Made by a program: the position numbers and the translations under genes. Below are positions 1 through 64,000 of a stretch of 64,000 nt of DNA, piece by piece (the stretch's first letter is position 1; every line of letters starts with the position of its first letter). Location: the NCBI GenBank assembly GCA_949358305.1, contig OX442322.1, positions 10,280,243-10,344,242 on the forward strand, given 5' to 3'. Under the pieces are notes generated by a model that did not search any database, had not been told where the DNA came from, and saw only the letters and a list, made by a program, of their open reading frames with translations. The DNA is from Strigamia acuminata. Lineage: Eukaryota; Arthropoda; Chilopoda; Geophilomorpha; Linotaeniidae.

Positions 1-263
1 GCGTGTTTCATTGTCACTGTGAACAAGAGGTCGCAGTTGGCTTGCACAGTCATCTGACTAAGTCTTTCCTTTTTTCTTTATTCTCTGCTCTTAGCGGTTT
101 CGTGGGTTCATGTCAAGTCAGGGTGCGGTCAACGTCTTTGCGTGGCAGTGGCTGCGAATGGTTCGCATTGCCTGAGCTTCATGCTTTCTCGTTCTCTTTT
201 TCCTTCTTCTGGCGTGATCATGTTAGCTAGGTGGTCATGGCTTTGGGTAAGTGATTAGTTAGT

Positions 264-282
264 CACTCTTTGCGAAAGAGTG
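264..282 (+). other. Conserved perfect hairpin in Alpha internal region
   Basis: CACTCTTTGCGAAAGAGTG is an 8-bp perfect stem with a 3-nt loop. The same hairpin is found at 3274-3292, 7691-7709, 15259-15277, 28802-28820 and 37329-37347, once per Alpha internal region. In the last copy the only change is in the loop (GCG to GCA). A role in RNA packaging or dimerisation is inference. Confidence 0.6.
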
Positions 283-770
283 GTGCCTAGGTCTTGACGG
301 CTTTTTCTAGTTCTTCGTACGAATGCTGGGTGGTTGGTCAGACGATAGGTCTGGGTCAACGCATTCATTCCCTTATTTTGCATTTTTCTTGTTTTCTAGA
401 AAAGGGTCGTCTTTAATAGTTTAATAAGTTTGAGTTCGCAGCTCGTGTTTTTAGGCGGACGGAGGTTTCCGTGGTACGTTGCCACTTGAGCGCTGGCTCG
501 AGAACAACGAGGCGGTGAAGCCTGCCGTGTCTCAAGTTTGTTCCTTTTTGCGTTCCAAGTTTCTTCTAGTCGTCATGCATGTCATGTTCCTTGCGAGGCC
601 ATGCTCGATCAAGAGTTTTTGTGACAGTTTTCCTTTTTTCGACGACGTTTAGTTTTCGGTTCTGAGACTTCTAACCTCGGTGTTTGGTTGGACGATTGTT
701 TTGGACCAGCGCCTTTCCTCTCTGACAAGGATTTCCGTTCTCCCATTTTTAGTTTTCGTTTAGTTTAAGC

Positions 771-792
771 GTCTGTCTACGGGTTGACAGAC
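771..792 (+). other. Conserved 7-bp hairpin in Alpha internal region
   Basis: GTCTGTC and GACAGAC flank an 8-nt loop. The same stem is at 8196-8217 in Alpha-3 and in the other copies, with loop sequence TACGGGTT or TACGAGTT. Changes fall in the loop rather than the stem. Confidence 0.5.
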
Positions 793-1506
793 TGAGTTTT
801 CGGACAAGCTCCCGCAATGTTCTCACGTCGTTTTGGTTAGAAAACCCGTTCAGTCGGATTTTCTGAAGGTTCTTGCGTGTGCGCCACGTGTCTATTGGCG
901 ACGCCGTAGCCCCTTGGTGTCTGGACTAGGTCATCATGGCACGGCCCTTCTCTTTCTTCTCTCGTGTTCTAAGTTTTTTTTAGTGTCTATGGTTTTGCCT
1001 TCGCGACTTTCACAAAGTCAAGCTTGGCTTCGATACTTTTTCTTCCCGTGCTCTTGGTTTTGATGGGGAATTCCTTCAACAGTTTTCTGCCTTGCCTTCC
1101 CTTCTTCTTTGGCCGGCAACGCTGTTGCGAGCACGCGCAACATGGATTTTTTTGCTATCGCAATAGCGGATTTGCTTGAATTGATCAATTATTTAAGTTT
1201 GTGTTTAGTTAATAGTGCAGCTTAAGTTTTGGCTAAATGTTAAATGAATTTCGTGTAGTTTGTGACGTGGGAGTTATGTTTTACCTGATTTAAGCTGTCT
1301 TTCTTAAGGTAATCTTGTATTTTTCCTTTGATTCTTTGGAGTTTTACTGCTTGGATTCGTCCGAAGAGTTGCTGTTGTTAGTTCCTAAGTTAGTTCATTT
1401 ATTTGAAACACTTTGTCTTAATTTATTACGGTTTTGTGCCTTTTGTAATGATTTTATACTCGAAACTGTGTATTTTCTTGTATACGCTTTATCATTTTGT
1501 CACTAG

Positions 1507-2279
1507 TGTTTCTAGCAGTGCTTGAAGACCGTGTTGCACTCTAGAAGACATTAGAAAATGGTTAAAATAAATAACCCTATTTACCAGAACTTGTGAAGAA
1601 TCCCAAAGAAGAAAGTCCATTACAGGAAAAACCTTGATGTGAAACCTGTAAAGTGAGCTGCTGAACATGTTGGGATAATTCAATACTATTGTGCTCAAGT
1701 TAGCACACAAAAACGAATTTATTGTAAAGTTAAAATCTATCAAAACATTACATGAAAAAAGAGGAGAAAATTAACAAACTTAGGACTAGAAAAACTATAT
1801 AACAAGTCAGTGTAGTTGCTGCGCAACCTACAACAATTAGAGCAGCGGCTCTTAGCAACGAGTGGCAACAATCGCTCGCAAGAGGCGAATTGTCCCTCTA
1901 GTGACAAAATGATAAAGCGTATACAAGAAAATACACAGTTTCGAGTATAAAATCATTACAAAAGGCACAAAACCGTAATAAATTAAGACAAAGTGTTTCA
2001 AATAAATGAACTAACTTAGGAACTAACAGCAGCGACTCTTTGGACGAATCCAAGCAGTCAAACTCCAAAGAATCAAAGAAAAGATACAAGATTACCTTAA
2101 GAAAGACAGCTTAAATCAGGTAATTCACCACTCCTACTTCACAAACTACACGAAATTCATTTAGCATTTAGCCAAAACTTAAGCTGCACTATTAACTAAA
2201 CACAAACTTAAATAATTGATCAATTAAAGCAAATCCGCTATTGCGATAGCAAAAATCCATGTTGCACGTGCTCGCAACA
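1507..2279 (-). repeat. Alpha-2 3' LTR (773 bp)
   Basis: On the minus strand it starts TGTTGCGAGCACGTGCAACA and ends GCTAGAAACA. By eye it matches the 5' LTR at 12296-13068 along its length. Confidence 0.9.
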
Positions 2280-3446
2280 GCGTTGCCGGCCAAAGAAGAA
2301 GGGAAGGCAAGGCAGAAAACCGTTAAAGGAATTCCCCATCAAAACCAAGAGCACAGGAAGAAAAAGTACCTAACCAAACTCGACTTTGTGAAAGTCGCGA
2401 AGGCAAAACCATAAACACGAAGGCAACAAGCTGGTACCTAAACATCCGGGACCTCTAGGCGCTTCCTAGAGTCATGGGCGTCAAAGTCGGATCGCGGCCC
2501 ATAAAACACCGGAGAGACGAAAGAAAAGAGAAGTTGCGTTGCGGCGCACTTCCTTATCAACAACCAATAAAGACTAAAAGAAACTTAGAACACGAGAGAA
2601 GAAAGAGAAGGGTCATGCCACGATGACCTAGTCCAGACACTAAGGGGCTACGGCGTCGCCAATAAACACGTGGCGCACACGCAGAAAACCTTTAGAAAAT
2701 CCGACTGAACGGGTTTTCTAACTAAAACGACGTGAGAACATTGCGGGAGCTTGTCCGAAAGCTCAGTCTGTCAACTCGTAGACAGACGCTTAAACTAATG
2801 GAAACTAGAAGCAGGAAAACGAGAATCCTCGTCAAAGAGGAAGGGGTGCTGGTCAATAACACTTGCCTGACCACACACCAAGGTTCAAAGTCTCAGAACC
2901 GAGAACTAAACGTCGTCGAGGAAGGAAAACTGTCACAAAAACTCTTGACCGAGCATGGCCTCGCAAGGAACATGACATACATGAAGACCAGAAGAAACTG
3001 GGAACGTGAAAGAAAACTAACTTGATAAACGGCAGGCTTCACCGCCTCGTTGACCTCGAGCCCGCGCTCAAGTGGCCACGTACCACGGAAACCTCCGCCC
3101 GCACGAAAACACGAGCCGCGAACTCAAACTTATTAAACTATTAAAGACGACCTTTTTCTAGAAAACAAGAAAAATGCAAACTAAGGGAATGAATGCGTTG
3201 ACCCAAACCTATCGTCTGACAACCACCCAGCATTCGTACGAAGAACTAGAAAATGCCGTCAAGACCTAGGCACCACTCTTTCGCAAAGAGTGACCAACTA
3301 ACAACTTACCCAAAGCCATGACCACCTAGCTAACATGATCACGCCAGAAGGAGGAAAAAGAGAACAAGAAGGCATGAAGCTCAGGCAATGCGAACCATTC
3401 GCAGCAACTGCCACGCAAAGGCGTTGACCGCACCCTGACTCGACAT

Positions 3447-4219
3447 TGTTGCGAGCACGTGCAACATGGATTTTTGCTATCGCAATAGCGGATTTGCTTT
3501 AATTGATCAATTATTTAAGTTTGTGTTTAGTTAATAGTGCAGCTTAAGTTTTGGCTAAATGCTAAATGAATTTCGTGTAGTTTGTGAAGTAGGAGTGGTG
3601 AATTACCTGATTTAAGCTGTCTTTCTTAAGGTAATCTTGTATCTTTTCTTTGATTCTTTGGAGTTTGACTGCTTGGATTCGTCCAAAGAGTCGCTGCTGT
3701 TAGTTCCTAAGTTAGTTCATTTATTTGAAACACTTTGTCTTAATTTATTACGGTTTTGTGCCTTTTGTAATGATTTTATACTCGAAACTGTGTATTTTCT
3801 TGTATACGCTTTATCATTTTGTCACTAGAGGGACAATTCGCCTCTTGCGAGCGATTGTTGCCACTCGTTGCTAAGAGCCGCTGCTCTAATTGTTGTAGGT
3901 TGCGCAGCAACTACACTGACTTGTTATATAGTTTTTCTAGTCCTAAGTTTGTTAATTTTCTCCTCTCTTTTCATGTAATGTTTTGATAGATTTTAACTTT
4001 ACAATAAATTCGTTTTTGTGTGCTAACTTGAGCACAATAGTATTGAATTATCCCAACATGTTCAGCAGCTCACTTTACAGGTTTCACATCAAGGTTTTTC
4101 CTGTAATGGACTTTCTTCTTTGGGATTCTTCACAAGTTCTGGTAAATAGGGTTATTTATTTTAACCATTTTCTAATGTCTTCTAGAGTGCAACACGGTCT
4201 TCAAGCACTGCTAGAAACA
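3447..4219 (+). repeat. Alpha-3 5' LTR (773 bp)
   Basis: It starts with the near-palindrome TGTTGCGAGCACGTGCAACA, followed by the hairpin GCTATCGCAATAGC, and ends GCTAGAAACA. An AATAAA lies near 4003. An intron-like segment is at 4142-4185. A 63-codon ORF at 3637-3828 is conserved only because the LTRs are near-identical, so I do not call it a gene. Confidence 0.92.
4142..4185 (+). other. Intron-like 44-nt segment in Alpha LTR
   Basis: GTAAATAGG, then a T-rich stretch with TTTTAAC, then TGTCTTCTAG. The homologous segments at 33674-33717 and 26064-26107 are also 44 nt and begin GTAAGTAGG, a consensus 5' splice site. Splicing is inferred only. Confidence 0.35.
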
Positions 4220-4223
4220 AAGT

Positions 4224-4250
4224 TGGTGCCGTTTTGCTTGACCAGGATGC
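4224..4250 (+). promoter_or_regulatory. Alpha-3 primer-binding site (tRNA-His-like)
   Basis: Four bases after the LTR the sequence reads TGGTGCCGT, an insert TTTGCT, then TGACCAGGAT. Without the insert this is TGGTGCCGTGACCAGGAT, the complement of the 3' end of arthropod-type tRNA-His as I recall it. Position and TGG start fit an LTR-element minus-strand primer site. Confidence 0.6.
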
Positions 4251-4773
4251 TAGCCCAGTGTCGTCAGGTTGCCGTGAGTTCGAAAATGGGTGACATCGCC
4301 GCCATTTTCGGAAACAAGATCGGTAATTGCAGTGGAGGCTGCCAGCGCTTAGTGACGACAGACGCATCGTGTGAAGCCAGCGCATTCACAAGCGCAATGC
4401 GGGTGGCTGTCGGTCAAATCGAGAATTGCTGCTCGGGATGGCGAAATTCGTCTCAGATTCGCCCAGTACGAGTGCGTCGTATGGCGGAATGCAGCGACCA
4501 CTTCGGGATCGTCGATGGAGAGAGTTTCGGCAAGATTTTCCAGGATTTCGTGTGCCCAGTTCGTTGGACAGTACGAGGCTGTGTCCACACAGACGTGCGC
4601 CGTCTCACAAGCGACGCGGTCAAGATTCCAGTCGAGTTGTTTCTTCAGCAGCAGAGCGAGTTCTCTCAGTTGTACCGGACAGTCCCGCCAAAAGATTCGT
4701 GCCGTCAGCGCACACAGAATGGTCACCGAGTTTGGAAGAGTCACTCTTCAAGCGTCAGTCGGCCGCCAGTTAT

Positions 4774-4786
4774 ACACAACGCAATG
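4774..4786 (+). promoter_or_regulatory. ACACAACGCAATG motif, Alpha-3 (tRNA-His anticodon complement)
   Basis: This 13-mer is identical in all eight leaders in the window that retain the region. CACAACGCA is the reverse complement of TGCGTTGTG in the animal tRNA-His anticodon arm. It lies about 555 nt after the LTR. See the findings for the bipartite-primer hypothesis. Confidence 0.55.
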
Positions 4787-7700
4787 TACTAGAGTCGGCA
4801 ATGAAGATTTCGTTTTTTTGTCGATTATATTTTCTCGTTTTCATCAAATGTTAATTTTAAGGTTTTTGGGGGAAATTGTGGTTGTTTTGGGAGTTTTGGG
4901 GCGTTAGTTCTGTTTCATGCTTCTGCATACGTCGTTGTGCAAGTGTAGCTAGTTTCCACGCCTATTTGCGCCTTGTTTGGAGTCCCCTTAAACCCTAAAC
5001 TTCTGTTTTTGCCCTCCTCGCTTACGGTTAGGTTGCTATTGTCCTCAGTTCATTGTTTAAGTGCCAAAGAATGATTTGTACGTATTTATTGGCTTTCTGT
5101 GTCTGGATTTAATAAGGGAGTCCAATTTTCTGATCGCATTTATGCCTGTGCTGGTTAATAGCTTTATTCTTTGTTCACTCACGTTTTTGGTAAGAATTTT
5201 TGGTTTAATATGTGAGAAGCAAAGCTACTTGTTTCCAAGTTTCTCTTTTTAAACGAGTTTGCCAATTTATCACGTTATTAGCTCTTTGGACTTGAGTTCT
5301 TTGATCTCCCGGGGTTTTTCCCTTTTTCGTGTAGTCTTTTTAAGAAATTTTTAGGCTTAATGACAGGAGCGTCGTCACATTTGCAAATTTTTAGTGGTGT
5401 TGGCCAGTTAGTCGTCAGCTCGGGGTCGATTAACTCCCGCTTTTGGCTTTCTGCCCTACGCTAAAGTTAAATTACTAGCTATTGTGAGCCAACCAGTTCC
5501 TTTTCCTCGTCCTTCCCGCCTATCAGAGCGGCGGTCAGGGGGGTCCTTGAGTGATCTGGCTTCTTCTCGTCATGTGAGCCTGCTCTTGTGTTTGGAATGT
5601 GGACGACCTCTGGTCTTTACGTTTTGTGTCCAATGTTTTTCGTGTGCCGCACGAGTTTCCTCGTGAGCTCTGGTGTCGATCATCTCTCCGCTTCGGGAGA
5701 GGGCACACCCGTTTGTATTCGTGTGTTTGTAGAACGTTTCTTGTTTTTAGAACAAGATTCGTTCTTTTGCTGCTCATGTCTTGCTGAGCGAGCGCTGGCC
5801 CGCGAGGTCAGTCGGTTCTTACCTGTCCGTCAATCTCTGCTAGGTTAGATTGTTATACGACTTGTTTGCAAGTGGGTTTGGATTTAGATAGGCGTGTGAC
5901 TTCTGTCGGTGCTGGAAGTTTAGAGCAGCCGATCCGCACCGCCCACTGGGCAAGTCCAGTTTCTGTTGTTGACCGCTGCACCCAGTGTCTACCGCTGGTG
6001 ATGTACGTTCTGCATTTTCGCTTTCTCTTCGTGGAAACGTCCGTAGCGTTTCATGAGTCTTCATTAGTGATTAGTCTCGCCTTTTATCGTTTAAAAAAGG
6101 GAGTTTAGTTATTCTAGTTCTTTGGGGCAACCTTAGAATTTGGACATTTTAGCTTATTCGTTTAGGAAATAGCTTGCTTGCTATTTTTGGGTTGCGGCTA
6201 GCTAGCGTGGCGTTAGGGTATAGGTACTTGTTTTGGATGGTCGTTTTTGCTGTGCACAGCAAGGACTGCCATTCGATGTGTTACAGAGGGCAGGTTTGCA
6301 CTGCCATACTCTGTTAGATGTCGTGTCCGAGACAAAGTCCCTGCGCCTTTTGGCGGCCCCTATTTCTACGTTTGCTTCCCGCGACTGAGTAGTTGTTGTT
6401 AGTCTTTCATCCCTAGCTCTGCAGTGAGGCAGACATGCACTAGGCAGGGAGCCCACTCTAGGATGGGTCGAAGGACGTGTGTGTGCGGCCTTCTTGGCGC
6501 CGGCACTCGGCAACACGTTTTAGTCATTGGACAACACGTGCTTTCAGTAGAGTGGCGATTTCCGGAAGTCGGCTTGCTGATCGACGATGTGGTCAATGGG
6601 TATGTGAGCGAGTCAATTGTCGACTTGCAGTTGCTTACCGGTTCCAGTAATGCGGTTGGCAACTGGCAAGTCCTTCTGCTCATGTCTATGTGTGACGCCC
6701 CTCGCAATCAGGGACGTCAAGCAACCCCCCCTCTTCTCTCGTTTCTCGGTTCAATCATATTGGTTCCGACTCGGGGTGGGCCAAGCGTTCATACAGTAGC
6801 CTCCTTATTGGAGCATGGGGTTTTAACTAGATCTAGTTTCTATTTCCCTCTCGGTTAAAGAAGTTTCAGTCTTCGTGGTAGTCTGCTCACAACAGGCTAC
6901 ACGGTGGCCCGAGTGCGGACGTGCAGTCCATCGGGTACCTCCTTGTTCAAGGCGCATTCGTAAAGCGCAGCACGGTTGAAAGATAGCCACCGGTTTTAAT
7001 TTCTTTTCAACGACGTGATTAGTTTTCGTGCAGGAAGTGTAGCTTCGCTTCATTTGGTTGCAGTTGCACTGCTTCCAACGTTTTTCCGTATCGTTTGACA
7101 CCTGTTGATCTTCAAAAAGAAGCAGGTCCCTTTCCTTTCTTTTCTTGTGGGGAGGAAATGGATTGATTATTTGGGTACGGACTTTTTCCCTCTTCGAAAA
7201 AAAAAAAAAAAGCAGAAAGTTTAGTGTTTTGGAATTCCTGCTGGTTTTCACAGTTCCAGTTTGTTAGTTTCCTTTGTGAGGCCATACTTGGCCAATAGCT
7301 TTAGTGATAATATTGACGTTTTTGCCGGTATTTATTTGCACGGAACGTGCTCGTTTTTTTTTTAGATAATTGAACCGTTTCTTCTCTTGTTAGTTAGATA
7401 AAGTTGTGGTCGATGGGTCAGCGTGCGCGTGTTTCCTTGTCGCTGTGGACAAGAGGTCGCAGTTGGCTTGCTCAGTCACCTGACTAAGTCTTTTCCTTTT
7501 TTCGTTATTCTTCGCTCTTAGCGGTTTCGTGGGTTCATGTCGAGTCAGGGTGCGGTCAACGCCTTTGCGTGGCAGTTGCTGCGAATGGTTCGCATTGCCT
7601 GAGCTTCATGCCTTCTTGTTCTCTTTTTCCTCCTTCTGGCGTGATCATGTTAGCTAGGTGGTCATGGCTTTGGGTAAGTTGTTAGTTGGTCACTCTTTGC

Positions 7701-8703
7701 GAAAGAGTGGTGCCTAGGTCTTGACGGCATTTTCTAGTTCTTCGTACGAATGCTGGGTGGTTGTCAGACGATAGGTTTGGGTCAACGCATTCATTCCCTT
7801 AGTTTGCATTTTTCTTGTTTTCTAGAAAAAGGTCGTCTTTAATAGTTTAATAAGTTTGAGTTCGCGGCTCGTGTTTTCGTGCGGGCGGAGGTTTCCGTGG
7901 TACGTGGCCACTTGAGCGCGGGCTCGAGGTCAACGAGGCGGTGAAGCCTGCCGTTTATCAAGTTAGTTTTCTTTCACGTTCCCAGTTTCTTCTGGTCTTC
8001 ATGTATGTCATGTTCCTTGCGAGGCCATGCTCGGTCAAGAGTTTTTGTGACAGTTTTCCTTCCTCGACGACGTTTAGTTCTCGGTTCTGAGACTTTGAAC
8101 CTTGGTGTGTGGTCAGGCAAGTGTTATTGACCAGCACCCCTTCCTCTTTGACGAGGATTCTCGTTTTCCTGCTTCTAGTTTCCATTAGTTTAAGCGTCTG
8201 TCTACGAGTTGACAGACTGAGCTTTCGGACAAGCTCCCGCAATGTTCTCACGTCGTTTTAGTTAGAAAACCCGTTCAGTCGGATTTTCTAAAGGTTTTCT
8301 GCGTGTGCGCCACGTGTTTATTGGCGACGCCGTAGCCCCTTAGTGTCTGGACTAGGTCATCGTGGCATGACCCTTCTCTTTCTTCTCTCGTGTTCTAAGT
8401 TTCTTTTAGTCTTTATTGGTTGTTGATAAGGAAGTGCGCCGCAACGCAACTTCTCTTTTCTTTCGTCTCTCCGGTGTTTTATGGGCCGCGATCCGACTTT
8501 GACGCCCATGACTCTAGGAAGCGCCTAGAGGTCCCGGATGTTTAGGTACCAGCTTGTTGCCTTCGTGTTTATGGTTTTGCCTTCGCGACTTTCACAAAGT
8601 CGAGTTTGGTTAGGTACTTTTTCTTCCTGTGCTCTTGGTTTTGATGGGGAATTCCTTCAACGGTTTTCTGCCTTGCCTTCCCTTCTTCTTTGGCCGGCAA
8701 CGC

Positions 8704-9476
8704 TGTTGCGAGCACGTGCAACATGGATTTTTGCTATCGCAATAGCGGATTTGCTTTAATTGATCAATTATTTAAGTTTGTGTTTAGTTAATAGTGCAGC
8801 TTAAGTTTTGGCTAAATGCTAAATGAATTTCGTGTAGTTTGTGAAGTAGGAGTGGTGAATTACCTGATTTAAGCTGTCTTTCTTAAGGTAATCTTGTATC
8901 TTTTCTTTGATTCTTTGGAGTTTGACTGCTTGGATTCGTCCAAAGAGTCGCTGCTGTTAGTTCCTAAGTTAGTTCATTTATTTGAAACACTTTGTCTTAA
9001 TTTATTACGGTTTTGTGCCTTTTGTAATGATTTTATACTCGAAACTGTGTATTTTCTTGTATACGCTTTATCATTTTGTCACTAGAGGGACAATTCGCCT
9101 CTTGCGAGCGATTGTTGCCACTCGTTGCTAAGAGCCGCTGCTCTAATTGTTGTAGGTTGCGCAGCAACTACACTGACTTGTTATATAGTTTTTCTAGTCC
9201 TAAGTTTGTTAATTTTCTCCTCTCTTTTCATGTAATGTTTTGATAGATTTTAACTTTACAATAAATTCGTTTTTGTGTGCTAACTTGAGCACAATAGTAT
9301 TGAATTATCCCAACATGTTCAGCAGCTCACTTTACAGGTTTCACATCAAGGTTTTTCCTGTAATGGACTTTCTTCTTTGGGATTCTTCACAAGTTCTGGT
9401 AAATAGGGTTATTTATTTTAACCATTTTCTAATGTCTTCTAGAGTGCAACACGGTCTTCAAGCACTGCTAGAAACA
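8704..9476 (+). repeat. Alpha-3 3' LTR (773 bp)
   Basis: It matches 3447-4219 along its length. It is preceded by TTCTTTGGCCGGCAACGC and followed by the ACAT target duplication. Confidence 0.92.
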
Positions 9477-12271
9477 ACATGAACCCACGAAACCGCTAAG
9501 AGCGAAGAATAACGAAAAAAGGAAAAGACTTAGTCAGGTGACTGAGCAAGCCAACTGCGACCTCTTGTCCACAGCGACAAGGAAACACGCGCACGCTGAC
9601 CCATCGACCACAACTTTATCTAACTAACAAGAGAAGAAACGGTTCAATTATCTAAAAAAAAACGAGCACGTTCCGTGCAAATAAATACCGGCAAAAACGT
9701 CAATATTATCACTAAAGCTATTGGCCAAGTATGGCCTCACAAAGGAAACTAACAAACTGGAACTGTGAAAACCAGCAGGAATTCCAAAACACTAAACTTT
9801 CTGCTTTTTTTTTTTTTTCGAAGAGGGAAAAAGTCCGTACCCAAATAATCAATCCATTTCCTCCCCACAAGAAAAGAAAGGAAAGGGACCTGCTTCTTTT
9901 TGAAGATCAACAGATGTCAAACGATACGGAAAAACGTTGGAAGCAGTGCAACTGCAACCAAATGAAGCGAAGCTACACTTCCTGCACGAAAACTAATCAC
10001 GTTGTTGAAAAGAAATTAAAACCGGTGGCTTTCCTTCAGCCGAGCTGCGCTTTACGAATGCGCCTTGAACAAAGAGGTACCCGATGGACATCGCATCCGC
10101 ACCCGGGCCACCGTGTAGCCTGTTGTGAGCAGACTACCACGAAGACTGAAACTTCTTTAACCGAAGGGGAAATAAAAACTAGATCTAGCTGAAACCCCAT
10201 GCTCCAATAAGGAGGCTACCGTATGAACGCTTGGCCCACCCCGAGTCGGAACCAATATGATTGAACCGAGAAACGAGAGAAGAGGGAGGGTTGCTTGACG
10301 TCCCTGATTGCGAGGGGCGTCACACGTAGATATGAGCACAAGGGCTTGCCAGTTGCCAACCGCATTCCTGGAACCGGTAAGCAACTGCAAGTCGAGAATT
10401 GACTCGCTCACACACCCATTGACGACATCTTCGATCAGCAAGCCGACTTCCGGAAATCGCCACTCTACTGAAAGCAAGTGTCGTCCAATGGCTAAAACGT
10501 GTTGCCGAGTGCCGGCGCCAAGAAGGCCGCACACACACGTCCTTCGACCCATCCTAGAGTGGGCTCCCTGCCTAGTGCATGTCTGCCTCACTGCAGAGCT
10601 AGGGATGAAAGACTAACAACAACTACTCAGTCGTGGGAAGCAAACGTAGAAATAGGGGCCGCCAAGAGGCGCAGGGACTTTGTCTCGGACACGACATCTA
10701 ACAGAGTATGGCAGTGCAAACCTGCCCTCTGAAACACATCGAATGGCAGTCCTTGCTGTGCACAGCAAGAACGACCATCCAAAACAAGTACCTATACCCT
10801 ACCGCCACGCCAGCTAGCCACAACCATAAAATAGCAAGCAAGCTATTTCCTAAACGAATAAGCTAGCGAAAATGCAGAACGTAACATCACCAGCGGTAGA
10901 CACTGGGTGCAGCGGTCAACAACAAAAACTGGACTTGTCCAGTGGGCGGTGCGGATCGGCTGCTCTAAACTTCCAGCACCGACAGAAGTCACACGCCTTT
11001 CTAAATCCAAACCCACTTGCAAACAAGTTGTGTAACAACCTAAACTAACAGAGATTGACGGACAGGTAAGAACCGACTGACCTCGCGGGCCAGTGCTTTC
11101 CCTGCAAAACACGAGCAGCAAGAGAACGAATCTCGTTCTAAAAACAAGAAACGTTCTACAAACACACGAATACAAACGGGTGTGCCCTCTCCCGGAGCGG
11201 AGAGATGACCGACACCAGAGCTCACGAGGAAACTCGAGCGGCACACAAAACTAAAACCGAGAACGGCGGGCTTCGACCGCCTCGCTGGTCCCGGACTGGC
11301 CTCATAACACCAGCGTCCGATCACCAATGACTAGCGGAAACCCCCAACTGAAAGGACCCCGAGCTGTGAACCCGGACCTTCTTGAAACAGACAAAAGCAA
11401 AAACAGATAGAGCCCCTTATAGAAGGCGGGACTCTGCAATAAGACGCAACATCATGAAAAAAAGGAGAGAGCAGATCACGAGGTATGACTCGTGCATCGC
11501 TACTCCGGCCACAAGAGCCATGGGACAGATTTCCCATCTCAACACGAAACCCCCTTTTTAACGGTAAAGGAGAAATTCGATTAACAACTGCTAAACGAAC
11601 TAAACGAAAAAGCCAAACGAATATAAGGCTAGCGGCAGAACATACTGGCGAACTCGTCTACAAGGGACCTGACAATCAAAACTTGAAGAGAACTAACTAT
11701 ATTAAGCATGAATCGGACTGAAAATCTCACCAAACGTGAGCAAATCGAGTAAAGCTAATAAATATACACTTGGCGGCAAAACTGTTCGACCGATGAGCGC
11801 ATTGGGCAGTCCTATCATGTTGCACAAGTGGCGCTGCTTCTTTCTGCTCGGTGAAAGATCGTCAATTGATCCCGGAGTGGCCACTGGAAACGGCAGACTC
11901 GATGATCGCCAACTTGACTGACGGCGCTCAGGTACGAACTGCATGGATGGCGACGGCGACCCACAGACTCGCACACGACCCACTGGAAGCTCCCGAGACA
12001 AATTTCGCCATCCTGTGCGGCGATTCTCGTCCCGCTTGTCAGCAATACACGCGGCGCTGGCCTCTCGCAACGAGGCGGTCACCACCTCATGCTGTGGCGC
12101 AAATCGCTTGTCTCCGTTGCATTTGACGACCACTCGCTGCCTAAGCACCTGACGTACTCGCACACGATGCGCCTGAGAGTGTTTGAGCACACTCAAAACT
12201 CGCTTGATGACCATCTGCACGGCGGCATTCGAATATGGCGGACTTGCCTTTTCATCTCGAAATTCGGCCGA

Positions 12272-12291
12272 CATCGTGGTCAACGGCACCA
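12272..12291 (-). promoter_or_regulatory. Alpha-2 primer-binding site (tRNA-His-like)
   Basis: Four bases inside the 5' LTR, the minus strand reads TGGTGCCGTTGACCACGATG. The first 9 nt match the complement of the animal tRNA-His acceptor end, and GACCA resumes the match after one extra base. The partner anticodon motif seen in other elements is deleted here. Confidence 0.6.
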
Positions 12292-12295
12292 ACTT

Positions 12296-13068
12296 TGTTT
12301 CTAGCAGTGCTTGAAGACCGTGTTGCACTCTAGAAGACATTAGAAAATGGTTAAAATAAATAACCCTATTTACCAGAACTTGTGAAGAATCCCAAAGAAG
12401 AAAGTCCATTACAGGAAAAACCTTGATGTGAAACCTGTAAAGTGAGCTGCTGAACATGTTGGGATAATTCAATACTATTGTGCTCAAGTTAGCACACAAA
12501 AACGAATTTATTGTAAAGTTAAAATCTATCAAAACATTACATGAAAAAAGAGGAGAAAATTAACAAACTTAGGACTAGAAAAACTATATAACAAGTCAGT
12601 GTAGTTGCTGCGCAACCTACAACAATTAGAGCAGCGGCTCTTAGCAACGAGTGGCAACAATCGCTCGCAAGAGGCGAATTGTCCCTCTAGTGACAAAATG
12701 ATAAAGCGTATACAAGAAAATACACAGTTTCGAGTATAAAATCATTACAAAAGGCACAAAACCGTAATAAATTAAGACAAAGTGTTTCAAATAAATGAAC
12801 TAACTTAGGAACTAACAGCAGCGACTCTTTGGACGAATCCAAGCAGTCAAACTCCAAAGAATCAAAGAAAAGATACAAGATTACCTTAAGAAAGACAGCT
12901 TAAATCAGGTAATTCACCACTCCTACTTCACAAACTACACGAAATTCATTTAGCATTTAGCCAAAACTTAAGCTGCACTATTAACTAAACACAAACTTAA
13001 ATAATTGATCAATTAAAGCAAATCCGCTATTGCGATAGCAAAAATCCATGTTGCACGTGCTCGCAACA
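12296..13068 (-). repeat. Alpha-2 5' LTR (773 bp)
   Basis: It is the same length as the 3' partner at 1507-2279. It is followed on the minus strand by the primer-binding site at 12272-12291. The outer flank is the CTAG duplication. Confidence 0.9.
12716..13046 (-). other. LTR 5' segment with short uninterrupted ORF, not a gene
   Basis: The minus strand of this LTR holds a 63-codon ORF (12687-12878), also present in the other Alpha LTRs. It has no recognisable domain and its persistence follows from near-identity of the copies. It is recorded so the stretch is not mistaken for an unannotated gene. Confidence 0.4.
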
Positions 13069-13127
13069 CTAGAGGGACAATTTGCCTCTTGCGAGTGATT
13101 GTTGCCACTCGTTGCTAAGAGCCGCTG
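13069..13127 (+). repeat. Alpha-1 3' LTR, middle fragment
   Basis: The LTR continues from 1506 after the CTAG duplication (13069-13072). It ends at GCTG (13124-13127), where Beta-1 inserted. The sequence joins in register with 25806 onward. Confidence 0.88.
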
Positions 13128-13497
13128 TGTTGCAACTGGCCTGGGCTGGGCCAATTAAGAAACAAAGGACCTTCTTTTTGACCGCTGATTTTGTATAGTG
13201 GCTTTGAAGATTCAATGTCCATCTGTCAGGCATCCAGAACAGCAGGTACTTTGGAGGAAACAAGGAGTTTTTACTCCTCACTCATTCTGTTAAAATCCAC
13301 GGGAGTAAAAATAAACATCGTTTAATATCATTGAAAACATGAATAACAGAGATACAATGCAGCGCGAGAGCAGAAACAAAGCAGTTACACTTAAAACAAT
13401 AAACTATAACAAGTGCAATCACATAAGCATTGTATAAGGACATATGCACTTGAAAGTAAGGAAGCCTTAGGTCCCTAAAAAAGGGAGGAAATAAACC
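13128..13497 (-). repeat. Beta-1 3' LTR, second part
   Basis: Matches 24342-24711 of the 5' LTR (370 bp each). Together the two 3' pieces make 1412 bp, exactly 48 bp less than the 5' LTR. The missing 48 bp lies at the Alpha-4 junction. Confidence 0.92.
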
Positions 13498-14270
13498 TGT
13501 TTCTAGCAGTGCTTGAAGACCGTGTTGCACTCTAGAAGACATTAGAAAATGGTTAAAATAAATAACCCTATTTACCAGAACTTGTGAAGAATCCCAAAGA
13601 AGAAAGTCCATTACAGGAAAAACCTTGATGTGAAACCTGTAAAGTGAGCTGCTGAACATGTTGGGATAATTCAATACTATTGTGCTCAAGTTAGCACACA
13701 AAAACGAATTTATTGTAAAGTTAAAATCTATCAAAACATTACACATAAGAGAGGAGAAAATCAACGTTACTTAGGACTAGAAAAACTATATAACAAGTCA
13801 GTGTAGTTGCTGCGCAACCTACAACAATTAGAGCAGCAGCTCTTAGCAACGAGTGGCAACAATCGCTCGCAAGAGGCGAATTGTCCCTCTAGTGACAAAA
13901 TGATAAAGCGTATACAAGAAAATACACAGTTTCGAGTATAAAATCATTACAAAAGGCACAAAACCGTAATAAATTAAGACAAAGTGTTTCAAATAAATAA
14001 ACTAACTTAGGAACTAACAACAGCAACTCTTTGGACGAATCCAAGCAGTAAAACTCCAAAGAATCAAAGAAAAGATGCAAGATTACCTTAAGAAAGACAG
14101 CTTAAATCAGGTAATTCACCACTCACACGTCACAAACTACACGAAATTCATTTAACCTTTAGCCAAAACTTAAGCTGCACTATTAACTAAACACAAACTT
14201 AAATTAATGATTAATCAAAGCAAATCCGCTATTGCGATAGCAAAAATCCATGTTGCGCGTGCTCGCAACA
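13498..14270 (-). repeat. Alpha-4 3' LTR, divergent variant (773 bp)
   Basis: It has the standard ends but many substitutions against the 5' partner, including features of the Alpha-5 LTR subfamily such as GTTTGTGACGTG. Confidence 0.88.
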
Positions 14271-17200
14271 GCGTTGCCGGCCAAAGAAGAAGGGAGGGCA
14301 AGGCAGAAAACCGTTGAAGGAATTCCCCATCAAAACCAAGAGAACGGGAAGAAAAAGTATCGAAGCCAACTTTGTAAAAGTCGCGAAGGCAAAACCATAG
14401 ACACGAAGGCAAAAAGCTGTAACCTAAACATCCGAGACCTCTAGGAGCGTCCCAGGGTCAAAGGGCATTGAAGTCGGATCGCGGCCCAAAAACACCGGAG
14501 AGACGAAAGAAAAGAGAAGTTGCGTTGCGGCGCACTTCCTAACAACAACCAATAAAAACTAAAAGAAACTTAAAACACGAGAGAAGAAAGAGAAGGGTCA
14601 TGCCACGATGACCTAGTCCAGACACTAAGGGGCTACGGCGTCGCCAATAAACACGTGGCGCACACGCAGAAAACCTTTAGAAAATCCGACTGAACGGGTT
14701 TTCTAACTAAAACGACGTGAGAACATTGCGGGAGCTTGTCCGAAAGCTCAGTCTGTCAACTCGTAGACAGACGCTTAAACTAATGGAAACTAGAAGCAGG
14801 AAAACGAGAATCCTCGTCAAAGAGGAAGGGGTGCTGGTCAATAACACTTGCCTGACCACACACCAAGGTTCAAAGTCTCAGAACCGAGAACTAAACGTCG
14901 TCGAGGAAGGAAAACTGTCACAAAAACTCTTGACCGAGCATGGCCTCGCAAGGAACATGACATACATGAAGACCAGAAGAAACTGGGAACGTGAAAGAAA
15001 ACTAACTTGATAAACGGCAGGCTTCACCGCCTCGTTGACCTCGAGCCCGCGCTCAAGTGGCCACGTACCACGGAAACCTCCGCCCGCACGAAAACACGAG
15101 CCGCGAACTCAAACTTATTAAACTATTAAAGACGACCTTTTTCTAGAAAACAAGAAAAATGCAAACTAAGGGAATGAATGCGTTGACCCAAACCTATCGT
15201 CTGACAACCACCCAGCATTCGTACGAAGAACTAGAAAATGCCGTCAAGACCTAGGCACCACTCTTTCGCAAAGAGTGACCAACTAACAACTTACCCAAAG
15301 CCATGACCACCTAGCTAACATGATCACGCCAGAAGGAGGAAAAAGAGAACAAGAAGGCATGAAGCTCAGGCAATGCGAACCATTCGCAGCAACTGCCACG
15401 CAAAGGCGTTGACCGCACCCTGACTCGACATGAACCCACGAAACCGCTAAGAGCGAAGAATAACGAAAAAAGGAAAAGACTTAGTCAGGTGACTGAGCAA
15501 GCCAACTGCGACCTCTTGTCCACAGCGACAAGGAAACACGCGCACGCTGACCCATCGACCACAACTTTATCTAACTAACAAGAGAAGAAACGGTTCAATT
15601 ATCTAAAAAAAAAACGAGCACGTTCCGTGCAAATAAATACCGGCAAAAACGTCAATATTATCACTAAAGCTATTGGCCAAGTATGGCCTCACAAAGGAAA
15701 CTAACAAACTGGAACTGTGAAAACCAGCAGGAATTCCAAAACACTAAACTTTCTGCTTTTTTTTTTTTTTCGAAGAGGGAAAAAGTCCGTACCCAAATAA
15801 TCAATCCATTTCCTCCCCACAAGAAAAGAAAGGAAAGGGACCTGCTTCTTTTTGAAGATCAACAGGTGTCAAACGATACGGAAAAACGTTGGAAGCAGTG
15901 CAACTGCAACCAAATGAAGCGAAGCTACACTTCCTGCACGAAAACTAATCACGTTGTTGAAAAGAAATTAAAACCGGTGGCTTTCCTTCAGCCGAGCTGC
16001 GCTTTACGAATGCGCCTTGAACAAAGAGGTACCCGATGGACATCGCATCCGCCCCCGGGCCACCGTGTAGCCTGTTGTGAGCAGACTACCACGAAGACTG
16101 AAACTTCTTTAACCGAAGGGGAAATAAAAACTAGATCTAGCTGAAACCCCATGCTCCAATAAGGAGGCTACCGTATGAACGCTTGGCCCACCCCGAGTCG
16201 GAACCAATATGATTGAACCGAGAAACGAGAGAAGAGGGAGGGTTGCTTGACGTCCCTGATTGCGAGGGGCGTCACACGTAGATATGAGCACAAGGGCTTG
16301 CCAGTTGCCAACCGCATTCCTGGAACCGGTAAGCAACTGCAAGTCGAGAATTGACTCGCTCACACACCCATTGACGACATCTTCGATCAGCAAGCCGACT
16401 TCCGGAAATCGCCACTCTACTGAAAGCAAGTGTCGTCCAATGGCTAAAACGTGTTGCCGAGTGCCGGCGCCAAGAAGGCCGCACACACACGTCCTTCGAC
16501 CCATCCTAGAGTGGGCTCCCTGCCTAGTGCATGTCTGCCTCACTGCAGAGCTAGGGATGAAAGACTAACAACAACTACTCAGTCGTGGGAAGCAAACGTA
16601 GAAATAGGGGCCGCCAAGAGGCGCAGGGACTTTGTCTCGGACACGACATCTAACAGAGTATGGCAGTGCAAACCTGCCCTCTGAAACACATCGAATGGCA
16701 GTCCTTGCTGTGCACAGCAAGAACGACCATCCAAAACAAGTACCTATACCCTACCGCCACGCCAGCTAGCCACAACCATAAAATAGCAAGCAAGCTATTT
16801 CCTAAACGAATAAGCTAGCGAAAATGCAGAACGTAACATCACCAGCGGTAGACACTGGGTGCAGCGGTCAACAACAAAAACTGGACTTGTCCAGTGGGCG
16901 GTGCGGATCGGCTGCTCTAAACTTCCAGCACCGACAGAAGTCACACGCCTTTCTAAATCCAAACCCACTTGCAAACAAGTTGTGTAACAACCTAAACTAA
17001 CAGAGATTGACGGACAGGTAAGAACCGACTGACCTCACGGGCCAGTGCTTTCCCTGCAAAACACGAGCAGCAAGAGAACGAATCTCGTTCTAAAAACAAG
17101 AAACGTTCTACAAACACACGAATACAAACGGGTGTGCCCTCTCCCGGAGCGGAGAGATGACCGACACCAGAGCTCACGAGGAAACTCGAGCGGCACACAA

Positions 17201-18125
17201 AACTAAAACCGAGAACGGCGGGCTTCAACCGCCTCGCTGGTCCCGGACTGGCCTCATAACACCAGCGTCCGATCACCAATGACTAGCGGAAACCCCCAAC
17301 TGAAAGGACCCCGAGCTGTGAACCCGGACCTTCTTGAAACAGACAAAGGCAAAAACAGATAGAGCCCCTTATAGAAGGCGGGACTCTGCAATAAGACGCA
17401 ACATCATGAAAAAAAGGAGAGAGCAGATCACGAGGTATGACTCGTGCATCGCTACTCCGGCCACAAGAGCCATGGGACAGATTTCCCATCTCAACACGAA
17501 ATCCCCTTTTTAACGGTAAAGGAGAAATTCGATTAACAACTGCTAAACGAACTAAACGAAAAAGCCAAACGAATATAAGGCTAGCGGCAGAACATACTGG
17601 CGAACTCGTCTACAAGGGACCTGACAATCAAAACTTGAAGAGAACTAACTATATTAAGCATGAATCGGACTGAAAATCTCACCAAACGTGAGCAAATCGA
17701 GTAAAGCTAATAAATATACACGGGTTAAGTATAAACTATCAAAGATGCAAACTCTAACTAGACCCAAATAGAAAACGCCAGCAAAATTATACCAGCCACC
17801 TTATTTTATCTCAAAAGGGAAACGTGAAACAAGATCACAGTAAATCGTAAGAAAAAGGACAACAACTGTTACAGGGAATCTAAAGGGACTTTGCCGACAG
17901 CTCTACATAATAGACTATCGCCACAAGGCGCAAACATGCGAGGAAAACTAGAGAAAATGAGCTAAAAACGACCCTTATCCACTGTAAAAACCTAACGCCC
18001 CTTAAAACCCCAAAACGACCACAATTTCCCCCAAAAACCTTAAAATTAACAATAAAAGCGAGAAAATATTCGATAAAAACGAAAATGATCGACAAAAAAC
18101 GAAATCTTCATTGCCGACTCTTGTA

Positions 18126-18138
18126 CATTGCGTTGTGT
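18126..18138 (-). promoter_or_regulatory. ACACAACGCAATG motif, Alpha-4
   Basis: Exact 13-mer on the minus strand, about 615 nt into the leader. Confidence 0.55.
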
Positions 18139-18730
18139 TTAACTGGACTACAGGCGGCGTAACTGTCGCTTGAACATCCGAAGCTCGCAAGTTGCGTTGC
18201 AGCTTGGCGGATCCGTCTGGACACGTGGCACGCCAACACCTGACTGACGACAAGACGAGACCAATCTTGACTCGGCGGCAAAACTGTTCGACCGATGAGC
18301 GCATTGGGCAGTCCTATCATGTTGCACAAGTGGCGCTGCTTCTTTCTGCTCGGTGAAAGATCGTCAATTGATCCCGGAGTGGCCACTGGTACGAACTGCA
18401 TGGACGGCGACGGCGACCCACAGACTCGCACACGACCCACTGGAAGCTCCCGAGACAAATTTCGCCATCCTGTGCGGCGATTCTCGTCCCGCTTGTCAGC
18501 AATACACGCGGCGCTGGCCTCTCGCAACGAGGCGGTCACCACCTCATGCTGTGGCGCAAATCGCTTGTCTCCGTTGCATTTGACGACCACTCGCTGCCTA
18601 AGCACCTGACGTACTCGCACACGATGCGCCTGAGAGTGTTTGAGCACACTCGAAACTCGCTTGATGACCATCTGCACGGCGGCATTCGAATATGGCGGAC
18701 TTGCCTTTTCATCTCGAAATTCGGCCGACA

Positions 18731-18748
18731 TCGTGGTCAACGGCACCA
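18731..18748 (-). promoter_or_regulatory. Alpha-4 primer-binding site (tRNA-His-like)
   Basis: The minus strand reads TGGTGCCGTTGACCACGA, four bases from the LTR, the same as in Alpha-2. Confidence 0.6.
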
Positions 18749-18752
18749 ACTT

Positions 18753-19525
18753 TGTTTCTAGCAGTGCTTGAAGACCGTGTTGCACTCTAGAAGACATTAG
18801 AAAATGGTTAAAATAAATAACCCTATTTACCAGAACTTGTGAAGAATCCCAAAGAAGAAAGTCCATTACAGGAAAAACCTTGATGTGAAACCTGTAAAGT
18901 GAGCTGCTGAACATGTTGGGATAATTCAATACTATTGTGCTCAAGTTAGCACACAAAAACGAATTTATTGTAAAGTTAAAATCTATCAAAACATTACATG
19001 AAAAAAGAGGAGAAAATTAACAAACTTAGGACTAGAAAAACTATATAACAAGTCAGTGTAGTTGCTGCGCAACCTACAACAATTAGAGCAGCGGCTCTTA
19101 GCAACGAGTGGCAACAATCGCTCGCAAGAGGCGAATTGTCCCTCTAGTGACAAAATGATAAAGCGTATACAAGAAAATACACAGTTTCGAGTATAAAATC
19201 ATTACAAAAGGCACAAAACCGTAATAAATTAAGACAAAGTGTTTCAAATAAATGAACTAACTTAGGAACTAACAGCAGCGACTCTTTGGACGAATCCAAG
19301 CAGTCAAACTCCAAAGAATCAAAGAAAAGATACAAGATTACCTTAAGAAAGACAGCTTAAATCAGGTAATTCACCACTCCTACTTCACAAACTACACGAA
19401 ATTCATTTAGCATTTAGCCAAAACTTAAGCTGCACTATTAACTAAACACAAACTTAAATAATTGATCAATTAAAGCAAATCCGCTATTGCGATAGCAAAA
19501 ATCCATGTTGCACGTGCTCGCAACA
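18753..19525 (-). repeat. Alpha-4 5' LTR (773 bp)
   Basis: Nearly identical to the Alpha-2 and Alpha-3 LTRs, unlike its own 3' partner. Confidence 0.9.
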
Positions 19526-20567
19526 AGCCTAACAACTGAAAACCTACATTAAATGTAATAAATCAGTTTTACAATCAATCTTTAGATGCTATATTCAAGA
19601 ACCCATTAGAAATGCATTAAATCCAAGTAAATATTCATGAAACACAAGAAAAAGAATAAATACAGAGGTTTTCTACCAATCAAATTACAGCTCTACAGTG
19701 AGTGCAGTATTTACATCAGAAAGCATTATCATCATGCAATAAAACTTAATACTATTACATTGCTAATTACACAAATGCTCAATTACTCACAAATACCTCA
19801 TAAAACCCACAAAAAGGTAATTTTAAATACATCTTTACAGAGACACTTAAGCCACGCCCACAGCAATGGCTGACAAGGAGAGAGAGATTGCTCATATGAG
19901 CACAAAAGCAATCCAATTAACCTTCCAGGACAAGTGAGAGGCATTTTAAGGTAACAAATTAATTAATAGGCATACAAACAACTAATATAAGTGGTTTTTA
20001 ATCCGTGACAGGACCTGGAACATTTCTACCAGCTGTCCAGAGGCGGACACGCATGGGAGGCGATCATTTGCACGCATTTTGGACGTTTTCACACCTGAAA
20101 CGAGCGGTGTTGAACTCACATGCGCACAATAGACACACAGGACATTAAACAAGGTAGGAAAATTGCTAATAAACTGATAAAATGCACTGAATGCATTTAA
20201 ACATTAATAATAACAGTTAGATCTCTTCCAGTCCACATTTGAATTGAGCGAGATGCATCCAGCTTGTCGGACTGCTTACACTAATGAACTGGAAATAGAT
20301 AACACTCAAGAAACAGGTAAAATTTGCACAAAACGTTAATAAGTGACAACAAAAACTTACAAAGCAATATTTTGACATTTCAGATAATTAATTCACATGG
20401 CAAACGCTTTTATACGGGGAAATATTCAGATAATTGACAAATTCGAACTCAAACACACAAGAATATTATTAAAAACGTTTTGTCTGTATTTCCAGGAAAT
20501 TGCCACATGTATAGATTTTCTTCCTAGCCGGTAAACGTTTTGACAACTCCATTTGTTGCTAGCAACA
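19526..20567 (-). repeat. Beta-1 3' LTR, first part
   Basis: Matches 24760-25801 of the 5' LTR (1042 bp each) and ends at the insertion of Alpha-4. Confidence 0.92.
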
Positions 20568-20600
20568 AAGATTGCCGGCCGAAAGAAAGAAACCGACATC

Positions 20601-23276
20601 CTATGTAATTCTTTGACGTAATAGGTTTGAAATCCATTCAGGTATTCTTTTACCAACAGCGACCAAGCTTAACTTGACCAGTGTATTTATCATCTGTTTC
20701 TGTTTCAGTGGATCTTTTGAATAGAAACCATAGTCTTGATGAGTGAAAGAAAATTTCTGATTTTTGCCTACAAACGACTTCATCTTTGTGCAAGGCGATC
20801 TATATCGATACTTAGGACGACGTGCATCTGCTTCCTTTACCAATTCGATTTCTGCGCCAACATTTCGATCTTGTTTGATAATAGTTTGACTCAAAACGTC
20901 TCTTGTATTTCTGAATAGTAAAGGTTTTTTGTCTATTTTCAGCAACTCGAGAAGCTTTTCCTTTTTTCCCAAGAACATTGGGCCTTTAATCGATTGAATT
21001 TCCTCTAGATTACTTCGAATCGAGCCCCAGAAATTTAAAAAGTCCGGGTGGGATAACCTTACACTCCAATTCCGAGTCCAACTCTTCTCCACACGGTAAC
21101 GAGGAATATTTTCCCGGCCGAAAGAACCAAGTAGCCAGCTCTTGACTGCATTTCCAGATCCTTCCTTTCGAGAAAGCATGGTCTTTGATGATTTGGGAAG
21201 GTTTGAGTTGACTGTGCAGAAACAACTTGACTTTTCATCTGAAATTTGACTCAACTTCTTGCGATGGACGACTTCCGATGCTTGAGTTGCGATTAGGACC
21301 GGATTTTTTGATTTGTTCCGGATAATTTGGCCTTGTTCTACCGAGAGACACGATACAGCTGCGCTAGTATCCGAATATTCATCCAAATCGTGGTTTGTGT
21401 TTCCAATCGAACCATTGGCAATCCAACCAAATATCGTGCGAGACAAACCAAATGTTTTGCTAATTCGTTTTCTTCCACAGAGAGCAACTTTCCAAAAGTT
21501 GTCACCTCCTATTAGGAAGTCAATTTCATCCGTGACTGACGGATGCGGTTCAGCTAATTCCAATCCAAACGCCAATATTTTCTTGATAGTTTCGGCGTTT
21601 GTCAGTCCACTGACTGTGGGCAACGCTTTAGCTTTTAACGCATCAAATGTAAGCTTTTGATTTCCGTGACGTGACTGTAGCTCTACTGGAATTACGTCGT
21701 AATTAGCGGGAACCGCATGTTCATCATCCAATCGCTTCATCATGTATGCTACGGATCCCTTCTTTGTCATCCGAAGGCATTCGACCAATTTGGTAGATAC
21801 GTACGACCGGTGACTCCCGGGGTCAAGAAGACCTCGGACGATAACTGGCTCCTTGTTTTTTCGGATTAATTGAGCTGAAAATACCATCAACTGAATACTC
21901 GATGCAACTGCTAAAGATACATTTGCAGAGACACTGGATTGGGTGGGAATTTCTTCTTTCTTTTCAGCAGGTTTCTCTTCACCTTTGGAGCAGATTATCG
22001 TGTGATGTCGACCCCCACATTTCCTGCAACTGAAGCTTACCAAGCAGTCTTTCGCCGAATGATTTCTGCGGAGGCAATTAAAGCATAAGCGCTTTTGTTT
22101 AGCGATTTCTGTTCGTTCCGCAACAGTAAGAGAAGCGTCGCATTTCGCATTATAATGTGATCCGTCACAAAAAACGCAGACGATTTTTCCCGACCCCATT
22201 GGACCGGATGGTTTAGGTTTGTCCTTCCCTGACTGTGAGGTGAAACAGGTTGACATGGTGCCTTTTCGCGCAAAATCCGACTCTTTCGGTGACTTTTCTG
22301 ATTTTTCTTGTTTTTTCTTAGATGCTTTTGCTTTCAGAACCGTTTCTTCAGCGAGCTCAGCAATCCGCAGTTCTTCCGCAACAAAGTCCACAAACTTTAG
22401 TACGTTGTCCATGCGACCCTGGTTGGTGCGGTGGTAACGTTTCGCTATGTCAGGTGGAAACTTTTCCAGAAGGTCAGGCACGAGGAAAAGACCAGCTGTT
22501 CGGATAGGTACATGTAGTTTATCGAGCGTTTTTAACGAGGATGAAATCGATGTCAACAATTGCTTGACCGGCAGGACTGGATACATCTCGTGTACCGCCT
22601 TGAGTTCGCGTATCGACTTTACCAACGCATTCTTCTGATTAATTTCAGATCCATAACGACTTCTTAGCTCTGCCAATGCAAGAGAGTAAGAGTCTTTGGT
22701 TAGTGGAAAAGATCCAACGACCTTTTCCGCATCTCCGGTACAGGTTGACTTCAAGTATTGTAGTTTCTCGATGTCCGACAATTCATCGTTCTTGTCGACA
22801 GCAGCATCGAACATGTCTATATATGACTGGAACTTCAGTGGGCTTCCATCATATTTGGTGATCTCAATCTTGGGTAGGCGTAAGTTATGCTTCTTTGACG
22901 ACACCGATGTGAATCCGGTGTTGAACGTCTGTGAAGCAATGGCACTAGCTCCCAAGGAGGTTGAACTGGTCCGGGCGACTTCCACTCGCTTCTTCAAGTG
23001 GTTGACCTTCGATCCAATCTTGTCCAAACGAACGATGAAATCCAGATATTTCTCTCTTGCCAGGTGCGGTTGGAGAACGGTGAGATCATCTATCAATGTA
23101 GCGTGTTGCTCCTGAATTGATTGGGAAATGGCATCCAACTCCCCAAAATCCTGCATGTTTGTTGACGTTCCCAACAAGTCTTCTATGTTCCCTATCTTCG
23201 ATTTCCATAAGATTTCCCATTCTTCTATCTGATCTGCGGACGGCGGCGCGACTGGAGTGGTTACTGGAAGTGACAT
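20601..23276 (-). CDS. BEL/Pao Gag-protease polyprotein of Beta-1
   Basis: The 891-residue ORF is a retrotransposon structural polyprotein with a fused aspartic protease. Residues 130-290 resemble the DUF1759 capsid region (YDGSPLKFQSYIDMF, LSDIEKLQYLKS). Three zinc knuckles follow: CVFC at 367-379, CFNC at 398-411, CRKC at 417-429. The protease region resembles DUF1758, with active-site loop LLDPGSHRSYVS at 483-494, LIGGDNFW at 588-595 and FGWIANGSI at 616-624. The active site has DPG where DSG or DTG is usual. Residues after about 625 are not recognised; RT would normally follow. The start ATG at 23276 aligns with the Delta-1 Gag start: the landmark cysteines and DPG share the same residue numbers. 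The frame is intact. Confidence 0.92.
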   Translation of the reverse strand: MSLPVTTPVAPPSADQIEEWEILWKSKIGNIEDLLGTSTNMQDFGELDAISQSIQEQHATLIDDLTVLQPHLAREKYLDFIVRLDKIGSKVNHLKKRVEVARTSSTSLGASAIASQTFNTGFTSVSSKKHNLRLPKIEITKYDGSPLKFQSYIDMFDAAVDKNDELSDIEKLQYLKSTCTGDAEKVVGSFPLTKDSYSLALAELRSRYGSEINQKNALVKSIRELKAVHEMYPVLPVKQLLTSISSSLKTLDKLHVPIRTAGLFLVPDLLEKFPPDIAKRYHRTNQGRMDNVLKFVDFVAEELRIAELAEETVLKAKASKKKQEKSEKSPKESDFARKGTMSTCFTSQSGKDKPKPSGPMGSGKIVCVFCDGSHYNAKCDASLTVAERTEIAKQKRLCFNCLRRNHSAKDCLVSFSCRKCGGRHHTIICSKGEEKPAEKKEEIPTQSSVSANVSLAVASSIQLMVFSAQLIRKNKEPVIVRGLLDPGSHRSYVSTKLVECLRMTKKGSVAYMMKRLDDEHAVPANYDVIPVELQSRHGNQKLTFDALKAKALPTVSGLTNAETIKKILAFGLELAEPHPSVTDEIDFLIGGDNFWKVALCGRKRISKTFGLSRTIFGWIANGSIGNTNHDLDEYSDTSAAVSCLSVEQGQIIRNKSKNPVLIATQASEVVHRKKLSQISDEKSSCFCTVNSNLPKSSKTMLSRKEGSGNAVKSWLLGSFGRENIPRYRVEKSWTRNWSVRLSHPDFLNFWGSIRSNLEEIQSIKGPMFLGKKEKLLELLKIDKKPLLFRNTRDVLSQTIIKQDRNVGAEIELVKEADARRPKYRYRSPCTKMKSFVGKNQKFSFTHQDYGFYSKDPLKQKQMINTLVKLSLVAVGKRIPEWISNLLRQRIT

Positions 23277-23881
23277 TTTTCAGATAAGTAAACTTTGACA
23301 ACAGGAATTGATTCTTTGTGTAAAAATAAAATCTCCTTTTCCAGTTGGATCCCAACCCAACGGACGACACACTAAGGGCAAAGCAGAGACACCAACAAAC
23401 AAAAAGGACGGATTTGACTTACACACTCGAATTTCGACCTCGAAATCCCACGTTCAAGGATCGATGCGACAGCGCTTAATTTATGTGAGCTAACTATTGA
23501 TTTTGGAGATGACAAAGACCCCCAAAACCCTCGAGTCACAATAAATTTCGATACGCTTATCTGTACGGAATTGCACTCTGGCGTATTTAAGCGACAATTG
23601 CTCTCTGCCTAATGCAGTAATGGCGAGCGAACTTGAGTATTTGCCCAGATTCAATTGTAGATTTAACAACCAAATTGCAAACAAACAACTCCAAACTGAA
23701 TTATTTTCGAAAATCTTTTCTTATTAGACCAAAACTGATCACTTGAATAAGACTTTGCTAAATAAACGATTTGTTTTCCCCCAAAGACCTGACTGAATGC
23801 TGGACATATACTTAAGAAGATTATATTTAATTTATTTGAGACAAAATTATAAATATAAATCTTTGTTTCAGATGGACATCG

Positions 23882-23894
23882 CATTGCGTTGTGT
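23882..23894 (-). promoter_or_regulatory. ACACAACGCAATG motif, Beta-1
   Basis: Exact 13-mer, about 448 nt after the LTR, in a leader otherwise unrelated to that of the Alpha elements. Confidence 0.6.
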
Positions 23895-24318
23895 GATGAT
23901 TGACGACTAGTTGACAGCCAGGAACGTCCGCGACCAGTGGTGCGCTGCGGCTTGAACTCCACACTGAGGACGTTGTCCACTCGAAGGAGATCCACTGTCA
24001 CGACGACACAAAACGGGAAAAGGACGATTTGCTCCAAACAGGCGAATTCACTGCACGGCTCACTGTCACTTGGCACAAACTCAAGTGCGCACTTGAAGAC
24101 AGACGGCGCTAAGCAGCTGGACACACCTGATGCACTTGAAACACACCTTTTGGCACTTTCACAAGATACGTGACCGCAACTGACCGGAAATACAGGCGTA
24201 CAACGGCGCACGGACGACACGCATACAAAAAGCACTGGTGCTTGACACTTGAAATGAGAGCAAATCATAAATCACACAATAAACCTGGCACAGACTCGAA
24301 TTCGCGATGACACGAAGT

Positions 24319-24337
24319 ATCCTGGTCACTGGGACCA
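24319..24337 (-). promoter_or_regulatory. Beta-1 primer-binding site (tRNA-His-like)
   Basis: The minus strand reads TGGTCCCAGTGACCAGGAT, starting four bases from the LTR. TGGT and GTGACCAGGAT match the complement of tRNA-His, with a changed centre one base longer. Confidence 0.65.
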
Positions 24338-24341
24338 AAAA

Positions 24342-25801
24342 TGTTGCAACTGGCCTGGGCTGGGCCAATTAAGAAACAAAGGACCTTCTTTTTGACCGCT
24401 GATTTTGTATAGTGGCTTTGAAGATTCAATGTCCATCTGTCAGGCATCCAGAACAGCAGGTACTTTGGAGGAAACAAGGAGTTTTTACTCCTCACTCATT
24501 CTGTTAAAATCCACGGGAGTAAAAATAAACATCGTTTAATATCATTGAAAACATGAATAACAGAGATACAATGCAGCGCGAGAGCAGAAACAAAGCAGTT
24601 ACACTTAAAACAATAAACTATAACAAGTGCAATCACATAAGCATTGTATAAGGACATATGCACTTGAAAGTAAGGAAGCCTTAGGTCCCTAAAAAAGGGA
24701 GGAAATAAACCATCTGATACAAATAGACTACCGTACAGGGCATCAAGTACATTTGCTTAAGCCTAACAACTGAAAACCTACATTAAATGTAATAAATCAG
24801 TTTTACAATCAATCTTTAGATGCTATATTCAAGAACCCATTAGAAATGCATTAAATCCAAGTAAATATTCATGAAACACAAGAAAAAGAATAAATACAGA
24901 GGTTTTCTACCAATCAAATTACAGCTCTACAGTGAGTGCAGTATTTACATCAGAAAGCATTATCATCATGCAATAAAACTTAATACTATTACATTGCTAA
25001 TTACACAAATGCTCAATTACTCACAAATACCTCATAAAACCCACAAAAAGGTAATTTTAAATACATCTTTACAGAGACACTTAAGCCACGCCCACAGCAA
25101 TGGCTGACAAGGAGAGAGAGATTGCTCATATGAGCACAAAAGCAATCCAATTAACCTTCCAGGACAAGTGAGAGGCATTTTAAGGTAACAAATTAATTAA
25201 TAGGCATACAAACAACTAATATAAGTGGTTTTTAATCCGTGACAGGACCTGGAACATTTCTACCAGCTGTCCAGAGGCGGACACGCATGGGAGGCGATCA
25301 TTTGCACGCATTTTGGACGTTTTCACACCTGAAACGAGCGGTGTTGAACTCACATGCGCACAATAGACACACAGGACATTAAACAAGGTAGGAAAATTGC
25401 TAATAAACTGATAAAATGCACTGAATGCATTTAAACATTAATAATAACAGTTAGATCTCTTCCAGTCCACATTTGAATTGAGCGAGATGCATCCAGCTTG
25501 TCGGACTGCTTACACTAATGAACTGGAAATAGATAACACTCAAGAAACAGGTAAAATTTGCACAAAACGTTAATAAGTGACAACAAAAACTTACAAAGCA
25601 ATATTTTGACATTTCAGATAATTAATTCACATGGCAAACGCTTTTATACGGGGAAATATTCAGATAATTGACAAATTCGAACTCAAACACACAAGAATAT
25701 TATTAAAAACGTTTTGTCTGTATTTCCAGGAAATTGCCACATGTATAGATTTTCTTCCTAGCCGGTAAACGTTTTGACAACTCCATTTGTTGCTAGCAAC
25801 A
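24342..25801 (-). repeat. Beta-1 5' LTR (1460 bp)
   Basis: On the minus strand it begins TGTTGCTAGCAACA, itself a palindrome, and ends GGCCAGTTGCAACA. It contains positions 24712-24759, which the 3' copy has lost. Confidence 0.92.
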
Positions 25802-26141
25802 GCTGCTCTCATTGTTGTAGGTTGCGCAGCAACTACACTGTGACTGTTATGTAGATTTCTAGGGTTAAGATATGTAATTTTCTCCTCTCTTTTTCTGTGT
25901 ATTTTGATAGATGTTAACTTTACAATAAATTCGGTTTGTTCATGTGTTATTTAACACATTAGTGGTGAGTTCTTCCAGACACTTGTTAGGCCACTTTGCA
26001 GGGATTTCAAGCAGGATTTTTCCTGCAATGCATCATCTCTTTTGGAGCTCATCACAAGTTTTAGTAAGTAGGTTTATTTGTTATAACCATTTTCGATTGT
26101 CTTCTAGAGTGCCACACGGTCTTCAAGCACTGCTAGAAACA
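25802..26141 (+). repeat. Alpha-1 3' LTR, terminal fragment
   Basis: After the GCTG duplication (25802-25805) the LTR of Alpha-1 resumes and ends at CTAGAAACA (26141). No primer-binding site follows, as expected for a 3' LTR. It includes the intron-like segment 26064-26107 with GTAAGTAGG. Confidence 0.88.
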
Positions 26142-27038
26142 AGGGCGAAGCGGCAAGCGGTCTCTCGTCGGGCGGTAATCAAGTCGAAGGAGATTTGGGA
26201 AAAATACGTCGCGGGAGGTCGGTTGGTCCGAAAGCGTCGGTCGAGCCGTCGGAAGGGACAATGGCGTCGCGGGACCGGAATGAAGAAGGTTGCGGAAATT
26301 AAGCAGTCGGCGTATAAAGAAGGAGGAACGATCGGAACCCTGAATCTCGGGCGAGCCTAGAAGTTATACACAACGCAATGACACTAGAAGAGAAGAGTCT
26401 TGTGTTTTCTTTTTTCGAATTGTTTATTTGTTTTAAGTTAGTTTAGAGTTGTTTTAGGATTGTTTTGGGGGTTTTTGTTTCGTTCGGCTAGTGTATGTGT
26501 ATTGCGGGGTTGTTATGTCGGATTCGATTTGGTGTGCGGTATATTGGTAGTCTTAATTTGTGGGGCGTGCTCTGTTTCAGGGCTCAACGAGGGTCGTAAG
26601 ACACTCTTGCCTAATGAAGCGAGTCATTGAAAAACGCCTTGTACAGTTTACTTTAGTGTGTATGATTTTTAGACTAGCATATTTTCGAGTTGTTTCCGAC
26701 CTGACAATTTCGTGAGCGCCGTTCGATATGGAGTATTTCCGTTACGATCTTAATTTTTAAGTGTTGAGTTTTGCGAATCACATTCAAAGTTCGAAGTGTG
26801 TCTTTTTGGGGGGATTGATTTCCAATTGCATATGCATAATTAGTCGGTTTTTTTTGTGAACTGGATTTTCTTTGGAGATTGAAGTTTCTAGTCAGTCCTT
26901 TTTTTGTCACGTTGATGAATTAAAGGTAAAAAGCTTTGAGTTAAATTAGAGTTTCAATTGCGAGTTTAGAAATTAATTTCCGACGTTTGCGAAAGTTGCA
27001 TTCAAGCATGAACAAGTCCACGTTAAATAGAACAGGGG
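26142..27038 (+). mobile_element. Gamma-1 leader segment
   Basis: Sequence between the Alpha-1 end and Alpha-5. It contains the exact 13-mer at 26368-26380, marking it as the 5' leader of a retroelement whose LTR and primer-binding site lie left of the window. It ends at GGGG (27035-27038), duplicated at 38949-38952, and joins in register with 38953 onward. The ORF crossing from the Alpha-1 LTR (25944-26360) is not a gene. Confidence 0.65.
26368..26380 (+). promoter_or_regulatory. ACACAACGCAATG motif, Gamma-1
   Basis: Exact 13-mer, preceded by AGTTAT as in Alpha-3. Confidence 0.55.
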
Positions 27039-27133
27039 TGTTGCGAGCACGCGCAACATGGATTTTTTGCTATCGCAATAGCGGATTTGCTTGAATTGAT
27101 CAATTATTTAAGTTTGTGTTTAGTTAATAGTGC
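27039..27133 (+). repeat. Alpha-5 5' LTR, first part
   Basis: First 95 bp of the LTR, interrupted by Alpha-6 at the GTGC target (27130-27133). Confidence 0.9.
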
Positions 27134-27905
27134 TGTTTCTAGCAGTGCTTTGTGGCCGTGTGGCACTCTAGAAGACAATCGGAAATGGTTATAACAAATA
27201 AACCTACTTACTAAAACTTGTGATGAGCTCCAAAAAAGATGATGCATTGCAGGAGAAATCCTGCTTGAAATCCCTGCAAAGTGGCCTAACAAGTGTCTGG
27301 AAGAACTCACCACTAATGTGTTAAATAACACATAAACAAACCGAATTTATTGTAAAGTTAACATCTATCAAAATACACAGAAAAAGAGAGGAGAAAATTA
27401 CATATCTTAACCCTAGAAAACTACATAACAAGTCAGAGTAGTTGCTGCGCAACCTACAACAATTAGAGCAGCGGCTCTTAGCAACGAGTGGCAACAATCG
27501 CTCGCAAGAGGCGAATTGTCCCTCTAGTGACAAAATGATAAAGCGTATACAAGAAAATACACAGTTTCGAGTATAAAATCATTACAAAAGGCACAAAACC
27601 GTAATAAATTAAGACAAAGTGTTTCAAATAAATGAACTAACCTAGGAACTAACAGCAGCGACTCTTTGGACGAATCCAAGCAGTAAAACTCCAAAGAATC
27701 AAAGAAAAGATACAAGATTACCTTAAAAAAGACAGCTTAAATCAGGTAATTCACCGCTCCCACTTCACAAACTACACGAAATTCATTTAACATTTAGCCA
27801 AAACTTAAGCTGCACTATTAACTAAATACAAACTTAAATAATTGATCAATTAAAGCAAATCCGCTATTGCGATAGCAAAAATCCATGTTGCACGTGCTCG
27901 CAACA
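27134..27905 (-). repeat. Alpha-6 3' LTR (772 bp)
   Basis: Standard TGTTGC and AAACA ends on the minus strand; matches 32310-33081. Confidence 0.9.
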
Positions 27906-30900
27906 GCGTTGCCGGCCAAAGAAGAAGGGAAGGCAAGGCAGAAAACCGTTGAAGAAATTCCCCATCAAAACCAAGAGCACGGGAAGAAAAAGTACCGAAA
28001 CCAAACTCGACTTTGTGAAAGTCGCAAAGGCAAAAAGCTGTAACCTAAACATCCGGGACCTCTAGAAGCGTCACGGAACCAAGAGCGTCGAAATCGGATT
28101 GTGACCCAAAAACACCGGAGAGAAGAAAGAGAAGGGCCGTGCCATGATGCCCTAGTCCAGACACCAAGGGGCCACGGCGTCGCCAATACCCACGTGGCGC
28201 ACACGCAAAAAACCTTTAGAAAATCCGACTGAACGGGTTTTCTAACCAAAACGACGTGAGAACATTGCGGGAGCTTGTCCGAAAGCTCAGTCTGTCAACT
28301 CGTAGACAGACGCTTAAACTAATGGAAACTAGAAGCAGGAAAACGAGAATCCTCGTCAAAGAGGAAGGGGTGCTGGTCAATAACACTTGCCTGACCACAC
28401 ACCGAGGTTCAAAATCTCAATACCGAGAACTAAACGTCATCGAAAAAAGAAAACTGTCACAAAAAACTCTTGACCGAGCATGGCCTCGCAAGGAACATGA
28501 CATACATGAAGACTAGAAAGAAAACTTGGAACGCAAAAGAGAACGGACTTGAGACACGGCAGGCTTCACCGCCTCGTTGTCCTCGAGCCAGCGCTCAAGT
28601 GACAGCGTACCACGGAAACCTCCATCCGCACTAAAACACGAGCTGCGAACTTAAACTTATTAAACTACTAAAGACGAACCTTTTATAGAAAACAAAAAAA
28701 ATACAAACTAAGGGAATGAATGCGTTGACCCAGACCTATCGTCTGACCAACCACCCAGCATTCGTACGAAGAACTAGAAAATGCCGTCAAGACCTAGGCA
28801 CCACTCTTTCGCAAAGAGTGACTAACTAACAACTTACCCAAAGCCATGACCACCTAGCTATCATGATCACGCCAGAAGGAGGAAAAAGAGAACGAGAAGG
28901 CATGAAGCTCAGGCAATGCGAACCATTCGCAGCAACTGCCACGCAAAGGCGTTGACCGCACCCTGACTTGACATGAACCCACGACACCGCTAAGAGCAGA
29001 GAATAAAGAAAGAAAGGAAAGACGTAGTCAGGTGACTGTGTAAACCAACTGCGACCTTTTGTCCACAGCGACAAGGAAACACGCGCACGCTGACCCATCG
29101 ACCACAACTTTATCTAACTAACAAAAGAAAAACGGTTCAATTATCTAAAAAAAAACGAGCACGTTCCGTGCAAATAAATACCGGCAAAAACGTCAATATT
29201 ATCACTAAAGCTATTGGCCAAGTATGGCCTCACAAAGGAAACTAACAAACTGGAACTGTGAAAACCAGCAAGAATTCCAAAACACTAAACTTTCTGCTTT
29301 TTTTTCCGAAGAGGGAATAAGTCCGTACCCAAATAATCAATCCATTTCCTCCCCACGAGAAAAGTAAGGAAAGGGAGATACTTCTTTTTGAAGATCAACA
29401 GGTGTCAAACGATACTGAAAAACGTTGGAAGCAGTGCAACTGCAACCAAATGAAGTGAAGCTACACTTCCTGCATGAAAACTAATCACGTTGTTGAAAAG
29501 AAATCAAAACCGGTGGCTTTCTTTCAGCCGAGCTGCGCTTTACGAATGCGCCTTGAACAAAGAGGTACCCGATGGACAGCGCGTCCGCACTCGGGCCACC
29601 GTGTAGCCTGTTGTGAGCAGACTACCACGAAGACTGAAACTTCTTTAACCGAAGGGGAAATTCAAACTAGATCTAGCTGAAACCCCATGCCCCAATAAGG
29701 AGGCTACTGTATGAACGCTTGGCCCACCCCGAGTCGGAACCAATATGATTGAACCGAGAAACGAGAGAAGAGGGAGGGTTGCTTGACGTCCCTGATTGCG
29801 AGGGGCATCACACATAGACATGAGCACAAGGGCTTGCCAGTTGCCAACCGCATTCCTGGAACCGGTAAGCAACTGCAAGTCGACAATTGACTCGCTCACA
29901 TACCCATTGACCACATCGTCGATCAGCAAGCCGACTTCCGGAAATCGCCACTCTACTGAAAGCACGTGTTGTCCAATGACCAAAACGTGTTGCCGAGTGC
30001 CGGCGCCAAGAAGGCCGCACACACACGTCCTTCGACCCATCCTAGAGTGGGCTCCCTGCCTAGTGCATGTCTGCCTCACTGCAGAGCTAGGGATGAAAGA
30101 CTAACAACAACTACTCAGTCGCGGGAAGCAAACGTAGAAATAGGGGCCGCCAAGAGGCGCAGGGACATTGTCTCGGACACGACATCTAACAGAGTATGGC
30201 AGTACAAACCTGCCCTCTGAAACACATCGAATGGCAGTCCTTGCTGTGCACAGCAAGAACGACCATCCAAAACAAGTACCTATACCCTAACGCCACGCTA
30301 GCTAGCCACAACCAAAAAATAGCAAGCAAGCTATTTCCTAAACGAATAAGCTAAAATGTCCAGATTCTAAAGTTGCCCCAAAGAATTAGAATAGCCAATG
30401 AAGACTCATGAAACGCTACGGACGTTTCCATGAAGAGACAGTGAAAATGCAGAACGTACATCACCAGCGGTAAACACTGGATGCAGCGGTCAACAACAAA
30501 AACTGGACTTGTCCAGTGGGCGGTGCGGATCGGCTGCTCTAAACTTCCAGCACCGACAGAAGTCACACGCCTTTCTAAATCCAAACCCACTTGCAAACAA
30601 GTTGTATAACAACCTAAACTAACAGAGATTGACGGACAGGTAAGAACCGACTGACCTCGCGGGCCAGCGCTCGCTCTGCTAGACTCGAGCAGCAAAAGAA
30701 CGAATCTCGTTCTAAAAACAAGAAACGTTCTACAAACACACGAATACAAACGGGTGTGCCCTCTCCCGAAGCGGAGAGATGACCGACACCAGAGCTCACG
30801 AGGAAACTCGAGCGGCACACAAACTAAAACCAAGAATGACGGGCTTCGTCCGCCTCGCTGGTCAAGGACTGGCCTCATAACACCAACGTCCGATCACCAA

Positions 30901-31726
30901 TGATTAGCGGAAACCCCCAACTGAAAGGACCCCGAGCTGTGAAGCCGGGCCTTCTTGAAACAGACAAAGGCAAAAACAGATAGAGCCCCTTATAGAAGGC
31001 GGGACTCTGCAATAAGACGCAACATCACGAGAAAAGGAGAGAGCAGATCACGAGATATGACTCGTGCATCTCAACTCCGGCCACAAGAGCCATGGGACAG
31101 ATTTCCCATCTCAACACGAAATCCCCTTTTCAATGGTAAAGGAGAAATTCGATTAGCAACTGCTAAACGAACTAAACTAAAAAGCCAAACAAATATAAGG
31201 CTAGCGGCAGAACCTACTGACGAACTCGTCTACAAGGGACCTGACAATCAAAACTTGAAGAGAACTATATTAAGCATGAATTGGATTGAAAATCTCACCA
31301 AACGTGAGCAAATCGAGTAAAGCTAATAAATATACACGGGTTAAGTATAAACTATCAAAGATACAAACTCTCTAACTAGACCCTAAATAAAAAAGGCCAG
31401 TAAAATTATACCAGCCACCTTATTTTATCTCAAAAGGGAAACGTGAAACAGGATCACAGTAAATCGTAAGAAAAAGGGCAAAAACTGTTACAGGGAATCT
31501 AAAGGGACCTTGCCGACAGCTCAACATGGTAGACAAGGCGCGAACATGCAAAGAATTCTAGAGAAATGAGCTAAAAACGACCCTTATTCACTGTGAGAAT
31601 CTAACGCCCCTTAAAAAACCCAAAACGATCACAATTTCCCCCAAAAAAAACCTTAAAATCTAACATTTCATTTCATATAAAGAAATTAATCAACAATAAA
31701 TGAAATCTTCATTGCTGACTCCAGTA

Positions 31727-31739
31727 CATTGCGTTGTGT
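31727..31739 (-). promoter_or_regulatory. ACACAACGCAATG motif, Alpha-6
   Basis: Exact 13-mer about 570 nt into the leader, conserved although the adjacent bases (CGAAA upstream, TACTGG downstream) differ from Alpha-3. Confidence 0.55.
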
Positions 31740-32280
31740 TTCGAAAATAGACTTCAGGCGGCGTAACTGACGCTTGAGACTCTGATCCGACAGCACAGCT
31801 CCCTTGGCGGATCCGTCGGAACACGAGGCACGCCAACACCCAGCTGACAACAAGACGATACCACTCCTGACTCGGATGGGCGGATCGGGCAGTCCTAGCA
31901 TGTTGCACAAGTGGTGCTGCCTCCTTCTGCTCTGTGAAAGATCGTCAATCGATCCCGGAGTGGTCACTGGAAACGGCAGACTCGATGACCGCCAACTTGA
32001 CTGGCGGCGCCCAAGTACGAACTGCATGGACGGCATCGGCGACCCACAGACTCGAACCTGACCCACTGGATGTCCCTGAGACAAATTTCGCCATCCCGTG
32101 TGATGATTCCCGATGTGTGTGGCAGCCACACTCGCTGCGCTGGTGGCACACGATGTGGTGGACGTAACACTGTCCAGGCAACTCTCGATACAGTTGGTCC
32201 TGCACATGTCGTTCTTGTCCTGTAAAATGGCGCCCACTGCCGCCATTGTCAAACTCACGACAACTTCACATCTGGCTTGC

Positions 32281-32305
32281 ATCCTGGTCAAGCAAAACGG
32301 CACCA
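32281..32305 (-). promoter_or_regulatory. Alpha-6 primer-binding site (tRNA-His-like)
   Basis: The minus strand reads TGGTGCCGT, insert TTTGCT, TGACCAGGAT, as in Alpha-3 and Alpha-5. Confidence 0.6.
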
Positions 32306-32309
32306 AAAA

Positions 32310-33081
32310 TGTTTCTAGCAGTGCTTTGTGGCCGTGTGGCACTCTAGAAGACAATCGGAAATGGTTATAACAAATAAACCTACTTACTAAAACTTGTGAT
32401 GAGCTCCAAAAAAGATGATGCATTGCAGGAGAAATCCTGCTTGAAATCCCTGCAAAGTGGCCTAACAAGTGTCTGGAAGAACTCACCACTAATGTGTTAA
32501 ATAACACATAAACAAACCGAATTTATTGTAAAGTTAACATCTATCAAAATACACAGAAAAAGAGAGGAGAAAATTACATATCTTAACCCTAGAAAACTAC
32601 ATAACAAGTCAGAGTAGTTGCTGCGCAACCTACAACAATTAGAGCAGCGGCTCTTAGCAACGAGTGGCAACAATCGCTCGCAAGAGGCGAATTGTCCCTC
32701 TAGTGACAAAATGATAAAGCGTATACAAGAAAATACACAGTTTCGAGTATAAAATCATTACAAAAGGCACAAAACCGTAATAAATTAAGACAAAGTGTTT
32801 CAAATAAATGAACTAACCTAGGAACTAACAGCAGCGACTCTTTGGACGAATCCAAGCAGTAAAACTCCAAAGAATCAAAGAAAAGATACAAGATTACCTT
32901 AAAAAAGACAGCTTAAATCAGGTAATTCACCGCTCCCACTTCACAAACTACACGAAATTCATTTAACATTTAGCCAAAACTTAAGCTGCACTATTAACTA
33001 AATACAAACTTAAATAATTGATCAATTAAAGCAAATCCGCTATTGCGATAGCAAAAATCCATGTTGCACGTGCTCGCAACA
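32310..33081 (-). repeat. Alpha-6 5' LTR (772 bp)
   Basis: Matches 27134-27905 and is followed on the minus strand by the primer-binding site. Confidence 0.9.
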
Positions 33082-33751
33082 GTGCAGCTTAAGTTTTGGC
33101 TAAATGTTAAATGAATTTCGTGTAGTTTGTGACGTGGGAGTTATGTTTTACCTGATTTAAGCTGTCTTTCTTAAGGTAATCTTGTATTTTTCCTTTGATT
33201 CTTTGGAGTTTTACTGCTTGGATTCGTCCAAAGAGTCGCTGCTGTTAGTTCCTAAGTTAGTTCATTTATTTGAAACACTTTGGCTTAATGTATTACGGTT
33301 TTGTGCCTTTTGTAATGATTTTATACTTGAAACTGTGTATTTTCTTGTATACGCTTTATCATTTTGTCACTAGAGGGACAATTCGCCTCTTGCGAGTGAT
33401 TGTTGCCACTCGTTGCTCTAATTGTTGTAGGTTGCGCAGCAACTACACTGTGACTGTTATGTAGATTTCTAGGGTTAAGATATGTAATTTTCTCCTCTCT
33501 TTTCTGTGTACTTTTGATAGATATTAACTTTACATTAAATTCGGTTTGTTTATGTGTTATTTGGCATATTAGTGGTGAGTTCTTCCAGACACTTATTAGG
33601 CCACTTTGCAGGGATTTCAAGCAGGATTTCTCCTGCAATGCATCATCTCTTTTGGAGCTCATCACAAGTTCTAGTAAGTAGGTTTATTTGTTATAAGCTT
33701 TTTCTGTTGTCTTCTAGAGTGCCACACGGCCACAAAGCATTGCTAGAAACA
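33082..33751 (+). repeat. Alpha-5 5' LTR, second part
   Basis: Starts with the duplicated GTGC (33082-33085) and completes the 761-bp LTR. It carries the intron-like segment 33674-33717 (GTAAGTAGG to TCTTCTAG). Confidence 0.9.
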
Positions 33752-33755
33752 TTTT

Positions 33756-33782
33756 TGGTGCCGTTTTGCTTGACCAGGATGC
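33756..33782 (+). promoter_or_regulatory. Alpha-5 primer-binding site (tRNA-His-like)
   Basis: Starts TGGTGCCGT four bases after the LTR and ends TGACCAGGATGC, identical in design to Alpha-3. Confidence 0.6.
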
Positions 33783-34404
33783 AAACCAGATGCGTAGTTG
33801 CCGTGAGTTCGAAAATGGCCGAAACGGGCGCCATTTTCAAGATCAACGATTGCATCAAGAGTTGCGTGGACTGTGTTACGTCCACCACGTCGTGTGCCAC
33901 AAGCGCAGCAAGTGTGGCTGCCACACACATCGGGAATCGCCACAAAGAATGGCGATATTTGTTTCAGGAACATCCAGTAAGTCCAGTGCGAGTGCGTTGC
34001 ATGGCGGAATGCAGATGCCTCAACGTTTTGAGCTGGGCAGTTCCGTGCGTCATCGGCGTCGTCAGCACAGCACGTGGTTTGGTGTCGTTAATAAAGCGGG
34101 ACGCCATTGGTCTGATCGTCGATAGCAATCACATCGGGATCGTCGGTCAAGAGAGTTTTGCAAAGATTTTCCGAGTTTTCGTGTGCCCAGCTAGTTGTAC
34201 AGAACGAGGCTGTGTCCACACAGACGTGCGCCGTCTCACAAGCGACGCGGTCAAGATTCCAGTCGAGTTGTTTCGTCTTCAGCAGAGCCAGTTTTCTCAG
34301 GCAGAATGGACGATCCAGCAAAGAGATTCGTGCCGTCAGCGCACACAGAATGGTCACCGAGTTTGGAAGAGTCACTCTTCAAGCGTCAGTCGACCGCCAG
34401 TTAA

Positions 34405-34417
34405 ACACAACGCAATG
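34405..34417 (+). promoter_or_regulatory. ACACAACGCAATG motif, Alpha-5
   Basis: Exact 13-mer about 654 nt after the LTR. Confidence 0.55.
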
Positions 34418-37400
34418 TACTAGAGTCGGCAATGAAGATTTTGTTTTTTTTGTCGATTATATTTTCTCGTTTTCATCAAATGTTAATTTTAAGGTTTTTG
34501 GGGGATATTCTGGTTGTTTTGGGAGTTTTGGGGCGTTAGTTCTGTTTCATGCTTCTGCATACGTCGTTGTGCAAGTGTAGCTAGTTTCCACGCCTATTTG
34601 CGCCTTGTTTGGAGTCCCCTTAAACTCTAAACTTCTGTTTTTGTCCTCCTCGAATGCGTTTTCTAGTATTAATGTCATGAGTTTCTTGTTAAAGATACTA
34701 AAGAGTAGCTTATATGAATTTATTGGCTTTTTTGTCGGAAATTAATTAGGGAGTTCCTGTCTTTAATTGTCTACAGTTAGACCTGCGGTTTTTTAAGTAG
34801 CTTGCACACGTTTTATTGAGAATTTTCGGCCCAATCCGTGCATACGGTAGTTAGTTGTATTTGAATTTTCTTTAATCCACTCCCTTTTAATTTGAAATCG
34901 CCAACTTATTATACAATAAGCTCTTTGGTCTTGAGTTCTTGTAATTTCCCAGGGTTTTTCCCTTGTTACGTGTAAACTCTTTGAGAGTTTTTTTAGGCTT
35001 ACTGACAGGAGCGTCGTCACATTTGCAGATTTTTAGTGGTGTTGGCCAGTTAGTCGTCAGCTTGGGGTCGATTAACTCCCGCTTTTAGCTTTCTGCCCTA
35101 CGCTAAAGTTAAATTACTAGCTATTGTGGGCCAACCAGTTCCCTCTTCTCGTCCTTCCCGCCTATCAGAGCGGCGGTCAGGGGGGTCCTTGAGTGATCTA
35201 GCTTCTTCTCGTCATGTGAGCCTGCTCTTGTGTTTGGAATGTGGACGACCTCTGGTCTTTACGTTTTGTGTCCAATGTCTTTCGTGTGTTGCACGAGTTT
35301 CCTCGTGAGATCTGGTGTCGGTCACCTCTCCGCTTCGGGAGAGGGCACACCCGTTTGTATTCGTGTGTTTTTAGAACGTTTCTTGTTTTTAGAACGAGAT
35401 TCGTTCTTTTGCTGCTCATGTCAAGCTGAGCGAGCGCTGGCCCGTGAGGTCAGTCGGTTCTTATCTGTCCGTCAAATTTCTGTTCGGTTAGATTGTGTTA
35501 CGACTTGTTTGCAAGTGGGTTTGGATTTAGAAAGGCGTGTGACTTCTGTCGGTGCTGGAAGTTTAGAGCAGCCGATCCGCACCGCCCACTGGGCAAGTCC
35601 AGTTTCTGTTGTTGACCGCTACACCCAGTGTCTACCGCTGGTGATGTACGTTCTGCATTTTCGCTGTCTCTTCGTGGAAACGTCCGTAGCGTTTCATGAG
35701 TCTTCATTAGTGATTAGTCTCGCCTTTTATCGTTTAAAAAAAAAGGAAGTTTAGTTATTCTAATTCTTTGGGGCAACCTTAGAATTTGGACATTTTAGCT
35801 TATTCGTTTAGGAAATAGCTTGCTTGCTATTTTTGGGTTGTGGCTAGCTAGCGTGGCGTTAGGGTATAGGTACTTGTTTTGGATGGTCGTTCTTGCTGTG
35901 CACAGCAAGGACTGCCATTCGATGTGTTTCAGAGGGCAGGTTTGCACTGCCATACTCTGTTAGATGTCGTGTCCGAGACAATGTCCCTGCGCCTCTTGGC
36001 GGCCCCTATTTCTACGTTGGCTTCCCGCGACTGAGTAGTTGTTGTTAGTCTTTCATCCCTAGCTCTGCAGTGAGGCAGACATGCACTAGGCAGGGAGCCC
36101 ACTCTAGGATGGGTCGAAGGACGTGTGTGTGCGGCCTTTTTGGCGCCGGCACTCGGCAACACGTTTTAGCCATTGGACGACACGTGCTTTCAGTAGAGTG
36201 GCGATTTCCGGAAGTCGGCTTGCTGATTGAAGATGTCGTCAATGGGTGTGTGAGCGAGTCAATTGTCGACTTGCAGTTGCTTACCGGTTCCAGGAATGCG
36301 GTTGGCAACTGGCAAGTCCTTGTGCTCATGTCTATGTGTGACGCCCCTCGCAATCAGGGACGTCAAGCAACCCTCCCTCTTCTCTCGTTTCTCGGTTCAA
36401 TCATATTGGTTCCGACTCGGGGTGGGCCAAGCGTTCATACGGTAGCCTCCTTATTGGAGCATGGGGTTTTAACTAGATCTAGTTTCTATTTCCCCCCTCG
36501 GTTAAAGAAGTTTCAGTCTTCGTGGTAGTCTGCTCACAACAGGCTACACGGTGGCCCGAGTGCGGACGCGATGTCCATCGGGTACCTCTTTGTTCAAGGC
36601 GCATTCGTAAAGCGCAGCTCGGTTGAAAGAAAGCCACCGGTTTTAATTTCTTTTCAACGACGTGATTAGTTTTCGTGAAGGAAGTGTAGCTTCGCTTCAT
36701 TTGGTTGCAGTTGCACTGCTTCCAACGTTTTTCAGTATCATATGACACCTGTTGATCTTCAAAAAGAAGCAGGTCCCTTTCCTTTCTTTTCTCGTGGGGA
36801 GGAAATGGATTGATTATTTGGGTACGGACTTGTTCCCTCTTCGAAAAAAAAAAGCAGAAAGTTTAGTGTTTTGGAATTCTTGCTGGTTTTCACAGTTCCG
36901 GTTTGCTAGTTTCCTTTGTGAGGCCATACTTGGCCAATAGCTTTAGTGATAATATTGACGTTTTAGCCGGTATTTATTTGCACGGAACGTGCTCGTTCTG
37001 TTTAGATAATTGAACCGTTTTTCTCTTGTTAGTTAGATAAAGTTGTGGTTGATGGGTCAGCGTGCGCGTGTTTCCTTGTCGCTGTGGACAAGAGGTCGCA
37101 GATGGTTTACACAGTCACCTGACTAAGTCTTTCCTTTTTTCTTTATTCTCTGCTCTTAGCGGTTTCGTGGGTTCATGTCAAGTCAGGGTGCGGTCAACGC
37201 CTTTGCGTGGCAGTTGCTGCGAATGGTTCGCATTGCCTGAGCTTCATGCCTTCTCGTTCTCTTTTTCCTCTTTCTGGCGTGATCATGTTAGCTAGGTGGT
37301 CATGGCTTTGGGTAAGTTGTTAGTTGGTCACTCTTTGCAAAAGAGTGGTGCCTAGGTCTTGACGGCATTTTCTAGTTCTTCGTACGAATGCTGGGTGGTT

Positions 37401-38187
37401 GGTCAGACGATAGGTCTGGGTCAACGCATTCATTCCCTTATTTTGCATTTTTCTTGTTTTCTAGAAAAGGGTCGTCCTTAATAGTTTATTAAGTTTGAGT
37501 TCGCAGCTCGTGTTTTCGTGCGGACGGAGGTTTCCGTGGCACGTTGCCACTTGAGCGCTGGCTCGAGGACAACGAGGCGGTGAAGTCTGCCGTGTCTCAA
37601 GTTTGTTCTTTTTTGCGTTTCAAGTTTCTTCTAGTCTTCATGTATGTCATGTTCCTTGCGAGGCCATGCTCGATCAAGAGTTTTTGTGACAGTTTTCCTT
37701 TTTTCGACGACGTTTAGTTTTCGGTTCTGAGACTTCTAACCTCGGTGTTTGGTTGGACGATTGTTTTGGACCAGCGCCTTTCCTCTCTGACAAGGATTTC
37801 TGTTCTCCCATTTTTAGTTTCCGTTTAGTTTAAGCGTCTGTCTACGGGTTGACAGACTGAGTTTTCGGACAAGCTCCCGCAATGTTCTCACGTCGTTTTG
37901 GTTAGAAAACCCGTTCAGTCGGATTTTCTGAAGGTTCTTGCGTGTGCGCCACGTGTCTATTGGCGACGCCGTAGCCCCTTGGTGTCTGGACTAGGTCATC
38001 ATGGCACGGCCCTTCTCTTTCTTCTCTCGTGTTCTAAGTTTCTTTTAGTGTCTATGGTTTTGCCTTCGCGACTTTCACAAAGTCAAGCTTGGCTTCGATA
38101 CTTTTTCTTTCCGTGCTCTTGGTTTTGATGGGGAATTCCTTCAACAGTTTTCTGCCTTGCCTTCCCTTCTTCTTTGGCCGGCAACGC

Positions 38188-38948
38188 TGTTGCGAGCACG
38201 CGCAACATGGATTTTTTGCTATCGCAATAGCGGATTTGCTTGAATTGATCAATTATTTAAGTTTGTGTTTAGTTAATAGTGCAGCTTAAGTTTTGGCTAA
38301 ATGTTAAATGAATTTCGTGTAGTTTGTGACGTGGGAGTTATGTTTTACCTGATTTAAGCTGTCTTTCTTAAGGTAATCTTGTATTTTTCCTTTGATTCTT
38401 TGGAGTTTTACTGCTTGGATTCGTCCAAAGAGTCGCTGCTGTTAGTTCCTAAGTTAGTTCATTTATTTGAAACACTTTGGCTTAATGTATTACGGTTTTG
38501 TGCCTTTTGTAATGATTTTATACTTGAAACTGTGTATTTTCTTGTATACGCTTTATCATTTTGTCACTAGAGGGACAATTCGCCTCTTGCGAGTGATTGT
38601 TGCCACTCGTTGCTCTAATTGTTGTAGGTTGCGCAGCAACTACACTGTGACTGTTATGTAGATTTCTAGGGTTAAGATATGTAATTTTCTCCTCTCTTTT
38701 CTGTGTACTTTTGATAGATATTAACTTTACATTAAATTCGGTTTGTTTATGTGTTATTTGGCATATTAGTGGTGAGTTCTTCCAGACACTTATTAGGCCA
38801 CTTTGCAGGGATTTCAAGCAGGATTTCTCCTGCAATGCATCATCTCTTTTGGAGCTCATCACAAGTTCTAGTAAGTAGGTTTATTTGTTATAAGCTTTTT
38901 CTGTTGTCTTCTAGAGTGCCACACGGCCACAAAGCATTGCTAGAAACA
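38188..38948 (+). repeat. Alpha-5 3' LTR (761 bp)
   Basis: Same length and sequence by eye as the reassembled 5' LTR. Followed by the GGGG duplication. Confidence 0.92.
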
Positions 38949-41900
38949 GGGGCAAGAAGATAAATTCCCTTTATAGATAAAGACGTGGGTTCCCCCAATC
39001 GACAATTTTGAGATTGGTGTGAGTTTTAATTGAAAAGAAAATTTCGAGTCTCTTAAGTTTGAACGCGGTTGGAATCCGTTTGGGAGTATGCATAATTAAG
39101 AAGCTGGACAGCCTTTTAAAGAACCAGAAAAGAGAATTAGCACACCCCAGGTTAAGAGTCCAACTCGTGAATAGCATAAGAAGTTTTAATGCAAGCTAAG
39201 TTTATACGTTAGAGAGGTGATGTGTGGAATTTCGATTCTCTATTCAGTTTTTCGGGACGCCGAATAAAAGAAGGAGTTTTGGGTTTCATCATCCGTGGCA
39301 ATAGAAAGTTATGGTCGACTTCAAGAGGTTTTATTAAAGTATCTAAGCGTTTTGAAGGAGGTCGAAAGCTAGTTGAATAAAATGATTCGCCACGCGCAAG
39401 AATAATTTCAGACTAATGAAGGAGCGAGAGAGTTCGCCATTAGTTGCAAATTGCAGCATCGCCTTAGCGGGAGGTCCCAATTGGTCACTTGGATCGAAAT
39501 TGATATTTCCTCAGGCGGAGAAAGAGCGCAATAAGTTCCGTTGGTGCTGATTCGCAATAAATCGAACCAAAGAGAGATAAATCTTATTGTACAGAAAAAG
39601 AAAGACGAACGTAAAACCTTTACATTGATTTCCTTTCTGGCAAAGGGCCATTTTGAAATAGAAGTTGTTCGTCAGGAATTTTTCCGTGACTCTTTGTCTT
39701 TATTTTCAAAGCAACAAGCTACAAGAAGAAAATATTACATTGGTTGTTGGAGATTCCTTTAGTAGCAAGAAACTTTCTCTTTTGAGCTGTTAACAGCACG
39801 GTCAGTCTAATTTAGAAAGCTTGCAATGTAGAAGTCCAGTCGGTTAACAGTTGGTCCGTCGAGTTTCACTAGCAGAATGCGAGGATAATTGACGCGTGAA
39901 ACTTTCGCGCTGAATTCACTCCTCAAAAAATGAGAGATAGAAAAAAAGGGGAGAAACTCGGGAAAGTCTCGAGGTTGCATAATAAAGTTTTAAAGAAGAA
40001 AATTCCCCCCTATACAGAAGACAGAATTTAGAGAAGGTTTTAGTTGGTTAACAGTGGTCCATCAAACCCAAGTACTAGATTAGAGAAAAGGTTTTAGTTG
40101 GTTAACAGCGGTCCATCAAACCTAAAGATAGAAATCCATCTTCCTCCTTGTAGAGTAAGAAAAGGCAACAATCATCAGCTTTCAGCTAATAGAATAAAAA
40201 GGGATCGTAAAGTTAAACTGAAAGGATTTTTAAAGCAATCAGTTAGAGAATTAGTCCGGTGCAAGTTGGTTTGAGGAAGTTGTTGAGTTGGGAAGAGCCA
40301 GGTGAAGTCAGCCGAAGAAACAAGGTGACAGTGAAAAGGTTCAGTCGAGAAAAGGAGCGAATCCCAGTTTATTGAGAATTAAAGACCCCAGAACCAACAG
40401 AAAAGAATACAAACCTCTCGTCACTTAGAAAAATAGAAATTAATTTAGTTTATTCTTCCAGTCCTTTTATACAGCTCTTTATTTAAGAAAATGCAGAGAA
40501 TTCCTCTCGAGAATTTAGTGATTTTCAAGTTTCGGAAGTTTCCCGATCGATTTCTTTGAAAGCATAAAAGATCTTCACAGTAGAAATACTTATTCTCCAG
40601 GATATTACAGTAAGAACAAGTTTAATAAATCGGGAGCAGATTGAGTTTGGACGTAAGAATTTATAATTTCTATTACATTTGAATTCAGGTGTTGGTCAAA
40701 TATAGAAGTCGGTGTTAGTATTTATGGCATTAGTCAAAACCACATGAGCCGATCTGTTGAGATATTCATTGCCGCTGGGTGCATCTTAGAAAATAAAGCC
40801 TCCCTCCTTAGATAACCTTTAGTTGTGTTTTTTCCTGACAGTTTCAGTATTAGAAAAGTTCGCCACTTTATTTCGGGAGATTTCCTGAAAAGTGGATCTA
40901 CTCCTTGGCGCCGAGTGTGTCAAGATACATGCTGTCGCTTCCTAAATATCAATCCATGCCATACTTAAATCCTGACTAAATAGAAAAATCCCTTACATAT
41001 AACATAAGAATGACAGAACGAGATAGATTAGTTTTTCTGTTATAAGTACCTCCTTTTTCCTTTTTTCCTCTGGAAAGCTCTGATTTAAGGGCAGCCAAAG
41101 TAAACCGCCTTTGAACACTGGGAATCTTGAGAATTCTGGACGTTCTCAGAAAAATGATTCAATTTGTGAAGTAATGGCTTTGGACTTTCTGTTTGGAAGT
41201 TAGCAAATAAGTCCTTCGCATTGCGGCGTTCACTTATGGGTTACATTGTCCTTTTAGGGTTAGAAAATACATAAAGAAGTAAATAGAATAGAAAACCTTG
41301 ACCTCTTAAACCTTCATAACAGTTGAAATAGATAATGGGAGTTTCAAGCCATTTAGATGAATAAATCGCTTTTCCCCTCGGGATTAGACGAAAATGGAAA
41401 GCTCTCCTAATTGATGCAGTTGTTTAGAGCTAAAACGAATGCGGGAATATACCAGGACCTGTTCACACCAGCTTATCTAATGTGACAAGGACAGTGCTTT
41501 CATACACACATTCAAATATAAAGTCCCTCTACACCCCTTCTCTCTTTATGATTCTAATGGTTCTTCGTTTGAATGTTCGATTCTTCGACATGCAAGATGG
41601 CAAACACCAATGGGTTGCTCGAATCCCTTAGAGACCTCCAGCCAGAGTTAGCAGGAGTAGGGACCCGAATAGCAATAGAGCTTCCCTTCTTGTTTCTTTT
41701 TTGAGTCGGGAGGGAATTATATGAATATATAAAATAAAATTGGGATTGGAAACGACAAAATGTGTCCGGAAAAGTCCTGCCGGCCACCGGCGGAGTGCAC
41801 GCCGTCGGTCGCCGAAGAGGAACGGTCACTAAACCTTTTTGATCAATTTCCTGTTTTCCTAATCCTAAGATTTTATATTGTGGAAAAATAACAGATAGAA

Positions 41901-42800
41901 GAGTCCTCATAGCCTCCCTCACTCTTACCTCAAACAATTAACACGGGAAATAATATACAGGGTGCTTAATCTAAGCCCAACAACAAGAAACTAACCCATT
42001 CATTAGAAAATAGTAGCATGTGGTTTTTACTCTTCACTCATTCTGTTATTAAAATCCGGTCTTGATAAGGTTTTTCTTTTTTAACAAAGTTGATGGAGTT
42101 TTCCAAGGCAGAAATAAGATAAGAAAATATTAGAGATTTACAGAGCTGATAGTAAAGGTTGTTGTCTAAAACAAGTGAAGTGGATTAGCAAATAAGAGAA
42201 GTCCGCTGTTGCTGGGTCCACGGGTTCGGCAATCTTGACTTCCTCTTTTAAGAATTTATTAAGACATTCGAGAGTTAACAGAGGACGATTCCGGTTTGTA
42301 ATAGGAATTTTAAGTAGTCCGGAAGTCGTTGTCTCCGAATAAGAGAAAAAGTAGTCAAAGAACATCGGCACGTGAAGTGGTTATTTGAGCCGTGTCGAGA
42401 GTCACAAGTCGTAAGATTACGACGTTCGTTGAATTGAGTTAGATTCTGGAATTTAAAAAGAGGTGATCAGATTTTCTCAAGAGAAGCGATTAAAAGCTGT
42501 TAATCGAAAATAGTTTTGTTTGCATAAATAATAGAGAGTGTCTGTATTTCCTATTCCCCTCCCTCTTAGGTCCTTACACTCGGTCTCTTGAAAGGAATAG
42601 AAAGGACCGAGATGGGAGTCTGAGAGAGGGGATGGGTTGCGGGGTACAGATAAGAGAGACGGTTGGTCATGCTAAGCGTCTCCACAACGTCACTTGTGGT
42701 AATTAGCGAGGTTAGATGGGCTGTCCTAGTAAAGAGAAGATGTGAATTTATTAGGGATAAATTTCCCCCCGCTGTCGTCTTCCTTTTTTGGTGGGAGCGA
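38949..42800 (+). mobile_element. Gamma-1 internal region, non-coding
   Basis: Continues from 27038 after the GGGG duplication. It has no ORF with a recognisable domain; the longest is about 127 codons on the minus strand (41554-41937). It contains hairpin repeats at 40030-40126. The stretch near 39570-39600 (CAAAGAGAGATAAATCTTAT) matches 59325-59345 in Epsilon-2, showing common descent. It ends with TTTTTTGGTGGGAGCGA next to the LTR, the same 3' box as in the other elements. Confidence 0.7.
40030..40126 (+). repeat. Gamma-1 tandem hairpin repeats (2 units, plus one at 39833-39870)
   Basis: Two units GGTTTTAGTTGGTTAAC...GGTCCATCAAACC about 54 bp apart. Each can fold with GGTTT pairing to AAACC and TTGG to CCA. 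The unit recurs at 59597-59766 (Epsilon-2) and 53685-53770 (Zeta-1, minus). Confidence 0.6.
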
Positions 42801-44546
42801 TGTTGCGAGCAGATACGCAACAAAATTAATATTCAGAAAAGAGAAAGAAACTTTGGTTCATCTGCATGATTCGAATTACCATTCGTGGAATGTTTACCTT
42901 GTAAGTTGTCGGGGTTTGCTGAATCGTTTCGGTCATTTCGTTTCTTTGAAAGTCTCAATTTCTCGAAGAGTTCGCAACATTGGAAATGAGAGGTGAGCGC
43001 AGTCCGCCATCTTGTGTTAAGTTCGGGCATCGGATTTATCTACAAAGGAAAAGTTAAGGTTTTTAATTTCGGTTCCGGTTAGTTTGAATAATTTTCGAGA
43101 ACTTATCTGACACGGTACAGGCAGGCATTGGGTCGCTAATTAAAGGCGATAACGGCGAGGATGGGTTTTAAAGCGAAAAGCGAAGTCGTTGTTGATTATC
43201 GAGCGGTTTGGTCTGGTCGAAGTGCACTCGGAAAGATGTTGTTTTGAAGCTGTAGATTTGAATACATTAGTTTAGAAACCACTCCGGTGATTAAATAAAT
43301 AGCTTTAGTTGTAATTTACCGTGGATTAAAGTCCGATGATTCGGCGTTGGGCCGAGGCGAAGCTTCGTTGCTCACCAAGGAGCGTTGATCGGCTAGATCC
43401 GCCATTAGAAGACAGTTGGTACAACGAGCCTCGTTTTCGATTGAGATTTAATTTGATTCAGAATAAGATTTGTTCGACTTAAGTTTTTATTGTGTGATTT
43501 AATGCGATTTCGAATTGATTAGTTGGTTATTTTTTCGTTGTTTTGTGTTTCGGATAAGATTCAATCGTTTGGTCGGGTGTCACGTGATTTGGCGCATCGT
43601 GCATCTATTCGGTCGAGTTCGGGTTTTATAACTCGCCCGCGAATAGCATTGGGTTTAGTGCGGGCGATGGGAATTTAATTCCGTGCAATGCAAGGGATTT
43701 ATTAAATGCGCACAACGAGTGTCGAGGATGCATTATTTGGGTTCTTTATTCGTATTAAGACAGTGGCCATGTTCGGGATGCGAGAATTACGATTGATTAG
43801 ATTAAGTTTTCGTTGACATTGATTAGGCGACGTCTCGTGGCGAAATGTAGCAGTTTTCGGGTTTTCGAGATTTCCATTCAATGTTCGTTGAGGTTTTAAT
43901 TTTGAAGGTTTGCACCTTCTTTCATTTCATTTTCGCTGTATTAAATAATCATTAGGGTTTGAGTTATTTATATGCTCGATTTTCGATATTAAAGATAAGT
44001 TTTTTGGTGTAATTTGAACTCTCAACGGCCGTTCTTGTTTTGTTGTACGGAGGCCGTTTTGAGACATTGGCTTTTTGATATATTGTTATCTATTTTATTA
44101 ATAATGCTGTCGTGTTGACGTTTATTGTTGTTAGAGACCGTGACACGAGTTTACACATTGTAAAAACAGTTATAGTTCTGATTTGAACGATTAAACATCG
44201 GTTTATATTTGTTCGTAAATAAGAACGAGTGTTTCTTTTCGGTTGCACACAAGCGCGAGATTCGAATCTGCGCCATCTTTGATTTATGAAAGACGAGATT
44301 GATATTCGAGCCCGAATATCCGCCAACAGTCATGTTTAAAGCAAAAGCCAGGTTCTCGAGTTTTGGTCGACATGGAGAGGACAATGATGGCCAAGTCAGA
44401 AAACATGATATGCGTTATCAGATGTCAGAATGGTTTCAATCGAGTCGAGTAGTGAAAAGTGCTGTGCGAAGATTTGATCGCTCGAATGTTTATTACGAGG
44501 TGCGTGAGTTGCCAGTCCTTGCAGCAATCACTGCTTGCTGGCAACA
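42801..44546 (+). repeat. Gamma-1 3' LTR (about 1746 bp)
   Basis: Starts TGTTGCGAGCAGATACGCAACA right after the internal 3' box. The proposed end, TTGCTGGCAACA at 44535-44546, matches the end of the Zeta-1 LTR (ATTGCTGGCAACA). No primer-binding site follows, which fits a 3' LTR. The right boundary is inferred because no second copy is in the window. Confidence 0.6.
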
Positions 44547-44921
44547 GTCTCTCATTGCAAGGGCTGTCAGTCATTAACGCTAATTTTTGATAGTGGTTTT
44601 CGTGCGAATTTCGTTCCAAACGAATCGCCGAAAATATTTCAAACTTGTGTAGGACTTTTTGAGTCACGTTTTTCATACGTGTTCAAGGTCGCTCGTGTGT
44701 TTTAGCATCCCTGATTGTTAAAACACTCGATATTCTTGTGCATTTTCATATGATTTTTTGTCATTTGGGCAATTAAACGTTGAAAAATTCTGTGTATTTT
44801 TGGGGGATAAAATAACAAATTTTATTCTTTTAAAAGTTGAAAGCGAAGTGTTTTTTGTCAAACGAGATTTTATTTTCCTTTTCGCAATTTGCAGCCGTGA
44901 ATTTGTGAGAGGAGAGAAAAC
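44547..44921 (+). other. Delta-1 gag leader segment
   Basis: 375 bp between the Gamma-1 LTR and the gag start. It has no primer-binding site or 13-mer, consistent with those lying left of the Gamma-1 insertion. A strong splice-acceptor-like sequence, TTTTATTTTCC then CGCAATTTGCAG, ends at 44894, 27 bp before the ATG. Confidence 0.55.
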
Positions 44922-46416
44922 ATGGCAGATCCTTCCGTGCAAAACATGATCACTCCAGAACAACTCGAGATTCTGGAGACAAAATGGGAAGCGCTACTCA
45001 CTTCACTCTCCGCTTTGCTGACTGTATCGGAGCAGACCAGCGACCCGGGAGAGTTGGAGGCGCTGCTATCTACAGCAAATACAAGAGAGACACGTGCTGT
45101 CAATGAACTCAATGATCTTCAAATACATTCTGAACATGGATTTTATCTTGAAGCCATTGAAAAACTCGAAGCAGTTCAAACAAGAGTGGATCTTCTCCGC
45201 GGACGTTGGGAAGTATCGAAACGGTCCCTTCCTACACTGGGAGGACGACTAAATGTGTCAACTGCATCTGGCGGTCATACGACAATGAATGCTTCTTTCC
45301 GAAAAATCCAGAAGTTGCCAAAATTGGAGTCTGTGAAGTTCGATGGGGACATTTTGAAGTACAAGACCTTCAAAAGTAACTTCGAAACTTCAGTACATAA
45401 GGACCCAGACTTAAGCGATGTGGAAAAGCTTCAATATCTACAAACAATGTGTGTTGGCGAAGCAGCCACTTTGATTTCAACTTTTCCCTTGATCGAGGAA
45501 TCATACCATTTGGCTCGTGAAGAGTTGGAGAGAAACTACGGGGATGAGGACGCACAGCAAACTGCCCTCATCAAATCAATTAGAGAAATGAAAATTGTCA
45601 CAAGTGTCTATCCAACTAAAGCGTTAAGAACAAATTTAACCAAAATTTCTTCGACCGTCAGACTCCTTGAGCAATTGAAAATACCAATACAAACTTCAGG
45701 TGCTTTTCTCATGCCGGATATTATCAGCAAATTTCCAACTCAAATGGCATTGCGTTTTTATCAAGTGCATGGAATTCAAAACAAAAACATTATGACGCTA
45801 CTTGACTTTTTCTTGAAAGAAGTAGCTATGGCGGAAAGAACTGACAATTCTTCTCATTCTGAAAAAGTGAAGAAGGAGAAAACTGAAGCCGAAAAAAGCA
45901 AGCAAAAAGGTTCCATGACGACTTGCGCTGCGACACAGGATTCCAAGCAATCAACCAGTGCCAAAGTCAAGCAGGAAACAAAACAAGAGAGCAAACCTGC
46001 TAATACGAAGAGCATCAAGTGCATTTTTTGCGAAGAGGATCACCTTAATGGTTCCTGCAAAAAAGAATTCGAGATCAACGCAAAAATCGAATTGATCAAG
46101 AAGAATAGACTTTGCTTCAATTGTTTTAGAACTGGCCATCGCGTCGGGGACTGTAAAGTGAAGTTTTCCTGCAAACATTGTGGCGGAAGACACCATTCCA
46201 CAATTTGCAAAAAGTCAGATGTGAAGAATTCATCAAGCATTGTCGAGAAGCCCAAGGAGCCACAAGTGACAACACACGTCTCGTGCGCGATCTCCGCGAC
46301 TCTTCAATTAATGATCTTCACGGCAAACCTCAAAACCAAAAATGGAGGATCCCACAACATCAGAGGAATGATAGATCCAGGCAGTCACCGATCCTTCATA
46401 ACAACTGAGTTAGTAG
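44922..46416 (+). pseudogene. BEL/Pao Gag-protease polyprotein of Delta-1, broken by Epsilon-1
   Basis: An intact reading frame for 498 residues, then 33 residues read from the inserted LTR (ORF closes at 46517). It is co-linear with the Beta-1 Gag: DUF1759-like region about 135-290 (KFDGDILKYKTFKSNFET, LSDVEKLQYLQ), zinc knuckles CIFC 367-379, CFNC 398-411, CKHC 417-429, and protease loop MIDPGSHRSFIT at 483-494. Like Beta-1 it has DPG, not DSG. The start ATG is in a good context (AAAACATGGC). The protease is cut just after its active site, so this copy yields at most Gag with a partial protease. The remainder, if present, lies beyond 64000. Confidence 0.88.
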
Positions 46417-46871
46417 TGTTGCGAGCAAGAACGCAACAAAAAGATCTGAAGATTTCACGTTGTTTATCTTCAGAAAGAGAGAAAAGGCTTTTTAATTTTG
46501 TTGTCAAGTTTGAATAGATTTGCAACTCATATCTGACATGTCCAGTTGGTTTGTTGCCTTGTTGTCACGATCCTGGAAGTTCAAGGGGGTTGTCACTTCG
46601 CCTGCCACACCTGGAATGTTTGAAAGTTGTGTTTTTAGTCTTTTGGCATTGTTTTATGTGTCTTTTTCACTTGTTTGTGTTATTTCTAGTATTTATAAGT
46701 TTTCTCCTGTTTCCAGTTCACTTGTGAGAGAGATAGGCGTGCATCGGCAAGATGGCCGCCATAGCATAAGTGAGCTGGGAAACGGGAGAACTTGAAATAA
46801 GCACAATTGCAGTTTTAGTGCTTGTTTCACTGGTAATTTAATTTATACTAACTTGTATTGGTGTTTAAGGT
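46417..46871 (+). repeat. Epsilon-1 LTR, 5' fragment
   Basis: Starts TGTTGCGAGCAAGAACGCAACA inside the Delta-1 gag. It is homologous to the first 455 bp of the Epsilon-2 LTR, with scattered substitutions. It is cut by Alpha-7 at 46872. Because gag sequence precedes it, this is a 5' or solo LTR; an alternative is the 3' LTR of a gag-truncated Delta element. Confidence 0.8.
46713..46778 (+). other. Epsilon-1 LTR stem-loop (14 bp)
   Basis: CCAGTTCACTTGTG (46713-46726) pairs with CATAAGTGAGCTGG (46765-46778) through all 14 positions, two as G-T wobble. The loop holds CAAGATGGCCGCCAT. Compare 47383-47448. Confidence 0.7.
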
Positions 46872-47085
46872 TGTTGCGAGCACGCGCAACATGGATTTTT
46901 TGCTATCGCAATAGCGGATTTGCTTGAATTGATCAATTATTTAAGTTTGTGTTTAGTTAATAGTGCAGCTTAAGTTTTGGCTAAATGTTAAATGAATTTC
47001 GTGTAGTTTGTGACGTGGGAGTTATGTTTTACCTGATTTAAGCTGTCTTTCTTAAGGTAATCTTGTATTTTTCCTTTGATTCTTT
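46872..47085 (+). repeat. Alpha-7 LTR, first part
   Basis: First 214 bp of an Alpha-5-type LTR, inserted in the Epsilon-1 LTR. It is cut by Epsilon-2 at CTTT (47082-47085). It continues at 63940. Confidence 0.88.
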
Positions 47086-48664
47086 TGTTGCGAGCAAGAA
47101 CGCAACAAAAAGGATCTGGAGATTTCACGTTGTTCATCTTCTGAAAGAAAGAAAAGGCTTTTTAATTTTGTTGTCAAGTTTAGATAGATTTTTAACACAT
47201 ATCTGACATGCCCAGTTGGTTTGCCGCTTTGTTGTCACGATCCTGGTAGTTCAAGAGGGTTGTCACTTCGCCTGCCACACCTGGAATGTTTGAAAGTTGT
47301 GTTTTTAGTCTTTTGTAATTAATTTATGTGTCTTTTTCACGTTTTTGAGTTATTTCTAGTATTTGTAAGTTCTCTCCTGTTTCCAGTTCACTTGCGAAGG
47401 AGATAGGCGTGCATCGGCAAGATGGCCGCCATAGCGCAAGTGAACTGGGAGATGGGAAGAACCTGAAATAAGCACAATTGTAGTTTTTGGTGCTTATTTT
47501 GCTTGTGATTTAATTTATACTAACTTGTATTGGTGTTTAAGGTAGTCCACAGGTGTCTTGGGTCGCTGGATGGGCGTTGGACATCGTTTGTGAGCGTTTG
47601 CGAGCGTCGGGCGTGAGCGTACGCCTTGCGACGCCTCTCGTGGTCGTGTGGGTCCTGCAAATGAGTTGAATTGGTCGGGTTTCAATGCCCAAGCACTGGG
47701 AAAGCTGTACTGACCGTTCTAAGACGAAGATCCATCGTTGAGAAGGCCTGTGAGTCGCTCGCGACCTTGTTTGGCTCCATTCACGTCATTTTAGCAGTTG
47801 CATGGTCGCCATCTTGGATTTGGTGCTGCACTGTTGCCCTGTTATTATTTCTTTTGGGGTTTTGAGGAGACCTGGACATAGGGAATATTTACTAGTTATT
47901 GTTTGTATAAATTACCAATATTAAGGGTTGTTAATCTAAGCTTTTACCTTTGTTATTGTATGGTTGTTACGGGTTAAGGCTTGTGACACTTTGCGCCCTC
48001 TTTTGGTGGCAATTGGGGTTTGGGCTCAGCATTGTGTTTTGAGTGCAGTTAATGTTAGTTTTAGCCTTTGAATTATCTGTTAAGTTTAAGTGAAGTGCTG
48101 TTTGCACAGGTCATACTGTTTTCAAGGTGTTAGGTTAAGTTTTGCCTTTATTTATGTTAAGTTTGACATCTGTTGTCTATATACGGAAACCTTGTTGGCA
48201 CTATTGTTATTATTCAAATCTGTATTGTTTGGTCACTGACATTTATTGTAATCAGGTGACCAGTTGTTAAGAGTAGGTTGCTAAAGAAGCAACTCAGTTG
48301 TTATCAGTTGTTAAGTATTAAAGCCAGTTGATGTTTTTCCTCCTTCTTTGGATAAATTATTCCTGGGTTTATTTTACTTCAATAAACAGGATGACTTGTG
48401 AGTAGAGAGCTTTGCCTGCTCTCCTCCTCCCTGGGAGCACAGAATTTCTACCCAGCAGCTAAAGAGGTTTTGCCAATCACTTCATCTAAATGCAGTTAGG
48501 CCTAGTTTCATGCAGTCAGGCCTAATCCTTCTTCAAGTTAGGCTTGGGCTCAGAGAAAGGATTTCAGCTTGTTTCATCAACCACTATACAGTCTCGGGCG
48601 GTTTCCAGAGTTTGGTGACCAATTCGCCAGTCCTCCCCTGTGAGATCCAAGGTTGTTTGCTACA
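47086..48664 (+). repeat. Epsilon-2 5' LTR (1579 bp)
   Basis: Starts TGTTGCGAGCAAGAACGCAACA and ends GTTTGCTACA. It contains the 14-bp stem-loop at 47383-47448. ORFs in it of 60-100 codons have no domain. Confidence 0.92.
47383..47448 (+). other. Epsilon-2 LTR stem-loop (14 bp perfect)
   Basis: CCAGTTCACTTGCG (47383-47396) and CGCAAGTGAACTGG (47435-47448) pair perfectly around a 38-nt loop containing ATGGCCGCCAT. Against the Epsilon-1 copy, stem pair 13 changes from T-A to C-G, a compensatory double change. Confidence 0.75.
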
Positions 48665-48677
48665 GGGAGCTGTTTTT

Positions 48678-48697
48678 TGGTACCGTGATTCCAGGAT
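48678..48697 (+). promoter_or_regulatory. Epsilon-2 primer-binding site (tRNA-His-like)
   Basis: TGGTACCGTGATTCCAGGAT, 13 bases after the LTR. TGGT.CCGTGA and CCAGGAT match the tRNA-His complement, separated by two extra bases. Confidence 0.6.
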
Positions 48698-48836
48698 TTC
48701 GTGCACGTGTGTACAGCGCGCATGGAAAAGAGGTCATTTGGATGTTCAGCAAGTGATTCAAGTGGGTTGGTGCGTGCCAGTTGGTTCGTTTGTACGGCTG
48801 GTTCCGTGAGCGGCCGGCATCAAGTGCGCACGCCGA

Positions 48837-50029
48837 TGTTGCCAGCAATCTCTGTGATCGTGGTGGCTGACAAACATTCGATATATATGAGACAGATGCA
48901 AAATGCCGTTTTTCTAGGCCTAAATCTATGCATCGTCCTGTAGTGTTTAACTCTCTCCTTTTTTCCTGACCTGGTCGTGGGTTCTATTTCTCCCAGTCTC
49001 AGGGCTGCTTGGCTCATCATTTGGAGTAAGTAATCCCAGGAGAAAATGGTAGAACAACAAGACATCGTTTATTTTAAAGGAGGAAAAAGAGAACTTAAAT
49101 GGCTACGCATCTTGACAACAACTTCGCCTAGCAACCGTGAACAATGGCGCAAGGCAAACTTAAATATAACAAACAATTACTTGTAAATAAAGGCTAACAG
49201 TAAATAAAGACAAAAGAACAATGTTGAGCTTAAACCCAATACCTCCAAAGAGGGCACTACATGTCTCAAACTTAACCCTTAACAACCAAGTAATAACACG
49301 TAATAAAAGCTTAGTATAAACATCTATCATTGGCATAAAATACACAAGTTATTAAATACTATCAACCCCTATGCTGTGTTCCAGTGAAATGTCGACACTA
49401 ACTATCAAAAGGCCACCAGAACCGCACCTTAAGCACATGGCGGTCTAGCAACAGCTGAGAGACGCGAATGAAGGCAGAACCGATCCAAACTGACTTCCAG
49501 GGCCGTCCAAGGCATGACAAAAACGCCGGGACTTCCAACTCAGTACGGGAACCTTGCAGAGAAGCCAAACGAGGCGTTTCCAAGCCGCTCTCATTCCCGC
49601 ATGCGTACCCAAAGCGCTCAATGTCTGCACAACCACTACCGACGCCCTGCAGTGCTCGATTCTAGCCAACCCACGTTTCAGACGACCACTAAACACCCGG
49701 AACAACTAGCAAAGGTTAATTGCAATCAAAACAATACATAAAACTTTTACAAAACTAATATTTCTCTTAAACATACAGCTAAAAACCAATACTCAAAACA
49801 ACCACAAGTGACTGACAACACCGCAAATGTCCACTACAGGTACAACCGACCACCCGATTACTACCGTGGACTACACGGAGCAAAACCGTCGGTCAACCAG
49901 GCCACTGGACACATCAGATATGTCTGCAAACTTGTGATCAACTACTAAAACCAAACTAAAAAGACCTTCTACTAATTTCAGGTGAAACGTGAGTCTCCTA
50001 ATCTTTTTGTTGCGTTCTTGCTCGCAACA
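48837..50029 (-). repeat. Zeta-1 3' LTR (1193 bp)
   Basis: On the minus strand it starts TGTTGCGAGCAAGAACGCAACA and ends GATTGCTGGCAACA. It matches 55820-57012. Confidence 0.9.
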
Positions 50030-52332
50030 TTGCTCCCAGCCAAAAAGGAAGAGAGCAGCCGCCCTGAAGTAATCGCACGCAAAAAGGAAAGACCGAACAT
50101 TCACCAAGCCTGTGTCTAATGGCAAACCCCAATCACGAAACAAAGAACCCCTTTTCCCAAACGAAAAATTGAATTGACCTTTCTGTTAACAATCCCAAAT
50201 ACACGAACGAGAACGGGTCCCCTGAAACGAGAAGGCACCAAATAGACTGCAGAAGAATACAACTAAAATAACAATAACTTATCAGCAAAATCTCTAGACT
50301 AATAATTCACGCCTGTCTTACTGCATAAATAAACGGTAACAGGAAATTTGCTCATGAGAGTAAATTCTGAATAAGGTCGTCGAATTGAAATTAATCAACT
50401 GCAGTCACCTGAACTAAATTCTAATAACACTCCGAACGCGAACACCGTACGCCGTCTACAAAGCAACTCGAAACTGACGCTACTCGCACGTTAACTGAGA
50501 AAAACCTTGCCTACTTCTATCGACTAATTAACTAAAGCAAAAAAAATCTCGTACTTAACCTAAGCTTTTTAACAAATCAAAACCTATCTCTGGAAAAATC
50601 AAAACGAGAATTATTTCCAAAGAAATCTAAGAAGGCACGGCCTTTTTACTTAAAAGAAAGAATTCCTAGTAGCTACAGACTGGGCGAAATTTACAAACAC
50701 AGCTCCAACCGGAATAACGACCCGACCTAGGTTTTAACTCTACAATAAGAAGGGCTTAATTCTACAGTTCGCTAATGGAGGCTAAGTTCACCCTTATTTC
50801 TAACGCCACAACTAAAGCACGAAAACGTACGCCGCTCAAATCCCCAAAACGAGGAAACTGTTACCCGACTAACGAGACCAAACGAAATAGGAATTCGAAC
50901 CCAAAGTAAAAATCCGCCCCTTACTAACAACGTGTGCTTAATTCTCTCATGGCACTCGTACGGAAGCCGACATGAACGTTCTTGCCACTCAACATATCCT
51001 TACAAAGGCCTAAACCGAACAAAAACGACTCCAAAACTCACCATGACCTGAACAAAGCGCAAGTGAACGTTTCCCTACTGCAGCATGTCTCTCCCTTTTG
51101 CAAACGAAAATTCGAAAAGGGAAACTTTTAACCCTAAATAAATTGCAGCAAACACTTTTTTTTTTACCCACTAGAATAGTAATCCAACCGAAAAACAATT
51201 GAATTTCTAAGAAGAATGACGAAAAACTGAAAACCTCAGCCAAACTTCTGTCTATCTGAATGCAGAATTAATTTCTCTTTGCTTAGCCCTTCCCATAACA
51301 CATGCAAAAACTGTATCCACGGCTACCGCCATTTTGCTTCAGATAGAGTGCCGCAGACAAACTCAACCGCCAGACACTCCACTTTACTCATTCTGGATGG
51401 TCACTCTGGACAACAATAAATTAAAGCAACTCGGGGCCCTTGAATCTTAACCAAGTTCCGCAGTATGCAGATGAAAAGCTATTTTCTAAATTAATAACGC
51501 TAAAACTTGCTCTGTCTTTTTTCTAACAAGGGACCCTGCCTCCAACGCATTCAACTAGAGAAGAGAATCGCGCAACGAAGCGGCGAGGACTAGACAATCT
51601 CAACTCGCGCGGGAAGGAGAAGAAACTTATAAAGAAAAACGCTTAAATTCACTTCTGTAAAACCACTAATACCTTTTAACTTGAATAAATTATTCACGCT
51701 AACATTAAAGAAAGAACAATCCCCGATAAGCAATTGCATTACTCTCACTTCAAGGGATCGTCTTGTTGAGAAGTCCACCCAACTATGTGGAACTCCCAAG
51801 CTAAACTCACTTAATTCCTAAGCTGGGCGTCCTAAATTTCTAACAAAGAGTCCCTCTCTCTCTCCTCTCATAACTTATTACTAAGTCAACTCGTACGGAT
51901 CTGCTCCCTGATGGGAATGCTTTGATAACCCCTGCAACTATTCTAGCTACCTGTTACAATACCTAATTTAAGATCAAGACGAAAACGTGTCTAGTAAAAT
52001 TATGCCCATTCTTTTCCGTACTCAAAGGAGAACTTGCATCTCAATCCATCGAGTTCAGCCGAAAAAACTCATGCTACAAAGCAACTAATGTACCGAATCT
52101 TAGTCCCTAAAAACCGAAAATGCGCTGACCAGTACGTGACAAACGTCATTAACCCACGAACCCGAATATCTAACTATGGACCTCCTCAGCGGGATCAAGA
52201 GGACTTCGGTGGGCGACCCCCTGGCGTGCACTCCAGTGGGTCAACCAGACCAAAGTCCTGACACGCGGCCACCACACAATAACTTAACCTCCCGTCTTCC
52301 ATTTTATATATCCTTATATTTCCTCCCGGGCG

Positions 52333-52364
52333 AAAAAAAAAAAAATAGAGAGCGGGGGGGGGGG
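52333..52364 (+). repeat. Homopolymer pair (A13 and G11) in Zeta-1
   Basis: A run of 13 A at 52333-52345 and a run of 11 G at 52354-52364. Probably low-complexity drift; assembly length may be unreliable. Confidence 0.7.
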
Positions 52365-53684
52365 CTTGCCTCACATGTCTTATACTGAACTAACGACTAA
52401 TACTATCAAGAAAGAAACAGATTTATGACGCTTGTCCGGTCTGAGATCAACTTAAAAAGAGCTAAATTAAACACGTTTTAAATTAAAAGTCAACCTGTTG
52501 GAAATTTGATCCAGAATAGACCGGACTACCAAATAACCTATCCCCTTTGACAAATTCAACACAACTAGACTTCTTCTAAAACACGTAAGCGTCTGTATAT
52601 CTAAGCAAAATCTTCCAATATCAACACTCGTCTACGATTCTAAAACAGCTGACAGTAGACGAATGAACTTTGTCTATTTCTATAACGACAGACTAAACCA
52701 AGTAACTAACGTGACATGCAGCATCACCGGACATCCTCACGTTCTAAGATCAGTTGAGATCCACAATCCCCAACTCCAACCATACTCTGGGCTAAAGAGG
52801 GAAAAGCGTCGCAAGCGACCCAATCACGCTTAGACTACCGGCCAATTGCTGGCATGACGACGAAAATAGCTTGGAGTTATACTTCGGAGACCCGCACTTA
52901 TTCTTACTTGAGAGAGAGAGAGCTGTCCCAACGAAATCTCAATTCTAAAGACAAGGGAACAGCCCGCAGGCTGTTTCTTATCGCCTAATATAAGAACGCC
53001 TGTGACAAGTCAAATTACTGACCTCTCTAAACTTGGTGAGACATGGTCTCGGCTTCTAATTTTGGAGGGAATACCTTTGGTCACCTCTCCCCACTTTTTA
53101 ATCAAAGGTGGGCACTGAAAAAAAACCAATGATTCTAATTCTCAATTTCTGTTTTGCAACGAGAACTGAGCTCCCTTAACTTTCTTGTGCTTTTCATGCC
53201 CCCAGCTAACCTCAACCCCCCAACTAAACGTCTCGACACTGCTTAGGTCGGAACGTGCTCAAACAAGGGGTTGCCTTTTCTTCCTAACTGCAGCTCAAGA
53301 AAAAGTCGTGTAACTGTGGCTGCTTTTTCGCCTTCCTAAATTGGAAGGTGACTTCACTTGTTGGTGCGAGTCCAAAACGCTTCTAGCTCTAGTTCGTAAA
53401 TCGTGTGCTCGCTTGCAAACCAACAAACTAAACTGTGCCTACTCCTTCAGCATCTCAAACTGTAGGAAAATGGCAATGAACAACGATGAGCGCATTTAAG
53501 CCCCTATACGTTGTCTTCTCACTACTGCTAGCGTCAAGCTGCAGTTTGCCTCGGAATGCCCTATGGTCCAGAGAGGACAGGACATGACTATGACCATGCT
53601 TTTCAGATCATGGGTCTTGAAGCTCCTGACACTAGCATTCTATGCATGCGAATTGTCATGGACAACTGGCATCTCTATATTTGA

Positions 53685-53770
53685 GTTTGATGGACCAACG
53701 GTTAACCAACTAAACTTTCTTCTACTCTAATTCTTGGGCTTGATGGACCAACTGTTAACCAACTAAACCT
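53685..53770 (-). repeat. Zeta-1 hairpin units of the Gamma/Epsilon type (2)
   Basis: On the minus strand, two units of the form TTTAGTTGGTTAAC...GTTGGTCCATCAA. They match the units at 40030-40126 and 59597-59766. Confidence 0.6.
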
Positions 53771-53950
53771 TTCTCTCACATGGATGTAATTCAGCGGGAC
53801 TTTTGGTCGCTCACTGACCTCACGTTTTTTTTTCTGGTGAGACTTTAATAAGTAAATGGGTCTCAACTCAATTCTTACTTATTATTTGCTAATTTTCTGT
53901 CCTACGCGATTCTTGTAACGAAAACTCATTTGCTTAAATTGTGGGACTAC

Positions 53951-54182
53951 TATGGGTCTATTGCGGAAGATCCCCTAGAACCGATAAACTGTGTGGTCTA
54001 TTTCGGAAGACCAGCCTAGAACCCTATAGAATTTGTGGTTTATTTGGGAAAACCAACCTAAAACCTCTTAACCTATGTGATTTATCAGGGAAAACCACCT
54101 AAAACCTGTAAAGCTGTGTGATTTATCGGGGAAAACCAACCTAAAACCCGTCTAGAATTCTCTGTGACCATCCGCAGAAGGT
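53951..54182 (-). repeat. Zeta-1 tandem array of short hairpins (about 6 units)
   Basis: Units spaced about 40 bp with changing stems: GGTCT/AGACC at 53995-54012, GGTTT/AAACC at 54037-54054, GTGATTT/AAAACCAC near 54077-54098, and GACC/GGTC near 54165-54182. The C-G to T-A swap between the first two keeps the stem paired. Confidence 0.6.
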
Positions 54183-55474
54183 CCATCTAACTAGAAAACA
54201 CATAAAACAGTCTGAAAGGAGACTGATTGCTACCTTTCCGCCTTCTCTAATTAAACAGCTAGTGTGGCTTGCGCTATCTCAACCCACGCACGGGTTCTTC
54301 TAAAATCGTCACACACTAAAACTTGCTTAAGCTGCTAAATGAAGCGGAAATCCCCCAAAACTGAATCAAATCATTTCTACATGAGGACAGCTCACTGCAA
54401 GGCTGGCGGACAAACTCAGTGGCCAATTGAGGCGAGATCCCTCGCCTCCACTCTCCCACACAACCCGAATAGCAGACTGAGTGTATAAAAGGAGAAGGGG
54501 CGACCACTCTTCTGCAAAAATCAAAGACAAGCAGAAGAGCGCGGGACCTCTTTCCAGCAAGCCTCAAACCTGGCGGCCAAGCAGCCGTCCGAAAACCTCG
54601 CAGTTCACAATAGAACCGACCTCATGAACTAAATCAACTATTAAAGCTAGGAGCACTCTAAAAAATTGCAAGCCAGCAATCATGACTGGGGTGAAGTGAC
54701 CAGGCGCTGCCAACCTTTCAAAAAATGCCAAAAACTAAATTATTTCGAAAATTCATTAGTTTGGCTCTGACTAAACTTGTATGAGCAAGGGAAAACTTAC
54801 TCTCAGGTCGCTTTCACTCAAGACACTGAGTCTGCTCACACAGTCAACACACCTGGACAAGACTTCCCAGTCTTTCCCATCCAAAAAAATTCTTAATCCT
54901 AACAAATTCCTTCTTCTTAAACTAACATAAGCCAAGGAAAACGATTTCTTAATTCTTTTCTTCAGGAACTTGGCTTGAATCTTTGCTGCAGAGTCAAACG
55001 ACCACCGTCCAGCTCTTTAGGCTTGTCTTAGCGGACACCGTGACGTGTCCTTGCTGACTGGCGCTCTTTCTTTCACAAATAGAAAGACTACTCTAAAATT
55101 ATCGCTTTTCAAGTGAACAGCTCACTGAGAGGCGGGCGGTCAAGCACTGTGTTCACAGAGGCGCAGTTCCTCGCTCTCACTCCTTTACCCAACCCGAAAA
55201 GCAGGTAAAATACTAAAAACAAAGAGAGAAACGACCAATTTCCTGCGACAATTCAACTCAAGCAAGGAAGCGCGGGACTGTTCTCAACAACCTCAAGACA
55301 TTGGTCAGTGCCGACCGACCCAACTCGCAGTTCACATCAAGAACTGACACCAAACGAAACTAAATCTACCCTTATTTGCTAACAATTATATTCAAAACGA
55401 ATAATAAACTCTTAAATATTAACAAATATAAACTTAAATGAAAATTTAACAACAAAAATCTTCATATCAGGACC

Positions 55475-55487
55475 ATTGCGTTGTGTA
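55475..55487 (-). promoter_or_regulatory. ACACAACGCAATG motif, Zeta-1
   Basis: Exact 13-mer, about 332 nt into the leader. Confidence 0.6.
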
Positions 55488-55785
55488 TCTGTGCCTTGAT
55501 GAGTACGAAACCAACTTGGCGTCGTCTGCTCCAACCTTTCCTAGGCGAGCACGCGCGCGTCTTTCGCCTACTCTTCTGCACCATCCTGTGGTTGCGGAAT
55601 TGCAGCTCCCGTTGCTCTCTTTGCAATGCAGTGGAGACAATCCTCGTTGCTTTCCTCTCCCATCTTGAAGAAGACCGCTTGGCTCCATCAATGCACACGG
55701 AAACTCGCAAAATGGCGACGCACGTGATGTTTTATTTCGAGCAAACTCGCCTTTTTTCCAAATCTGCTCATCTCGGCAATTTTCA

Positions 55786-55812
55786 GGTTCGAATCCATGG
55801 TTCACGGCACCA
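55786..55812 (-). promoter_or_regulatory. Zeta-1 extended primer-binding site (tRNA-His acceptor and T-arm)
   Basis: The minus strand reads TGGTGCCGTGA, then ACCAT, then GGATTCGAACC. The first 11 nt complement the tRNA-His 3' end and the last 11 nt complement its T-arm (GGTTCGAATCC). This is the clearest evidence in the window that the primer is tRNA-His. Confidence 0.75.
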
Positions 55813-55819
55813 AAAACGA

Positions 55820-57012
55820 TGTTGCCAGCAATCTCTGTGATCGTGGTGGCTGACAAACATTCGATATATATGAGACAGATGCAAAATGCCGTTTTTCTAG
55901 GCCTAAATCTATGCATCGTCCTGTAGTGTTTAACTCTCTCCTTTTTTCCTGACCTGGTCGTGGGTTCTATTTCTCCCAGTCTCAGGGCTGCTTGGCTCAT
56001 CATTTGGAGTAAGTAATCCCAGGAGAAAATGGTAGAACAACAAGACATCGTTTATTTTAAAGGAGGAAAAAGAGAACTTAAATGGCTACGCATCTTGACA
56101 ACAACTTCGCCTAGCAACCGTGAACAATGGCGCAAGGCAAACTTAAATATAACAAACAATTACTTGTAAATAAAGGCTAACAGTAAATAAAGACAAAAGA
56201 ACAATGTTGAGCTTAAACCCAATACCTCCAAAGAGGGCACTACATGTCTCAAACTTAACCCTTAACAACCAAGTAATAACACGTAATAAAAGCTTAGTAT
56301 AAACATCTATCATTGGCATAAAATACACAAGTTATTAAATACTATCAACCCCTATGCTGTGTTCCAGTGAAATGTCGACACTAACTATCAAAAGGCCACC
56401 AGAACCGCACCTTAAGCACATGGCGGTCTAGCAACAGCTGAGAGACGCGAATGAAGGCAGAACCGATCCAAACTGACTTCCAGGGCCGTCCAAGGCATGA
56501 CAAAAACGCCGGGACTTCCAACTCAGTACGGGAACCTTGCAGAGAAGCCAAACGAGGCGTTTCCAAGCCGCTCTCATTCCCGCATGCGTACCCAAAGCGC
56601 TCAATGTCTGCACAACCACTACCGACGCCCTGCAGTGCTCGATTCTAGCCAACCCACGTTTCAGACGACCACTAAACACCCGGAACAACTAGCAAAGGTT
56701 AATTGCAATCAAAACAATACATAAAACTTTTACAAAACTAATATTTCTCTTAAACATACAGCTAAAAACCAATACTCAAAACAACCACAAGTGACTGACA
56801 ACACCGCAAATGTCCACTACAGGTACAACCGACCACCCGATTACTACCGTGGACTACACGGAGCAAAACCGTCGGTCAACCAGGCCACTGGACACATCAG
56901 ATATGTCTGCAAACTTGTGATCAACTACTAAAACCAAACTAAAAAGACCTTCTACTAATTTCAGGTGAAACGTGAGTCTCCTAATCTTTTTGTTGCGTTC
57001 TTGCTCGCAACA
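55820..57012 (-). repeat. Zeta-1 5' LTR (1193 bp)
   Basis: Matches 48837-50029 and is followed on the minus strand by a long primer-binding site. Confidence 0.9.
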
Positions 57013-57063
57013 CCAGAGAGTCACGTGAGAGCGGCCATTGACGTCCTGAGTCTGCCAAGTCAA

Positions 57064-57076
57064 ACACAACGCAATG
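57064..57076 (+). promoter_or_regulatory. ACACAACGCAATG motif, Epsilon-2
   Basis: Exact 13-mer, about 223 nt after the LTR once Zeta-1 is removed. Confidence 0.6.
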
Positions 57077-59596
57077 TGCAAGTTGAACAGCTACAGCCTG
57101 AAAGAAGAAGAACATTTTTAGTTATTAAAGTGTATTTTTGGTGGGCTGTTTTCTGGGTTTTTGATGTGTTCCTTCTGGGGGGAGGGGAAGTGTGCTTTTT
57201 TGTATTTAAGTTAGCGTTTAAGTTTTGCACTCCATATAACTGCTTAAAGCAGGGGAGTTTCTGTTTGAATTAAGTTAGAATTTAGTTTTGCCTTCCTGTT
57301 GTTGAGCTTGTCCAGGAGGTGTCAGTGTGGTGTGTACGAGTCAAGTCAAGCTGAGCGGGACAATGCAATTGTCTTCAAGGAGCTTGTGGTTGCAAGGTCG
57401 CATCATGTGGTTGGCACATCAGGACGATGAAGACGGCTGGACAGTTAGCGGTGCAAGCGGGTTGCTGGTCGGTGCAGACAAGTCAAAGGACAAGTCACGC
57501 TCCAGTCAACTGAGCATTAACGCCAAGTCGTACGGGAAGGTGGACGCCTGCCGTCAGGGCAGAAAAGAAAGAAGACAAGCTTTGCTTTTATTAGTTTAGA
57601 AAGAAGTTTGTTAAGATTGAGAGTTTTATCCAGGTGCTTTTGCGGTGTTTGGTTTTTTGGTTTTGAAGTTGATACAGGCAGTTATGTTTAACGTTTTACT
57701 GTGTGAGCAGACTCGGTGCTTTGCGTGGGAGCGACCTGAGAGTATGGTCCCCTTGCTCAAGCAATTTGAGAAAGAGCCACGCTCCTGAATTTTCGAAATA
57801 AGTTTGGTTATAATATTTTGAAAGGCTGTAAGCACTTGGACACTTCTCTCAGTCTAAAATTTTGTTTGCTTGTGTTTGAAGTTCTTTCTAGCTTTAAGAG
57901 TTGATTAAGTTTTGAGGTCAGGTCTATTGTGAACTGTTAGGTTGACTGACGGCAGATTGGCCATGTTTGAGGCTGATGAGAAGCGGTCCCGCGCTCGTTT
58001 GCTTGTTCTTTCGGTTGTGGCAATCGAGTGGTCGCTCCTTCTCCCCTACTACACTCAGCCAGTTATATTGGGTTGCGTGGGAGAGTGGAGGCGAGGGATC
58101 CCGTCTCAATGGCCGCCGTGTTTGTCCGCCAGCCTTTCAGTGGACTGACCACATGGAAGAGTGCGTTTTGATTGTATTTTGGGGGACTTCCGTATTATTT
58201 AGTTGATTGTTTAAGCAGGTGTTAGTGTGTGAGGTTTTTCAGAAGAACCTGTGCGTGGGTTGAGATAAGATAAGCCACACTAGCTGTTTAATTAGAGAAA
58301 GCGGAAATTTAGGAATCAGTCCTCCATTCAGTCTCGTTTGTGATAAAAGGTTTTTGAGAAGTTACTGCTAAGAATTTGTAGATGTTCCCACTTCCAGCGT
58401 GTTGTACCTTTGTTTTAGTGCGTTCACAATTGGTTAGGAAGTTTGGATGCGTTACTGGGTTTGTCATTATTTTCTCGGTGTAAACCTTTTAGTTATAAGT
58501 TAGTTCAGAGTTTTGGGGAAAATTGCTTGTTAAGTTCGCAGCCACCAAGCGTCTTTGCGAGGGCGCTTGTAGATCAGTTGGGTGGGTACCCCCCTTTTTG
58601 GAAAGTTAGTTACTGCATGTTGGGGCTTGTTCAGGGTGAAACGATCGTCCATTAGGGTCAGTCTTTCAAATTCGAGACAATTGATGTTAGTAAGTGCAGT
58701 CTCCACCTTGCACATTGTGTGGTTGGAAGGGGTATAAGGGCGCTTAATTGATCAGATCAGGGTTGTAAGAGCATTTTTCGAGACTCCAAAGTTGTAGAAT
58801 TAGATATTAGAGGTTAACAGTCTTTAAATTTATTTTTTATTGAAAGTTGTCTTTATAAGAAATAGAAAGTTACATATTCGGGTTTTTTTTTGTGCGATTA
58901 GTTAACCTGCTTGTTCGAGCACCCATTTGGCGCTTAGCCATTTGCGGTTGGCGGAGCAGAGTGCCGCGTTGACGAATGGAACAATGGTTGGTCAGCAAAG
59001 CCAGCGAGAGAGGTAGTGTTTGAGGATGTTTTAGAATTTCATTTTTGGAAAAAGAAACGCAGCACTTCTCTCTCTTTTGAAGACTTGTTGTTCCTGCGGT
59101 TTAAGTTAAGATAGTTTTCCGAATTTGTTTCTTAGGGAATTTAGTTGTAGCATAGTTAAGTAGTCCACTCACAATGGATTCCAGTGTTGTCCCACACTCA
59201 GTTCTTGGATACATTCTGGGACTGGGGTTCAAAGAGCCAAGGCCTATTGCCTTGCAGTCAGAGTGGCAGTAGGAGAAGAAAGAGGACAATAAGCCCCGTT
59301 GGTTCGGATTAAGGTTAGAAAGAGCCAAAGAGAGATAAGTCTTATTTGTCAAAACAGAAAAGAGAGGTTGTTGAAGTACGCCGATAGGGCGGGGCATTCG
59401 TCAGTCAACCCTCAAATTCCCAAAGCTGCCTCGTGACGTTGCAATGTGTAACGTGATAAGCATGTGAGATCTCGTTACAAGAGTCGCGTTGGATAGGGAA
59501 TTAGCATTAACATGTGAGTGTTGAGTTAACGGTCACTTGCATAGGTTCATTTTGCACTGCTAACCAAAGTCAGTCGAACTGAACAATAGAAAAAGG

Positions 59597-59766
59597 GCTT
59601 TAGTCGGTTAACAGTTGGTCCGTCGAACCCCGAGTTGGAAAAAATGGCTTTAGTCGGTTAACAGTTGGTCTGTCAAACCCGAAGAAAAAGGTTTTAGTTG
59701 GTTAACGGTGGCCCAACAAACCCAAAGAAAAAGGTTTTAGTTGGTTAACGGTGGCCCAACAAACCC
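59597..59766 (+). repeat. Epsilon-2 hairpin array a (4 units)
   Basis: Four units of GGYTTTAGTYGGTTAAC...GGYCC..CAAACC. The inner stem varies together: TCGG with CCG in unit 1, TTGG with CCAA in units 3 and 4. Units 3 and 4 are nearly identical, a recent duplication. Confidence 0.65.
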
Positions 59767-59785
59767 ATAGAAAAAGCATTTAGAG

Positions 59786-59973
59786 AGTCTTAAGCGGATG
59801 ATAGTTAAGTCAGTCAGGCTTAAGCAATTAGATGGTCTTAAGCGGATGATAGTTCAGTCCGTCAGGCTTAAGCGTATAAGAGGTTTTTTAAGCGGATGAT
59901 AGTTAAGTCCGTCAGGCTTAAGCGAATTAGAGGTTCTTAAGCGATTGATAGTTTAGTCTATCAGGCTTAAGCA
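59786..59973 (+). repeat. Epsilon-2 hairpin array b (4 units)
   Basis: Four units of about 48 bp. Each is closed by CTTAAGC and GCTTAAG (7 bp; for example 59789-59795 with 59818-59824). The inner arm TGATAG faces CTATCA perfectly in unit 4 and CCGTCA or CAGTCA in the others. Confidence 0.65.
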
Positions 59974-62360
59974 AGCACTTTTGTGGAAGCATTAGGGTTA
60001 GTGAAAGGTTAGGAGCCCAGAAGCAGAGTTCTTTCACTTTCTCGGTTGTTCTAGGACAGGGTACACTCGCCCTTAGTGACAAGGTGCGAGTCCAACAACC
60101 TTGATGTGAGAAAGGGCCAGGGATTCTATATTCTTTTCTCTTTTAGGCAGAGCCACGCGTTTTTTTTTTTGGTTTAGTTTCGTATACTTACTCAAGGTGC
60201 ATGGGGTAAAGTTCTTGAGGGTCCTCGTCAGTCGGGGCATGGTTTCGGTCTCGCGGGGGATGGAACGGAACTGTTTTTTGGGCGTGTCGGTTCTCTGGTG
60301 GACACTCGTGTTATTGGACCCAATACACGAGGAGCTAATCGGTTTTAGAGGGTGAACTTCATCACCATACTTTAATTCCTGTTGCTCACGTTCTCCTGAG
60401 CTTCTGAGCACTGTTCAACTTTCGGTCTTGTCCATTGCTCGTCCGAGATAGGCAGTAAACTTTGCCTTGGTACTTAGATTGTGCAAGGAAGTCTTCTCCT
60501 CCTTTGGATCCGGGTTTCTTTTTGCCTATGCATGAGATTGAGTCAGTTAATTCGTCAGATGCGTCAAGCATTGGGAGATGTGCGATCAAAGTTGAGTGGA
60601 TCGCAACTTGTTTTCACGCCCCCTCCTACCCAAAGTTTTGAGCAGACAAGCACAAGTGTTTTTGGCTGAACACAGGTGCACAAGTTTTTTTGGGGTTCAT
60701 AAGAGAAAAGGGCAGAGGTTAGAAATGAAGAGTAAGTCGTGATTTCGAGTCCCCTTGGGCTAGCTTCCAATAGGAGAACGTAGAGGCGACGATATAGTAG
60801 AAATTAGTAATTAGCCTTTTTTGTTAGTGTTTGATTTCGGAGCTTTTTGCGACGAGTCTGACGGTCACACGACCATGGGGTTGAGGTTAGTGGCGTATCA
60901 GATACTCGCGGAAGTCTTCTGAGATAAAAGCTTAGTTAGTCAAAGGTTAGTTAATTCATAGTTTATACCTTTAAAAGGTGGGTTTCTCTCACAAAGAAAT
61001 TCACAGATGTTGTTTTTTTTCGACCTTTTCTGGCTCCGGCATTAGTGGTTTAAACGCCGTGGCAGCATTCTTCTTCTGTCGGGAGGAAAATGGGTTATGA
61101 TAGGAAGGAAGGTTTAGCTGAGATGTTAGCCAGAGAGAAGGTCGAATGAGGAGAAAGCATTGAGGATAATTCGCGGTGTCAGGGGATACCCCTAGTTTTT
61201 CGTTAAAAAAAGGAATTATGTGTTGTGCGCTCTTAGATTCAAATTTTTGGCTTGTCTTGTGTTAGTTTAGCAGAGCCCTGCTTGTAGTGGAAAAAAATTG
61301 AGAAAAGATTTTGTACTACTAGTCGGGTGGGGCACGATTGAAGTTACTTGTCTTAAATTTAAGTGGCCGCTTCTCGTTGTGAGAGTTCTAGAGAGGTTTG
61401 AATGAAGATTTCACTAAGGGAGGGGTTTCGTTTTCTGCAATGTCAACAGGTAACTGTTTTTTAAAAAGTGAGCACAGTTTTCTTGATTTTTCAGGTGTAG
61501 TTAGACTGGGGGTGTGTTCTTTGACATTGCGTATTATTGGTTCCAATTGTTATTTTGGTTCATTACACAGTTTAGTTTAGTTCTTTCTAGTGGAAGATAT
61601 TTAGTTTAAAGGAAATTGGGCACGAGTTTATCTTTGCAGTGAGTTGCCGCCTGAGTGGACGGTCGCTGGCTTGGCTGGTTGTTTATCATCAAGTCGTGAG
61701 TTGATCGCCTGTTTAGGTTGGTCGCTTGGCGTCCCAACGATGAATTGGTTGTTTTTTGCTTAGTTAGATAGGAATCTGCTTTAGCTTTCTGCGGCATTTT
61801 CGTTTCAGTTTGATGTCAACTTTGGCAGGCTTCCTGAATGGATCAATGGCTGAGCTCAGGTGCTTGCGTAAGTCGGTGTCTTTAGGGGCGAATTTTGTCT
61901 GAGGATTCAAACTACCTCTTAAAGGAAGTGTATGAGAAGTCGGTTCGTTAGTTTAGCTTTAAGGTTATTTGTGGTTTAGTGGTGTCTTGTTGTTGACTGA
62001 CCCCATTGGTTGGGGGTCTCAGTTTCCCAAAGTTGACTGCAGGTCAATCTCTATGGGAGAGACAAGCTCTTTTTTTTGTGATTGTTAGTCGTTTCTTTGT
62101 ATTACGAGTTGCAGGTTAGAGTCCGGTTATTTTGCAGTATGTCTAGGATCTTCTCGTTTCAGGGGACCCGCTCCTGTTCATGTTAATGGATTGTTAACAG
62201 AAGAGTCAATATATTTTCGATTTGGGAAAAGGGGTTCTATGATTCGTTGTGGATTCTTGCCAAGGGATATAGGCATGGTGAAAGTCAGTATGCTCGGTCT
62301 TTTCTTCATGAATGCGGTTCCTTCAGGGCGGCTGCTCTCTTCTTTTTTGGCCGGCAGCGA

Positions 62361-63939
62361 TGTTGCGAGCAAGAACGCAACAAAAAGGATCTGGAGATTT
62401 CACGTTGTTCATCTTCTGAAAGAAAGAAAAGGCTTTTTAATTTTGTTGTCAAGTTTAGATAGATTTTTAACACATATCTGACATGCCCAGTTGGTTTGCC
62501 GCTTTGTTGTCACGATCCTGGTAGTTCAAGAGGGTTGTCACTTCGCCTGCCACACCTGGAATGTTTGAAAGTTGTGTTTTTAGTCTTTTGTAATTAATTT
62601 ATGTGTCTTTTTCACGTTTTTGAGTTATTTCTAGTATTTGTAAGTTCTCTCCTGTTTCCAGTTCACTTGCGAAGGAGATAGGCGTGCATCGGCAAGATGG
62701 CCGCCATAGCGCAAGTGAACTGGGAGATGGGAAGAACCTGAAATAAGCACAATTGTAGTTTTTGGTGCTTATTTTGCTTGTGATTTAATTTATACTAACT
62801 TGTATTGGTGTTTAAGGTAGTCCACAGGTGTCTTGGGTCGCTGGATGGGCGTTGGACATCGTTTGTGAGCGTTTGCGAGCGTCGGGCGTGAGCGTACGCC
62901 TTGCGACGCCTCTCGTGGTCGTGTGGGTCCTGCAAATGAGTTGAATTGGTCGGGTTTCAATGCCCAAGCACTGGGAAAGCTGTACTGACCGTTCTAAGAC
63001 GAAGATCCATCGTTGAGAAGGCCTGTGAGTCGCTCGCGACCTTGTTTGGCTCCATTCACGTCATTTTAGCAGTTGCATGGTCGCCATCTTGGATTTGGTG
63101 CTGCACTGTTGCCCTGTTATTATTTCTTTTGGGGTTTTGAGGAGACCTGGACATAGGGAATATTTACTAGTTATTGTTTGTATAAATTACCAATATTAAG
63201 GGTTGTTAATCTAAGCTTTTACCTTTGTTATTGTATGGTTGTTACGGGTTAAGGCTTGTGACACTTTGCGCCCTCTTTTGGTGGCAATTGGGGTTTGGGC
63301 TCAGCATTGTGTTTTGAGTGCAGTTAATGTTAGTTTTAGCCTTTGAATTATCTGTTAAGTTTAAGTGAAGTGCTGTTTGCACAGGTCATACTGTTTTCAA
63401 GGTGTTAGGTTAAGTTTTGCCTTTATTTATGTTAAGTTTGACATCTGTTGTCTATATACGGAAACCTTGTTGGCACTATTGTTATTATTCAAATCTGTAT
63501 TGTTTGGTCACTGACATTTATTGTAATCAGGTGACCAGTTGTTAAGAGTAGGTTGCTAAAGAAGCAACTCAGTTGTTATCAGTTGTTAAGTATTAAAGCC
63601 AGTTGATGTTTTTCCTCCTTCTTTGGATAAATTATTCCTGGGTTTATTTTACTTCAATAAACAGGATGACTTGTGAGTAGAGAGCTTTGCCTGCTCTCCT
63701 CCTCCCTGGGAGCACAGAATTTCTACCCAGCAGCTAAAGAGGTTTTGCCAATCACTTCATCTAAATGCAGTTAGGCCTAGTTTCATGCAGTCAGGCCTAA
63801 TCCTTCTTCAAGTTAGGCTTGGGCTCAGAGAAAGGATTTCAGCTTGTTTCATCAACCACTATACAGTCTCGGGCGGTTTCCAGAGTTTGGTGACCAATTC
63901 GCCAGTCCTCCCCTGTGAGATCCAAGGTTGTTTGCTACA
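62361..63939 (+). repeat. Epsilon-2 3' LTR (1579 bp)
   Basis: Same length as the 5' LTR and collinear at an offset of 15275; no difference noticed by eye. The stem-loop repeats at 62658-62723. Confidence 0.92.
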
Positions 63940-64000
63940 CTTTGGAGTTTTACTGCTTGGATTCGTCCAAAGAGTCGCTGCTGTTAGTTCCTAAGTTAGT
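63940..64000 (+). repeat. Alpha-7 LTR, second part (runs off the window)
   Basis: Starts with the duplicated CTTT and continues the Alpha LTR in register from 47085. The rest of Alpha-7, Epsilon-1 and the Delta-1 gag should lie to the right. Confidence 0.88.

Follow-up and report, generated by a model that had tools for sequence, protein, structure and literature searches.

Excerpts of PMC7793103, PMC11181671 and PMC5371799 report that some retroelement RNAs contact their primer tRNA at a second place besides the primer-binding site (PBS), with examples in HIV-1, where the anticodon loop is contacted, and in Ty1 and Ty3, which have a split PBS and contacts to the T and D arms. HIV-1 resembles the elements described below in that the proposed partner of the element RNA, besides the PBS, is the anticodon arm of the primer; the HIV-1 loop, however, lies upstream of the PBS, whereas the motif studied here lies 175-654 nt downstream, is collinear with the tRNA and matches it over 8-17 nt. 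The HIV-1 contact has itself been debated, since not all NMR and cryo-EM studies saw it (excerpts of PMC7793103). In Ty3, which is primed by tRNA-iMet, the PBS likewise consists of two widely separated RNA parts (PMC5371799, in excerpt), but these are ~4.8 kb apart and involve the acceptor stem, T and D arms, while here both parts are in the 5' leader and the second corresponds to the anticodon arm. Additional segments of Ty1 RNA likewise pair with tRNA-iMet beyond the PBS (same excerpts of PMC5371799), although they contact the T and D regions and the PBS parts are closely spaced, unlike the arrangement here. In copia and Ty5, too, the element is complementary to a tRNA anticodon region (excerpts of PMC5371799 and PMC10886601), and there this match constitutes the PBS itself; here a separate PBS for the tRNA 3' end is present as well. 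With the Belpaoviridae our elements have in common LTRs, a PBS, DUF1759 and 4-bp target-site duplications (TSDs; four of seven elements), but the excerpted ICTV profile of that family gives tRNA-Arg or tRNA-Gly as primers and mentions no second contact (PMC8742986), whereas here the primer site is that of tRNA-His. In the open-licence literature we found no description of a second primer contact in BEL/Pao elements.

The window that we analysed is a 64-kb stretch of Strigamia acuminata DNA (64,000 nt) carrying eight leaders with the 13-mer ACACAACGCAATG. An earlier note on this DNA had reported one copy per leader, and we recovered all eight as exact matches (0 expected in 100 shuffles), with one start, given as 55475, corrected to 55474; no further copy was found in the window when up to two mismatches were allowed, and the 9-mer ACACAACGC contained in the 13-mer also matched at eight window sites only, against 0.62 expected. 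The distance from LTR to 13-mer measured 220-653 nt (taken across a nested insertion for the element at 57064), in good agreement with the proposed range of about 220-655 nt. Genome-wide there are 624 copies of the 13-mer against five of the reversed pattern, a 125-fold excess in 237.5 Mb, which speaks against a word common outside leaders. The claim that the 13-mer has no copy elsewhere nevertheless holds for the window, and for ACACAACGC there too, but not for the genome, in which other repeats also carry it. All motif data come from this one genome.

With gaps allowed, a tRNA-His PBS immediately follows the LTR in seven of the eight window elements. In three of them it is split by 7 nt and reads TGGTGCCG-TTTTGCT-TGACCAGGAT, 18 nt in all. 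These are element A (PBS 4224..4248, forward strand; LTRs 3447-4220 and 8704-9477, 100% identical, TSD ACAT; motif 4774..4786, forward, which with the next 5 nt gives 17 nt of complementarity to tRNA-His positions 20-36 in gene numbering), element D (PBS 32281..32305, reverse strand; LTRs 27134-27906 and 32310-33082, 100% identical, TSD GTGC; motif 31727..31739, reverse, 16 nt including following bases) and element B34 (PBS 33756..33780, forward; LTRs, as aligned spans, 33078-33751 and 38275-38948, 99.85% identical; motif 34405..34417, forward, 17 nt including following bases). The other four PBSs have two or three changes each. In element C the PBS lies at 18730..18748 on the reverse strand, with a 1-nt insertion and one mismatch, between LTRs at 13498-14270 and 18753-19525 that are 96.9% identical, and the motif at 18126..18138 (reverse) extends to 15 nt with the following bases. 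Element Z has its PBS, TGGTCCCAGTGACCAGGAT, at 24319..24337 and its motif at 23882..23894 (12 nt), both on the reverse strand, together with an 891-aa ORF on that strand (20601..23276) containing DUF1759 (PF03564). The PBS of element E, at 55784..55812 on the reverse strand, extends into the T arm; its LTRs (aligned spans 48834-50029 and 55817-57012) are 100% identical and its motif is at 55474..55486 (reverse, 12 nt). Element G has a PBS at 48678..48698 (forward), LTRs at 47086-48664 and 62361-63939 (100% identical, TSD CTTT) and a leader interrupted by element E, beyond which its motif lies at 57064..57076 (forward, 13 nt). Two nestings are seen among these LTR elements, C apparently lying inside the 3' LTR of Z (13128-25801) and E inside the leader of G (47086-63939). 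The eighth element, with its motif at 26368..26380 (forward, 12 nt) and an LTR end at 26142, showed no PBS beside the LTR, although its relatives elsewhere in the genome have one. The earlier statement that all primer sites resemble TGGTGCCGTGACCAGGAT is thus accurate for seven of eight elements if gaps are allowed, but not for the element at 26368 and not without gaps: no window site lay within three ungapped mismatches of TGGTGCCGTGACCAGGAT, because the sites carry insertions or substitutions. Paired LTRs were found for seven of the eight elements, with TG...CA ends in A, C, D, G and Z; a 4-bp TSD was present at A, D, G and Z, and none was found when looked for at C, E and B34.

As to the host tRNA, exact places of the anticodon arm numbered nine in the genome, among which ARAGORN calls seven distinct tRNA-His genes. 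The host arm contains TGCGTTGTG, with six of the seven detected genes reading ACATTGCGTTGTGG; these six are identical throughout the tRNA body (...TTAGTACATTGCGTTGTGGCCGCAA...), and the seventh (L009) has one difference, CCT for CAT. None of the seven genes encodes the CCA end. CATTGCGTTGTGT, the reverse complement of the 13-mer, agrees with tRNA-His from position 25 to position 36 and differs only in its last base, which stands opposite G37, and CACAACGC is complementary to positions 29-36. With the genes in hand, the proposed complementarity of the leader motif to the host arm is borne out: the 9-nt complement of the earlier note, whose author used the human arm, is a real match, but its length of nine follows only from that human sequence, and against the host genes the eight window copies are contiguously complementary over 17, 15, 12, 12, 16, 17, 12 and 13 nt, in window order. 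The conserved second match to tRNA-His therefore holds, and is stronger than first claimed.

To sample leaders independently of the motif, we fetched by place 40 loci (L099-L138) from among at least 100 genome places with an exact 18-nt tRNA-His PBS. ACACAACGC lay 175-654 nt downstream of the PBS in 27 of the 40, and its antisense in none, so the motif accompanies the His PBS in sense orientation. The exact core was absent from the other 13, one of which (L116) has a single substitution; L104 is related to the motif family of L044 and has no recognisable core, and in L122 and L118 the family sequence ends at or soon after the PBS, so that several of the core-less loci look like fragments of LTR and PBS lacking a leader. 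Two unusual arrangements were seen in this set: at L102, and in shorter form at L110, an LTR end with PBS stands between what by eye are inverted copies of one sequence, with no recognisable interior, and L109 has a tandem pair of PBSs that overlap at a single base, with one difference in the second copy.

In 28 of these loci, representing 26 clusters, CACAACGC occurred in 16 (shuffle mean 0.14, maximum 1), compared with at most three loci for any non-overlapping antisense-tRNA 8-mer and with three, two and two for the reversed, complement and sense-tRNA controls. A word count made blind to the tRNA returned ACACAACGC as the top shared 9-mer, present in 11 of 23 unrelated leader groups, where 50 shuffles gave maxima of 3-6; the core leads only from 8-mers up, T-rich words outranking it among 7-mers. 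When 12 representatives from 11 groups were aligned on the core, flank identity was 0.17-0.49, and with flanks this close to random, conservation is confined to A followed by CACAACGC; the invariant part is thus 9 nt long and the last four bases of the 13-mer depend on the family. Combining both sets of loci, 17 leader groups had no blastn link outside PBS and motif (1e-8, 60 nt), although not all are independent, because two of them, L044 and L086, have identical 22 nt following the motif. These data uphold the earlier description of the leaders as mostly unrelated and speak against sharing by overall homology. Evidence that the earlier note had named as telling against its interpretation (a host arm lacking the sequence, a 13-mer common outside leaders, leaders alike throughout) was looked for on all three counts and not obtained, and the interpretation is supported.

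In the same 12 representatives contiguous complementarity to tRNA-His spans 8-15 nt, and only 8-11 nt in seven of them, and opposite U28 there is always a purine (8 A, 4 G), which fits an A-U or G-U pair. The first A of the core faces G37 and is nonetheless conserved, which means that pairing is not the only thing acting at this base. Calculated duplexes between motif and tRNA have energies of -15.9 to -28.4 kcal/mol, with shuffled means of -8.0 to -11.6; they are stronger than the shuffle mean in all 17 groups, a comparison in which the motif itself had been picked for complementarity, and weaker than the best of 200 shuffles in six of the 17. Local folding favours an unpaired core only weakly, with a mean percentile of 0.65 and 13 of the 17 groups exceeding the median.

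Starting from the 13-mer instead, we read 68 loci (L001-L008 and L039-L098), a non-random set selected on position and on the nucleotide that follows the motif. At a score of at least 23, a His PBS was found upstream in 42; the remaining 26 had no match at this threshold, one of them (L095) showing a degraded PBS. The consecutive series L059-L078, comprising every one of the 20 listed copies in which T follows the motif at a copy-dense contig end (C1, 64.2-65.7 Mb), has a His PBS 204-610 nt upstream in 19 (in L071 by a score of 23). The 13-mer also appears in the L003 family, in L006/L008, in L047/L049/L052 and in single loci, and these we set aside as other repeats or chance, there being no His PBS in the upstream stretch read. 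In L008, a GGGCCCC-rich repeat with its 13-mer at 25248283 of contig C1 and no His PBS, the 13-mer is followed by TACTA and so makes a 17-nt complement of tRNA-His; its relative L006 has the 13-mer alone.

Behind ten motif-bearing His-PBS loci we searched the carrier regions for protein domains and found DUF1759 in eight, RVT_1 in three (one above cut-off) and DUF1758 in three (two above cut-off); of the regions without a match, L166 showed no family and L168 had no ORF to scan. Taking DUF1759 to be the BEL/Pao gag, and DUF1759, DUF1758 and reverse transcriptase together to be marks of that superfamily, as we assume, the carriers fit BEL/Pao LTR retrotransposons by LTRs and TSDs as well as by coding domains. 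One region, L167 (G000:C5:14361700-14364900, behind the motif-bearing locus L125), contains a 927-aa open frame with DUF1759 and DUF1758 in which residues 782-927 match thymidine kinase strongly (PF00265, E 6.8e-44), and which looks like a captured thymidine kinase gene fused to gag. A scan of viral contigs for other carriers gave no match with the host PBS or with the gag-pol query, and we regard the single viral-contig match to another form of His PBS (L169), which has no tRNA or core nearby, as chance.

Six of the eight window elements have no internal sense ORF above 223 aa, and the leader ORFs of 269-293 aa in four window elements start within the LTR. Five of the six non-coding elements (A, D, B34, E and G) have LTRs that are 99.85-100% identical and the sixth, C, 96.9%, and all have kept the motif; because young non-coding copies retain it, the motif is probably a cis-acting RNA signal. 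A coding function was rejected: the frame of the motif relative to the open leader ORFs differs (A, B34 and C versus D), and several frames are open simultaneously. Nor does the ATG at the end of the 13-mer look like a gag start, as a stop follows within 2-22 codons in seven of eight copies; the frame from the ATG of the copy at 23882 is open throughout the 34 codons read.

As a control we used a group of elements with a different primer, consisting of 20 loci chosen by the BEL/Pao Peptidase_A17 domain, 19 of which have the PBS TGGTGCCGAAACCC, and of a second set of 17 usable loci fetched by this PBS, which we take to be that of tRNA-Phe. CACAACGC occurred in none of the 17, in 16 of which an ORF of at least 100 aa starts 42-232 nt after the PBS start. 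TTCAGTCTA, the complement of what we presume to be the tRNA-Phe anticodon arm, ending at position 36, was present at three of the 17 (L173, L181 and L187, one family among nine groups), which as one such word is a weak sign; its distance in the L173 family is 33 nt from the start of the PBS and 15 nt from the end. All 20 Peptidase_A17 loci lacked TTCAGTCT in the stretch read, which for the 19 having that PBS reaches 148-305 nt beyond it. No host tRNA-Phe gene was found: the pattern GACTGAAGATC gave 98 places, the nine fetched of which were not tRNA genes, nor was a tenth place examined besides, and a 5'-half pattern had no match. At these loci the other primer group gave no sign that a second contact is general. 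The PBSs of the two groups have their first 8 nt, TGGTGCCG, in common.

We consider it likely from these comparisons that the motif is a second, cis-acting contact for tRNA-His which, with the PBS, forms a split, collinear primer-binding site in BEL/Pao leaders. The PBS adjoining the LTR would be bound by the 3' end of host tRNA-His, and a leader site 175-654 nt further downstream would pair with its nucleotides 29-36, or in some families with 25-36 or 20-36. Nucleotides 29-36 comprise the anticodon together with U32, U33 and the 5' strand of its stem. The two contacts are collinear with the tRNA, its 3' end lying on the upstream PBS and lower-numbered nucleotides on the downstream motif, so the stretch between them could loop out and no knot would be needed. 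We infer that such pairing occurs in vivo, that one tRNA would serve both sites, and that its role may be to select and hold tRNA-His, also where the PBS is interrupted, and to discriminate against the other BEL/Pao group's tRNA; as both groups share TGGTGCCG, the second contact could supply identity.

Variation of the PBS fits copying from a mature tRNA-His primer. Three PBSs are exact antisense tRNA-His over 38 nt (L138, C13:7754733), 36 nt (L119, C4:15949418) and 27 nt (L118), the longest ending at position 38, next to G37, with two bases ambiguous by shared sequence; these long PBSs, together with a CCA complement that the genes lack, point to mature tRNA-His as the primer. They look as if plus-strand synthesis had copied the primer past its usual stop. 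Within a single context group the PBS may be exact or drifted (L062 versus L059, L064 versus L066, L088 versus L050). The motif, unlike the PBS, is not renewable by primer copying, and its constancy would therefore need selection.

Several other explanations of the motif have to be weighed. It might bind tRNA-His for a different step, such as packaging, protection from RNase H, the timing of reverse transcription or control of translation, which would rest on the same complementarity data and for which the HIV-1 contact between A-rich loop and anticodon, reported as protecting the RNA (excerpts of PMC7793103), is a precedent; we think this improbable as the explanation, given that the motif accompanies the His PBS in unrelated leaders and was found at none of 17 loci of the other primer group, which argues for a role in priming, although the two kinds of role are not mutually exclusive. 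It is very unlikely that the motif serves as an additional start for reverse transcription, primed by a tRNA-His 5' half whose end lies at the anticodon. Such priming is known for copia and Ty5 (PMC5371799, PMC10886601, in excerpt) and position 36, at which the complementarity stops, would be a possible end for a 5' half, but a PBS for the mature 3' end exists, with the CCA complement and at least 100 exact 18-nt matches in the genome, three loci match the tRNA over 27-38 nt, so that it is probably this 3' end that primes, and the motif is 175-654 nt away from this PBS. The window elements themselves were rejected as half-tRNA-primed elements of the copia type, seven of eight having a 3'-end PBS that adjoins the LTR.

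If the motif were a signal for protein binding, splicing or DNA regulation, and its match to the tRNA a coincidence, this could account for conservation of the unpaired first A and of a tendency to A before it, and for the drop in G+C that directly follows the motif in all eight window leaders; yet the top 9-mer contains an antisense 8-mer of the very tRNA used as primer, for which 68 of 65,536 8-mers qualify, and the window copies match tRNA-His over 12-17 nt, leaving this reading highly improbable. We give almost no credence to the motif being shared only as a relic of common descent or as a captured piece of antisense tRNA: those carriers with readable ORFs do look like one superfamily, but 9 nt stayed while the flanks became near-random in identity, and leaders are not enriched for any other stretch of antisense tRNA.

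Returning to the split primer-binding site, the complementarity stops at position 36, before G37, a position that presumably carries m1G. It is possible, though we put this forward only tentatively, that primer identity is determined chiefly by the anticodon-arm contact and not by the PBS, the PBS being free to split after the shared 8 nt because a motif tuned to the mature tRNA holds tRNA-His; the tRNA would then act as a clamp with the whole leader looped out, and in further primer groups, such as the L173 family, an equivalent might exist for their own tRNA.

Use of the anticodon arm by retroelements has been debated mostly on the basis of one virus. Here many unrelated leaders keep little besides a complement of that arm, and they provide a natural test system of multiple families, with the prediction that the motif should change with the host tRNA. 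As judged from sequence comparison, our findings suggest that a large, tRNA-His-primed group of BEL/Pao elements grips its primer at two places.
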